Positions 1 through 64,000 of a DNA stretch of 64,000 nt are shown here, piece by piece; the stretch's first letter is position 1; each line of letters begins with the position of its first letter. The position numbers were made by a program, and so were the translations under genes. The stretch is from Apus apus (Eukaryota > Chordata > Aves > Apodiformes > Apodidae), in NCBI RefSeq assembly GCF_020740795.1, contig NC_067285.1, forward strand, positions 15,678,001 to 15,742,000, given 5' to 3'. Under the pieces are notes generated by a model. It had not been told where the DNA came from and did no database searches. It saw nothing but the letters and a program-made list of their open reading frames with translations.

Positions 1-1375
1 AAAATGGAATAAGAGTTCTGCAGGCTGGTACACCACTTGGTTTAATGGCTTATTTATATTCTAGGTATAGTATATTTTCCACATCCTTAATTAAGAGTGG
101 GTTGAGGTATAGTTGCTAATTCAGGAAAAAGTAATCTCTGTGATAAATCCTTGTTACTCATCATTGCATACATTCTCCTTTCTTGTATCAGGTTTAATGT
201 TATTACTGTGAACACTAACTTACAGAAATGGACATGGAAATGGCAAAAGACAGTCTGATAAGAAATAAGCCAAACCACTAACTTTGGATTTGATTAAAAC
301 TCAAAGCATTTTATAATAAATAAAAAACTAATAACTTTAAACTTTTTTATCCATTATTTATTTGAGGTTTTGCTCTGATAATTACCATGGAACCAAGGCT
401 TTATGTTACTGCTAGCAGTATAACAATTCTTTAGAATGTGTGATTTGGTAATTCTTAATTAATAGGATCTGGATGTGAAAACACATAGATTCTGTTTTAT
501 GGGTTTATTGCCCCAGTTCTTGGGGAGTGATCAAGATGCTGGCTTACCTCAGGGCTTAAATGGGGACAAAGATGTTCTTTAATCTTCAGCTAGGGTGAGT
601 ACAGTGTTGTTTTAAGGTACCTGAGAAAGACCATCAGACTTGTGCCACTGTAGAGGAAGCAACTTCCTCCTGGCTGCTTTGCCCAGCTCATCATGACTCT
701 GAGACCCAGTTGTTCATCCTTAGTGCTGCTTTTCCTGGTAGTTAATATTTTTGCACAAAGTGCACAAATTGTTTTGGAATCAGAGCTTTCACATTCATCA
801 GACCCAATCTTTCATGTTTAGCCGTTAAGCCATCAGAGAGACATGACAATTAGCCTGTGTTAACACCTTGAGAATGTGTGTGTATATAGCTGAAAAAATG
901 AAACATTTATCTTTTATATGTGTATAAGTATATCCTGTTGTTAAAGCAACTACTGCTCTAGCTAAAGCTACAGGAAATATTTTCTTGCTTAAAGTATCTA
1001 GTTCTTATGCTGTTATTATAGTAAAAATCTCCTAAAGCAACATCATGTGGGAGAACAGAAAAAAAATAATAATTGTGTTCTTCCATACTGTTTAGAATTT
1101 AATTTCTGATAATAATGGAGCTGTCAAAGTGGTTCCTCATACAATTGCAAGGAGGGAATTTATTTTTTTTTAACAAATTATGCTCTCAGTGTTGGCAATC
1201 ACAGCATTTGATGTGCAAAAATAAAATAAAAAGGAACCAAGATTTTATGTGGAGCTGGAGAATTCAAAGTCTCTACTAATTCTTGATATTTTGAGGGTGG
1301 TTTTGCTCTTGCTGTAATCTAACACAGTAAGAAATTGTGTTCTTGCTTGTCTGAAGTTTTTCTTGTCTTTCACAG
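1..1375. other. KNDC1 intron sequence, no exon seen
   Basis: AT-rich, with stops in all + frames. A short segment before GTGAGT at about 595 was checked and lacks an adequate open frame. Nothing else is recognised. Confidence 0.6.
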
Positions 1376-1489
1376 AAATGCATTTCTAGAAGGTTATTTA
1401 CAGCAGTTTCTTTACACATTTCGCTATTTCTGCACACAAGAAGAATTTCTGAAGTTTCTTCTTGATAGAATCAGCAGCACTTTAACCAG
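1376..1489 (+). CDS. KNDC1: KNDC1 exon a (RasGEF-N start)
   Basis: Acceptor ...CACAG precedes it and donor AG|GTACAG follows. It encodes NAFLEGYLQQFLYTFRYFC and LLDRISSTLT, a typical RasGEF-N helix pair. The first base completes a codon from an exon outside the window, and the last two bases (AG) carry over. Confidence 0.88.
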
Positions 1490-4400
1490 GTACAGTAATT
1501 TCCTGTGAAAAATATTGTCAAAGCACAATTGACTTTTCCCCCGAATGGCAAATAGCTGTTTCTGAAAAGAACTACTTAATTAAATTGATTTTTGATGCTT
1601 GTTTTTGTAAGACTCTCTTGACAAATAAGAGTGAAACTAGAGCAAGTGCTTACTTTTTTTTTTTTACTTTTTTTTTTTTTTCCCTCTGAATCTTGAGTCT
1701 TTTTCCAGTCATTCAGTGATGGATTTTAAGTACACCCACAGCTTTGTTTCCGTAGCACCATGGACTCTAGAGACATAAAATGTAATAATTTAAGATTGTA
1801 CGGTCAATACCAAATAGTACTTGTGGTGTTTTCAACACTTATTTTTAAATTGGAATTGGATGTCAATTTTGGTGAAAGAAATGCCTTTTTCTTCTCACCA
1901 GTGCAAGCCTGGATCCTTCCACATCACTTACCAAAATATGTAACCGCAGTTTCTACATCCTTCAGGCTTGGATTGAAGACTGCTACAGTGTAGACTTTGC
2001 AACAAATACTGATCTTTTGTGTACCCTCAAAGAATTCATTTCTTCCAAGGTGAGTCAGAATTTCAGCAGAAGCTTTAAGAAAAAAAAAAAATAATGCTGA
2101 AGTCAGTTATGGAATATGTAAGATTGTTATTACAAAAAACTGTCCTAATTACAATTAAAGTAAAAGAAAAATAATGCTGTATTTGACATCTATGTTCGAT
2201 CTGTCTGGTTGTGGACAGACATGAATCTTACAATTCTATTGTGTATTGCTTATCATTTATGGAAAACTGAGTTCAATATTCTCTTGACCTGTTCTGCATT
2301 GACAGGTTGCTCTGTTAAGTGGCTATGGTGAGAGTTTGATGTCATTGCTTGAGGATGCTTCTGCCAGGGGAAGTGGCAGTGTTCATCAGTGCTCCAGCAT
2401 GGATAAATGTGAAGATGAGGGCGAGGAGGACAGAAAAACATTACATTCTTTATGTAAAAAGCTCTCAGAAGATGATTCCAGAAAGGCATGTCTTTTCTTC
2501 AGATTACAGTATATGGAGCACATTTCCATATATTATTTTCAGACAAAAACTAGAGAAGCCAGCTTAGCGTGTACACCCTGATTTAGTAAAATTTATGTAG
2601 CTGCATTAAAAATTTTCTTTTGTAGGTATTAAAGCCTAAACAGTTCTATAATTATGGAAGTCATCTTAAGCCTTAATTTTACCCCGTCAACTGTTTCAGT
2701 AATATTAGATGAGATAATTAAAATTTTGAGAGGAGTTGGACTCTTCATCCATTATACTAACATGTGACTCATAGTTACTAGGATGTAACATATTTTCTAG
2801 TTCCCCCTTGTCAAACATTAGTACTTTTTTATTAGGCTTATATATTTTTAAGTCTATAAATATCTGAAAACAGTGGGGGATGATTCCTGCTAGAATTTCA
2901 AAACTAGCTGCAAAAACTTTTCTGAACTTTTGCCTGTATTTACTGGTTCATATAGTGTGCTAGTGAAAAGCAACCCCAGAAGCTGGAGCAAACTGTAGGC
3001 TTTTCCTGAAAAAAGTTCTCTCTACAGAGTGACGAAAATGACATGTGGAAGTCAAATGTATTGATAATATGCAAACTGAATTTAGAATCAGCCTCTTAAT
3101 AAAGGTGTAGAATTCCATAGAGTCTTATGGGGATTGAAACAATAAAGGGCAAGCAGAACAGAGAAAACATGGACTTGTTGTATTTTCATTGCACTGTAAT
3201 GATACTGGATGTTGAAAAAGGGAAAAGAATGGAAAGAAAACAAATATTTACTCAGAAAAGGCTGTTTGATTCTAAGCAAAAAGGGTACAAGAAATAGTAA
3301 GAGACAGTAAGAAGTAAAACATGAAATATGAAACTTCAGAATATAAACTATTTTATGGCAGCAAACTTGAACATGCAGGATTTTTGATTGTTGATTGAGA
3401 TCTGATAACCTCCTGCTCAGACTCATCAACTGGGTGTATTACATTAGCTTAAAATAGCAATGTTGAATAAACCAATTAGTGTCTGGGCTAACCTTGAAGA
3501 GCTGAAGAGCTTTGCATCCACAAAGATGTTTCTCTAACAAAACATTTCAGAAAGTTAAATCAAGGGGATACATGATGTTTGCTTTAGAGAAGTTGTAGCT
3601 TTACGTACTTTTTTTTTCTACAGAACTTCAACTGGAAACTTACCAAAGGTATGGGACCAGTTGCACAACATCAGAGAGAGCAACTGTACACACTTCCATC
3701 AGTTTTGCCAAAGCCATGCTATAACAGTTTTACAGAAGAACTTCCAGTCTCCTTTGCTAAAGCAGAAGAAGTGGGACCATATCTCTTAATTGAATACAGT
3801 GCGCAACAGCTTTGTTGTCAGCTGACATTACTGCAACAGGTACAAAGGACTAGGTTTACTTGGAAATACAAATAATATCTATCATTGTACTTTATAGTCA
3901 ACCTCCTTTCTCTACCATTTCTAAACCCTATTTGAAGCTTATTTCATACTACTTCAAAAAACTTTGAATTAAAATAATCTGGTTTTCTCTTTAAATCTCT
4001 ACAGCAAAAAAATCAGAATGGCTAATTCTGTCCTTACGCTGTGATCTCTTTGGTAAATTTGCTGAAGGTAGACGGGGGGAGCCTCTTGTCATTTTTTTCA
4101 TCCCAGAGCATTTTGGCAGAACTGCTAGATCTAACAACAGATATATCTTGTTCTTTTTGTTTAGGAAGTATTTCATAAATGTCATCCAGTACACTTTCTA
4201 AATTCAAGAGCACTTGGTGTTAAAGACAAATGTGTTGCTGTCCAGAAGTAAGTTGCTTATTTTAACTGCCCTAGACTAAATAGTCTGTTTACTTTTTTAA
4301 AAATTATTTTCAGTATATTTTATACATGTGTGTGTATAGGTAGCCATGCACATATGTGTATGTGGTAGATCACATTTGCAAGGTGATTTCTTTAAAATCT

Positions 4401-7400
4401 AAAGTGGGCTGGGCCAAAATACTTCTGTAGACGTTTATTTGGGGGGGTTGCTTCAGAGGTTCTCTTTTTGTCAGAAAAAACTGTAATGGTTTCTGAAAAA
4501 GGCTACTTGATAATGTCAGTCTGTATGCGTATAAAATCTCAATTACCATTACAGAATAGATGAGGTTGGAAAAGACCTCTCAATATAGTGTAGCCCAACC
4601 CCACCCTACCTTGAACAAGGTCAGCTAGAGCAGGTTGCCCGGGTTCATGTGCAGTTTGGTTCTGAACATGGATCAATACCATAACCTCTCTGAGCAGTGT
4701 GCATTTTGTACTGTTAGGCAGATGAAGCATCAGTATTCACAGATAAGTAAGAATTTTCCTATAGTTGTTAGAGTGGTTACCAACCTATTTAAATTACTTG
4801 CTCAACAGTAATGAATGTTTTCATCCAGCCATGTGGACCTCATTGTATTTTATTATGGTCTACTTACATACTCAGTAGATTTAGCTAGCTTCTAATTAGT
4901 AGTTCTTAATTGTACTACCTGTAGTAGGCTTTTCTGTCTAAGGATAGGGAATGAACACCTAAAGCAGCTCATCTTTGACAGGTTCCTATATGGCAGGAGG
5001 CTAAATAAGCTGTTTGATTACTGAGTTGGGCTTCAGACATGGGAAACAAATTGTGTGGTGCCACTAGGTATCAGGGTTGAATTCTTAAGTGGCTGCAGTT
5101 TGGATGAGTTTGAATTTCTGGCTGTTGGTTTCCATCAGATTGGGTGGCTTGTTTTATTCAATAGCAAGTTGGGAAAGTGTCTCTATGTACAGAATTGTAT
5201 ACTGCATAGGAGTGTCTTGTAATCTCATGTAGTTATATTGCAATTATAAGGAAGAAAAAGTAACATCATTCACTGCGTACTTCAAAAAGACTGCGAGCAC
5301 TGCAAAAAATTTTTAAATGGTTAGAAGTTGACATCTTAACAACCAAGATTTTCTTTGAAAATCCAGAGTCAGCATGAATTATTTGTGCCTGTTTTCCATT
5401 CTCTCCATAGAGCTGTATCTACTGAGACAGTTTCACTTAAAGTCTGTAATCTTTTTCTGTCGAAGTGCACACATGACCAGTACCTTCTACAATTACTAAG
5501 AAATGCAAACAGTATCAGCACCTGGATTGCTGCTGAAATTGTAACATGTCACACATCTAAGGTTTGTCATTGTTCTATCTTATTATTAATTATTAAATGG
5601 TTATTTGTTTGTTATTGCATACAAGTCACTACGAAGCAAAGTTGCAAGAAGTATTTTGAAACATACCTGTGAGTGGGCAGTTAACAGTTTAGTTTGTGAT
5701 CACAAGGAGGGTCTTGGATGTTTTGTAGTAGCAGGTGTCAAAACCTAATAGAATGTAAAAAATGGGTTGTCTGAGGAGGATAAATGTCAGACTTCAACAA
5801 GGACACCTCAGTGACAGAAAACAGAAAACTTTGTGTTGGAGTGAAGTGTTACTACAGTCAACAATTTTTATATCAAATTCAAAAAAAGTAAATGCATCTC
5901 TCTTTCTTCCTTCTCATTTAATTCTATTATGTAAGTTCACTATATATATTTAGTATATCTTATTTTTTTATATAAACAGTATATCCTAATATATATTTTT
6001 TTTTTAGCTGCAGGTGAGCTTGTTATCAAAATTTCTTCTTATAGCAAAATGCTGCTATGAACAAAGAAATTTTGCTACTGCAATGCAAATCCTAGCAGGC
6101 TTGGAAAATCTTATTGTACGGCAGTTACCAGTAAGTTTGGGACTCTGTTCTGTAATTATTTTGCTTAATGTAATCCTGTTCCAATATGGAAATTAATGTG
6201 AAAAACAAAAATATATTTTGTTTTATTGTAAGGCCTGGAAAATGTTACCTGCAAAAATAGCTGAAATAATGGAGGAACTCAAGGCTGTTGAGGTACAGTA
6301 TAAAGTCTTCAATGTAGAAATACTTTTTGGGTTAGATAAGATGCAAGATCTACTTAAATGGGTGCCTCTGCAGGATAGAAGCCATAATTATTATATTATG
6401 AAGGAGATTTTTATTTGATTTAAAACTGTTGACTCTTAATCTGAGATCTTACATGAATTATCATCTCAGTATTTCTCAAAAATGTGACTGTGTGACTAAC
6501 AACTAAGAAAGTAATTTCAGAGCAAGCTAGGATGTTAGATACACCCTTCTGCAGGAGCTTTGTGCCTGTAGTCTGTTTTGAAAAACTTTAAATATTTCTT
6601 GTATCACAGACACTATCTTCTTGATCTCTTAATTTTTTAATCATAGATTGAAGTTCTAAAATTTAATTTTGGCTATGATTTAAAACCATTAAAAATTATG
6701 TATAAATTATCTTTTTATTAAAGTTACTTACTTTATATCTGTACTTTATAATTACAGTTTACCATCAGATTAATTGACAGTAGTGTCTTCAGTATCAAAA
6801 CTTAAAATTCATTACAAATAAGTATGTAGTGCTAAACACATGAAATGGAAAACTTCTTGTAAAACCTGCACCAATATTTAATGTAAGATTTATCTGTGTG
6901 CATTTTTAAACTAGGTGTTTTTAAAAAGTGACAGCTTGTGCTTGATGAAAGGAGAAAGATTCAAAACACTTCCAACAATTCCATCGGCCCATGTTTTGGC
7001 TATGCATGTCCAGCAACTTGAAACTGGAGGATTCACAATGACAAATGGAGCTCACAAGTGGACTAAACTTAGGTAATTGTTTAACTATGTGTATATGTCA
7101 CTGAACTTTTTAAAATAGAATACTGTCTCATGGGGTAATGAGACGTAAGACAGCATTTCACAGCTAGCACTGTAAATAGTTTCAACCTTTTAGACATCTA
7201 ACTAAAGGAACATATACTATAGAAAAGAATGCTCAATATTTTGACTTTCCTTTAAAGTCTGGTTTTTGGGATGTTTTTTGTTGTGGGTTTTTTTATCATC
7301 AGCAAAACAAACTAATCTTTTTTACCATATTCTCTTTCAAGAAATATTGCAAAAGTTGTGAGCCAAGTTCATGCCTTTCAAGAGAATCCTTATGCATTTA

Positions 7401-7573
7401 CTCCAGACTTCAAGCTGCAGTCTTACCTCAGACAAAGAATAACTTGTTTTAAAGATGCAGACATTTCTGCCTTGGCAGCTGACAACTGTGCCAACTTCCA
7501 TCAGATACCAGCAGAAAAACATTCTCGAAAAATTCAGGACACACTGCGCAGAATGAAGGCAACATTTCAGTAG
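1376..7573 (+). CDS. KNDC1: KNDC1, 3' part: RasGEF-N and RasGEF domains (ten coding exons, 5' end outside window)
   Basis: Ten exons join in one open frame of about 488 codons: 1376-1489, 1902-2049, 2306-2485, 3624-3839, 4165-4247, 5411-5561, 6008-6130, 6233-6292, 6915-7072 and 7342-7573 (stop TAG). The first two encode a RasGEF-N (REM) segment (FLEGYLQQFLYTFRYFC), the third an acidic linker, and the rest the catalytic CDC25-type RasGEF domain (HKCHPVHFLNSRALGVKDK, then LSKFLLIAKCCYEQRNFATA) and the C-terminal tail. Family knowledge: KNDC1 (v-KIND) is a brain-enriched Ras exchange factor with N-terminal KIND domains that binds MAP2 and limits dendrite growth. The KIND domains lie upstream of the window. 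Neighbouring vent-class homeobox genes match human KNDC1-UTF1-VENTX order, which supports the call. All splice sites are GT-AG except intron 3, which starts with GC. No frameshift is seen. Another RasGEF-family member is possible from sequence alone but unlikely given synteny. Confidence 0.9.
1902..2049 (+). CDS. KNDC1: KNDC1 exon b (RasGEF-N end)
   Basis: Follows CACCAG and ends AAG|GTGAGT. Encodes ICNRSFYILQAWIEDCY and LLCTLKEFISSK, the second half of the RasGEF-N region. Ends in phase 0. Confidence 0.88.
2306..2485 (+). CDS. KNDC1: KNDC1 exon c (acidic linker) with GC splice donor
   Basis: Sixty codons, phase 0 at both ends, after acceptor TGACAG. Encodes VALLSGYGESLMSLLEDASA followed by an acidic, Ser-rich stretch (KCEDEGEEDRK) and ends KKLSEDDSRK. 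The exon must stop at AAG|GCATGT for the frame to join the next exon, so the donor is GC rather than GT. Confidence 0.82.
2486..3623 (+). other. KNDC1 intron (GC-AG), no other feature
   Basis: Begins GCATGT and ends TTCTACAG. AT-rich without a recognised repeat. Introns 1490-1901, 3840-4164, 5562-6007 and 6293-6914 are likewise featureless. Confidence 0.7.
3624..3839 (+). CDS. KNDC1: KNDC1 exon d (entry to the RasGEF catalytic domain)
   Basis: Seventy-two codons, phase 0, bounded by TTCTACAG and CAG|GTACAA. Encodes NFNWKLTKGMGPVAQHQ... and ends in EYSAQQLCCQLTLLQQ, the region where RasGEF proteins begin the catalytic fold (the 'ia.qlt..e' helix). Confidence 0.88.
4165..4247 (+). CDS. KNDC1: KNDC1 exon e (RasGEF core)
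   Basis: Bounded by TTTAG and a GTAAGT donor. Encodes EVFHKCHPVHFLNSRAL then GVKDKCVAVQK. The two leftover bases AA join the next exon's A to give Lys. Confidence 0.87.
4545..4715 (-). repeat. CR1 3'-end fragment inside a KNDC1 intron
   Basis: GAGGTTGGAAAAGACCTCT at about 4561 is the reverse complement of the CR1 3' terminus. It is followed by the expected upstream CR1 text (AGCAGGTTGCCCGGG, then AACCTCTCTGAGCAG). Truncated and diverged; lies in the intron 4248-5410. Confidence 0.75.
5411..5561 (+). CDS. KNDC1: KNDC1 exon f (RasGEF core)
   Basis: Bounded by CCATAG and AAG|GTTTGT. Encodes AVSTETVSLKVCNLFLSKC and LLRNANSISTWIAAEIV; the 'isTWIaaEIv' string corresponds to the 'N.ls.Wv.teIl' segment of RasGEF catalytic domains. 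Confidence 0.88.
6008..6130 (+). CDS. KNDC1: KNDC1 exon g (RasGEF core)
   Basis: Forty-one codons, phase 0, after TTTTTTAG and before GTAAGT. Encodes LLSKFLLIAKCCYEQRNFAT and MQILAGLENLIVRQLP, the 'r...iekfi.ia..c..l.Nfns.mailsgL' block of RasGEF domains. An internal CTGCAG at the exon start could act as an alternative acceptor that drops two residues. Confidence 0.88.
6233..6292 (+). CDS. KNDC1: KNDC1 exon h (20 codons)
   Basis: Small phase-0 exon after TTGTAAG, donor GAG|GTACAG. Encodes AWKMLPAKIAEIMEELKAVE, matching the 'W..lp.k....fe.L' helix after the RasGEF core block. Confidence 0.85.
6915..7072 (+). CDS. KNDC1: KNDC1 exon i (RasGEF end)
   Basis: After AACTAG, donor AG|GTAATT. Encodes VFLKSDSLCLMKGERFKTLP and PSAHVLAMHVQQLETGGFTM, then NGAHKWTKLR. 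The IPSAHVLAMH string fits the 'PPc.P.lg..l.Dl' position of RasGEF domains but diverges there, as expected for KNDC1. Confidence 0.87.
7342..7573 (+). CDS. KNDC1: KNDC1 last coding exon
   Basis: After TTCAAG. Encodes NIAKVVSQVHAFQENPYAF, then FKLQSYLRQRITCF and a short tail ending RRMKATFQ, stop TAG at 7571-7573. This is the usual end of RasGEF proteins ('i...i..fQ...Y.f.....lq.yL'). Confidence 0.9.
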
Positions 7574-7953
7574 TTATTTACATTTAATCTGTTCTATTTC
7601 AAGTGTAGATTGTAAGACTGGATGAAATTGACTTTATCTCCTGGGACAATTTCCAAGAAAATACTTTAGTGACGTAAAATGCTGTCTCAAGACAAAAGTA
7701 TTGTATTTCTTAAAATGGAATTATAAAATGTTGACTAATGATATTTGATTCCCTGGCAACCAGATGACAGATGAAAATATTAAAAGTAAAGAGATAGCAG
7801 AGTTGAAGAGGATGATTAATTTTGTCCTGTTCAGCTGCCAAGCCTAGAAAAAATAATTAGTCCACAGATAAATATCTAAAAAATACTGTGGAAATAAGGT
7901 AAAATTACAGCTTCTGTTGCAAAACTGGCCTAGCAGAGTTCAGAATATAGTTC

Positions 7954-7959
7954 AATAAA
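7954..7959 (+). terminator. KNDC1: Poly(A) signal of KNDC1
   Basis: AATAAA about 380 bases after the stop codon, with a GT-rich stretch at about 8050-8085 downstream. It is the first canonical hexamer after the stop, so the likely 3' UTR runs from 7574 to just past 7959. Confidence 0.6.
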
Positions 7960-10900
7960 TGCTGAATGTATTTTTATATAAACAGTACACTTGTATCCTG
8001 TCACGGCATGCATATAATTCAGGAACACAGATCCTGTGCTATCCTTTGACTTTTGGTGTGTCTTGCTTTTGTGTTGTGTATTATGAAAGCTATAATTGAC
8101 TTTAATAATTGACTGTCTTTTTCTTCAAGAATGCTAAAAAGGAGAGGAGTACCATGCTGGTTTTTGTTTTGTTTTAATGTCATTGAACTAACCTGTTTCC
8201 AAATTAAAGTAAGATCTGAATCTAAATATTACTACTTGGTTACTCTGCTTCTGCTTTCATGGCCTTGTGAAAACAGTAAATGCTAAATTGCTTCATTTTT
8301 CTGTATTGGGCAGAAGAATAACTTCGCGTTAAATTTGTGTACATGTATCTGTGTGCACATTTATTATACCTTTTGCTCCTGAGGTTGCTTTCATAGATTG
8401 CAGTGCTCCAGCAGAATTAAATAGAAGATAACTGTGTGAAATTTAGATCTGCATCTTGTACAACTTTGATGCTAACCTATTTATGGAGCTTGTACTTACA
8501 AGACCTTCTGAATGGCAGTGAAATGTGATGCTGTTGCTACAAAGTGTGGTCAGCTACCCAGGTTTATGAAAGGCCAAAATGTTAAGTCACAAGTCACAAT
8601 TAGTCACATGTACAGGTATTTCTGCCAGAGGGAACAATGGTAGTATTGGAGGAGAAGTGAGGAAGGGCAAGAAAAAGCTGAAATGATCTGTCTGGGAAGT
8701 GATTTGCTAGAACTGTGTTTTTAAAAATGAAAAAAAAAAAAGTATTTTGAGAGATGTGGAGAACAGGTGTGAACTTCCTTGGCCTGTTTGGTGATGGTGA
8801 AAGATAATGATGTAAGAAATGGGAATGTGCACATCTCTAGTGTTTTGCAAATTGTACTCTTGTATTTGACAGAAATGCATGTGCACATCTTGAATTGTAT
8901 CATTTTCAATGTTTAAGAGGAAAGCTGCTACTTTTCTCTTGTCAATAGTTGCAATATATACATCACAGGCCACCTGCTTCTCATCTTCTCAAACACAAGG
9001 TATGTCTGTACTTTCCATTATCATAGAATCATTAAATACCTCTGTTTTTTCATGCTAAAATATTAATACCAGAGTAATATTTGTGCTCTTACTGGTTTAA
9101 ACACTGGATAACTCAGTCCTTAACAGGGATTTCTTGCATTTGTTTTACTTTTAAGATGATTTATTTTGTTATTGACCATATGTAGGTTTAGCATGTTGTT
9201 AATTGTAGTATTTTTACTTACCCTTTAATAAAGAGAAAAATGTTGCTATTTCTCTAAAAATTGCCAACTATTAAAACATTTAATCTTTACCTCCTATCTT
9301 TATATAATAGTCATTTAAGAGTGTTAGTGATAACTTTATAATCAGACATACAATACATATATTTGATCTAGATGCATTCATTTTAAATAATTGTTTTTAT
9401 TAGTAGTTACTTGGTTTTTCTCAGTTAAAGTTTACTTTTCACTTAAAGCCACACCTTGCCTTTGAAAGGCAGCATAAGCTTTACTAATGTAAAGAACTCC
9501 ACAAAACTTGCTAATCACATGAACTTAATAAATGCATTTTATATAACTGCCGGTCAGACTGTTGAAGTTGCTTTTGTGGGTTTATTTTGCATTTAAATTT
9601 TGCACTCGTCATAATTACCTCATATATTTCTTACAGGTTTTATCGGGATTTAAAGCAACTACAATATCTAGAAAATACTGTGTTTATTCCATAATAATAA
9701 CTGGTACTTTACAAGAATTTAAAAATCATCTCCAGTCTTCTGTATAATGGTTTAGTGTGTTAGACCTTATATTACTATAAAGGCATAGTACTGAGTTATG
9801 GTACTACTTTAGGGTGTTTTCATCAATCAGATACATTAAGATTTTGTATTCAGACACAACCCCAAAGCCACGAAGAACTGAAATAGCTATTAAAAAACCA
9901 AACCAAAACAAAAACACTCGCTTACAAGGAAAGTGGTTTGATTTTGTCCATGAACACTGATGTATGCACATCTTATGTGACACAGATTTCAGAATAAAGT
10001 TATGTTTAGCATGTAACTCTACCTCTTTTATGATAAACAAGCAGGAAGCATTCAGCTAACCTTTCCTTTCTCTTTGGGGACTATCCTTTTAAAAGAAAAC
10101 ACAGGACAAAATATATCAAAGAAGTAAGTTCAGTTCTATCTAGTTGGCAAAAAATTATTGGCATCAATAATTGAATTGCATGAATGATGGACTATGCAGG
10201 CTGGCCCCATGTTTCCATTTCAATGCCAAATTAGAATGTTTGGAAAAAAATTGAGTTTGTTTTTTAGGCCAGAATTCCCACCAGCTGTCCTACTTCTTTT
10301 TTTCAATACTTCCCTCATCTCATTTTTATGTTTGTTTTTTTGTTGTTGGTTTGTTTGGTTTTTTTTTCCAAACAGTGACCCATGGAGTTTCTGAAGTTAA
10401 GTCTGCTCCTTTGGGAGCCTTTCCAGTTGCTCTGTGTATTTCTGTGTCCCTTTGCAGGTGTCTGTCCCCAGGGTCCCTGGGATTTTCAGGTCTCCCGCTA
10501 GAGAGCAGGGAACTGTGTCCTAGTTATACTAGCTACATTTGAAAGCAGGTTTCCAGCTCCAGTACCTCCAGAGGCCTGGCAGGAAACAGGCATGAACCAG
10601 CTGGATCCTGTGAACTATTCCATAGAATCCCAAACCAAGAAGCTGGAAAATATTCATCAACACTGATTTGTGATTCTGACAGATTTTGTTTCTTGGAAAT
10701 TTTTCAACCACTTCTGAACTGCTTTTATGGCTTTCTACCTTCAGTCGGTTTCATAAGCATTGCTGAGACTTAATAGCTTCTGTGAGTGTAACAACAGTCT
10801 ATCTTCATGCAAAGGAGAGGAAACTGATAGAGTTTGGCTGCAGTAGGGGCTCATGAATGACCTGAAAAAAACGGAAAAGCAAAAAAAAAGTAGGAAGAAG

Positions 10901-11256
10901 TAGTCTGCATTGGCAAGAACAAATATAAAAGAACAGCACAGCAGGTTAGGAACAGGAACGGACAGACAAAATACTCTTACCAGTAAGGGAAAAGCAAAAT
11001 CATAACAATAGGTTCTTAAATAATTTTATATTCTACAATAGATGTTATAGAGGGGTACTGAATTTCCGTTGTATACATACTCTAATGCCATGGAAAAATG
11101 ACTTCGGTATAAAAGCAGCAGAGGGGTAAAAGCCAGCCTTGCACATCCCTGTGCTGGGGGAAGGTGGAAAGCAAGTCTTGCCCGTCGTCTTAGTTGCCAA
11201 GAGCTGAGTAACCATCCATTTAAAGGACATGTAGATGTGGCATGTAGGAACGTGGT

Positions 11257-11345
11257 TTAGTGGTGGACTTGGCAGTGTCAGGTTTACAGTTGAACTCGAT
11301 AATCTTAAAGGTCTTTTCCAACAAAAATAATTCAATTATTCTATC
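11257..11345 (+). repeat. CR1 3'-end fragment
   Basis: Reads GTTGAACTCGATAATCTTAA then AGGTCTTTTCCAAC, and ends in ATTCAATTATTCTAT, the decayed short-repeat tail of a CR1 element in plus orientation. Confidence 0.8.
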
Positions 11346-11410
11346 ACTGCCTCAGCTAAACTTAGGCAACCTCTGTGTAGTGGTTTTCTGGATGCGAAGT
11401 GTTACTGTAA

Positions 11411-11424
11411 CCAGGAGATGGCAC
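11411..11424 (+). promoter_or_regulatory. CTCF-like site
   Basis: CCAGGAGATGGCAC matches 13 of 14 positions of the CTCF core consensus CCASYAGRKGGCRS. It lies between KNDC1 and the vent cluster. Motif only; occupancy unknown. Confidence 0.35.
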
Positions 11425-14400
11425 AAGAGGGCCTTGAGGACTTTTACATATACAAGCCGCACTATGAGCAAAGGTATCGTGAGAAACGATTGACCTTCCA
11501 GGTGTCTGTCTAAAACCTGCCCGTTAGAAACAGGCAAACACGAAATGGCAGAGACTATTTATATCCATTTTTTAAATGAACATGTATTTACATTCAGCTG
11601 CTTCTTTTAATCTTTCAGAGAAATCCATGCATGCACACACAACTTCATAGTTTTAAATCTTAGTTATCTTATATCCATGTGTAATGCACTCATTTGAGTA
11701 AAACCTGTCAAAGGGTGTACACTGCGTTGCTTGGAGGAAACACAGACATTGAATTACATGCTACAGGGGCAACGTTAAGCAGCTTACCTAACTACATTCC
11801 TGTCCTCACCTACTCTAACCCATTTTTTCCCTTAGCAGTAAACTGAGGGGATGTTAGGACATGCCTGTGCTCCCTGTTCTGGGATGCAGTGAAGACAGGT
11901 GGACAGCATGGTTTGTACTCTGTTGCTACAGTTCTGCATCCTGCCAAAGTTATTCTCTTCCTCAGCTGGTTGTAGCATTTGCAGGATATTTGATGGAAGT
12001 GGCTGGAAGAAAGAAAATAGGAAGAAACAGTGAAGAATACAGAGGAGGGGCAGAAATAACTAGAAACATGAGAACAAAGCTGAAGCCTTGAAATCAGAGG
12101 GGAAAAAAAAAAAAAGGTAACATTTACTTCCCATTTAATTTGAATAGAATGGGTTTGGAGCAGTACAAAGATCTGATGTATATTAGGTGTAAGATAAGGG
12201 AATGAAAAATCAGTAAAATATTTCCACTGCTGTGACCAATGCATTTCAAAGCAGCATTGTATGGCATAGACCAGGATGGGCACAGAGGGTGATAGATGAC
12301 CCAGGGCTGCCAGCTGTGATAGCTCATTCTCCTGCTGACTCATCAGGCTCAAATGCTAACTCTAAAATCAAGGAAAAAAATAATTCATTCTTTAATACCT
12401 GAAAGTGAAAAGTTGCTTTCAAGTATGATAAATGTTTTAGTTATAGTATAGCTAAATTTCTTCAGAAAGTACTATGGGAAACAAAATTAAAAATAATGGA
12501 ACATTCCTGATTTAATGCATTCTTTGTGTTATATTTAATAGGTTGTTAAATGTACCTTTAGAAGTAATTTATCCTTAAGCAAAGATTGACAAAGAAAAAG
12601 GCCTTGATCTAAAATGTGAAGTAAGCCTCTCTGTTAGGTTTTGAAAAGATTTCAGTGTGTCTAAGTGTGCTGTTTTGTAGTCTTGATCAGATTATTAGTC
12701 CAAATTATCTGAACAATTGCTAAAGCCAGTGGGGTTAATGTGAATTTCCATATGCACATTATCCTCTGTAGGTCCATCTCATATCCCTGGATAATTAATA
12801 TTTCAACACAACCAAGATCCTAAAATGTATTTATGCACCTAACAATTAATCCCTATCTACTTTGGAAAATAAAACCATTTTTAAGCTACTTTTCATGCTG
12901 ATTCCTTTCAACTAGTAGTTTTAAAAGTCTCATTTCTAGTCTAGATAGAATTAAGCCATCTACAGACTTCTGAGCAGTTTTGTTTGAGCAGCATCCATAG
13001 GCATCTCTCTCAATGACAGTGTGAGAGCAATGAGTGCTGAAGAAGGATTTACACTCCTGAAACCTGACTGGTTTTCCAACTGTGTGATAGTGTGTGTAAT
13101 AAAAATTTTAAAATAAATTTTAAAGTAATCTGCTGGTAAACCCTTCTTCTCTAACAACAGCAGAATGTGTTTTAAATGTGATCCTAATTCATATTGACTC
13201 TGACTTTTTTTTTTAATAAGCTTAAATTTGCCTAGGCAACTGTTAAAAATTACATTTTCTTTCTTAATACTTTTAGATATTCTGCAGAAAGATACTGTAT
13301 CTTTTAAAAACATTTCACCGATTTTGCTTAGCTGCTTGTAACAGCCTTCTGGTAAGAAGCCATGGGAGTTCTTGGCATTTTGAGTGCTGTGTTGATTTAG
13401 ATCAACTCCAGGCATTGTCTCTGCGTTGTCACTCTGTTTATTCCAGGCCCTCCTGGTATTTCTGCACATATGGTCTTTTCATTCCTCATGGAAAAGTAGC
13501 TGTTATTCTGTCAAAGAGGTAAGATTATAATAATTTATAATAAATATGTTCGTTAGAGGCCACATGTAATGCTTTAAAGTCCTAAAGAGTGATTTTTCAG
13601 GAACTACAATGGTTGGATAAATGCACTAGGGCAAAGACCAGATGCCAGCAGCCCTTGCTTCACTGGGCAGACCTTCACAGGAAATCTGCATGTCCACAGA
13701 CAAACATGCATCCTGTTTTGTCGCAGGCTCCCTTTTTTACTCTTTGAATTGCATCACTACCTCGCTACTCCCAGGGACCACATGTTCACTCTAGTATTAG
13801 GGAACTTTCCACTGTTACAAGGGTCACCTCCTGTTACAAAATGACAGTCACTTCCTTTGGTCATGTGTACCCCCACTGCAGCAAGGCCAAGTGGTGGCAT
13901 TTTTATTAAGTACCTGTGAGGAACCCAGGGTCCTTGGCAGCCCCCAGCTACTCTCTTCTATTCCTTCAAAGAAGGGGGTGTCTCAGAGCACGATCCTGTG
14001 CCTTTGCAAGCTTTGAGGTGGCTTCCTAGGGCAGAGTTGGCCTTTGAGCTGGAAGATGCAGAGCAGCAATCAATTCTCAAAGGCTGGTCTGTTATCCCAA
14101 AATATATCTGTTATTAAGTGCCTAGTAGGGATCCAAGCAGAACTAGCCAGATCTGCAGGACTTCCTCAGCCTGAGACCAGTGTTGTGTGCGTGTATTCCT
14201 GCAGAACTGCTTTGCATACAAGCACCATTGTCTTGATTCCATCTCACCTGTCTCATACATCTAAAAAGCCACTTCTTGACCTCTTTGAATGCAGCTGCTG
14301 CTCACAAGAAATATAGGGGTCAGTGTCAAGTAGCAAACCTTAACTGGTTTTAATTCTGCATGCTAAATGTTCTCTTTTACATCAACTCCCATGGTGAATG

Positions 14401-17364
14401 GCCTGGGTTGGCATTTATGATCCTCACTCTGCTTTGGTCTTCAGGAAGCTGATCATCCTTATTTTCACAGGGAGGGCGCTGACTCCCTAGAGAAGGCAAC
14501 TGTGTATTGTACCAACATCTGCATAAAGTATTCTCATTATCATCAGAAAATGGATCTTCAAACTCCTGCTAGTGTCTGTCCTGTTGGAATGACTGAGCTC
14601 TTTGTTTCTTCCTCCTTGCAGCAACAGAGTGAAAGGTCCTATCTGTTCCTGCTCTACTTTGACAAATTCCCAAGGACTTTAGCATGAGCAGGTTTTCATC
14701 CTATTGGCAGCTTCATTGATTTTAAACATGGTAGTTCTGAATCAGGGTTTAGCAGGAGGTTTTCAAACAAACAGCTAATGAATAATGCATAGAAACATAA
14801 AGAAGGCAGCTTAAGAATTTTAGATAAAATTAAACTAGCAGCTGTTAAATATTGTAGCAGTCATTACATCCAGAAGTCATCTGCCATCTATCCAGGATAC
14901 TTACACATTTTATGTATAATGGAAATAAGATTTGGTTTAACCAAGTCACAATGTGATCAATTTGTGTCTCTGAGAGCTCAACATTTTACACCATCTTTCA
15001 ACAGTGACATTTGCCTCAATAAAATGCAATTAATAAACCAGCAGTGTATAAAGATGTAATTTGCAGCTCAGATGGTGAAAATGTCTTAATATCTGTAAAG
15101 ATACTAGGTGACAGATGTATCAGTGGATGCTAAAACTTGAGATTTTCTCATTTTTAAAGCACCATTATATGTCATATATTGTTTTTGTCCTATCCAACAG
15201 CTTGCAAGAGCCTTTATCCACTGAAATAAATGAAAGCTTGGAAAATTATGTGATAGAGATAGACATTTTATACTTTTTTAAAAATATGTATATATTATTA
15301 TACAAGTATGTAAGTAGCATATAAGTATATTATTTATATATTTATATATATAATATTGTGTAGGGACTAAGAATGTAAATAATTCTGGGCATGAGGGATA
15401 TATTTATCTTCTTGGGATGGGATCTTGCCTCATCTGTGATGCAGAATGCTGTTAAAGTACTAAGAGATATTTAAATTGAGAAGGTAGCTTGCACAGAAGT
15501 TACACTTCTTTTTTTTTTCATGTACATGAGAATTTGGTTCTTGAGAACAGCATTTTGCCTGACTGCAAAGAGGCTTGTCAAGATTCTTCAGGCAGACAAT
15601 GGCACTGGTATTCCTAGTTCTGACTGGAGAGGCTGCTGGCAGGCCACATGTTAAATACAGGTGACTCAAGGGACTTGTCATTTAGTAGCTCAGTTAGCAA
15701 AGCAGATTCCTGTATGTCTACTCTCCATCTCCTGCTTGGTCCACTCTGTGGAGTATGATGCCACCCAAATTGGCTAATGCTCAGAAGTCTGGGTTTTGTA
15801 AAGGATTTCCTCAGGTTTGTGGTGGGGGTAGTCTTCACTTGTACCTAATTAAAAGAATAGTTATTTTCCAGCCTGTTCTTGGAATTTTTTAGGTGGGGTG
15901 GGGAAAGTGGTGGGTGGGATTTATTTATTTATTTATTTTAATAAATAGACAAAGTTTAAAACTAATCTTGTATGGTTTGGTCAAGTAAACTTTCTAAACT
16001 TTCAGTTGTTAATCAGAAAATGCTTGGAAAGGATAAATAGATGAGGTTTCAGGTAGTTAGATATCAAACACTTTCATGCAGTGAAAAAAAAACCCAAATA
16101 TACATGTCCCACAGGGCTTTACCCATGTTATAGATGTTTGTGGTCTTTTTTAGATAGGTAACAAATGTACAGGATGCATAATGCTTAAATGTTTGTTTAG
16201 ATTTTTTTACACCAGTTCCCTTAGTTACCTCCAGGAAGCTTGTTTAGTGGGCTCAGGCTATTGCTGCACTAAAGGCTGCAATGTCAGTCCTTACCTACAC
16301 AGGCCAGAAACAAAGGGCTCCAGGAGAGCCCTGTTCGTGGATGTTTGTGGTTCTAGATCACATATTAGACACTTTTAAATAAAGATGACAATGGTGTTTT
16401 TATTTTTATTGGTTAGAGACAATTGAACTCTCGAACGGTGACATCACTGGTAGAGCAGAGGAAGACTAAGAGTGCACTATGAGAATGAACAAGCAAGTAG
16501 AGACAGAGCTTAGAAGGGGCTCTCAAGTCAAATTTCTACATGGTTCAATGCAACAATTTTCTAGTAAGCAGAAAATGGTAGGATTTTGTGGTGGAGGGAT
16601 ATAACAACCATATTGAGCAGACAGGAAGATGAAAATTTCTTTTAGGAAAAGATAAAGAGGGTTTGAATAAAACTTTTAATTGGATTAATAAAAAATGTTT
16701 ATAAGATTAAAATTTAATACATTGAAAGATTTGGACATAAGCTAAGTAGGAGTGGTTCAGTATTCAAGCCTTTACCTCAGTGATAGTCTAAGAAGTAGAT
16801 AGAAGCATGGTTACATTGTCTGTCATTGCAGAGAAAGTGAATGCTGAGAAATCCAGCAGGAGTGGCAGAGTAACAGGGCAAGGCACAGGGTACATGGACA
16901 GTAGAGTACCGAGTTTGTGTAGTGTGGTAGAGGTGAATGTAAAGCAGAAAGCAGGAGCAAGGACAGACAAATCAGACATGGTACCAAGCTGGGGTGCGAC
17001 AGGAGTTATCAATGGTGCCGTAGTCCCTGCCCTTGCACGGGGCGGGGAGGCATGGAGGGGGGGGCGGAATTCACGGTTACCACGCAGTGAAAAACTGCCG
17101 TAAAGTACCAGGAACCTTTGCCAATATGCTACAGAGGCGTTACTGCAGCAGCCAAGATTTCCTGGTGCGCTCAAAAAAACCCCACAAAGATGGATGGGAA
17201 CACTTCTGAAAGACATGCACAAGGTAATAAGCAGAAAGACAGGAAGAGTAAGAGAAGAAGAGAAACCTGTCTGACCTGCACAGCTGCAAAAGATCTGGGA
17301 GGGAAGATATGACATTAATTCTATAATCTCAGCAAAATATTTATTCTAAGGCAATAACTGTTTG

Positions 17365-17427
17365 GGAGGTTTTGTTTGTGGGGTTTTTTTTGTTTGTGTT
17401 TTGTTTGGTTTTGTTTGGTTGTTTGTT
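17365..17427. repeat. TTTG/GTTT low-complexity tract
   Basis: Runs of TTTGTTTG and TTTTGTTTGG. The same kind of tract recurs at 10329-10368, 26327-26442, 36685-36756, 40911-40955, 42086-42140, 47075-47128, 48321-48371 and 61999-62030, and as its complement at 35488-35704, 40542-40620 and 61152-61172. Confidence 0.8.
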
Positions 17428-17826
17428 CCTGAGTTTTCAGTCCAGAAAACATGCTTTATGTAAGCAACCAGAAGTCAGTCGATTCGTACAACCCAACAGC
17501 CTTGACCTTTGCTTTTTCTGTTTCACAACCTTCTCTTTGAAACCCTGTGCCTGGTACTTATAACCTGAGGCTGCAGTCCCAAGTGAATGCAATGAATGAG
17601 TTTATCCACTTTCCCGTCTCGATCCTTCTCGGGAACACGGTGCCAGAGGAGCGGGCTCGAGGAGGCCCCTTTAAACGGTGGATCTACTTGAAAAGTAAGT
17701 GAAAAGCCAACAAAACAAGGGGGATCGGGAGCAGCAGCTCCAGTGTCCAGGGGTGCTGGACCCTGTGCGCTCCCCCGGGGATGCATTCCCCAGAACAGTT
17801 TGAGGCCGCTCAGCTCTATAAATGCC

Positions 17827-17834
17827 ATTTGCAT
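17827..17834 (-). promoter_or_regulatory. POU octamer upstream of vent gene A
   Basis: ATTTGCAT is the exact reverse complement of the octamer ATGCAAAT bound by POU factors, including POU5F1/POU5F3. It lies about 270 bases before the start codon and beside a TATAAA at about 17818. Function is inferred only. Confidence 0.4.
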
Positions 17835-17981
17835 CGGGATAGGATGTAACAAGAGCTGTAAATCACTGACGGCGGAATGAACTCCAGGGGCAGACACGGC
17901 GGAGCCGAGCCTCTGCGAGCCGTGGCAACGTGTGAACTGTATCTTTTGTTGGGGGTCGGACTGATGGCAATTAGATGATAC

Positions 17982-18044
17982 TTATCTGGCCCTTTGATGT
18001 GTATTTACACAAACAACGCTTTCCTCCGGGACTTACGGTATAAA
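17982..18044 (+). promoter_or_regulatory. Core promoter of vent gene A: GATA, TCF-like word and TATA box
   Basis: TTATCT (17982-17987, GATA site on the minus strand), then CTTTGATGTG (TTTGATG at 17993-17999, TCF/LEF-like) and TATAAA at 18039-18044. The TATA box is 61 bases before the ATG, so transcription would start near 18070. A homeodomain word (CAATTAGATGAT) sits just upstream at about 17969. The same order is found at vent gene B, and a variant at gene C. Confidence 0.6.
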
Positions 18045-18099
18045 GGAGGAGCCATGCTCCCTGACACCCTCCTTCCCGGCGTCTCCGAAACAAGGCAGG

Positions 18100-18313
18100 A
18101 TGACCAAGGCCCCTTTTTCTGTGGAGTGGCTGTCCCAGAGCAGCCAGGACCTCAAAAGCCCCACCGACGGCTCTCCGCACCGAGCGTCGTCTGCAGGCCA
18201 CCAGTCCGTCTCTAGCCCTGGGTTGAGCGAGCAGAGCGAGGACCAGTCCGCCAGCCGCCAGGCAGGGAGAGGTGGCAGGAGCAGGGAGCACTTGGCGGCC
18301 CCGGCCGCTGCAG
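18100..18313 (+). CDS. VENTX: Vent gene A exon 1
   Basis: Encodes 71 codons plus one base: the FSVEWLSQSS motif, then a Ser-rich region. Donor CAG|GTAACC. Confidence 0.9.
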
Positions 18314-19163
18314 GTAACCGCGTTCTCCGCGGCCGTCGGGGCATACTGGTGCTCCCTCGCCGGGAGGAGGAGGGCGGACGGGCCCTGTCTCCCCCGCAAA
18401 ACCCCGATAAGGACCAACTATGCGATGACTGCCAGAGGCGAAGGAGGCGGGGAGGGGGGGCCACCGCCACGGTTGCCGCGCCTGGCTGACCCATTTCTCC
18501 CTCTCCCCTGTCCCAGGAGCAGCCGAGCGGCCCTGGGCAGACTCGCAGCCCCCGCCGGAGGGTGGTCCCGGGGGCTCGGGCCCTGAGGAGGCCGGAGGCA
18601 GGGGCGGGCGGCGGCTCCGCACGGCCTTCAGCGCCGAGCAGCTCAGCACCCTGGAGAGCTCCTTCCAGCGGCAGCAGTACCTGGGGGCCGCCGAGCGCCG
18701 CAAGCTGGCGGGCAGGATGCGGCTCTCCGAGGTGCAGGTGAGCGTGGCAGAGGGCACGGGCCGCTGCTGGAGCCGGGGCATGGGCATGGGCTTGGGCTGG
18801 GTACCGCTGTGACCCCGTCTCTCCTCATTCCTCTCCTCCTCTTTCCGCCAGATCAAGACCTGGTTTCAGAACCGCCGGATGAAGCTCAAGCGGCAGCTGC
18901 AGGAGCTGAGGTCGGAGCCTTTCTGCAGCCCCCCTCTCCCTTATGGACCTCAGAGCGGCGTTGTGCCCCTGTCGCTCACATACGTGGCCCGGCCACCACC
19001 TCTGCCCCAGCAAGGCGCTGCCTCTGGGGGCTTCACCTTGGCGGCGCTGCCAGCACCCACCCTAGACATCAGGAGCGCTTGCAGAGCACATCCTGTGGGC
19101 TTTTGGGCAGCACCCTACTTTGTAGGGTACAGTGATCCCAGGGCCTTCTTGCTGGGTGTCTGA
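18100..19163 (+). CDS. VENTX: Vent-class homeobox gene A (three exons, 248 aa)
   Basis: Exons 18100-18313, 18517-18737 and 18852-19163 join in frame with GT-AG introns and encode 248 residues. The N-terminus starts MTKAPFSVEWLSQSSQ, the vent-family N-terminal motif. The homeodomain spans about residues 102-161 (RTAFSAEQLSTLESSFQRQQ ... LSEVQ|IKTWFQNRRMKLKRQ), with the vent hallmark Thr47 and intron 2 between positions 44 and 45. The tail is Pro-rich, ending AFLLGV. Family knowledge: vent factors (Xenopus Vent, human VENTX) are nuclear repressors downstream of BMP signalling, acting in ventral mesoderm and in pluripotency and differentiation control. The start codon is the first ATG after a TATA box and begins the conserved motif. 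Position next to KNDC1 matches human VENTX. NANOG is excluded, since its homeodomain lacks this context and lies elsewhere. Exact orthology among the three copies cannot be settled here. Confidence 0.92.
18517..18737 (+). CDS. VENTX: Vent gene A exon 2 (homeodomain residues 1-44)
   Basis: After CTGTCCCAG. Encodes a Gly/Pro-rich linker, then RTAFSAEQL through LSEVQ. Donor CAG|GTGAGC. Confidence 0.93.
18852..19163 (+). CDS. VENTX: Vent gene A exon 3 (recognition helix and C-terminus)
   Basis: After TTCCGCCAG. Begins IKTWFQNRRMKLKRQLQEL and runs to TGA at 19161-19163; 103 residues, Pro- and Ala-rich. Confidence 0.93.
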   Translation: MKTWFQNRRMKLKRQLQELRSEPFCSPPLPYGPQSGVVPLSLTYVARPPPLPQQGAASGGFTLAALPAPTLDIRSACRAHPVGFWAAPYFVGYSDPRAFLLGV

Positions 19164-19366
19164 CCTTCTGATATAGACTATGACTAAGGATTTGCACTAC
19201 TGACAGCTGTCTGGGCTGCCCTTGTCTGTAACTGCCTGGTGGAGTTATGACGCAGCACTGGGCAAAATGTTTTACAGAGACACACTGGACAATCTGGATC
19301 CTGGATTTAAGGCCCCTGCATTTATAGGGAACCGTGTAAAATAGAGGCACAGTGGGACAATCTTTT

Positions 19367-19372
19367 AATAAA
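19367..19372 (+). terminator. Poly(A) signal of vent gene A
   Basis: AATAAA about 200 bases after the stop; the first canonical hexamer. Confidence 0.65.
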
Positions 19373-22300
19373 CCTAAACGTTTTCCAGCTTTCCTGTGAA
19401 TTCTTCCCACGAGGAGTGATTATCAAAAGAAACGAAACATTGTGAAGCTGGTTTTCCCTAAATGGCAGTAAAGTTTGTAACTTTTGCTATGCACTTTTAA
19501 AAATCTGAATAATGCTCTCAAAAACTTAAGATCAAAATGGCCTAATTTCAGGCTAGAGAAAGGACTCTGAGAAATTATCCTGGACTGATGTAAATTGCCA
19601 TAAATCTTTCAAAGTCAATTGTCAACTAACATGAAAAGAGCAATAAAAATTTCCATTGCTTTAGAGCTGGTCTCTGGGGTTATTTGAGAACATCCGGCAC
19701 ACTTGTAATCTGGGCTCATATAATTGATGGTCTGAAGGTTTTCTTGTCACTCATCCCTGAACACACCTATTTTCTTTTCTATACAGGGGCCAATCTGCCA
19801 CTTGAATATGCTGGCTTGGTAAAAAGCAACGTTATGTGCTGCCGGAGGCTGTAGCCTTTTATTTTCTGAGTGGCTGTTGTATTTGGAACTCTGCTTCATT
19901 ATTTGGTAATCTTTACTGCATTTCTCTAGCGTTTTGAGAACTTAGTATTTGTTTGCAATTGCACAATTAATGTCGTTCTAATGCAAGATTTTCAGAAAAT
20001 TATAAGGGCTCAGGTGCTACCAATCTTTATGACATCTCTTCTGGAGCATGATGCAGTTTGGGATTAAGGAAATTTGTCAAGAGGTAAAAATTCCCATTGA
20101 ATGTGGGCTTATTTTTCAAAGTCAGGTGTTATTAAATTATTATATTGATAGAAGAAAAAAATAAATTTGCAATTCTCTCTGACTCTTTCAAATGTCATTG
20201 GGGAACTGGGATGTTTCTAGAAAGAGCTCTACAATGGTGAATATTCTTTCTGCTCTAAAGCAGTGACATTTTTTTAACAGCAAAACAATCAAGGTCAATA
20301 AATATACGATTTATCTTTTAAAAAAAAAGGTCTCAAGCATAAGACTGGATTTGACTATCCCGTTTCCAAGGGGATAGTGGTAGACGGGTAGGTGATCACC
20401 TATATAATTTTGTATGTATGGCCACAGAGAAGGACATAATGACTCTGCTCCAGGTGCCTTGCTCACCCCATTCAAAAAGAAGAGTAACAGTCCTTCGTGC
20501 TACTAGAAGCCAGACTCAGCCGTACCGGGGCTGTGGGCTAGGGGTAAGCACCCTCCATGGGAACCGATGGGGCCCGTGGCTGCCCACAGCCCTGCTGGAG
20601 CCCTCCAAACCCGGACCAAATGGGGAAGGGAAGGGGCTGGGCTGCTGGTAGTGAAGAAGGGAGAGATGAAAGGGCTCAGGAGGAGAGCAGGAGAACCAAA
20701 TGCTCCCACTCGTGGAGGTGATCTGCTTCGATGGGAACAGGCTTTGTGTGGAGACAGAGCTCCCCCGCACTCTCTCCTAGGAGACAGGCAGGAGCACACC
20801 TTACCGGGATCTCCAAATGTCCCGTGGAGAGCTCTCTCCAGGGGCAGAGCTGGCTTAGCCCTAGAGGGGGTTACTTACCCGGATCTCCCCTCTCCGTTCC
20901 CGGGGCTGGTAACCCGGAGCCGGAGTCGCGGCTGCATCGAGTTCCCGCAGCCACCGGGCCTGCCCGGGCTATGGGAGGGCAGAACCGAGCTGACCTGACG
21001 CTGCACCTGCCCGCTCCCGAGGACAGCTTGGCTGAGGCCAGCCGTGCTCGAAGGAGAGTGTGTAGCAGTTCCACCTTCGTGCAAAGGTTTAGGGCAAGCC
21101 AGAGGCAATTGGTTGCTGCCGGGGCAATACGCAATGTTGCAACCTTTGCCACGATTTAAGCCCACGGGGGTTGTGGGGACCACGCTTGGGACAAACAGGG
21201 CTGCGGGGCCGAGCGCCACCGGCCATGGGGACAATCATGGGAACGGAGGCTTTGCTCACGGGGTGTGTAAGAGGATCCCTGTAGTCTTGCTAAGGCAGGC
21301 AGGTTCCGTGCCAGTGGCGCGGGCTGGTGAGAGGCGTAAGGGGGTGTCCTGTCTTTGGGGGTGTGAACTGCAGAGCAGCGGGAGAGGGACAAGCCGAGTC
21401 CTGCTTGAAAAGGTGCTAATGATCACTTAACATAATGACTCCTTGGCCACATACGTACTCAACAAGCACACGAAATGTTTGACAGTGTTCTGGCAGCGCT
21501 AGCTTGCAAATATTGTCCCGTTGCCCACAATTACTCAAAAGAACGCGAGGGGTGATGCTCCCTTGGTTGTGTCCCTGATGGTAGCAGATTCCTTTGAATA
21601 TCTACATTATAATTCTTCTTCTACGTGCAAAAATCTGCTTTCCATAGAAGGTAACTACTACATTCCAGTGGTCTAGAAAATTGTATGTGAAATTGTTTCA
21701 TTTTTGCTAAAGCAGTCGAATTCTATTATTAAAACGTGGCTGCAAGTTTTTCCTTTGATCTGGAAGAAGTTTTATTCCTGCTCGTTTGATTTTCTCATCC
21801 GCTGTGTTTTACCCCTGGCAGCAATTAAGGTGCATTAGAGTCAGCGCAGGACCCATGTCCCCTGGCAGTCCCTCGCCGGAGAGCAAAGTGATCTTGTTCT
21901 GGCATCTCACCCACCTCACACCCTAGGGCGGGCACCGGCCGCTTCTCTGATCAGCAGCCGGGCCATCCCCCAGAGCGGCTGAGAGCCCACTTCGTTTCTA
22001 GTGCTCCCTTTTGTGTCTTTAATAGCATCACAATAACCATCAGTACCAGAATGATCTCCGGCAAGACAAAGCATTGTCTACAAGTCAGATACAAATGGAA
22101 AAACTGAGCCGATTAGCTGGGGAGGAGCAGTTTAATGCCTGTGCGGTGAAACTGTTGGAGCTCCCTGCCTGACGGCTCTCGAGGAGGCTGTATAACCTGG
22201 AAACTGGGCTCCCTGGGGAGGAAACGCGGGTAGGAGGGGAAAATTGCCAAAGCACTAGCTTCAAAGCCCTTCTCCCCTGCAGTGTGTGCACGGAGGGGGA

Positions 22301-22490
22301 GAAACATGATTGAATTAGCCCAGCGGTAATGGCAGGGAGCTGTCTGCGGCCCACGCTCGTTAACGCCTGCCCCAATTTGGCTAGAGCAGCCAACAGGGGA
22401 CTGGGAATAGGGTCGGCGTATCCCCCCCCTGCAGCTCCCAGACACGATGGAGCCATTCCAGGGACCTCTTTACAAACCAGGTGAAGCTGT
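19373..22490. other. Interval after vent gene A, no gene recognised
   Basis: AT-rich to about 20400, then GC-rich (20400-22480) with many overlapping open frames on both strands that show no homeodomain or other motif. Contains an inverted repeat (20354-20378) and the palindrome AGGTGATCACCT (20390-20401). Some stretches (for example about 21750-21850) look regulatory, with homeodomain words, but cannot be proven so. Confidence 0.5.
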
Positions 22491-22499
22491 TCGGCGTTG

Positions 22500-22610
22500 T
22501 GTGCTAATCGGGAGAGATCTCGCACTGGCAAGCCATTAACATCTAATTGCTGCCCATTATCTCTTTCTTTGATACGCAATTAGATAACAATTAACTTGAT
22601 AAATCCCACC
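22500..22610. promoter_or_regulatory. Candidate enhancer 1 in the vent cluster (homeodomain/GATA/TCF words)
   Basis: About 110 bases carry CATTAAC, CTAATTGC, TTATCT, CTTTGATA, CAATTAG, GATAAC, CAATTAA and TTGATAAAT with little space between them. The combination of TAAT-core, GATA and TCF-like words matches that at the vent promoters. The flanks to about 22780 hold a Sox-like CATTGGG and CTTTGTAAC. Inference from motif density only. Confidence 0.45.
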
Positions 22611-23210
22611 GAAGCGGGGACAGGAAGAAAGAGGAGAGCTTTCTGGATTTCGGCTCTTTCATTGGGCAGACTTTGCTACTTTTCCTTTGTAACAGCTTCT
22701 GAAACTCCTAGATCTCAATCTAGTGTTATTTTCTAATGGTATTTAGTAGGGAACTAGTCCTGACAGCTCTTTTTTATTCAGGTAGGTTAAGAGTTTTAAT
22801 TCTTGTTTTAGTGCATAGTTATTCTGCCTGGGCAATTCTGAACAACTGTGGATGTATCACAAATCCTCAGGCAGCGTGGCGATGGCGTGCATGGGAATTC
22901 GAGTACTATTTTGTTTCGAGGTAACCTATACTTAACTTATCTATGCGCTTTGTTCATTAGTTGCGCAAAAGAACGGAATGAGATTTCCCCGATAAATCGT
23001 TTTTAATGCAAAGCGCGTGTTTGCTCCCACAGTTACTGAATACGAAGATCTGAGTTTGCAGCTTGCGAGCCGGGAGGGAAGAGGGTGCAGCGCTGCCGAG
23101 TGAGTCAGTAGCATTTGTTATTTATGGAGTGTTAGCCCGCATTGTTCCCGTGGGCAAAGGAGCGACCGGGTGATGGCCCTGTTAGTGTTCACGGGTACTT
23201 CAAACAGAAA

Positions 23211-23320
23211 AGCGTCTATTCCGAAACAATCGATCTCGTTGATGCCTAATTGACTATCTAATAGCACCTATCAGGACATCAAAGGAGGCGCTGAATAACC
23301 TAGTTAACATTTCCAAAGGG
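23211..23320. promoter_or_regulatory. Candidate enhancer 2 in the vent cluster
   Basis: Holds ATCGAT, CTAATTGA, TATCTAAT, CCTATCAGG and ACATCAAAGG (CTTTGATGT on the minus strand, the same word as at the promoters of genes A and B), then GTTAAC. A further block at about 22955-23030 has CCCGATAAATCG and TTAATGCAAAG (octamer-like). Confidence 0.45.
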
Positions 23321-23324
23321 GAGC

Positions 23325-26300
23325 ATTGAAGGGTACAAACAGTGATCAGCTGTCCCCCATGCGAGGGCTGGGGCTGCCCCTGCAGCCCGGCGGCTCCCGA
23401 GGCCAGGGCTCAGCTCAGGCTCTGCTGTCGCATACAGCCCTGGCTTTTCTGTGGCCTAAATTGGAGAAGGGCAAAATACTGTATTGCCTGCACTTCCAGC
23501 AATGTTAGCAGCGTTCCGTGCAGTGAGTTAGCTTGTTTACCTCCGACCGCCTGCCACAGACTGCTAAAAAACTGCTGCCTGGTTTGTGCAGCTAAACATG
23601 GAGGGGAGGGTAGGAGAATTGGATTTGTTGTTCCCCCTCTCCGGAGAAGTGGGGTGGCATTGCAGTTGATCTTGCTGCATCCTCTATTATCGCTGCTTCT
23701 CCAGTTTTGCTAGGAAAACTCTGAAATCTCTGCGCTTTTCAGAAGGATAAATGAGATTTGCCTATGATGAAGCCACTAACTCAGCATCCCAGCAGGTCCC
23801 AGGTCTAGTGATGTAGTACATCAGATCTTAACCTATGATAAATGCTATGACTGGTTGCTCAGTATAGCATTTTTTCATGGACTACTTCTTACAAACATGG
23901 CTAGTAGAAGAAAAGTTTGGAACCTGAAGATTTCCCAATTATGTTAGAAACTATTTTTTAAATCCTGTCTTACAATTTCTGACCATTTTTTCTTATGCTG
24001 TCACACAAAAGCAGGTGTTAAAGTATGTTGAAGGACTTGGCACACCAGCTTCTTGGGGAGTTCAGGTATTTAATCGCCTAGTAAAGGGTGAGCATCTCAT
24101 AACTGGTGCAAGAAGTGCTACAGCCTAGAAAATCGCCTGAACTTTCTTCCCAACAATATCTTTATGTGTGTGGAGTTGCTGCACTCCTGCCGGTTCTCAT
24201 GGGCTTATACTTTGTGTGTTTGCACAAAGGCTCAAAAGAAATACTCCCATCGTGTACCGGTGACGTAAACCTACCGTTTGTCCCTAGAAGTCTTGTGGAG
24301 TTCACATGAAGAAAAAAAAAAGAAAGCGCACTACTTTCTCAGGACCTTAGCTATAATTCTCACATCCTGGCATTAAGTAATGCACCAAAATTTCAGGGTG
24401 TGTTATGACACAAGTTATTAGTAAATTTCTTGAAGCAAGCATATTTCTTATGGCTGTAAGGCTTAGATGCAAATGCAGAACAATAAATATTTTGAAATTT
24501 GATTTAGAGAAATGGGTCCACTATGTTCTTAATATAGGTGGTATAAGACAAATACATGCATTTTCCAAGATTCTACAGTATGCCCAAGTTCTAGGTATAC
24601 AGAAATCTAAATAAAGACACATCAGTTTCCCTAAACATTTAGATTTCATTTTTATAATGGTTATCTATTGACTGAATGTTACAAAAAGCTTCAAATGATA
24701 CAAAATAATTGAGTGGAAGTAAGTTTGTGTCTCCTTTAAGCACCATATTTTTGCAAGTTGTGGGGGGAGGATTTAAATGCAGCTGCAGAGCCTCTGTCCA
24801 CCAGGGGTGATCAAAGTTTTCAAGTTTCTCAAGCTGCCACTTCTTATGGATGGGAGTTACAACAGCCACATAACACATTCCACTCCTTCCCCATCTGTTC
24901 CAGGGTTTTGTGGTCCACAGATGCAGTTACGTTCATCTGGGGAGGGCATCCTGGGGTTGAGTATAAATATCTTATGCAACTGGCAATTCGGATTGCATTC
25001 TAATTTGGAGTGGGGGGGGAAACATCAGCTTTCCTTGACTTTCAGCAAACAGTGGGACAGGTCAGCTGCTTCACTACATCCTGAGTCAAATGGCTGGGGA
25101 AATGGCAGCAGCTATTATGGGGTACTAACAATTATTTTATATAAGGCATATAATATATAAATGCAAATGTGCATGCTGGTCAGTTTGGGCACAGCACTGA
25201 ATAGTCATCTCAGGCCTGGTTTAATTTTGGCAGTAGGGATGAAATATCTCTCCCTAGATGGTAGTCTCTGTGTGTCTGGATTGGGGGGATTACAGAGCAC
25301 AGAGAAACCAGGACTGCCTGCCTTGAAATAGGTTTCATCTTCTGGTGGGGAGCATGCTATTTGTTGGGCTGGTGTGTGTCAAGTTTAGGATCTCCTGAAT
25401 CTCAGCGGCTTTCAGGTACAACCTCCAAACTTGGTTTTGGCAAAGTAGTCAGGCTCTTCACGTATTATGCAAGGAACGGCTTGCTGTGGATGAATTTATA
25501 TATGGTGTTCTCTGTGTGGATTTGCCCACACACGGGGTTATTCAGAAATAAGATGTGAGATTGCGAATATGGTGGTGCATTTGCTCCAGGAAAAAATAAG
25601 AGGGACCATACAAAGGTGGATAGTTCAAGAATAGTTATGAAATCCAGAAGTTCTTAGAATTCATGTGCAAGCACTTAGCTCTTTGGGGCAGCAGGGAGTC
25701 ACCTATCCCTGTTGGACTTAAATGTGTCTAGGAAATACGGATAGGTTTAAACACTCCCCTGCTATGGTGGTTTTGGTTGGGTAAATGGCACTCACTGTTA
25801 TGCATTTCTGACTCAGGGAGGGAGTCTAGTCTCCATCTCCTTGGGCTTTTGCTCTCCTTTGCTGCTTGGGCTTTTGCACTGGCTTGTGTGTATCAGCCAA
25901 AATTACATTATTCTGCCAGTGGTAACTGAATCTCCATAATGATCAGGCCGATCTCTCTATCAGGGCTGTGCTGAGGTGAGTACAGTCTCTCCCATCCCTA
26001 CCCTTCAGGGCTGGTGTTGCAAGCAAAACTCTAGGAGGAATCCAGTTCCTCAGCTCTGTGGGCTTGGTAAGGAGTTTGCATTGCTCTGGTGCCCGGGCTT
26101 TAACCTTCCCCTGGGGCCAGAGCTGGGATAGGCCGATGTGGCCCTTGGGAGCAACAGGGGTAGATAATCCAGCACCTAGTGTCTATTCTGGTGGCCATTG
26201 AGCTACAGGAACACTTGAAACAATGGATTAATATTATTTTCACCCTTGATCTCTCCTCATAAATTGTGGAGTTTTGAGGAGAGTTGGTTTCATTGGGGTG

Positions 26301-27460
26301 TTTAGCTTATTTTTAAATTTTAACCTTTTGTTTGTTTGTTTTGGTTGTTTTTTATTTTTTTGTTTTGGATTGGTTTGTGGTTTGTTTTGTTGTTGTTTTG
26401 TTTTTGTTGGTGTTTTGGGTTTTTTTGTGGTGGTTTTTTTTTCTGAAAAACCCGTCTTATCTACTCTTATGTATGGGAACAGAGATTGCGGCTCTGTTCT
26501 TATAAAGAATCAGGCCTTTGCGTCCTGCCCCTTTGCCCTCCCATTAGACGCAGGTTCATGAAACCCACTCCTTTCAGCCGTGCATCCTAGACAGAACCCT
26601 GCGGAGTTCCGTGAAAATTGAGGTTCTGTCAGTGCATATACGCAGTGACATGGATGGTGATCCCTTCCTCTGCTTTAAGAAGGATCGAGAGTTAGGATAT
26701 ACGCTATTCAAGTAGTACTATTGCCAGTGGGGTCGTGGTCGGTGACATCTCTTTCTCTGGGGTGGCTAAAAGCTGGGTGTAAATCGGAGACAAAAGCCCG
26801 GAGAAGGGCTGAGCTGCCGAGATGCCTATTTCCCCAAGCTTTTCTGAGGGGTGAGGGTGTCTTAGCATTCACCCTGCATTACAAGAGCATAGTCCGCCTT
26901 GGGAAGCGATGTGTGGATTGGGGATAGTTTAAAGTTGATGAGGTGCGAGTTTCGCTGCTCACTTAGTGCTTTGATCGCTGAACTCTTCGGGAGGCCGGTT
27001 GCGTTTTCTGGCGAGACAAACGGCGCCAAGTTCAAGCTGAGAGGGCCAGCGGCCCTGCTAACCCCAAGAGCCGGCCTCGGGGATAGGGACTTCTTGCTAG
27101 CAGCCCCCCATGGCTTTTCCCAGGGAAGCCGGTGTCCACATCTCCCCCGAGGCGAAGTGCCCGACTGCGGGGCTGGCAGGCCCTGCCGCCGTTACGTTAT
27201 CCCCCATCCTTCATCCCTGGTTTCGGATACCGGCGCAATGCGTGACCCCGCAGCTGTAAAGGCAGTGGGGAAAACCGCGCTGTTATCGGCACCGGCGGTA
27301 TCTTTAAACGCCCCTATGCGGGGCTGGGCCTGCCCGTGCCCTGCCCTCCGGGGGAGAGGTGCAGGTTTGCACTTCAAGGGGGTCCCACCCGGCCCCTCAG
27401 ACACGCTGGAGCCAGGGGCTGTAGACATTTGCCAGACGTGTGAAATTTCCTCCTCGCTGG
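23325..27460. other. Interval before vent gene B, no gene recognised
   Basis: Mixed composition with no recognised gene. A strong G/T-rich tract lies at about 26327-26442, and its long open frame is only that tract translated. GC content rises again from about 26900 towards the promoter of gene B. GGCGCCAAGTTCA at about 27023 recurs upstream of gene C. Confidence 0.5.
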
Positions 27461-27466
27461 CATCTG

Positions 27467-27545
27467 TTATCTCTACTCGATTCCCACTTTGATGTGGGTT
27501 CACACTTGCAAACGAGCGCGCCGAGGACCGGAGTGCCCATATAAG
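27467..27545 (+). promoter_or_regulatory. Core promoter of vent gene B: GATA, TCF-like word and TATA box
   Basis: TTATCT (27467-27472), then ACTTTGATGTGG (TTTGATG at 27488-27494), a T-box-like TTCACACTT, and TATAAG at 27540-27545, 45 bases before the ATG. Transcription would start near 27570. The order matches gene A. Confidence 0.6.
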
Positions 27546-27584
27546 AGCGGGACGAGGCCGACGGTCCCCCAGCTCCTCTCAGCC

Positions 27585-27822
27585 ATGAGTCAGGCCGAAC
27601 TCCTTTTGGCAGAGACCAAGCCCCACGGGGCTAAGCCTCATATTTGCTGCGCGCCTCCTCCCCGTGCCCCTACCTCGCTCGGCAGCACCGCCCTCCCGGT
27701 CAGAGCCGAGCCCCGACGGCGGGTCCCGCGGCCGAGCCAGCCCGCGGACAGCGAGCCCTGCTCGGCGGAGCGGGACCGAGCCAGTCCTCGGGAGCACTGC
27801 GACTCGTACCCGCCGGAGCCAG
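27585..27822 (+). CDS. VENTX: Vent gene B exon 1
   Basis: 79 codons plus one base; Pro/Arg/Ala-rich, ending YPPEP. Donor CAG|GTGGGT. The start is supported by the upstream TATA box, but no N-terminal family motif confirms it, so an alternative first exon remains possible. Confidence 0.75.
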
Positions 27823-29130
27823 GTGGGTGAGAAGGGGATAGGGAGGGACAGGAGGGGAGCGGGCGGGACACACACACTCACACACACGGAACTTCGACTC
27901 CTGTCTCTGCAACGACCCGCCAGCGCGAGGCAAGGCGGAGACACCCCTCCAGCCGGGGAAAAAGGCCTCATCGCAGCCCCTTCCCTCCTCCTTTGCAGCC
28001 TCCGACGGCGGCTGGCTGAGCGCCGACGAATCCTCGGGCTACGAGAGCGAGAGCGCGGGAGGAGATCGCGCTGCGGCGGCGGGGGGAACCCGCGGGCGGC
28101 AGCGGAGGGCGCGGACGGCCTTCACCTCTGAGCAGGTCTGCCGGATGGAGAAGACCTTCCAGCGCCAGAAGTACCTGGGGGCCTCGGAGCGGAGAAAGTT
28201 GGCGGCTGCCTTGCAACTCTCGGAGATCCAGGTGGGTTCTAGAGGAAGCAGATCCTTCCATCCCCCGTCGGGTAGGGGCAGGCAGGTTCGGCGGTCTGGC
28301 GTCGACCTTCCCTGCTCTAGGCAGCTGTAGCGGCCTTCAGTAGCCTCTAGCAGGGGTTGTGGTAAGGGCTGTGGGATCCTTCGGATATTAACGAGTTAAC
28401 ACGGGGAATCTGGGGGGAATTTCCACCGGGGAGGTATCTAGGTTCCTTTATTTCTTGATTAAGTAAACTGCTTGTTCTTGATGTACAGCGGTCTGCGTAG
28501 ACTTTATAAAGTTTATATATGGTCCTAAAGACTCAAAATGAATAATCTAAAGTCGCTGAACACGGGCATATTTTCAGAAACTCTGCATGCTCCGAGATCC
28601 TTTGGCCTCTGTTAACTAGAGCCAAAGCAGCAGTCTAACTCTGCAAACTCAAGTGGAGCAAAAATGTCAAGAACAGCCAATGTACAGTAGTATACAGTTT
28701 GCACTTTATTTTAAAGGAAAGTCCCTGAGTTGTCTCTCCCCCTCCCCACCCCGTTCTTTTTGTTCCTCAGATCAAGACCTGGTTTCAGAATCGGAGGATG
28801 AAACTGAAGAGGCAGATACAGGACCAGCAGCACAGCCTAGCGCCTCCTGCTCCACTCTACAGCTACCCCCCAGGGACCCTACCAGCCCTGTTTCAGGACG
28901 GGCTCCACTACCCGTTTGCTTCACAGCACCAGAGACTCCTGCCTTTTACCCCGCTGCCTGCTGTGCAGTTCGGCTTCTCCTTCCCCAGATACGACTCATC
29001 ACAAAGCACCTACCACTTTATGGCAAACGAGCTGCCATACTACCATCAACGCCTTCTTCCTCGTCCTCCTTTCCATTCAGTTACTCAGAACAAAATGGAC
29101 AATAATTGCCACCCTGTATATGCGTTATAG
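27585..29130 (+). CDS. VENTX: Vent-class homeobox gene B (three exons, 276 aa)
   Basis: Exons 27585-27822, 27999-28231 and 28771-29130 join in frame with GT-AG introns and encode 276 residues. The homeodomain is at about residues 114-173 (RTAFTSEQVCRMEKTFQRQK ... LQLSEIQ|IKTWFQNRRMKLKRQ), with Thr47, intron 2 between positions 44 and 45, and Met instead of Leu at core position 16. Just before it lies an acidic Ser/Tyr motif, SADESSGYESESAGG (about residues 87-101), of the kind seen in frog Vent2-type proteins. The N-terminus (MSQAELLLAETKPHG) lacks the FSVEWL motif of genes A and C. The C-terminus is Pro/Tyr/Phe-rich and ends HPVYAL. The start codon has a good context (CAGCCATGA) 45 bases after a TATA box. 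Expected to be a nuclear DNA-binding repressor of the vent type; the altered N-terminus suggests different partners. Closest to Vent2-type members by the GYESES motif, by inference. Confidence 0.9.
27999..28231 (+). CDS. VENTX: Vent gene B exon 2 (homeodomain residues 1-44)
   Basis: After CCTTTGCAG. Encodes the GYESES motif and RTAFTSEQV through LSEIQ. Donor CAG|GTGGGT. Confidence 0.93.
28771..29130 (+). CDS. VENTX: Vent gene B exon 3 (recognition helix and C-terminus)
   Basis: After TTCCTCAG. Begins IKTWFQNRRMKLKRQIQDQ; 119 residues to TAG at 29128-29130. Confidence 0.93.
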   Translation: MKTWFQNRRMKLKRQIQDQQHSLAPPAPLYSYPPGTLPALFQDGLHYPFASQHQRLLPFTPLPAVQFGFSFPRYDSSQSTYHFMANELPYYHQRLLPRPPFHSVTQNKMDNNCHPVYAL

Positions 29131-29680
29131 TGGGAGAAAAAACAGGGCAGGCAAGGGAGAAAATGTTGTATGCTGTAATGTGATTTTTTGATCCCAAAAT
29201 CTTCTCTGAGAAGAGATTTTATTATTTTAAGTTAAATGTGAAAAGGAATTTTATATTTGTAAGAATTAATATTAAAATTTGTTGGATTTGATGACACGAC
29301 TTTTTTTAATAGGCTATTGATTTTATTAAGTTTATTTTTAAATGGGCTTGTTAAGAAACTGATTTTCATTGCACATCCCCAGTTTCCATACATACATATA
29401 GATAAAATCTGAACAGAGTTGTATGCCAACTCTACAAAGGTTGCACTTGCATAGTGTGAATGACCATGGTCACCTGAACTCTGGTTTTGGGTAATGGGGA
29501 AGGATTTAGATGTTTTAATACATCTTACCTGACTTTTCTACACTCATGCCAAGATATGTTATGTGTGTTCAGTGTGTTTGGGAGCCTGGATCTTAACAGT
29601 TGCACTGGACTGTGCTTTTGGCTAAGTGCATCCTTCAGGAAGAAGGATAAACAGCTGGTGAGTTTTATCTTCTGAACATT

Positions 29681-29686
29681 AATAAA
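29681..29686 (+). terminator. Poly(A) signal of vent gene B
   Basis: AATAAA about 550 bases after the stop codon; the first canonical hexamer seen. Confidence 0.5.
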
Positions 29687-32025
29687 TTTATTGCTTTGCA
29701 TTTCCAGTCTTGTCTTCCACCTGAAAGCATCAGCTGTGTTAATAACAAATATTAATTGTCTTTAAACAGGAATTAAACAGTTTAAACATTCAGCAACAAA
29801 TTTTAAAGGGTTACAATTACTGAAACAAATGCTTCGTAAAAAAAAAAAGTGCACAATTATGTTAAATTCATAACCATATAACAAATGGAATTTTCTGCAA
29901 TTTGGGCCTTTGATTCATCACTAAATGCCCATCATAATTGCATTTATATCTTTTTTAGTAAATGAAGCCCTTTAGAAGAAACATTTAAAGGGAGTAGATC
30001 AAGTTTTAGCTTCAGCAATTGTGAAAGGTTGCTGGTTGTTTAATTCTTCCTGGTATCAGTTTTGACTCTTCTTCTGAAAGATCTTGTTTAACACTTATTT
30101 CATGATCTTTTAGACTTTAAAGTTTTCTTGATTCACCTCAAAGGTCTTATAAATGCACTGGAAAATAAGTTGACTGCTGCATTGTAGCCTGGATTTCTCC
30201 CCTCCAATTCAGTGAGCCATAAAGACCCTAGGGGCTTCTCACTCGTGAAAGGATGACTTGGAAGGGGAAAAGGGAATTTTCTCCAATCATGCTTTTCCAA
30301 ACCAGATGCAGTCTTAATTCAAAGAGGATCCAGGCTGATGTGTTTGAGGCACTTGCTGGTTGTTGAGGAAAGCAAGGTGTGGAATTACAGGTTGACTGTT
30401 CATAATAGTGCTGCATTCGGGAGATGGTTTAGTGGTTAGGGGTTATAAGGTGGATGGTTGAACCTGATGATCTTGAAGGCCTTTTCTAACCTTGATTCTG
30501 TGATCTTCCCTGTATTGTACAGTCTGTGTTCACAGTGACTGAGAAATAAATGCACGTGTTGTCCCTTCAGCTTCCTAACTGCAGCCTCAGGGTGCTGCTG
30601 TCCTGGAGTGGCACTGAAAGGCATATGTTGGTAGGGGGGGAAATTCCTTCAAGTGTCTCCCACCCTCCCCATGGGTAGGAAAGTGAGGGATGCTTGAGTG
30701 CAGGTTCAGAGGCAACCTTACTATGAAATGGCATGCTTAGCAATTTAATTTTATCCAGAGGTTACAAACAGAGAGGAGACGAGCAACAGGAAGCAGGACT
30801 CTGGATGGAAGTTTGTCTTCTCCTGTACCTCAATATCCCTGCTGTCTACAAAAGACTGATTTCAGCTTTGCTCTCCTTAGCCCCCCAACACAACTGTTAA
30901 GGAGATGAGAGAGAGGGGAAGGCTGTTGGAGGCACAATTTACCAGCTTTTTAATTTTTTTCTTATGAGCAATCTCAACAAGGAAGAAATGTTTTTTTGTG
31001 AGTCGTTGTTTTGGGATGTTTTTGATTGTTCTTTCTCTCTTGATAATTGCAAAGTAGTCTAACTCACCTGTCTGGAAGGCAAGGATGGTTGGGGGCAGGG
31101 AAGATGTAATCACACCTGCTGCAGCTGCTTTATGCTAATGCAAGATCTCTTGTTTCTCCTGATTTCCTAAAGGTTTGGCTTTGCCACTTTGCATAAAGCT
31201 TGCTTTGGGATTTTTAGGATAGCAAGCCTATAAGGATCCTACAATTTAAAATTAGCAAGGCTGCCAAGCTACAGCCAAAACTTAAGAAATAAAAGCTGAA
31301 GCATTTTAATTCTTAACGTCCCAGGAGACCTGAACTTGTGACCGATTCCTAGGTTTTCATCAGCAGTTTTAAATTACAAGCATGTTTGACATTGGCATGA
31401 TTCTGGTTGTCAATTAATTCCTTAGCCTCACCTCTCTTTAAACACATAAATGGAGTATATAGATCAACAAATAGGGGGGACCACTTTAGGAATGGTGCAC
31501 AATATAGAGATAAAAGACAGTACTGGACAATTTGTTCTGCTTTGTTCCTAGGGCTGCCACCTTTGGTATATTTTTAATTTCAATGCATTTCCTGTAGTTT
31601 ACAAATCTTCCCTTAAAATCCTGCATGGAAGTAGAAGGTCAAAATTTTAATACTGTTGTCTATTATGTTACATACTTACTATGTTAATTGAAGTATAATC
31701 AGTATTCCACTTTTTCAGTGGAGTTCACCGCATGATTATAGGCTGTTTTCTGAAAGCAAACTTTTGGATAGGAAAATTCATGTAAAAGTTTCAATACAGC
31801 ATAGTGAAGACTGCAGGAATAAAGGGAAGTTTCAAGTCCTCCACTTCCACTCTCAGTATTACTTCTCTAATACAGACAAGTTATTTTCTCCTTTAACATA
31901 AAACATAAAATTTGATTAAAAAAATAAAATTGAATAATCAATTTGATGTAACAAAATAAGTTAAATAATTACTCTTAGAGCTGTTTGGGAGTTCTCATTT
32001 TGATTACAGGTCATCTTTGGCATTT
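29687..32025. other. Tail-to-tail interval between vent genes B and C
   Basis: About 2.3 kb, AT-rich, with no gene. Contains a CR1 3' fragment (30425-30510). No AATAAA for gene C is obvious on the minus strand near its stop; an ATTAAA at about 31646-31651 is a weak candidate. Confidence 0.6.
30425..30510 (+). repeat. CR1 3'-end fragment
   Basis: GGTTGAACCTGATGATCTTG followed by AAGGCCTTTTCTAACC and GATTCTGTGATCT is the CR1 3' terminus in plus orientation. Confidence 0.85.
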
Positions 32026-32397
32026 CTAACAGGAAGGAAGATATGGCTGGAACATCAGTCTTTCATGGACATCTGTCAGAGTCATTGCTGGAACTGCAGA
32101 AGAGTAACAAGATAATCCTGGGCTGGGAGGCATCAGTAAAGCTGGACTTGGCAAAATGGGCTGAAGGGGCTGAGCTGGAACAGAAGGCAACAACAAGGCA
32201 GGGCTTGGAATAGCTGGGTGAAGGGAAACAGCACAGGTAGAAGAGAGATTAATGTCCATTCCATGAGAATAGGTGGAGGTAGCAATATCTGGGCAGTAAT
32301 GATAGGGCAAAAATAAACCTGAGAAGAGAGCTTCCACCCTAGCATCTTGAGTCTGACGTTTAAACTTCATACGACGATTCTGAAACCAGGTTTTTAT
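32026..32397 (-). CDS. VENTX: Vent gene C exon 3 (recognition helix and C-terminus)
   Basis: Acceptor TTATCCTCAG. Begins IKTWFQNRRMKFKRQTQD; 123 residues to a TAG at 32028-32026. Confidence 0.92.
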   Translation of the reverse strand: MKTWFQNRRMKFKRQTQDARVEALFSGLFLPYHYCPDIATSTYSHGMDINLSSTCAVSLHPAIPSPALLLPSVPAQPLQPILPSPALLMPPSPGLSCYSSAVPAMTLTDVHERLMFQPYLPSC

Positions 32398-33596
32398 CTG
32401 AGGATAAAGGAAAAAAAGAGTAAAAAACCAACACAGTTGTCTCTCTTCCATATAGTGATACATCCTGAAGCCAGACTTATTATCAGAATCACAGAATATA
32501 ATAACATTTAAAAGATTTAGGGCCTATTGACCTATATTCAGAGCAGAGCAATTGTGTAGGCATGAGCAGGAAACTGTAACAGCTCCACGATGCATGACAA
32601 GACAATTACTCATAGATCAGATTTGGACCAGGAATATAATCCAAGACTGCTTCAACGGGATTAAAAGGGCTGGGTAAGGCTGGCTCTGTTCAGAGAGAAA
32701 TCCTGAACTACTACCAAGTATATACGTATTTTAAAGAATTAACCTGAAAGTGGAAGTTCCGGTGATTGTGCAAGCATTCTTAACTCCGATGAGGTTTTAC
32801 CGTTTACATTTGCATTCACTGTGTTCTGTCTGCTTACTGTCTCTGGTTTAAGAGAAAACCGCGTCGGACTGCAGAGCTGAGGCCGGCTGAAGCAGGACGT
32901 TAGCTGGCTTAGCCTCACTGCCACAGGGACAAAGCTGACAGCCGGCCCAGCCGCACCTGCGGGAGCTGGCTCCGGCCCCCCGCTGGCCACGAGGTGCCTC
33001 CCAGCGCCAGCACGGGCGGAGGGCTCCTCTCCCCTCCCGCAGTTTTTAGGAGGGGTGTGAGGATCGGGGCGGGGTGGGGCCCGTCTCCTCCCTCCGGCGG
33101 AGGGCAGCGCTCACCTGGCTCTGAGAGAGGTTCAGCTCGGCGGCCAGGCGCCGCTTCTCGCTGGCGCCGATGTAGCGCTGCTCGCGAAAGCTCCGCTCCA
33201 GCTCCTGCAGCTGCGCTGCCGAGAACTTGGTGCGGGGCCGCCCGGACACGGCGCCGCCGCCTCCCGCCTCCGCGTCGTGCCCGGGGCTGCTGCGGTCCCA
33301 GGGCGCGGCTGCGGGCGCAGGACGGGGGGGTTAGGGGGGGACGGACGCAGGGCCGCGCGGGTGGTGACGTAGGCAGCGGCTGCACGTGCGGCGGCCGTTA
33401 GGCTAACGGTCTCCCCCAGCGGTCGGGCCGCCCCACCGGCCCGTGAGGAGAGACGGGACTCACCGCCTCCCGCCGCGCTCGCTCGGCTGCCGGTGTCTCC
33501 GGAGGGGGAGCCCGGCCGGCTGGCTGCGGCCGCGGGCTGGGCTCCGCCGCAGCTGCTCTGGGCCAGCCACTCCACCGAGAAGGGCCCCTTCTCCAT
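32026..33596 (-). CDS. VENTX: Vent-class homeobox gene C (three exons, 232 aa)
   Basis: On the minus strand, exons 33596-33464, 33308-33115 and 32397-32026 join in frame with GT-AG introns and encode 232 residues. It starts MEKGPFSVEWLAQSS, the same N-terminal motif as gene A. The homeodomain is at about residues 66-125 (RTKFSAAQLQELERSFREQR ... LNLSQSQ|IKTWFQNRRMKFKRQ), with Thr47 and the shared intron position. Differences from A and B are Lys7 instead of Ala7, Lys31 for Arg31, Gln42 for Glu42, and Phe56 for Leu56. The tail is Pro/Leu-rich (two SPALL.P repeats, PSPALLLPS and PSPALLMPP) and ends FQPYLPSC. Expected role: nuclear vent-type repressor. It is inverted relative to A and B and is the most diverged homeodomain of the three. 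All splice sites and the frame are intact, so nothing suggests a pseudogene. Confidence 0.9.
33115..33308 (-). CDS. VENTX: Vent gene C exon 2 (homeodomain residues 1-44)
   Basis: Acceptor CGCCCGCAG with a C-rich tract and CTAAC branch-like word. Encodes APWDRSSPG, a Gly-rich linker and RTKFSAAQL through LSQSQ. Donor CAG|GTGAGC. Confidence 0.92.
33464..33596 (-). CDS. VENTX: Vent gene C exon 1
   Basis: 44 codons plus one base, with the FSVEWLAQSS motif followed by an Ala/Ser/Gly-rich stretch. Donor GGCG|GTGAGT. Confidence 0.88.
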
Positions 33597-33648
33597 CGCT
33601 GTCTGCGCTCCCCGCTCTCTGAGGCCGCCCCGGCTTTAGGGGCAAACA

Positions 33649-33699
33649 TTTAAAGCGCCTTACACTACGTGGTTTGAAAAGGCCGCAAAGCATCAAATG
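33649..33699 (-). promoter_or_regulatory. Proximal promoter of vent gene C: TCF-like word and TATA-like box
   Basis: Read on the minus strand: CATTTGATG (TTTGATG at 33697-33691), then TTTAAA at 33654-33649, 53 bases before the ATG. Spacing from TTTGATG to the TATA-like word (43 bases) is close to genes A (46) and B (52). A TCF/Sox-like CCTTTGTTC is just upstream (about 33709-33717). The GATA word of A and B is not present. Confidence 0.45.
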
Positions 33700-33880
33700 A
33701 GGCAGAGAACAAAGGACTCTATTGAGAGGCGCTTTAATCTCCCCTTTCAGGTGATTGTTACATCCGCCTAATCTCTGAGCGCAGTAGTTAGAAGAACTCA
33801 AGGCTACCTGACCTGGCGCCAAGTTCAGCTCTGAGTCGTCTCCCGACCACGTAGCTGCTGATAATTGCATTATGGCCAGC

Positions 33881-33890
33881 GCTTTTTATA
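33881..33890 (-). promoter_or_regulatory. Possible distal TATA box of vent gene C
   Basis: TATAAAAAGC on the minus strand about 290 bases before the ATG, with ATGCAATTATC nearby. It is a better TATA match than the proximal TTTAAA, so two start sites are possible. Confidence 0.35.
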
Positions 33891-33999
33891 CTGCCCAAGC
33901 TGGCCTCGCCTCTTGAACCCCGCCGTGATTTTCAGTCTTTATCTTCTGGTACGAAAGACAGAAGGGACTGCTAACAAAGAGAGACAGGGAGGCCCCTTT

Positions 34000-36900
34000 A
34001 ATGAGAGGTAAACCCAAATTTGAAGCCCTTCTTTCCAGTTTGATGCAATGCTTGGAAGAATCTTAATGCCTTTCTACCAGTACAGGAGAGTGATTCGAGG
34101 TTGGAGCAAGTAGACGTCAAGATTTCAAACAGGTAAAAAATACTAAGAAATCCTGATAATAGTATCTTCTCAACATGACTATGAGTAACATGCTGCTCTT
34201 TATCAGTTCAGGGTGGGTAGGTGTTGCTAAAGCTAGGAGTTAGTTGGAACACAGGGTTAATATTGTTCATTGCTGTCCATGAGGCAGAGTGCTGCAATTA
34301 GGACTTCCTCTGAAGTGTGAGGTACAGCTGCGATTTGTGTAGTATCAGAGATTTTTAAAAGTCCTTCCTTAGTGAGAGAAGGTCTGAAACTAGACCACAG
34401 TGGTGTTAGCTTGGCAAATTTTTTAGGTCAATTGTAGACTTAGTGTGGGAAGTTTTGATTTATCTAAGAGATAGTAGAATGAGTAATTCTTATGAATTTA
34501 TGAAAGAATAAGATTAAGCAATGATCAGTTATGTCTCAGGATATTGGACAGGACGAAAAACACTGAGAAAATTACTAGTTTACCTTGAATTTATCTGTTT
34601 ATGTCTTAAAACACCATCTCCTTCCCCTGCACCCAAAGAAAGAAAAGTGTGCATTTCAAAGTAAACAATTCTGATGTTCTTATAAAGAAGATCAAAGAAG
34701 AGGAGTGTAAACTCTGTTCAGAGGCAGTCTGTTCAAGGATGATTCAGATAAGGGTGAGAAAAGAACCACTTTTACGGTCTGAAGTGGGCCTGGGATGGCA
34801 CAGTCCTTATCCTCTGCAAACACAGGCTAACACATTTACAGATTGTTTCAGTAAACAGTCACTACTGCCCGAGTTTATACAGTCGGAGATAATGAACTAG
34901 CTTTCACGCAGAGCTCAACATGTTTGAGACAAGATGTTAATTCTTAGACTTCAAAGAACTCCATGTCACCTTCTATGAATGGTAACGTGTTTATAGTAAG
35001 ATGGGAAAAGTCAGATAATGCAATAAAACCTTTCTATGTTTCGTTTCACCTCTAGGGTTTATCTGTATGTTCCCGGGCAAAAGTACTACTCTTCCCCTTA
35101 AAATGTAAGGGGATTTACATGCTCTTTTTTCAAGCGTGCTGAAGCATGACTTAAGTAAGAAATGTTTAGACACTGACTTTGAATATTCTTTGTACATACA
35201 CCATACACCTGCAAATCTTTTGTTCTTCTTGTAATAACTAGGAAAAGTCTCTAGAACATTAATCTGGGCTGTCTGGTTTTTTATCAGCAAGAAAATTCTA
35301 GGAGGTCACTACATACATCTTGAAGTAAAGAAATCACTTTGCATAGTTGACACTTAGGTTTTACTGAAAGTTTATGTGACTAAACTAACAGGGATGGTGG
35401 TCGCATTGTCTTCATATGCTTGTAATGCCACCCACAGCAATCCACAATTTAAAAAAAATAATCAAGATGCAAGTTAGAAGTTACAATTTTTCTTTTTAAT
35501 GAAAAAGAAAAAACAACCCTCCAAACCCCCCCAGACAAACCCAAAAAAACCAAAATGAAAAAAGCAGAGACATTTGCAGATTCTTTTTCTGCGTTTATCA
35601 GATAAAATCAGTGTTAAAAACAAAACAACAAAAAAACAAAACCCACAACAAAAAACAACACTCCAAGGAAACCCCACAAACCAACAAAAAAACCCCAAAA
35701 ACTACCAGGACCCAAAAAAACAGGAGACTGTTGCTTAGTAGTCTGCTTTAAAGACAATCAAGGGGTATAGTTCTTGAATCCTTAATGTAATGTTATGGAA
35801 AAAGTACTGGGAAATAGCTCAGTGTTCAGGATCGTTTGTCTGAAATGGCACATTAAATGGACTTTTAGTTAGTTTGGTTTCTAATCCTACAAACCTGTAG
35901 CTTAGTCTCACAAAGAAAATGTTTGGTCTGGAAAATGATAAAGTCATAGGCAGCTTCTGAAGTGAATAGCTGTAATATACTTAGTGTTACTGGTATCTTC
36001 TAATCAGAAGTACTGAAAGACATAACTCCTTTATTCCTGTTTCTAGTTGCTAATTCTTACTATGCTTCTTTGATGAACAATGTTTTTAAGCAACAAAAGG
36101 ATCGCCACTGTGATGTCAGTTTTGAAATTTGTATTTTAATGTTAATTAAACTCGAAATTGTACTTAGGAGAGGCGGAGTAGAAATTTCCCCATTGCCCAG
36201 ATATTTTGAAACTCAATTATCTTTTTAAAAGCTGGCTGTAGGGAATCTGCTTTGTCTGCTAGTGAGAAAAACTTATAAATTTGTCAGATTTGCTCTGAGG
36301 ATTCTTAGTACTGAGGATATTTCTTGCATTTGATGCAGTCGTTTTAAAAGCGAAACTAATAGTTTTAATGCTTAATTGTAAACAACACAGTTATACATAC
36401 CATCAAGGACCGTTGGTGTTTCTTAGGTAAAATAAAATGTATTTGCAACAATAGTTTGGTATCAGTGTAACTGTTACCAGAAAACCATATGCAGACATAA
36501 AACAAAAGTGGTGCTGGTAGCTGCCCATGTTTTAAATACTGGCTCATTTATTGTAACCAGAAGTAAGTTAAATAATGACTAAACTTTTCTGTGTTGGTGT
36601 ATGACGGCACTATCATTTATAAGTGCTCTCCTATTTTAAAAAAGTATGTTGTGTTTCTAAGGCTTTTAGTGTTACTTAACCAGGTTGGTGTTTTTGGTTT
36701 GGTTTGGTTTTGGGTTTTTTTTTTGTTTGGTTTTTGTTTGTTTGTTTGTTTGTTTTCCCGTGTGAGATCTTTCTGTCATGTTTCATTTAGTTGATATTTA
36801 AACTTTAGTGGCTTGGGGCTTTGGGGGTTCTGGTTCATAATAACTTTAATTTTTGCCAGACCTTTTGTCTTTGCAATGTTACAACAAAACTAAACATGGA

Positions 36901-37025
36901 GTTCGATAAACTACAAGGTGGAGTGTCAGTAGCTATGAAGACGATAAACACAAGAAAATACACCCTTGAAGTGAATTACACTTTTTTCAAATGCTAATGT
37001 TCATGCCTTGAGTAGTATTGTGAGG
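34000..37025. other. Intergenic, upstream of vent gene C
   Basis: AT-rich and without a recognised gene. A long C/A-rich tract lies at 35488-35704 and a TTTG tract at 36685-36756. Confidence 0.6.
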
Positions 37026-37029
37026 ATTT

Positions 37030-37300
37030 ACCTAAGATACAGGACACGGCTTGAGGCAAAGCCCCAATTCAAAGGACTTTGATGGAGTGATTGTAATGCC
37101 ATAAGCGAAGATCACATGAGGGTAATTACAATGCAAGGGTAATTGCCGCGTGTTTCTGTTTAGCAATTAACAATTGGCAGATCCTGTGATGAAACATTTA
37201 TCCCATTTTCCATTGATTATTAGCACTTTCTATGATATATGACTACAAAAAAGATGATCACCAACAGCTTTCAGTATAAATAGAAATCTAGAGAAGTGTA
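37030..37300. promoter_or_regulatory. Candidate enhancer 3 near the vent cluster
   Basis: Dense words over about 270 bases: CAAAGGACTTTGATGG (TCF/LEF-like), GGTAATTACAATG and TACAATGCAAGGGTAATTG, CAATTAACAATTGG (homeodomain/Sox), CCATTGATTATTAG, GATGATCA, and TATAAATAG at about 37276. Unlike the flanks, it is free of low-complexity runs. Confidence 0.4.
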
Positions 37301-37309
37301 GTGAAGGTG

Positions 37310-40120
37310 TTACAGACTCAAGTTGCACTGCTGCCATTTAATGACAACCAACCTTCCTTGATCGAGATCTCAATGGTAGGACTTACAGCTATGTTTATTG
37401 TTTATTTATGTCATGTTTTGAAATAACTTCATTGACTGTGTCATGGTAATACATACATTTTTAGTCATTGCATCAGTTGTGAAGATAATTTCCTACAAAG
37501 CATAAATTATTTTCTTGATGTTGGTTTGAATATGGAAAATATTAATGCATAGAAGCTGTACTACGATTTGTCAGTATACTAGCAGTTAAAGTATCTAAGC
37601 AATGAGTAACATTGGAGACCGATTGATTCAGTCGTTTAAATAAATTCTAAGGGCATTCATCAGATAAAAATGTTTTGTACCGCATTCTTTTCTACCTCAT
37701 GCAAAGGAAAAACCCAGCTAAACAAGATGTAGATAGAATAGCTCTCAGCTGTTGAAGGGACTTGTTTAGCTCTTCCTTTTTCTGGACTTTATCCCCGCTT
37801 CATCTGAGTTTAGGTAACCCTCTGATCTATCAGGAAGTCTATTGAGATTTCTAAACTAGCAGAAAACAAATGGGGGTGGGGAAGAAAAGCAAAAGGCTTT
37901 TTTAACAGCTAGGAACCCTGTGCTGAACCGAATAACTGAAAGCTGTATGAATTCTGTGACTTGCACAGAGGATTGCTTGGACCATGGAAGGCTCTTTTTA
38001 GTAGTGAGTAGTTTAGTTGCTTTATATAAATAAATGCAGGTGTGTTGGCAGTCAGTGGGTCAGTATAATTACTCCCTTTCTCTAGAGAGACTAAGATAAG
38101 ACCTATAAAAACTTTGGTTACAATCACTGTGGTAATATTTGGAGTTGAATTACAGTAGAAATTCAAGTAAAATAGAAACACACTCACAAATGACCTTGAT
38201 ATGTATTTAATATCTATATGCATGTTCCCACAGAAAGATTCTGATACTGGGTGATAAAATTGTAGACGTAATTCAATACAAATTATAATGAAGTGTTTCC
38301 TAAATGGACACAAAACCAAACTGTTTAGACACATCACTCTTCATTAACTGTTAGCATTTAATTTGTTAATTAAACTAAGCTTATCTAAATGCCAGTGGAT
38401 GGTGAAAGATGGTTCTTTCCATCTCACTCCAGTAGCTTCCCATGCGCTATAGTTGTTCTTCTTATGTTGTGCCAATTCAGGGTACAAAGCTGGCAAAAGA
38501 CTAATACTTCAGGGAATGTAAGGGTAGGGAAAGGAGATTTAGTCTGCTTTTGCTGGCAGATAACCATTGAGTCAACTAACCTCTGCCACAACACATGTTA
38601 CAAGTTTTGTGAATCGTTTAGGGCAATTCTCTGAAACCTTACATGCATATTTAGGTATGGTCAGAAAAGCAAACAAAAGTATTATGGACTATTTAGGAAA
38701 AGAGAACTTGAACAAAAATATATACCATATTTTTGTGAATTGCATAACTTTATTGTGGATCTATAATCCTTATTGTTTTAAATGTAGTGTTTTGAAGGAA
38801 ATGTTTAAACTTTTCAGTTACTCTAAAGTACAACCTGTCTGTTGCAATGGTGTAGATACAGATTGCTTTTCTTTATCAACACTCTAGTGAGCCAAGAGGA
38901 AATAGCACTACTGCATGATTTGATCTTTTAAAATCTACAGTGACTGTGTTTCATTGGAGAGATGTAAAAACATGTTTGTAATTCACTGATAAACTAAATA
39001 ATATTTTTGAATATGGCTTTTACTTTCATGGCTGCTTCACTGTAATATTTTCTAGATGTTCTGATTAGACTAGTTTGACCCTTTTGTATGTCCTCTGCTG
39101 CTTGCTTCAGTGATTTATTGAATTGAATGTTGCTTGCTTTAACTGGTGCCAGGCCTCTTACAATGGTGCTGAATTACATCACCTAGTGGCGCTTTGCAGT
39201 ACTCAAAAGTATAATCTGTTAATGGGCTTAATAAGCTTAATTTTAATAGTGTATTTTGCTCCAATAAAGGGTAGTATGTTGTTGCATTCAGGCTTCCTCT
39301 GATAGTAGGTAATGCTTTTCTTTCTTAAAATAGATCATATGGTAATGCAAAACAAAAAATTTAATACAAACCAATATTTTTTTTAGAATTTTAATAGTAG
39401 TTGATCTTAATTAAACCCCTTAACATATTACAAAATACAACAGTTAAGAAGAAATTAAAAATATTTGTTTTAAAAAAACACAAGTTGACCCATTTCACAA
39501 GAAATCTCTCCCAGACAGAGGTAATTTCATATGTCATTAACCTTTCAGTGGTGTAAGATTTTTTCCTTTTCTCATTCTGTGTTCCCTTCCTCACTTGACC
39601 TACAGCTTCCCATATCTATAGCAGATAAAGCTTTGATCCTGCAGAGTGGAGGAGGAGTCCCATGGGGGGAAGTAATAATTTATAGGACTGAGGGGATTGA
39701 GTTCAGATCGCATTGTAGTGCATGTTTTATGAAGTAGAATTAAGACTGTATGAGTAATTTCAGAATGTCTTAACTTTTCAGCTCCTAGTAGATTGCTTAA
39801 TATTTGCAAAGATTTATTTTTCTAGGAAAAAAAAAATAAATCCACACTGTGGATGTGTATCAAAGCTCACTATCAAAAATGGTAAAAGATACATTTTTTT
39901 TTTTCTGATGGGAATAAGCATTAAAGCATTAAAATCCCAAATTCTGAAGGGGTTTGTTCTATAGAAACAGGTGGCTTGCAGAAAGGGAAAAAAACCCTGA
40001 AGGCCCACAATTCTTTCCTCCCAGCAATAGCTCTTGTCTCCCCATATGCTTCATAAGCATCCAGTCCTTTCTTTTCTTCATCTCTGCCTTTGAAAGCCCA
40101 GTCTCCTTTGATTTGACATG
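37310..40120. other. Intergenic, no gene recognised
   Basis: AT-rich. Open frames up to 142 codons (37909-38337, minus) lack any recognisable motif. A CTCF-like, homeodomain-rich stretch lies at about 39120-39250. Confidence 0.55.
39179..39192 (+). promoter_or_regulatory. Weak CTCF-like site
   Basis: TCACCTAGTGGCGC matches 11 of 14 core positions. It lies 1 kb from the stronger site at 40190. Confidence 0.25.
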
Positions 40121-40189
40121 CCATATCTGATGTCATTCCCACCATCTCAGTGCACCTGCTTCCTTCCCTTCGTGTTTGCCGAGGAGGTG

Positions 40190-40203
40190 CCAGCAGGGGG
40201 AGC
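40190..40203 (+). promoter_or_regulatory. CTCF-like site in a small GC-rich island
   Basis: CCAGCAGGGGGAGC matches 13 of 14 positions of the CTCF core. The surrounding 40170-40320 is GC-rich in an AT-rich region. It separates the vent cluster from MIR202. Confidence 0.45.
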
Positions 40204-40722
40204 GCCGAGAGCGCAGGAGCGCCTGGTCCTGGCTGGGGCGCAGCCCTACGGACGGCGCTGCACAGCTCTTGGCAGCGCCGAGCTGCAGCACACCACAGCA
40301 GAGGGAAAGCTTTTGGAGAACGCTGTATCTCAGCAGGTCGTCTCTGGAATCTGTGTGAAATCTAATTGGTTTGACTTGGCTTTTTTTGGAGAGTACACCT
40401 AGGGCTTGTTAAAAGTTGGAACAGTTTTCATGAAGAACAGATTAACACCTAGTACTTCTATGCTGTGAGCCTAGTCCAAGTATAGAAAGTTGAAAGAATT
40501 AGGGATCATTAAGGAAATTGCTGTAGCACTTGTTTGATATAGAAAAACAAACAAACAAAAAACAAACAAAAAAACCCAACCCAACCAAATAAACAAAAAA
40601 ACAAAACAAAAAAACACAGAGTAGTCCCAACCTGAGCTATTTTAGGTCGGGTATTTAGTCAGGCTTCACCACCACCACCCTGCATACATTCGTGGTGTGT
40701 AAATTGTTGTTAAACTGCAGTT

Positions 40723-40845
40723 CACAGAATCAGAATGCTAGGTTGGAAGTGTCCTCAAGGATCATCTGGTTCAACTTTCTAGGTAGGAACACAGCCTAGA
40801 TGAGATGGCTGAGCACCTTGCCAAGCTGAGGCTTAAAAGTGTCCA
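40723..40845 (-). repeat. CR1 3'-end fragment
   Basis: ACAGAATCAGAATGCTAGGT then TGGAAGTGTCCTCAAGGATC and ATCTGGTTCAACTTTCT are the reverse complement of a CR1 3' end; truncated. Confidence 0.8.
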
Positions 40846-40959
40846 GTGTAAGAGAAAAAAAAAGTTGTTCAGTAAAAAACCCCAAAAAGTTAACAAAAGT
40901 TTTTGTGAGGTTTGTTTGGTGTTTGGTTTTGGTTTTTTGTTTGTTTGTTTGTTTTGATA

Positions 40960-43900
40960 AGAGTTAACTGAAGGCCAGAAAGCTAGCCTGAATTGCTGCA
41001 AAGTGAGCAGTAGGAGGAAGGTATAAGGGACTATTCCTTTACAGTTTCAGTGAGCTGTTTAATCTGCTCGGTTCTTCATATAGAGCCATACCCTGTGTTG
41101 TTTATATGTAATAATGAAACCGACCTCTTAACATCTTAAAAAAAGTAGATGCTGGAACATGGATTTGAAGACTTCGTTTTAGTTTCAGTTAAAAATTTAT
41201 TTAAATGTTCATAGTATAGTATGTTGGTGCTGTGTTTTGGGTTTGTTTTTGTTTTTTTAACAAAATTCTGTATTTGGATGTACAGACTACAATTCCTTAT
41301 TGCTTTCCCACTGTCACTTATGCCAGTGCTGACAGGTAGTGTTACAGATGAATTGAATTTACACATCAGTGAGTTTTTGAAAAAGGCTAAGATGAGTATG
41401 TTTCCCTCTAGCTAAGTCTTGGCTCTTTTCCCTAGGGCAAATGTGTCATGGGTATTCCTATGTTAGAGAAAGTGAGGACAGAGAAAATACAAACCCTCTC
41501 TCTTTCCTCAAAACACAATTCCAAAGATATTCTTAAGTGTCCCTCTAAGCAACTTCTGCTTCACTTCCTTCATTATATTGATGCAGCTGGTTTTGCAGAT
41601 ACAAAATTAATCAGATCATGCAACTAATTCCACTGGGAGGGAATGGGGGGTTGAAAGGAGAATTTTTTTATCCACTTAGGCAGGTTGATTCTCTGATCTA
41701 GTTTAAAACACAGATACAGAGGGGTAAATGTAGGAATAGGGAGTCATGGAAACTGGAGGACACTGGTCATGTAATGCACATTGTTACTAAATGAGAGGGC
41801 ACAATTTCTGAAAAACAACATTGTTCCATCTGTCTTGTAAGACTACTACATGCAGTGATAATGGAAAGCTTTGCAATGAACTTAATTTAGCCTGACTTCT
41901 GAGGGAACTTTTGCTGGATTGTTTTTGATGTTTTAAAATGCTTCAGATGTAATTGAAACTTACCCTTTCAGCTTCTGATTGCTCACTTAACTTTTGCAAT
42001 GATTTACACTTGTTGGGTTAATCTGTTAGAGGATGTTTGATTTGTGTGTAACCCACTATCATAACATAAAACTGTTTTTGATTGTGTGTTGTTTGTGGTT
42101 TGTAGGGTTGTTTTTTTGTTTGGGTTTGTCTTGTTTTTTTAACTTCTGCATTACTAAGCCAAAGTAAAACAGAATTATTTGAAAACTGCCGTAAGCAGTA
42201 CAAATTCAGGAACAGACTATCAGGGCAGGAAGAAGGGGCTTGAGATGTCACCGCTTTTATCCTTTTCACTGCCTGTAAGATCTAAGTGTTTATAAAATGC
42301 AGCGCCATAATGACTAGGAATTCTTATATATCTTTATGGAGAAAAATTTACAATGAAATTACTTTCAAACCATAAGCTAGTAATTTTTCTAGAGTACTTA
42401 TTGTATTACAGGTAGATTTGCAATGACTTAGGACAATAAATAATAAAATGTCCTTTCCAAATTGGTGCTTCCCTCTTTGTACAACTGGTATAGTGTCAGT
42501 GTTCCTCACTGTCTTGATTCATACCTGATTCAACTTCTATTTTGTAAAGGACATTTTATACTTTTATCTGCAGATAGAGGTAAATTCATACTTTACACTC
42601 TTCTGTGTCCTATTTTTTTTCCTGTTTCCCAACAGTTATGAGAAATGACAAACAGAATTATCAGTATGACTAAATTTGTGCAAAGGAATTTTGTTAAAGC
42701 TTTCGCTGCCCATTTAACTTAGGCAGGCAGTGCTGCAAACTGCAACAAAGTTGTTGAACAGTAAAATCCTTAATAATTATTTTTATTTGTATTGCAATAG
42801 GGTTTTTTTACATTTTTCCAGCCCTTCCTTTTACTCCACTGAGTATTTACTATTCAATTATATGGCAGATACCTCTGTATGCTATTTTCATTATACTGTT
42901 TTGTCAGTTCTTCTTAACCTGATGTTTTCAGGAGGTCAAAAGGAGATTTATAGCTAGGGTTCTGCCTTTCTATTTAAACCTTACAGGATGGAATCCTCCT
43001 GTCCTTGCCTCCCAACTTCACTGCTCCCACTTAAAATAATTATTTTCTATGGCAATTAGTTTGGATCTTACACTGTGTCACCAAAAAAAAGGGAAAGGAG
43101 AGACACCTGCACTTTAACCATGTTTTATTCTCCTTTCAGTCTTGTCCATAAAGGCATTTAAGCATAGGGTTGTGGTTTGTGTTCGACAGTAATCACAAAC
43201 TAGATAGAGGTGGAAAAGCCTTGAAATAATCTGTGTCACTATTGCATTGTTGTTCTATCCCTTCTCCGGATTTGAGAGCTCTGTGCTCAATATATGTCCT
43301 GAGTTTTATAATTTGTGCCCTGTTGTTTCATCACTTTATATATGCTTGCAAAGACTGGTGTCTTGGAGTTAATAAAATAAAATGTGGAATTTGATAACAT
43401 TTAGAGGTATGTTATGGTTTGTAAAGGCTTGACTTTAGTAATGAAAACTGGGATTAGTAAACAGTGATACTTAAGAAGAGTGAAAATCAGTTTCACTCTC
43501 CTCAAAGGATTTTAAAAACGCAATCCAAGAACATGAAAAAAAAAATATCCATGAGGTGTTTGTTCATCAGTTTATATACACCCCCCATCCTCCCCCCACC
43601 CCAAGCTTTTGTAAATGAGCTGAAATTATTCCCATCATCCCACTCCAACCTGAAAGCATTTTGTTTTCTTCATTTTTTGGTAATAGGTGAGGTGACATTA
43701 TTTTTCATATCAGATTTCAATTTAAACTATGTACATCGTGTCTTAAGAAAAATAAGGTAAAAAAGGTGCCTCAGTTATCTTGTTACATAAGGCTCTGGGT
43801 ATTGTTGTGGACTAAATTATACAAATGATGTATTAAAGGTAAAAAATACATGATTGTGATACGATTGTATTGTTAAATTTTAAATTAATATGAAGTCTCT

Positions 43901-45155
43901 TGATTTGAGAATTGAATTGAGAAACTATAGGTTTTGTGGGGGGGTTTCTCTTGCCTATTTATGTTTTTTGTTTGTTTTGTATTACTTTTTTTCACCCTTA
44001 TGTGCAGTAATTCTGGAGGTCGCTCTCTATTTTTTTAGTAACAGTTATTAGATTTAATGGTCTTTAGTTCAAAAACCCCTTCCATTCTCTCACAAGTGAA
44101 TTAAGTAATGTATTGTTCATGCGCTTCCATCCTCTTTACCATAAGCTTTGATATGGAATTAGTGAATAAAGATACAGTTGTGGATACAGCTTTTTATTGC
44201 CTTTTAGTTTAAGACAATAAGTGACATTTAAATAGAATAGCCTTCTAACACAATTATGTTACAAACTAATGAAACGTAACTTTGAAAATAGCTTTCAAGT
44301 TTTGTTAGTTTTTGATGCACTTTTTATTTGTGACTGAAGCACAGGATTTTATTTGACGTATGTAGAGTTACATTGCTTCAAAAGAGTAATTCCTCCCCCC
44401 CTTCCCGCCATTTGTGATACATTGTTATTTAGACTAAATAAAAATAATTGGACAAAAACATGTTTTGTGACTTTTCTTCTACTGAATGAAAAAAGCCAAG
44501 ACAACTTCTACACTTCTTCCCAGATACCTGTGGATGAAAGACAAAAAAAAAATTAGGTGGTTTATTTATTATTTGGTTTACTATAAAATGTCTTATTTTT
44601 ACAAGGTATTAATTTGTAATTCATGTAAAAGGTACTTAGGATGTTAAAGCACCAAGTCCTAAGAATAAATAGTATGTTGAAGACAGCCCAGTTGAATAGA
44701 ACTTGCACGTCTGGGCCTCACACACTTGTGTCAGCACTAACTGAATTCCATGGAGACTGACTCCGAGCAACTCTGAGCTAGGTCCAAAGAGTTGCATTTT
44801 TGCAATCTGTTCAACTGTATTCCAGTTATTTTCAATTGGAGATTAATGGGAATAAGAGCTAAGGAAGTAGCTTCCTAGCAATGCATATATTTTAGATGGA
44901 ACATTAAACCAAACAGGGTATTAAATACTGTAGTTGGATAAACACCTAAAATAGTATTCTTGTGATAAATCAGTTTTTTAAGATGAAACCAACATTTGAC
45001 CATTACATCAGAGTAAAGAACACCAATATGTTTTTATTCATTTTTTTTATAGTTAACTGAGTTTCATGAAGTAACCTTTCATTTCTTCATGCATCTATTT
45101 TCTCTATAAATTTCTACAGTCACCTTGGTGATGCTATTTGAAATGACTGGTGAAG
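40960..45155. other. Intergenic, downstream side of MIR202
   Basis: AT-rich, no gene recognised; TTTG tract at 42086-42140. Confidence 0.6.
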
Positions 45156-45159
45156 TACC

Positions 45160-45243
45160 TCAGTCGCCCCATTTTCCCATGCCCTATGCCTCTTTAGATT
45201 AAATTCTCAAAGAAGTATATGCATAGGAAAAAGGAACAACGAG
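45160..45243 (-). ncRNA. MIR202: MIR202 precursor hairpin
   Basis: On the minus strand, the 5' arm (45230-45209) contains CCTATGCATATACTTCTT and the 3' arm (45193-45172) contains AGAGGCATAGGGCATGGG, matching vertebrate miR-202-5p and miR-202-3p as I know them. The arms pair across a 15-base loop (45208-45194), and a lower stem (GTTGTTCC against GGGGCGAC) extends the hairpin. Human MIR202 lies beside VENTX at 10q26.3, so location agrees. miR-202 is gonad-enriched in vertebrates, reported higher in chicken testis; its 3p arm has a let-7-like seed region. Processing and expression are not shown by sequence. Confidence 0.93.
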
Positions 45244-45726
45244 CCAGATCATGATCAGCTCCACTTGAGACAAGAGTAAACCTGGAATATAAATGTATAG
45301 ATTAAGGAGAATACAAAATAAAATATATTCTTTACACAGTGCCTTTTCTTTTGAACTATAAGGTTGTTAAAGACTTGTGCAGGCTAGAACTGAGGTTAAA
45401 GTATGAGACAACCAACACTATTGCCAGCAGAGACTTAACAGTATTTAGTATGTTACAAATTCATCAGTACAATCTCATTTTTTGAAATATGTAAAAGTAT
45501 AGTTCTTAGAAAAAATGAAGTAATCCCTGTAGAACTGACCTGAAGATGAATTACAAGTCAGTAACAATAGCCTGTTTTCAGTATATTGCACTACTGCACA
45601 ATATCTGAGGCTTTTTAATTTAGAAGTTGCAAAAATACTTAGTTGAATTACTTAAAAAATGCAGGAGAGAGGAAAAGTTTATAAAGTACAAAGTACCGAA
45701 AAATCATCTCTACAAGCAGCTGTAAG

Positions 45727-45733
45727 ACTTACC
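45727..45733 (-). other. Consensus splice donor upstream of MIR202
   Basis: On the minus strand CCAG|GTAAGT, an ideal 5' splice site, about 490 bases 5' of the miR-202 hairpin. It could end an upstream exon of the primary transcript (MIR202HG type). The open frame crossing it (45710-46030, minus) shows no coding motif. Confidence 0.3.
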
Positions 45734-45739
45734 TGGTAA

Positions 45740-48425
45740 GCTGTCTGATGCTTGAATTGCAATAACTTCGTTTTCATGAGAATTTATGCTCTGCTCAAGA
45801 CCTTGAAGAAGTATGAACAATACAGTGTAACTGTTTTCATAAGTGATAATCGGTTTGCCCCTTGCCAAGGTCTTTGCTGCACCTGCAGATCGGGTGAACC
45901 AAAACTGCTGCTTTGTAAAACTGCTGAAAACACAGAAAGTATCAGTCATGTATTGGGGGAGGTAAAAATGGGAGTGCAATGGACAACATAACTGATAGGA
46001 ATAATTAAAATGAAGGCTTGAAATGTGCACTGAGAATGAGAATTTATTGTCTGTTTTCTTTCACAGACGTCAATGGTGTTTGGATAATGTAAATCTGAGA
46101 GAGGACTTCTTGTTCTCAAAGCTGATGCTGTGCTTTGTGCCTAACCCCCCTTTCCCCAGCAGTTTTTTGAGAATCTCTATCAGTGTCCTTCACTACAAAT
46201 ACGACTTTACTGGGGAGATATCAAGGTCTGTGTACAAGGCTTCACTCTGCTTATCCAGGCACCAGTGAAGCTCCCTCCTGGATGCCAAGGCTGGGAAACA
46301 TCTTTCACCCTTTTGCTAACAAACTTAACCATTTGTTTTCAAGTTACTGTCTTTCTTTTAGGATCTTTATTACAATCTAATGCTTGATCTCCTATGTAAA
46401 GGTGATCTATTTTGCAGTCTGGAGTGATCCACTAAAATTCTTTACAAGTGGTTCAAATTAGTTCAGACAACTAGTGTCATAAGTAGCCACAATACTAATT
46501 GTTACATGCTGTTATTTTTTCATAAGTTTGGGCACTCCTGAAACTCACTGTGTGCTCTTTCAGTGTTAGAAGATTTATTCAAGTTTCTATAATTTCCTAA
46601 TTTTCATTTTGTGACCTCAGGTTCAGTTTTTTCCTTCTTGTCATAGTGAATAGATAGTGCATTCTGACTTTTGTAGAGTGCCTTGAAATAAAAAGATTTC
46701 TGTTTTTGGTTTGGGATTAATCTTTGCTTAGATTTTTAGAGAAGACACCACTGATTCTTTCAGTTTTTCTTTAAACAGATTCAGTGCTTCTGACCTGAAG
46801 CCATCCTAGTTGTGTTCTGAAGCAAGTATTGTGCATTTTCTGATTTATCATAGGTACTGCTTACTTTAGCTCTGTTGGATTTCTGCCTTCAGTCAGAGTT
46901 ATGTCACCTGGAAAGAGAAAACCTGTCCCACACAGAAACAGACGCTGTTCAGAGCAGTGCTGGTTCATGTACCAGACAGGTTCTCATGTACCAGACCTGC
47001 TAGAGGAATTGTCATTTTTTGTTTTAGTATGTGCTCTTCTGAAAAATATATATATCAAAAAAGAGAAAGAGGTGGTGTTTGTTTGTTTGTTTGTTTGTTG
47101 TTTTTTGTTTGTTTGGTTTGTTTTTCCTAGGAAATGGAACACAAAATTGCTGGATTAGCATCTGGAATATAGGCACTGTTTATGCTTTAGTCTTGAGTCC
47201 TAGAGAGACCATCTAATTCAGGGTGAAAATATCACCAAACTTGAGAATGTTGTGTTTTGATGTTAGATAGTGTGTGAACCTTTGGTTAAGAGCTATATGC
47301 ACAGAAGACCTTAATGAAATTGGGAATGGGGTCTGAAGCTTCCATCTTTGTGAGCAGAAGTGGCTATTCAGATAAGCATTCTCACTAAGAGTAGTCAGAT
47401 TACTTACTTCTGTGTGAAGGAGCAGTCTCTTGATTTTTGTGGTTTATAATTAGGATTACTTATTTGTAAATAATTGGTAAAATACCTGGAACAGCTCATT
47501 TGTAGTTTATCAGTCTCTCTTAAGAACACAATCAAAGCTGGTTTTGATTTGAACTACAAAATTAAACTTTTATTAAATTACGTGGTTTATTCAGAAATAT
47601 AGAGCAAGCAACTTTGAAATTTTAGAACAAAAATAATGAAATGAACACACTACTCAATCTTTTCCTTTGATGTTGAATGCAACGAGGTGATCTGATGTCT
47701 TTTAACCTCAAGGCATGATTTCTGAAATGTATGCCATTCAGGCATACCTCTGAAAGCCACATAAATTTGGTAGCTAGGGTAAAATAAATAGCCTGAAATT
47801 TTAGTGCATGCAAGGATTGATGTCTGCAATATTTTATGTGCTCTATGCATAATTTGGTATGATGTATGTTTATTTTAGCAACCTTTTCCTAGGAAAAGAT
47901 CCCTGCAAATGTCACTTCATGCATATGTGTAGATCTGTGGATGGTGGCTGTTAACTGGTGTTTAAAAAAAAACCACAACAATTAAAAAAACCCCACAGTC
48001 AAATTAATTTATGTAGCACTGATGTACCTCAGGGAATATTTATTGTTTCAACCATTTCTGAGTTGTTAAAATTAGTGGGACTAGAAATCCCAGCTATTAC
48101 AGAATCACTTGTAATGTATATTCATTAGGGCAGGTTACAGTGCTGGTGAAGCTCTGGAACACATTTTTCATCAGCTTATGCCAGAGCTCTCTCTTAGCTA
48201 GTGTCTTAAAAGAGCATGAAAGAGACTTTTAATTTAATTTGTGGATAGCTGTGTGTATGTGCATTTTGCAAGGATTTATTTATGAACCTCAAGTTGTTTT
48301 TTGCTTTCAGAATGTTTTTTGATTTTGGTTGTTTGTGTGTGTGGTATTTATTTATTTGTTTGTTTATTTATTATGACACATACAGCTTTGTATAGAATGT
48401 TCTTTTTCAATGTGTCTGGCTTTGT
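45740..48425. other. Intergenic, no gene recognised
   Basis: AT-rich. TTTG tracts at 47075-47128 and 48321-48371. A host transcript of MIR202 might begin here or further right, but no promoter is clear. Confidence 0.5.
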
Positions 48426-48429
48426 GGGA

Positions 48430-48520
48430 AATTCAGAATACAACAGACTATCAGCTGGAAGGGACTTCCAGTGATCATCTAGTCCAAATGCCTAACCAAC
48501 TGAGGGCAGACCAAGTTAAA
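48430..48520 (-). repeat. CR1 3'-end fragment
   Basis: CAGCTGGAAGGGACTTCCAG and TGATCATCTAGTCCAAATGC form the reverse complement of a CR1 3' end. It lies 0.4 kb from the large CR1 but appears to be a separate insertion. Confidence 0.8.
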
Positions 48521-48934
48521 GCATCTAATATGTGGGAGGGAGGTTGAAGGGTATTGGAAAAAGTCTTACTTAAAACACTGCATGAGTGCTTCCCCTAAGA
48601 ATAATGGATGTTCACAGCTGGTTCAGGGGGGTTTGGTTGCAAACTTTTATTGAATATTACTGAATCTGCATTTTTTTCAATGAAAAATTTTATATTGATT
48701 AGGACTGCCTGCAGGGTTATAGAGTTGTTTGGCTTTAATAGTCTCATAAAATGAGGAAGTACTCTATTATTATGACCATTTATAACTTCTAATATAGATA
48801 TTTGGAGGTACAATACCTTGTTAAAGCTGAGGATTGGCATGAGTTTCTGTTTTCCACTATAAACTCAGTGGAGCATCAAAGTGTGGGATGAAGAAAATGT
48901 CATGAAAATTTCCTTCATGTTAATTTTCATTAGT

Positions 48935-50545
48935 TAAGGTTGGAAGGAACCTTAAAGATTATCAGGTTCCAACCTCCCTGCTCTGAGCAGGGACACCTCA
49001 TATTAGAACAGGCTGCACAGGGTCTCATCCAACCCGACCTTTAACACTTCCAGGGAGGAGGCTTCCACAACCTTCCTAGGCACCCTATTCCAGCACCTTA
49101 CTACCCTCATGGCGAATAATTTTTTCCTGATGTCTAACCTAAATCTACCCTCTTTCAGTTTAAAACCTTTACCCCTTGTCCTATCACCACATCTCTGGTG
49201 AAAAGCCCCTCCCCAGCTTTCCAGTAGGCCCTTCAGGTACTGGAAGGCTGCTATAATATCTCCCTGGAGCCTTCTCTCCTCCAGGCTGAACAGCCTCAAC
49301 TCTCTCAGCCTGTCTTTATTGCAGAGGTGTTCCAGCCTGTTGATCATCTTCATGGCCCTCCTCTGGACCCTCTTCAACAGTTTCATGTCTTTCCTGTGCT
49401 GAGAGCTCCAGAGCTCTACACAGTACTCTGGATAGGGTCTCACCAGAACAGAGTAGAGGGGGAGAATCACCTCCCTTGCCCTGATGGCCGTTCTTGTCTT
49501 GATGCAGCCCAGGATGTGGTTGGCCCTCTGAGCTCCAGTGTACACTGGTGGCTCATGTCGAGCTTCACATCTACTACAACCCCCAACCACCCCCAAGTCC
49601 CTTTCCTCGGGACTGCTCTTTACCCATTCTCCCCCTAGCCTTTATTTGTGCCTGGGGTTGCACCAACCCAGGTGCAGAACCTTCCACTTGGCCTTGTTGA
49701 GCTTCACGAGGTTGACATTGGCCCACCTGTCAAGCCTGCGAAGATCCCTCTGGATGGCCTCTGTTCCCTCTAGGGTGTCAGTGACACCACACAGCTTTGT
49801 ATCATCAGCAGACTTGCTGAGGATACACTCAATCCCACTCTCTTACTCTCCAACAAAGGTGTTAAACAGCACTGGTCCCAGTACTGACCCCTGGGCAACA
49901 CCCCTCATCACTTGTCTCTGCTTGGACACTGAACCATTGACCACACATGTCTGGGTGCAGCCATCCAGTCAATTACTTACCCACCAAGTTGTCCATCTGT
50001 CAAATCCAGGTTTTGTCAGTTTGGAGATCAGGATGTTGTGTGGGACAGCGTCAAATGCCTTGCAAAAATCCAGGTAGATAATGTCAGTTGCTCTGCCACT
50101 ATCCACCATATCTGTAGCCTTGTTGTAGAAGGCCACCAAATTGGTCAGGCATGTTGGCTGTCACCAATCACCTCCTTATTTTCCGTGTGCCTTAACAGAT
50201 TTTCTAGGACTATCTGTTCCATTATCTTTCTGGGCACAGAGGTGAAACTGACTGGTCTGTAGTTCCCTGGGTCTTCCTTTTTACCCTTTTTAAAAATAGG
50301 GGCTGTGTTACCTTTTTTTCCAATCAGCAGGAACCTCACCAGACTGCCATGACCTCTCAAACATGATGGACAAAAGGTTAGCAACTGCATCTGCCAGCTC
50401 CCTCAGGACCTGTGGATGGACTCCATCAGGTCCCGTAGATCTGTGCACCTTCAGGTTCCCTAGATGATCATGAACTTGTTTTTCTCCTACAGTGAGGAGT
50501 ACTTCATTCTCATAGTCCCTACTTTCATATTCTGTGGCCTTTTAA
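48935..50545 (-). mobile_element. Decayed CR1 LINE, reverse-transcriptase end
   Basis: A 5'-truncated CR1 of about 1.6 kb in minus orientation. Its 3' end is at about 48940 (GGTTGGAAGGAACCTTAAAG). Reading leftward, the translation first shows [18 protein letters not shown] (about 50390-50145), a reverse-transcriptase block. The catalytic Asp-Asp context SADDTKLCG follows at about 49790-49815, then the C-terminal domain (LYSVLVRPYPEYCVELWS, then KGFKLKEGRFRLDIRKKLFA) at 49596-49003. The blocks lie in different frames with stops between, so the ORF is broken and the element is not autonomous. The usual Phe before Ala-Asp-Asp is Ser here. Confidence 0.92.
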
Positions 50546-53500
50546 AAGTAAAATGGTAGGATACATGGCACCAAGCAGGCAGAAAACACCTTGCAGAGAT
50601 TTGCTTTTACACTGAGCAACTAATAGGATGTGTTCTATATTCCAGAACAGTGGGGCTACTAGAACATTTAGCTTATGCATTCTATGTATGTGAATTCTGC
50701 CCTGTCAATATCCAGCTTCCTAGAAAGGATTAAGAGTACTCTCATGAAAGTCAGTGATCAACTTCCCTTTAGAGTCAGCGTGCGTATGTTAGACAAACAA
50801 GTCCAAACTGAATCCTGTGTTGACTGAAAAATAGCCTGGATAAATCCATGTGCTTTTTCTATTTAAATCTCAGTAATTTTGTGGGTTTTAAGTAGAAAGA
50901 ACAATCAATTTTCATCACTGAAAGTGAGGTTTTCAAAGAATGCTGGTGTTCTTATGGTTGTGGAACATAAAGATACATATATGTATTTGTCAAGGCTTTG
51001 ATAATTCATCTGAATTGGTTAATATGAAAAAAGTCATTCTAGTGTTCTTGATGTCTTTAATTTATTGATCATTGCCTTGGGGAAGAGGAAAGTCTTGCAT
51101 TTTAAAACTGGTATTTAAATCTAATGGCCTAAGTAAAGAACATTCTTAATTGTATGTAGCTGCCAGTCTTTGAGTGCTCTGTTTGAACAGCCCCTTTCTA
51201 ATGTTAAAAGCTATTCTAGATTGCTCACCTAAAGCAAACACCTGTAACCTGCCCCTTCCATTAATGATTGTTACAGAGTAGGTGCATTCAGAAGGAGAAG
51301 TTAACTGGGCTGTGACTCACAGAAGTGAGAGACAGCCCTGGATTTGTCTTCTACCAGACACATGGCTTATAATGCTTGAATTGTAGCTCTGAAACAAAGT
51401 ATGTTGGAATGCAGTTTGTAGGACCTGTATGACACCTTGGAAAAGTATAACTAGGTGGAGGCATAGTTTTTAGAAGTTTTAGAAGCCCAGATTTTTTTAA
51501 TAGTATTTCACAAAAACTTTGGGTATGACAGTTACGAACATTTTCTATTATTTCTTATAAATTTCTATTTCTAAATTTCTATTATATTTCTTATAAAATT
51601 TGAATGTAGAAATTACTTGTTAGACCTTCTACAATAGAACCTGAATTAAAGCTGGAATGTTCTTTCTGTGTAATGTCCAACAGGAGGAAGATCAGAAATT
51701 AAAACTTTTTTTGTGTGTTACTCTTTATATTCTAAGTATGAACTGAAGACAAATGTTAACTGGAATGAGATCTGGCAGTCTGCAGTAGTGGCTTTCAGAA
51801 CTGAACATACATATGCACACTTGCATATATTGTTTCTTCTTTATCTTTAGTTCCATCCTTTTTTAAAAGTTTATTTTCTTGCACCAGTGGACCTTTTCTG
51901 ATTAGCAACACGATGGTCATAGGTATGTTTTCAGACAGTTGATATGTAAGGATGCTTAGTATCCACAAGGAATTCAACATTCTTGATAAATGTATGGTTG
52001 GTGCATGTATGTTTGTATAGGTATATACGTGAGTTATATATTATGAGATTTCATTTGATTTATGTCTTTATGCTAAGCAGCTAAGAATTAGTATAATTAA
52101 AATGCACATTGTGAAGATAGCTTTAAAAACATTCTGAAGTATTATTATTGCTATATTCTAAAATTACTTTGGTTTAGGGTGGCCTAAGTTAGGTTTTTTT
52201 TAGGACTAATTGTCTCATTGTTTTCACCGAGTTTCTGTCTTCTGTTTTGTGCTTAGCTGTATGGAACAAGAATTACATTTTTTCATTCTGTAACGTTCTT
52301 AATAGAATACAGTCAGGGTCTTTCTCTCTAATGATGGACTCCTTTAAATGAAACTAGAGATCTACATTGCCCTGTGCATTTCATCAAACAAAAATCAACA
52401 TGCAGCCTTGTAACAGATGGTCAGGAGAACTGTCAAAGGCTTTGCAGACAAAACTTCTGAATTTAAATTATGACTCAGTCAGGTTATAAGTATTTAATTT
52501 AATTCTGAAACATAACATACTTACCTGGACAAAAATGTAATTAAACCATTATTTCTAATATTTGAGGTAAACTTTATAGTGCAAAGTATAACTAAAAAAT
52601 ACTGAGCGTGTTCATGGTATTCATATGTAATGTTAGGCTGCTTTGGAAGTTTCATATAGTGACATTCTGCCCAGGTTAATTTTTTTAAATGATTGTAAAT
52701 TATTTCACTGTTCAGTGCCTAAAGTCCTGGATGCTTAGCTAGAAGTAGGACCTGTGCAATTTTTTCCAGGAAAATATATAAAATGCATAAAAGTAGTTGG
52801 TGAGTGATCCCTGAAATAAAAAAAAAAAAAATTGATTTGCATAAAATCCATGTATATAATTATTATATAAGCAAAGGAAAATGAGCATTCCTGTTTGCAA
52901 ATACAAAGTTCTAAGTTGTGTAACTTAGGTGCATTTTCCCATTATTCTGGTGTTTTGTTTTTTTTAAAATGAAATTTCCTTAAAATGAAGATACAAAAAC
53001 TGTGCTCAGATAGTTGAAGCATAAATATTAAAAATGTACTATAGACATGAATGGTAATGGTCAAAGATGTTGGAAAGAAAGCTTGCATATTTTGTGTCTG
53101 AAAGACTGAAGTTGGCAAGCTTCTTAACTACAAAAAGAATGTAAGATACAGTAGCTGGCCTTCAAACTGTTTTTCTGGGGAAAGCAGGATGAACAAAGTT
53201 GATTGTATGCAAACTGCAGGAAACAGTTTATGAAAATAAACTGGAACAAACTCATATTCAGATATGTGGTTCAGTGTTTACTGAAGTCAGTGAAAGATTC
53301 CCAGACTTCAGAGGAGCCTCAAAAATCTATGTTTTTTTTACTGTTTTGTCTGAGTAACCTGAAGTGTCAATGTTTTAAAAATCAAAGCTGAAACACAGTT
53401 TAACCCTACAGATGTATTAGAAATTCTGCACAATGAATAGAATTACTTAGTTTTTTTTTAACTAAGGTTTTCAATCTGATTATTTTTAAGTTCCACTGGA

Positions 53501-53565
53501 TATGTGCATTACTCAATAAAAGCATTTTTTGAACCTACAAAAAGAAAAGTTTTGCTACCCCTCAG

Positions 53566-53579
53566 TTGCCCCCTGCTGC
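53566..53579 (-). promoter_or_regulatory. CTCF-like site
   Basis: GCAGCAGGGGGCAA on the minus strand matches 12 of 14 core positions. It points opposite to the site at 40190, so the two face each other around MIR202. Confidence 0.3.
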
Positions 53580-56500
53580 TCTTTTTAAGGAAGAAAGGCT
53601 TTCATTCCTTTCAATACTTTATTTGAGGTAATACTTTTTTCCGTGCAAGTGTGGCTTTTACATTTTTTTCCCCTCAGTACTGTTAACTCATGTTTGCATG
53701 AGTGATCGACTGGTAGAACTTGAAAATACCTAGTAGTACTTTCACTTATGTGGTGCAGAGCTGTGTTACACTGCAGATTGCTCACAGCTATCAGGGTATC
53801 AGTCTAGATTTCTTAAAGGTTACATTAAAAAAAATTGTTTCAATTTTACTCACTAGGGCAGCGAAATTTTAACTGTTGCTAAAGTGTTGATGCTGGCCAC
53901 TTTCACCTTTGCAAGAGGTATCGCTGAAGTAAAATATGGGTATGTTAAATGATTCATCTTAAGCATTATGATAAAGGTTGCAAAATGCTTTTGCATGCAG
54001 GTATCTTCCCCAGAGCATCAGAGAAAAAATGCTGAACAGGTCTGTAGCTGGAAATTCCCTTGTGTCCTCAGCAGGACAAAACCCTGTTCCACAGTTCCCT
54101 GGAAAATATTGTTCAGCTTATTGTAAGCTTATGACTAAGGGGAATAAAGCTGCCCCAGGTCTCTCTCTCTACCAAGTATGTACAGTGGGATGAACACACT
54201 ACAAAATAGCTTTGCATTACTAGCTTCTCATATCTAATCCACATCTTCCTGTATGACCTGAGTGGATCACTCAAATAAATTCAGCAATGTAGGTATATTC
54301 TTAAGTAATTTTCACAATTCTACTTCAAGGATGTTTAAAGCTGAGCACTAATAGAAGTATTTGAATCCCTGGCATCTTCTGTTTCATTAGAAAGGAGCAC
54401 ATGTGAACAGTTCTTAAAATTCTTCTCAATTTGTCATTGTTTGCAGGTGACTTTGCTGTCTTCATTCGTTGTGCTTCATTCATACACTAATTGAAGTACT
54501 AATTAATTCAGTATAATACTGAGGAATTCAGGATGTTCAAAGTTAAACAACACTTGATTTTGTGGAGATCTAGAAGAAGATATTGGTGGAAGCAAATCCT
54601 TAATTTGGTCAGTTATAAATCTTCCTAAAAATTCAGTTTCTTGACAACAGCTGAGACAAGTTCACTGTTCACAGGTTCACCAGTTTACTGCTACCTCTGC
54701 TTTTTCTCTGAACACCAACCTTGTGCTTCTGCTGCTTATTCTGTGCTGTTTCTGGCATTTGGTGTACTCCATAAGCCAGCTCAGTTCACTAGTCAGTTTT
54801 CAACAAAATATTAATTTAACAAAATATTAGACTTTCAGCCAATTCAGCAAATTGCAGGGAAAAAGAAGGGAAAATAAGGACTTCTCATTTTAGTAAAAGA
54901 AAGATCAGCTATCCTGACTGCAGAACCACCCCTGAAGAAAGTGTAAAGAGCCAGAATAACTGTTATTTTTCTGTGTCTTGTCCAGGGATAATGAAACTGG
55001 AAGCTATGTGCAATCCACATAGAGTGGGGTTTTTCTCTATTTCAATAAGAAATTGAGTAGTTAATGTATGCTATACAGCATAGTGAAACAAAACCTTTTT
55101 TAGTATTTTATTTCTCTATTGTTGTAGCTCTTTATCAGTCTGTTAGCCAAAGGTCTTTTCTTAATATATTAGCAAGTGTGGATCAACTTAATTGTCGTTT
55201 GTTTGCCTAAGCTCTTATTTCGGGTATTTCAGATGAGTGTGGAAAAATACATATGTGTTAATAAATTGTGAGTAGTTCTTTCACCTGTAAATATGTGTAA
55301 ATATGTACTTCAAGCACTTTCCAAAGTGATTAGAAAATGGTGATAGTTCATCTGAACAATCTGTTAGCCTCACATGCAATGTAATATACCTTCTGCAGAA
55401 TTGATCCTCTACTGGTGTAAATGAATAAAGATTTTTGTGCTGAAATATGTTGATTCACAGCAGCAGGCCAAAAGGTTTTTGTGCTGTACATTGAAAAAAA
55501 GTTCATGTTTTAGCATTTAGGAGCTTGTTCAAACTTGAAAGATACACATTAATAGTATAGTACTGTTGCTATATGTAGTCCTTAGTTTAAGTTTGAATCT
55601 GTTACTTTGGCCAACAGCTAAGCTGCCCCTGTCTAGAAGCATCACAGACATGCCAAATTAAAAAAAATAAATATGCTTGCATATACTTAGAAGAATAGTC
55701 TTATTTCAGTAGAGTTACTAATGTGAGTAGTATGAGAAACGAAATACTTTTTTTTGTGGATATGATCTGAAAAGTAAAACTTTAAGTCTTATATAGTTAT
55801 TTTATATCTGAATGTTTGACATTGTGAGTAACAGATTTAATTTTTTAATTATTTTTTCCCCATTCTGTTATACAGCCACAGGGGTAAATGCTTTTGGTCA
55901 GATTCAAGCAAATCCTCTTTAATTTTAATGACTCAGGAACAGAAATGGAAAAATACAGCAGCTTGCCCTACAAAGTTGTCACTGAAAGTATACAACATTC
56001 TCAGCAATCTCACTAACAAGAAGCAGCCTATGTTTTGTTGTGTGTTTTATTTTAATATCCTTTGAAGTAAAAATATTACCTTTAGAAATACAACCGACAG
56101 ACAAATTCAAACGGTGTCCTTGACAAAAGATGAAAACTTCACTTAACACTGGTACAAGTTACTGATATCAAACATGCTGGGAAAGAAATTAGCAAGACAG
56201 AATTATCTTCTTACCCTGCCAGAGGGAGTAACAGCAAAATTAACCTTGAATACTGTTTGGAGAGCATTCTTGTGAAAACAGTATGACACAATGTTAAAGT
56301 TATGGATATGAAGAGGTCAACAGTTCTGAACTGATTTGGGCCCATTACATTTTATTTACTGCATTTTAAAAGTAATTTTACCGACCTATTTGTGCTAAGA
56401 TTTCTGAGTGCGAATTACAGTATCTTTTAATTTTCCATAGCCTGATTGAAGGATTTGTTAAATTATAATATTGTTCATCTCCCTTCTTAAAAGCAAGTTT

Positions 56501-58653
56501 CTTTCACATGTCTTATTTGAACATGTCAAAAACATGACACCCCAGTCTTAGTCACACTTAAAATTCTTGCTCCTGCCTCGGGCTCCCACTTCGCATAGTC
56601 CATAAGATTAAACAATTAAGTAGAGTAAGAATAAAATTCAGACTTGTTTGGTATGTTTGAGGATCTTTTTTCTACTTGTAGCAACTTGCTGAAAATGTCA
56701 ACCACTCATTCCATATGTTGTGATTGGAATTTATATTTCAGTACATTTTGTTAATATTTAGGTCAGTAGGACATAGGAACTTGATCATAGTTGCTGTAGA
56801 CTGCTTGTATTTGGCAGTTGTGATAAACTGTCTTCTAGTCTATTTTTTAAGAACACCTTAATTATTTTAAATTTCTCTTCCTTCATATAAAGTGTGTCCT
56901 GGGGTATATTTTTAGTGCATTCATTATATATTTTCAGATCTTAGTTTAAATATGGTTATGGGATAAAGGATATATAGTATTATGGGATAATTGTCATACT
57001 AAAAGAAAAACTAAAATTGCTGTGAAGCACTGCATTCTGCTTTCCAACTAGAGAATTTTGACAAGTGCTAACCAGATGTGAACTAAATGTGGCCATTTAA
57101 ATAGCTTTTATTAAGAAAAAATATTCTTTTCATATGATGATTATTTCATAGTAACTAATGCATAATATTCTTATATAGACTTTTATTATCTGTATCTTCC
57201 TTAAAGTGTAATGGTTTGAGGTAAATTATTGAGGTAAACATTAGGGTAGAATCAATCTGCTAATTTATGTGAAGAATGGAAATAACAGTGCCTGTTACAT
57301 CAGTTTCCAACTTCATGGTGAGAAGTAGAGGCATAACTACCTGGAGACAAGATGACACAAACTGCTTTCCCCCAAGATTTCTTTCTCTAGAGACAAAAAT
57401 GTTTTCAAAGTAGTTATTTTGAAAGTTACCTTCTCTATCAGAAAAAGAAACTGAGTAGTTGCCCACTCTAGCAGCAGCTTTTTTGTCTTTTGTTAATGAA
57501 CGGAAAATTCTTCAATGAGAAGTATTTGGTTTTGTCAGTTTAATTGCCTGAACAACACAACATTTGGAAATTTAGAACATTTCATACTCATGGAACAGCA
57601 TCCTTCAGGTGTGCTTCTTTGAGACTGCTGAACCAATTGAACAGATCTCTGCTACTGAAAAGTTAAGTCCTTTCTTATGTTCTTAGAAATATAGCTATCT
57701 GCTTTCTTTTGTATTTCAGTTTATTTTTTTAGGGGGTACATCCTTGCCAAAGTTTGGTGTAGAAAATTCTAGGATAATTGCTAACAGTTAAAGAAAAGCA
57801 TGAATTTGGTAAAAGGTGAAATTCACACTTTATTGAAAAGTTGAAGAAAAATATCATTAAAATTTCAGCCTTTCTCACCATGCAGGTTTCTTCCATTACA
57901 AACTGAGTCAACACTAACTTTCAGCATGTTATTCATCAGTAACATAACTGTAAAAGTAGCTGACACCAGAATCTTACAAGATTGCAGTCTGTAACATAAT
58001 TAGATATAAGCAATTTTGGGACCTACAACAAACCTAATAATAACCAATGCCAAGGTACTAAGAAGTTGCTAGTGACTTTAAGTGTCTCCTCTGCAGCTGC
58101 TCCTTTTGAAACAGTCTTAATGCAGAATTGTCTTAATGAGATCTAATATTTAAGAGCACGAAAATCGACATGTGTAATTAAAAAAATCTTCTAATAGGTA
58201 TAATAAGGCCAGGATTTTGCCACATATATCCACATGAATCTGTTTTTACTGTCTTTCATGCTCTTCTGAACCTAAGGGTTTCCTGACACTTCTCTAGTTA
58301 TACAGACAATTTTTTCTTTTACTTTGAGGAATTGCTATAAGTAGTACTAGTTAGTGGCTCATCTGTCCCAAAAGATTAATCCAGTGCAGATCTACACTTC
58401 CATCATTCACTGAATTGTGATAGACTTCTTCCCCTTCATGGGTGAGTTGTAAGTTCTCAAAAAGAGAAAGAGAAAAAACTAAACTATTTGAGTCTGTGAA
58501 CAAATGTAATTCACATCTAACACTATCTGTGGCTAAGAATTTCTCTAAGCATCTACACCAACCATTTTTTTTTTTTTTGAGAGAGAGACTGATAAACAGC
58601 AAAATGAAAATTATTTCCCTTTTGTGCAGCAAGTATTGACTCCAATATTTATT

Positions 58654-58670
58654 CCCCCCCCCCCCCCCCC
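58654..58670 (+). repeat. Poly(C) run of 17
   Basis: Uninterrupted C run in an AT-rich region. Confidence 0.9.
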
Positions 58671-60547
58671 AAATCTGAACTCTTTATGCCAAGTTTTGAA
58701 GTGTGTCTTGTAAGGAATCTTAATAATATCAGAAGCCATTTATGTTATACTCTTGCTCTCAAACTATTGCAAAACACTTCTCAAATCAGACACAGAAATA
58801 CGCAGGTGAAATGCAGGACTACATAAAAATGAACAGAAATCTGCCTAAAAAAATTACTCTTCTGCAGGGAAATATCAACATTTTCATTTTCCACTTCATA
58901 GCCAGTAAATGCATTTTATCAGACAAGGTAGTGAAAAGGTTTGTAACTTCTTGTTAGAATAAGAACTCTCTCTGAAGATGTTAAAGCCTTAAAAAAGTAA
59001 AACCTCTTGGGATTATTTTGCTTTTCTCCTTGAGTTAAGATCAGGTTTAATTCTGGTTTGATTCCCTCTCCCCTGTTGTAATTAGTAATTAGAAGGTACT
59101 TTGAAACTTATAATGTATTATTTTGTTTTCATGCAAAACATTCCCAGTGAGCTGGAATTCATGGAACTTAAGGTGATGAGAAATCTTAGAAGGTTTAATA
59201 CGAGGTGTTCACTTAACAGGGCTATTAAGATTTACCCAGTCACATCTGCTGTTGAGTCTAGTAATTTTGTTTTACCATAGTTTTTCTTTCAAAAGATTAC
59301 CTAATTTTGACTGAAACATCAAGAGATGGGACCCTTATTTTTCTTAGTAATTCCACTATCTAGTAATTCCCTGCCTGCCCCCTCCTTACCTTATCCCATT
59401 AATCACATTTAAGATTTTTATTTACATTTCTCTTTTTTCAGCTTCTCATTATTGGTTCTTGTTAGGCTATTCCTTAGGTATTAGATCATTCCCTATTATC
59501 TAATATTTTCTCTTCATAAAGATACTTTGTACCTCTCTGTGAGGACTGAAGCCCAAACAGCTCCTCTGCAGCTGAGAGCAAAAAAATAAGCATTCCGGTT
59601 GCTTACTGATAGTTGCAAGTTAGAAATGCAAACCAGTATCAGTATTTACTCTCACACTTTTCAGCATAAAATGTTTTTTTCTCTTTTCACAGTATATTGC
59701 TTTTTGTTTAAAGCACAAGGAGTTCAGTATTTAACCCTATTTAATTACAAGTTATATTGTCTTTTTATGGTGATAATTAAGAAAAATATTAAGGAATTAA
59801 TTCTGAATGTTCTTTTATTTTAACTACTGCCCAAGAGAATGAAATAGACAATTATGGAAGATGACAATGTATAGACACAATTTGCTCTTTTAAAATTATT
59901 GTTTAGAGAGGAAATTATTTAAACATAAAATTAGTATTCTCTGAGTGCCTTGGTCCTGATTTTTGTTTGGGCCTTAAGATGGTTTCCAGCGTTGACAAGG
60001 AGCATTTATGTTTAAGTAAATACAAAGGTAGCTATTTCATTATTCAGTTGAGTGTGTTCTAAGATCAAACCAATTTTGAATCTACCAGCTCATTTAATAA
60101 TTTTTTTCAGATGCAATCAGCCTGGTGACATTGCTGAATTAAGTAACTAAGACCTGCTGTTTTCAACCCTGTTTTATTTAATTCACTTCTCATAAAAAAA
60201 AGGAGTAGGTCAGAAAAAAAAAACAACAAACCACATACCAAAAAAGCAACTCACAAAGAAAAGCTTTTTGGATAATCTGGCTCTGAGGGAGAAAGGCAAA
60301 GAAGTGATCAGTATTTTCAAGGGTGTGCTTTCTCATGGCCACTGTAAGAGAGGAAGAGGCTGCTCTGCTGAACGTATATAAACTGTCCAAAATATTTCAT
60401 TTTTGCTTTTGTCAGCAATGAAAATTTAGGATCTTTTCTACATCAAAATTCAACATAGTCCTCTAGTGTTGTTACTGCCCAATAGTGTCTGACTTTACAA
60501 AAGAAATAGTTTAATCATCTTGTTTCAGGACAGATTTGCAGTAACAT

Positions 60548-60690
60548 TAGAGCAGGCTGCCCAGTGAAGCTGGGCAGTCCCTGTTTTTAGAGGTTTTCAA
60601 CACCTAAATGGATAAAGTCCCAAGGAATTTCATTTACTATCGAAGCTGCCCCTGCTTTGAGGAGGAAGGTATACCTAGTCATCTCCTTAC
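60548..60690 (+). repeat. CR1 fragment, diverged
   Basis: AGAGCAGGCTGCCCAGTGAA, then TTTTAGAGGTTTTCAACACC and GCTGCCCCTGCTTTGAGGAG follow the order of the CR1 3' coding end and UTR in plus orientation. The terminus is not seen. Confidence 0.6.
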
Positions 60691-60699
60691 ATTTCACCT

Positions 60700-63600
60700 G
60701 AAAGCTGATCTTTGTGGGACTGATGTTAGTTGAACAGTTTTATGTAGCAGGGCTGTGACACAGCGAGATCTGCAGCAAAAAAGGGGTGCATCTTCAGATT
60801 GTTCCACCACAACAATCACACCTGAGTTAGTCTAATAATTTTCGATAAGCCAGGAATAAATTGTAAGACCTTGAAGGAGAGTGAATTGTGAATTGACCTA
60901 GAGATGGTCACTGCAGAGCTGATGGGTTTCCGTGGGCTAGTTCAACAGCATGTCTTGAACTTTGTAGCAGAACAGTCAAACTGCTGTTGCCAGCTCAAAA
61001 CTTTTCCCAAATATTACGTCACGAAATTAAAAAGCAAGGGTGACTTGCCCTGTCTTTTATTTTTGAGCACATTACTGCCAAACCAGAACAAAAGCCACAA
61101 CACTTAATCCTTTGTCTTTTTACAATTTTTTATGCACAGATTTGCTTAAAAACAAACAAACAAACAAAAACAATTAAAAAAATAAATTACCTTGTGTTAT
61201 TAGTTTTTATAATATATGAAGATAAATAGACAACTGGGAATAAGGTATAATTGTTATCGTGGGTGAGTTTTTATCAGAGGTTATAAAGACTGTGATTATA
61301 GTGGATACATTATTTCTGAATTCTGTAATCTCATACGTGGCTATTTTATAATTTTTGGTGTATTATCTTTACAAAGCCTTAGTTATAATAGATTTGCCTT
61401 TAATACAGCAAATAATGAATCAGTTTAATAAGATTATGCTACTTTGAAACTTCACATTTAGTTCAGTCATGTTTTTTTCAAATAATCACAATATGGTAGT
61501 ATTTTTCATCTAAGTTCAAGTATCATTAGAATGAAATAATTGTATTTGCTGTTGAAGTTTGCGATTGAGAAGTTAGAAGTGTAAGCCTCAGATAACTTTC
61601 TGAGTTGCAGCAAGAACTGGGAGTCAGGTGGGCTAAATTCTGGCTTAACACTCCCCACTTACCTTCTAATTGTCCCTCTACCAAACTGTGCCCCAGTTCT
61701 ATCTTTCAGTGGTCTTGTTCTGCTATCATACAGTGATCTGTCCTTAATTCAGGAAGGATTGACATAGTCAAAACATTAATGAAAGTGAAATCAAATTAAA
61801 AGTGAGAATAATGAACAGAAGTGCTTTTTGTTACTTTTGGGAGGGGGGAAGCATTTCCTAAGTTTGAGAGAGACTGCAGTTTAGTGGCAAACTAAGCTGG
61901 TATGATTTCTGTGGACTATCCGGCTTCTCCAAGTGCTTTGATTAAACATTCCTACTCTTTTGCTATTTCAGTTTCAATATGACTTGTTTGACTTGATTTT
62001 TTTGTTTGTTTGTTTGTTTGTTTGTTTTTTGTAAGCACACTAACCCAGTAAAGTATGTCAGTGACCATGAAAAGCAGAATGTATTTTACTCATGACAGTA
62101 CACTGGCTGGATGAACACTGGAACTGGGGCATAGGACGGAGCAAGATTTTATAGATGGTTTTGGAGTGGAGATAAATTTCAACAATAAGCATGATTTAGA
62201 CGCACAGTTGGAGGATGAAGTTCACTTCATGGCTGATGTGATCTAACAGCTTGTTCTTATGAGAAAAGGTGAATTCTTCCTCAATTGTTCCTAGCTGCGT
62301 TTTCCTACCTTTTCCCTCACACCAGCTCTAGCACTTAACTGACTGTGTGACAAATTGATTCAAGTCTTTAAATCTTTGACAGGCTATTCACTCTCATTTT
62401 TTGTCAGGTTAGTTTTCTTCTGCTTAAGCAAGTTTAATTGACTCAGTGCAGGGTATGATGTGTGAGAGAGCCAGAGCAAGCAGAATCTGAAAGAAGGAGA
62501 AAGAATAGTGTACACAGTCAGAAGCAGGAGGAACAAGATCTCCACCTTTTGGTAGTGACAAACAGTAGATCAATTAAAGATCTAATGTCTAATGTATTTT
62601 TTGCAGCAGGCCAACAGTTGTTTTCATTTAAAAAAAAATTTAAAAATTGTAGTTATTACCTTTATTTCATGTCAAAGTTTAATACTGAATGTTCCTTTTT
62701 CCTGGATCAGTTCTAGGTAACACAGATTTGAAAGCATCTGTCTGATCCCCTTTGTTAGCTCTGTCAAGTTACAGAATTTAATAATAGGAAGTCTCAGTAT
62801 GAGCATGTTTTCTGCTTTCTATCCTTGCACTAGCAGATGGCTTCTTAAAAAGATAATTCAAAATGCTTGCTTTTCTATCACTTGAAGACATCTCTTGCTT
62901 TAGTTATGATGTTTAACTCAGTGGCTCATGAAATAGCACAACTTAGAACTGCTAGTGTTCCACCAACTTATTTACTTTGACAATGACCCAGTGAATGCAG
63001 GAAGTCATAGATGAGTTGAACAGCATAATCTATGTATTTAATTAACAATGCCAAATCCTCTCTGATTTTTTTTCCATTCTACTCATGTAGTTGGAAATAT
63101 GTATTTCGAATGTCTGGCTAACACAGTACAATGTATATTTATTAATAGTATCTGAATCTGAAGGGATTCCCGGAAGAATGAACATTCACGTACAGATGAT
63201 GTATGATGTCTGACTTGCATTTTCTTCTTTCCAATTTACATAGTTAATATCATTAGAAGTGGATTTGCTAGATTGTATAGTTACAGTGAGGTTTATCTTG
63301 GACCAAAAATCTGAAAATCTTAGAGTGAAGCTGTTTGGGATTTTGGACCTGATTAAGTTGCCTCTATATCCTATCCTACAATAGGATTACCTTTGTGCTA
63401 AAATATCAGGTTTTATTTTGTACAGGGAGTTAAGTCCAATTAAATGTACATGGTTTGGTTTTTTTAACATTGAGAACAGAAAAATACAGGAAGACATTTG
63501 GTATTTGGAAATATTCAAACAGAAAATTAATCAGCTCGCAATTATGATGATAGTCAAAGTGCTTATCATACAAGTTTCTCCTAGAATAAAGGACCCAAAC

Positions 63601-64000
63601 ATTTCTTAAAGAATGTCAGCATTCTATAGACTGTGCTTAACATATGTAGGCTAAATCCTCTCCTAAATTGATGCTGCAGGAAACAGGTTCTTCAAGATAG
63701 TGCATATATAATCTGTTCTGTGGCCTTGTTATCCATCTCTCCATATCACAGGCTTTGAAGCAGATCGCACAGAGTTTGTTCAGCTGAACTGAAGACAGAC
63801 TTGTAGAAAGGTTTTTCTGTGACAGAGCTAGGGGAGATACCAAGCAGAGACATGAAAATTACTATAAAAACTTGCCCTGGAGGCCTTTAGCAGTACTTGG
63901 AGAAACATAAAAATCAACCTGTGGAAAAAAAAATCAATAGAACTCACTGTGACTGAACCTTCAGTGTTCGGTCTGCAATTCAAGCACCTGTGATAAACTA
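60700..64000. other. Intergenic, no gene recognised
   Basis: AT-rich to the window end. Only low-complexity tracts (61152-61172 and 61999-62030) stand out. Confidence 0.55.

Follow-up and report, generated by a model that had tools for sequence, protein, structure and literature searches.

Among the closest described counterparts of the locus considered here is the ventx cluster of Xenopus, which comprises six genes (1.1, 1.2, 2.1, 2.2, 3.1 and 3.2) in three subclasses. On frog Chr7L the genes are ordered ventx3.2, 1.2, 2.2, 1.1 and 2.1, and Chr7S has the same order with ventx3.1 inserted between 1.2 and 2.2 (Table 3, PMC8911082). The origin of Ventx1, Ventx2 and Ventx3 is placed in the ancestor of tetrapods by PMC5487210 (legend to its supplementary file 3); the same source states that at least one Ventx paralogue was lost in squamates, archosaurs and turtles, that mammals retained Ventx2 alone, and that human VENTX is the orthologue of the Ventx2 of Xenopus, birds, sauropsids and coelacanth. 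The vox/vent/ved (vega) genes of zebrafish are also described as a multi-gene vent family under BMP control, with Ved located on another chromosome (PMC8911082). As guardians of developmental potential, Ventx and NANOG are regarded as able to stand in for each other in part, Xenopus having lost NANOG and rodents having lost Ventx.

A cluster of three vent-like genes

The window analysed here, meaning the whole 64-kb stretch of Apus apus DNA under study (C5:15678001-15742000 of a 1.10-Gb assembly in 110 contigs), contains three vent-like homeobox paralogues, denoted A, B and C, within 15.5 kb.

Gene A, 18100-19163, + strand: 3 exons, 248 aa; N-terminal FSVEWLSQSS; candidate Ventx2/VENTX orthologue (gene order, provisional vent sequences)
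Gene A exons, 18100-18313, 18517-18737, 18852-19163, + strand
Gene B, 27585-29130, + strand: 3 exons, 276 aa; start lacking FSVEWL; SSGYES; top PEST score; Ventx1 candidate
Gene B exons, 27585-27822, 27999-28231, 28771-29130, + strand
Gene C, 33596-32026, - strand: 3 exons, 232 aa; FSVEWLAQSS start; Ventx3 candidate
Gene C exons, 33596-33464, 33308-33115, 32397-32026, - strand

All six introns (6/6) are bounded by GT and AG, and their phases are alike in the three genes, with intron 1 in phase 1 and intron 2 in phase 0, the latter falling between homeodomain residues 44 and 45. Residue 47 of each homeodomain is Thr. These exact gene models confirm the three 3-exon paralogues in 15.5 kb, T47 and the 44/45 intron that a preceding sequence-only reading had described, and place gene C on the strand opposite to A and B, a feature absent from that reading. 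Each protein bears a 60-residue homeodomain recognized by Pfam (E values of 1.9e-20, 2.2e-20 and 6.8e-21 for A, B and C), and no fourth was found in the window, the next best match having an E value of 0.85. The homeodomains share 42/60 (A-B), 37/60 (A-C) and 35/60 (B-C) identical residues, that of gene C being the most divergent.

Neighbourhood of the cluster

The cluster is flanked on the left by RasGEF-type exons and on the right by mir-202.

RasGEF_N exon match, 1371-1475, + strand: E 6.2e-4, below the family cut-off
RasGEF exon match, 6011-6205, + strand: E 9e-6, above the cut-off; same gene as the RasGEF_N exon
mir-202 precursor, 45164-45239, - strand: Rfam score of 101.8 bits against a cut-off of 51, match over the full model

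A RasGEF_N exon together with a RasGEF exon would be expected at the 3' end of KNDC1, and the left flanking gene is probably KNDC1. Several results count against that name: none of the 7 genome matches to the KIND domain lies on C5, and none was found in the three + frames of C5:15658001-15668000; a genome-wide RasGEF_N search gave 11 matches, from which the window site at 1371-1475 is absent. On the right, six-frame Pfam searches between 34.5 and 64 kb (E threshold of 0.01 in one search and 0.1 in the others) gave a reverse transcriptase and no other match, and the 28 genome matches to Reprolysin (ADAM-type) include none close to the window. Rfam gave no match over 60 kb of flanks. The stretches scanned with Pfam lay outside 19.2-27.6 kb and 29.1-32 kb, and PANTS-like and Megourin matches, both sub-cut-off, were taken as chance. 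The eutherian gene order is given as KNDC1, UTF1, VENTX, MIR202 and that of marsupials as KNDC1-VENTX-mir202, with UTF1 reported absent from birds (PMC3706607). The order of RasGEF exons, vent genes and mir-202 in Apus apus agrees with this mammalian VENTX locus.

Homeodomain relationships and vent class membership

The homeodomain of B gave 87 matches in a genome search in which the best 150 of 161 candidates were scored; 4 lie within the window genes, and identity elsewhere among these best candidates does not exceed 61%. A search with the homeodomain and C-terminus of C (70 matches, best 150 of 188 candidates scored) returned 5 matches in the window, while those elsewhere had identities of 55% or less and, with few exceptions, ended at the homeodomain. 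Among the best candidates of each, neither search found an additional vent-like gene in the 1.10-Gb assembly.

In a tree of A, B and C with 22 chosen homeodomains from the same genome, the three genes form one clade with support of 95/91 (one side of the branch), gene C being a long branch. The 22 rows comprise 20 matches of the B search, each with a near-whole homeodomain in a single exon, and two NANOG-type loci with two exons joined; judged by likeness, BarH-, Tlx-, Gbx-, En-, Msx-, Nkx- and Hox-like homeodomains are represented, and BARX, DLX, HHEX and VAX are not among them. The genes did not fall with NANOG in this tree. NANOG resembles them as an NKL homeodomain with T47 and a break at 44/45, but forms a separate branch (100/97) and occupies a different locus (C1). 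A second tree adds VENTX of human and Xvent-1 and Xvent-2 of the frog, three provisional rows that are not database entries, and these join A, B and C in one group (95/97), which is a lead from sequence rather than a database test. Another tree, built from provisional rows plus a row taken largely from a PDB entry, lacked starred branches; in it A, B, C and the three vent rows shared a weakly supported side (46/79) with EN2 and VAX1.

Thr47 is described as rare among homeodomains and is found in Bar as well. The combination of T47 and the 44/45 intron was rejected as proof of vent class, since both are also present at the pair of NANOG-type loci in the genome of Apus apus. The assignment to the vent class made in the sequence-only reading is supported, as, very probably, is that to the VENTX locus; the lack of vent specificity of these two characters is a point absent from that reading. 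Overall, the sequence evidence supports A, B and C as vent-class genes of the NKL subclass, very probably at the VENTX locus.

Retained triad or lineage-specific expansion

It is fairly likely, judging by sequence, that the three genes are a retained triad in which A is Ventx2 (the VENTX orthologue), B is Ventx1 and C is Ventx3. The cluster would then represent the ancestral tetrapod Ventx set, preserved in full by a bird and flanked by the probable KNDC1 and by mir-202. The earlier claim that a multi-copy vent system is retained here accords with the published tetrapod triplication (PMC5487210), and the published loss of at least one paralogue in archosaurs (PMC5487210) counts against a complete triad.

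The one-to-one correspondence of A to Ventx2, B to Ventx1 and C to Ventx3 is inferred from gene order and, for A, from the provisional sequences as well. If the 1-2 pair of the frog cluster has been doubled, the underlying order is 3-1-2, and C would correspond to 3, B to 1 and A to 2 when the window is read from the mir-202 side, an order compatible with 2-1-3 from left to right. The order on frog Chr7S gives no clean 3-1-2, which counts against these letters. The Ventx3 genes are called the most differentiated (PMC8911082), with which the divergence of the C homeodomain (37/60 to A, 35/60 to B) is in line, although human VENTX resembles ventx3.2 more closely than it does ventx1.2 (Table 3, PMC8911082). 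The homeodomain tree does not fix which of A, B and C pairs with which frog gene. Within the vent group the only supported pair is that of the provisional VENTX and Xvent-2 rows (93/84); A stays outside it, which slightly lowers confidence in the triad. Constraint tests rejected none of the pairings tried (p values of 0.36 for A with VENTX, 0.17 for A with Xvent-2, 0.32 for B with Xvent-1 and 0.13 for B with Xvent-2). Compared with the provisional rows, the B homeodomain matches Xvent-2 at 46/60 and Xvent-1 at 44/60 residues, and that of A at 43/60 and 40/60, respectively; that both are nearer to Xvent-2 counts against the letters.

The N-terminal regions divide the genes differently. A and C have an N-terminal module in common that is missing in B, the A-C similarity score being reached by 0/500 shuffles, and similarity with B is at chance level, with 286/500 (A-B) and 164/500 (B-C) shuffles reaching the score. 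The common start likewise speaks against the letters, since C might have originated by an old duplication of A. It is also among the observations to be expected if one Ventx2 gene had expanded within sauropsids or within birds, in which case the copies would have no one-to-one frog partners. Such an expansion would further fit the lack of resolution inside the vent group, the failure of A to pair with the provisional VENTX and Xvent-2 rows, and the paralogue losses reported in archosaurs (PMC5487210). It is nonetheless unlikely, given that homeodomain identities of just 35-42/60 and a B N-terminus at chance level against A and C both point to an old split, and that the order of the genes fits the frog cluster.

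Xenopus has six genes and Apus apus three, clustered and with T47 in both. Human VENTX (10q26.3) has the same neighbourhood, with a RasGEF gene and mir-202, and A is its likely orthologue; the human genome is described as having a single functional VENTX and seven retro-pseudogenes (PMC2211742), which bears out the earlier statement of one functional human gene, whereas Apus apus has three genes, with matches outside the window at no more than 61% identity to the B homeodomain among the best candidates.

Integrity of the three copies

The three copies were described earlier as open, with good splice sites and promoters, and the GT-AG introns and TATA-like boxes bear this out. Because exons 1 and 2 are so GC-rich, their open frames carry little weight, such frames occurring by chance in 23-73% of 4000 dinucleotide shuffles for each exon; for exon 3, the corresponding figures are 7.6% (A), 0.95% (B) and 0.27% (C) of 4000 shuffles. 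The gene starts are CpG-rich (observed/expected 0.70-0.87, compared to 0.31 for the CpG-poor window). One or two copies might be decaying, with a frame open in the sampled individual but transcription absent or constraint relaxed, and it is true that the gene models come from one genome and that, among the homeodomains, the end branch of C is the longest (0.5). This is improbable when the open exon 3 of B and C is so rarely matched by chance, when the homeodomain core and every splice site are intact, and when all three genes have CpG-rich starts and a promoter word in common.

That A, B and C belong instead to another NKL family with T47, such as Bar, NANOG or Tlx, is hardly credible, for although the NANOG-type loci of this genome also bear T47 and the 44/45 break and BARHL2 is the best single-homeodomain match among solved structures, the three genes are set apart by the tree from rows of BarH, Tlx and NANOG type (95/91), group with the provisional VENTX and Xvent rows, and have mir-202 as a neighbour. 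VENTX was not among the best 60 of 112 matches to solved structures, and a search of viral_contigs gave two pattern matches and no relative.

Promoters

The regions immediately upstream of the three genes resemble one another in their arrangement.

TTTGATG (within CTTTGATG, LEF/TCF-like), 17993-17999, + strand: -107 of gene A
TTTGATG (within CTTTGATG, LEF/TCF-like), 27488-27494, + strand: -97 of gene B
TTTGATG (within ATTTGATG), 33691-33697, - strand: -101 of gene C
TATAAAG box, 18039-18045, + strand: -61 of gene A
TATAAGA box, 27540-27546, + strand: -45 of gene B
TTTAAAT, TATA-like, 33648-33654, - strand: -58 of gene C
Octamer ATGCAAAT, 17827-17834, - strand: -273 of gene A

TTTGATG lies on the coding strand some 100 bases before each ATG, and CTTTGATG, upstream of A and B, resembles the consensus LEF/TCF site. 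A 7-mer common to the three 250-base promoters at positions agreeing within 10 nt was obtained in 0/2000 shuffles, within 15 nt in 1 and within 30 nt in 3, in a test designed after the word had been spotted by eye. The genes would probably be switched on in early ventral/pluripotent or neural-border cells by way of a compact TATA promoter whose LEF/TCF-like site lies roughly 100 bases ahead of the ATG, and the three presumed repressors would have an input of Wnt type in common; this response is inferred from the promoter sequences. Induction by BMP4/Smad and repression in the early embryo characterize the vent family. No BMP-response element of the form GRCGNC-N5-GTCT occurs in the three 1500-base upstream stretches or in the whole window. 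The exact octamer ATGCAAAT is found within 1500 bases upstream of gene A alone, and as it occurs 6 times in the window, it is weak on its own as a regulatory candidate; according to the title of a cited work, the Xvent-2B gene of the frog is under the control of a POU factor. The 13-mer GGCGCCAAGTTCA lies upstream of B (-563) and C (-231), its exactly 2 occurrences in the window, and was given no weight in the reading of the promoters.

Protein modules

Genes A and C encode the FSVEWL start, which resembles the eh1 Groucho-binding motif, and B begins differently. All three products would be transcription factors of the NKL homeodomain type and would probably act as repressors, with the eh1-like FSVEWL of A and C recruiting Groucho/TLE. 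SSGYES is present in B alone.

SGYES codons in gene B, 28034-28048, + strand: serine spacing as in frog Ventx2 degron serines 140 and 144

The degron serines of frog Ventx2 are 140 and 144 (PMC5487210); in Apus apus the degron-like site sits in the middle gene, B, the Ventx1 candidate, even though the frog degron is known from Ventx2. PEST scores above zero were obtained for A (6.1 and 8.4) and B (9.2 and 10.4) and none for C, so that with our own implementation and the usual threshold of +5, A and B lie above the threshold and C never does, unlike the description of the PEST domain as conserved across the Ventx family (PMC5487210). This, like the place of the degron-like site in B, counts against the triad reading. 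With a phospho-degron-like SGYES in a PEST stretch and no FSVEWL, B should be the fast-cleared member. Repression by the three proteins and use of a degron by B are suggested by these motifs, and a division of labour among the genes is only hinted at by their promoter and protein modules.

Significance of the bird cluster

No bird Ventx1/2/3 set was found in the literature by title or start of abstract, and public annotation may already name the genes; PMC2491631 names Ventx and Gallus. Since the Ventx1/2/3 triplication is already in print, a vent cluster in a bird is expected in kind, and the three genes are a modest addition and not a new kind of system. What seems to be added is the full three-gene set in a bird, the common promoter word and the split of motifs. 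A wider proposal, a complete Ventx2-Ventx1-Ventx3 triad accompanied by two NANOG genes, the ancestral modules divided between outer genes with Groucho-recruiting eh1-like starts and a middle gene with a beta-TrCP-type degron, under a common LEF/TCF-type core promoter, is tentative and somewhat doubtful as a whole. If it is true, the disappearance of Ventx from rodents and of NANOG from frogs would not reflect simple interchangeability, and a complete triad would contradict the published loss of at least one Ventx in archosaurs. Birds, whose embryos are easily electroporated, could be used to ask how a vent gene set divides its work, and knowing which paralogues are stable, degradable or Groucho-dependent would indicate what single-copy mammals gave up. 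With three vent genes and a pair of NANOG-type loci, compared to Xenopus with no NANOG, Apus apus offers a natural test of Ventx/NANOG interchangeability. The two NANOG-type loci of Apus apus lie about 11 kb apart, each with T47 and a frame break at 44/45, and fit the two archosaur NANOG paralogues that have been described (PMC3894937).

NANOG-type loci elsewhere in the genome

Two NANOG-type loci, lying in opposite orientations with a spacing of about 11 kb, are found on contig C1 of the Apus apus assembly:

C1:126344100-126348500, orientation opposite to L034, NANOG-type locus L033
C1:126350500-126355400, orientation opposite to L033, NANOG-type locus L034

Common to both are Thr at homeodomain position 47 and a frame break between homeodomain residues 44 and 45, with one locus bearing NQRMKFKRCQ and the other NRRMKLKRCQ.

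Surroundings of the vent-class cluster

PMC3141429 places the chicken VENTX locus on chromosome 6. What is very probably the VENTX locus of Apus apus resides on contig C5, of 115.5 Mb. Chicken chromosome 6 is far shorter, and this disparity hints at a chromosome fusion in Apus apus.

Features of the window are as follows:

27022-27034, plus strand, 13-mer GGCGCCAAGTTCA, at -563 of gene B
33815-33827, plus strand, 13-mer GGCGCCAAGTTCA, at -231 of gene C
45164-45239, minus strand, complete mir-202 precursor, 11.6 kb past the 5' end of gene C
49003-50115, minus strand, reverse transcriptase remnant

These are the only two copies of the 13-mer within the 64 kb, and mir-202 is a microRNA linked to the gonad. 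The remnant, which we take to resemble a CR1 element, comprises a Pfam RVT_1 match (49654-50115) and an adjoining ORF (49003-49641). Between genes A and B, positions 22540-22600 are AT-rich and present, by eye, several homeodomain-like sites; this stretch is possibly an enhancer.
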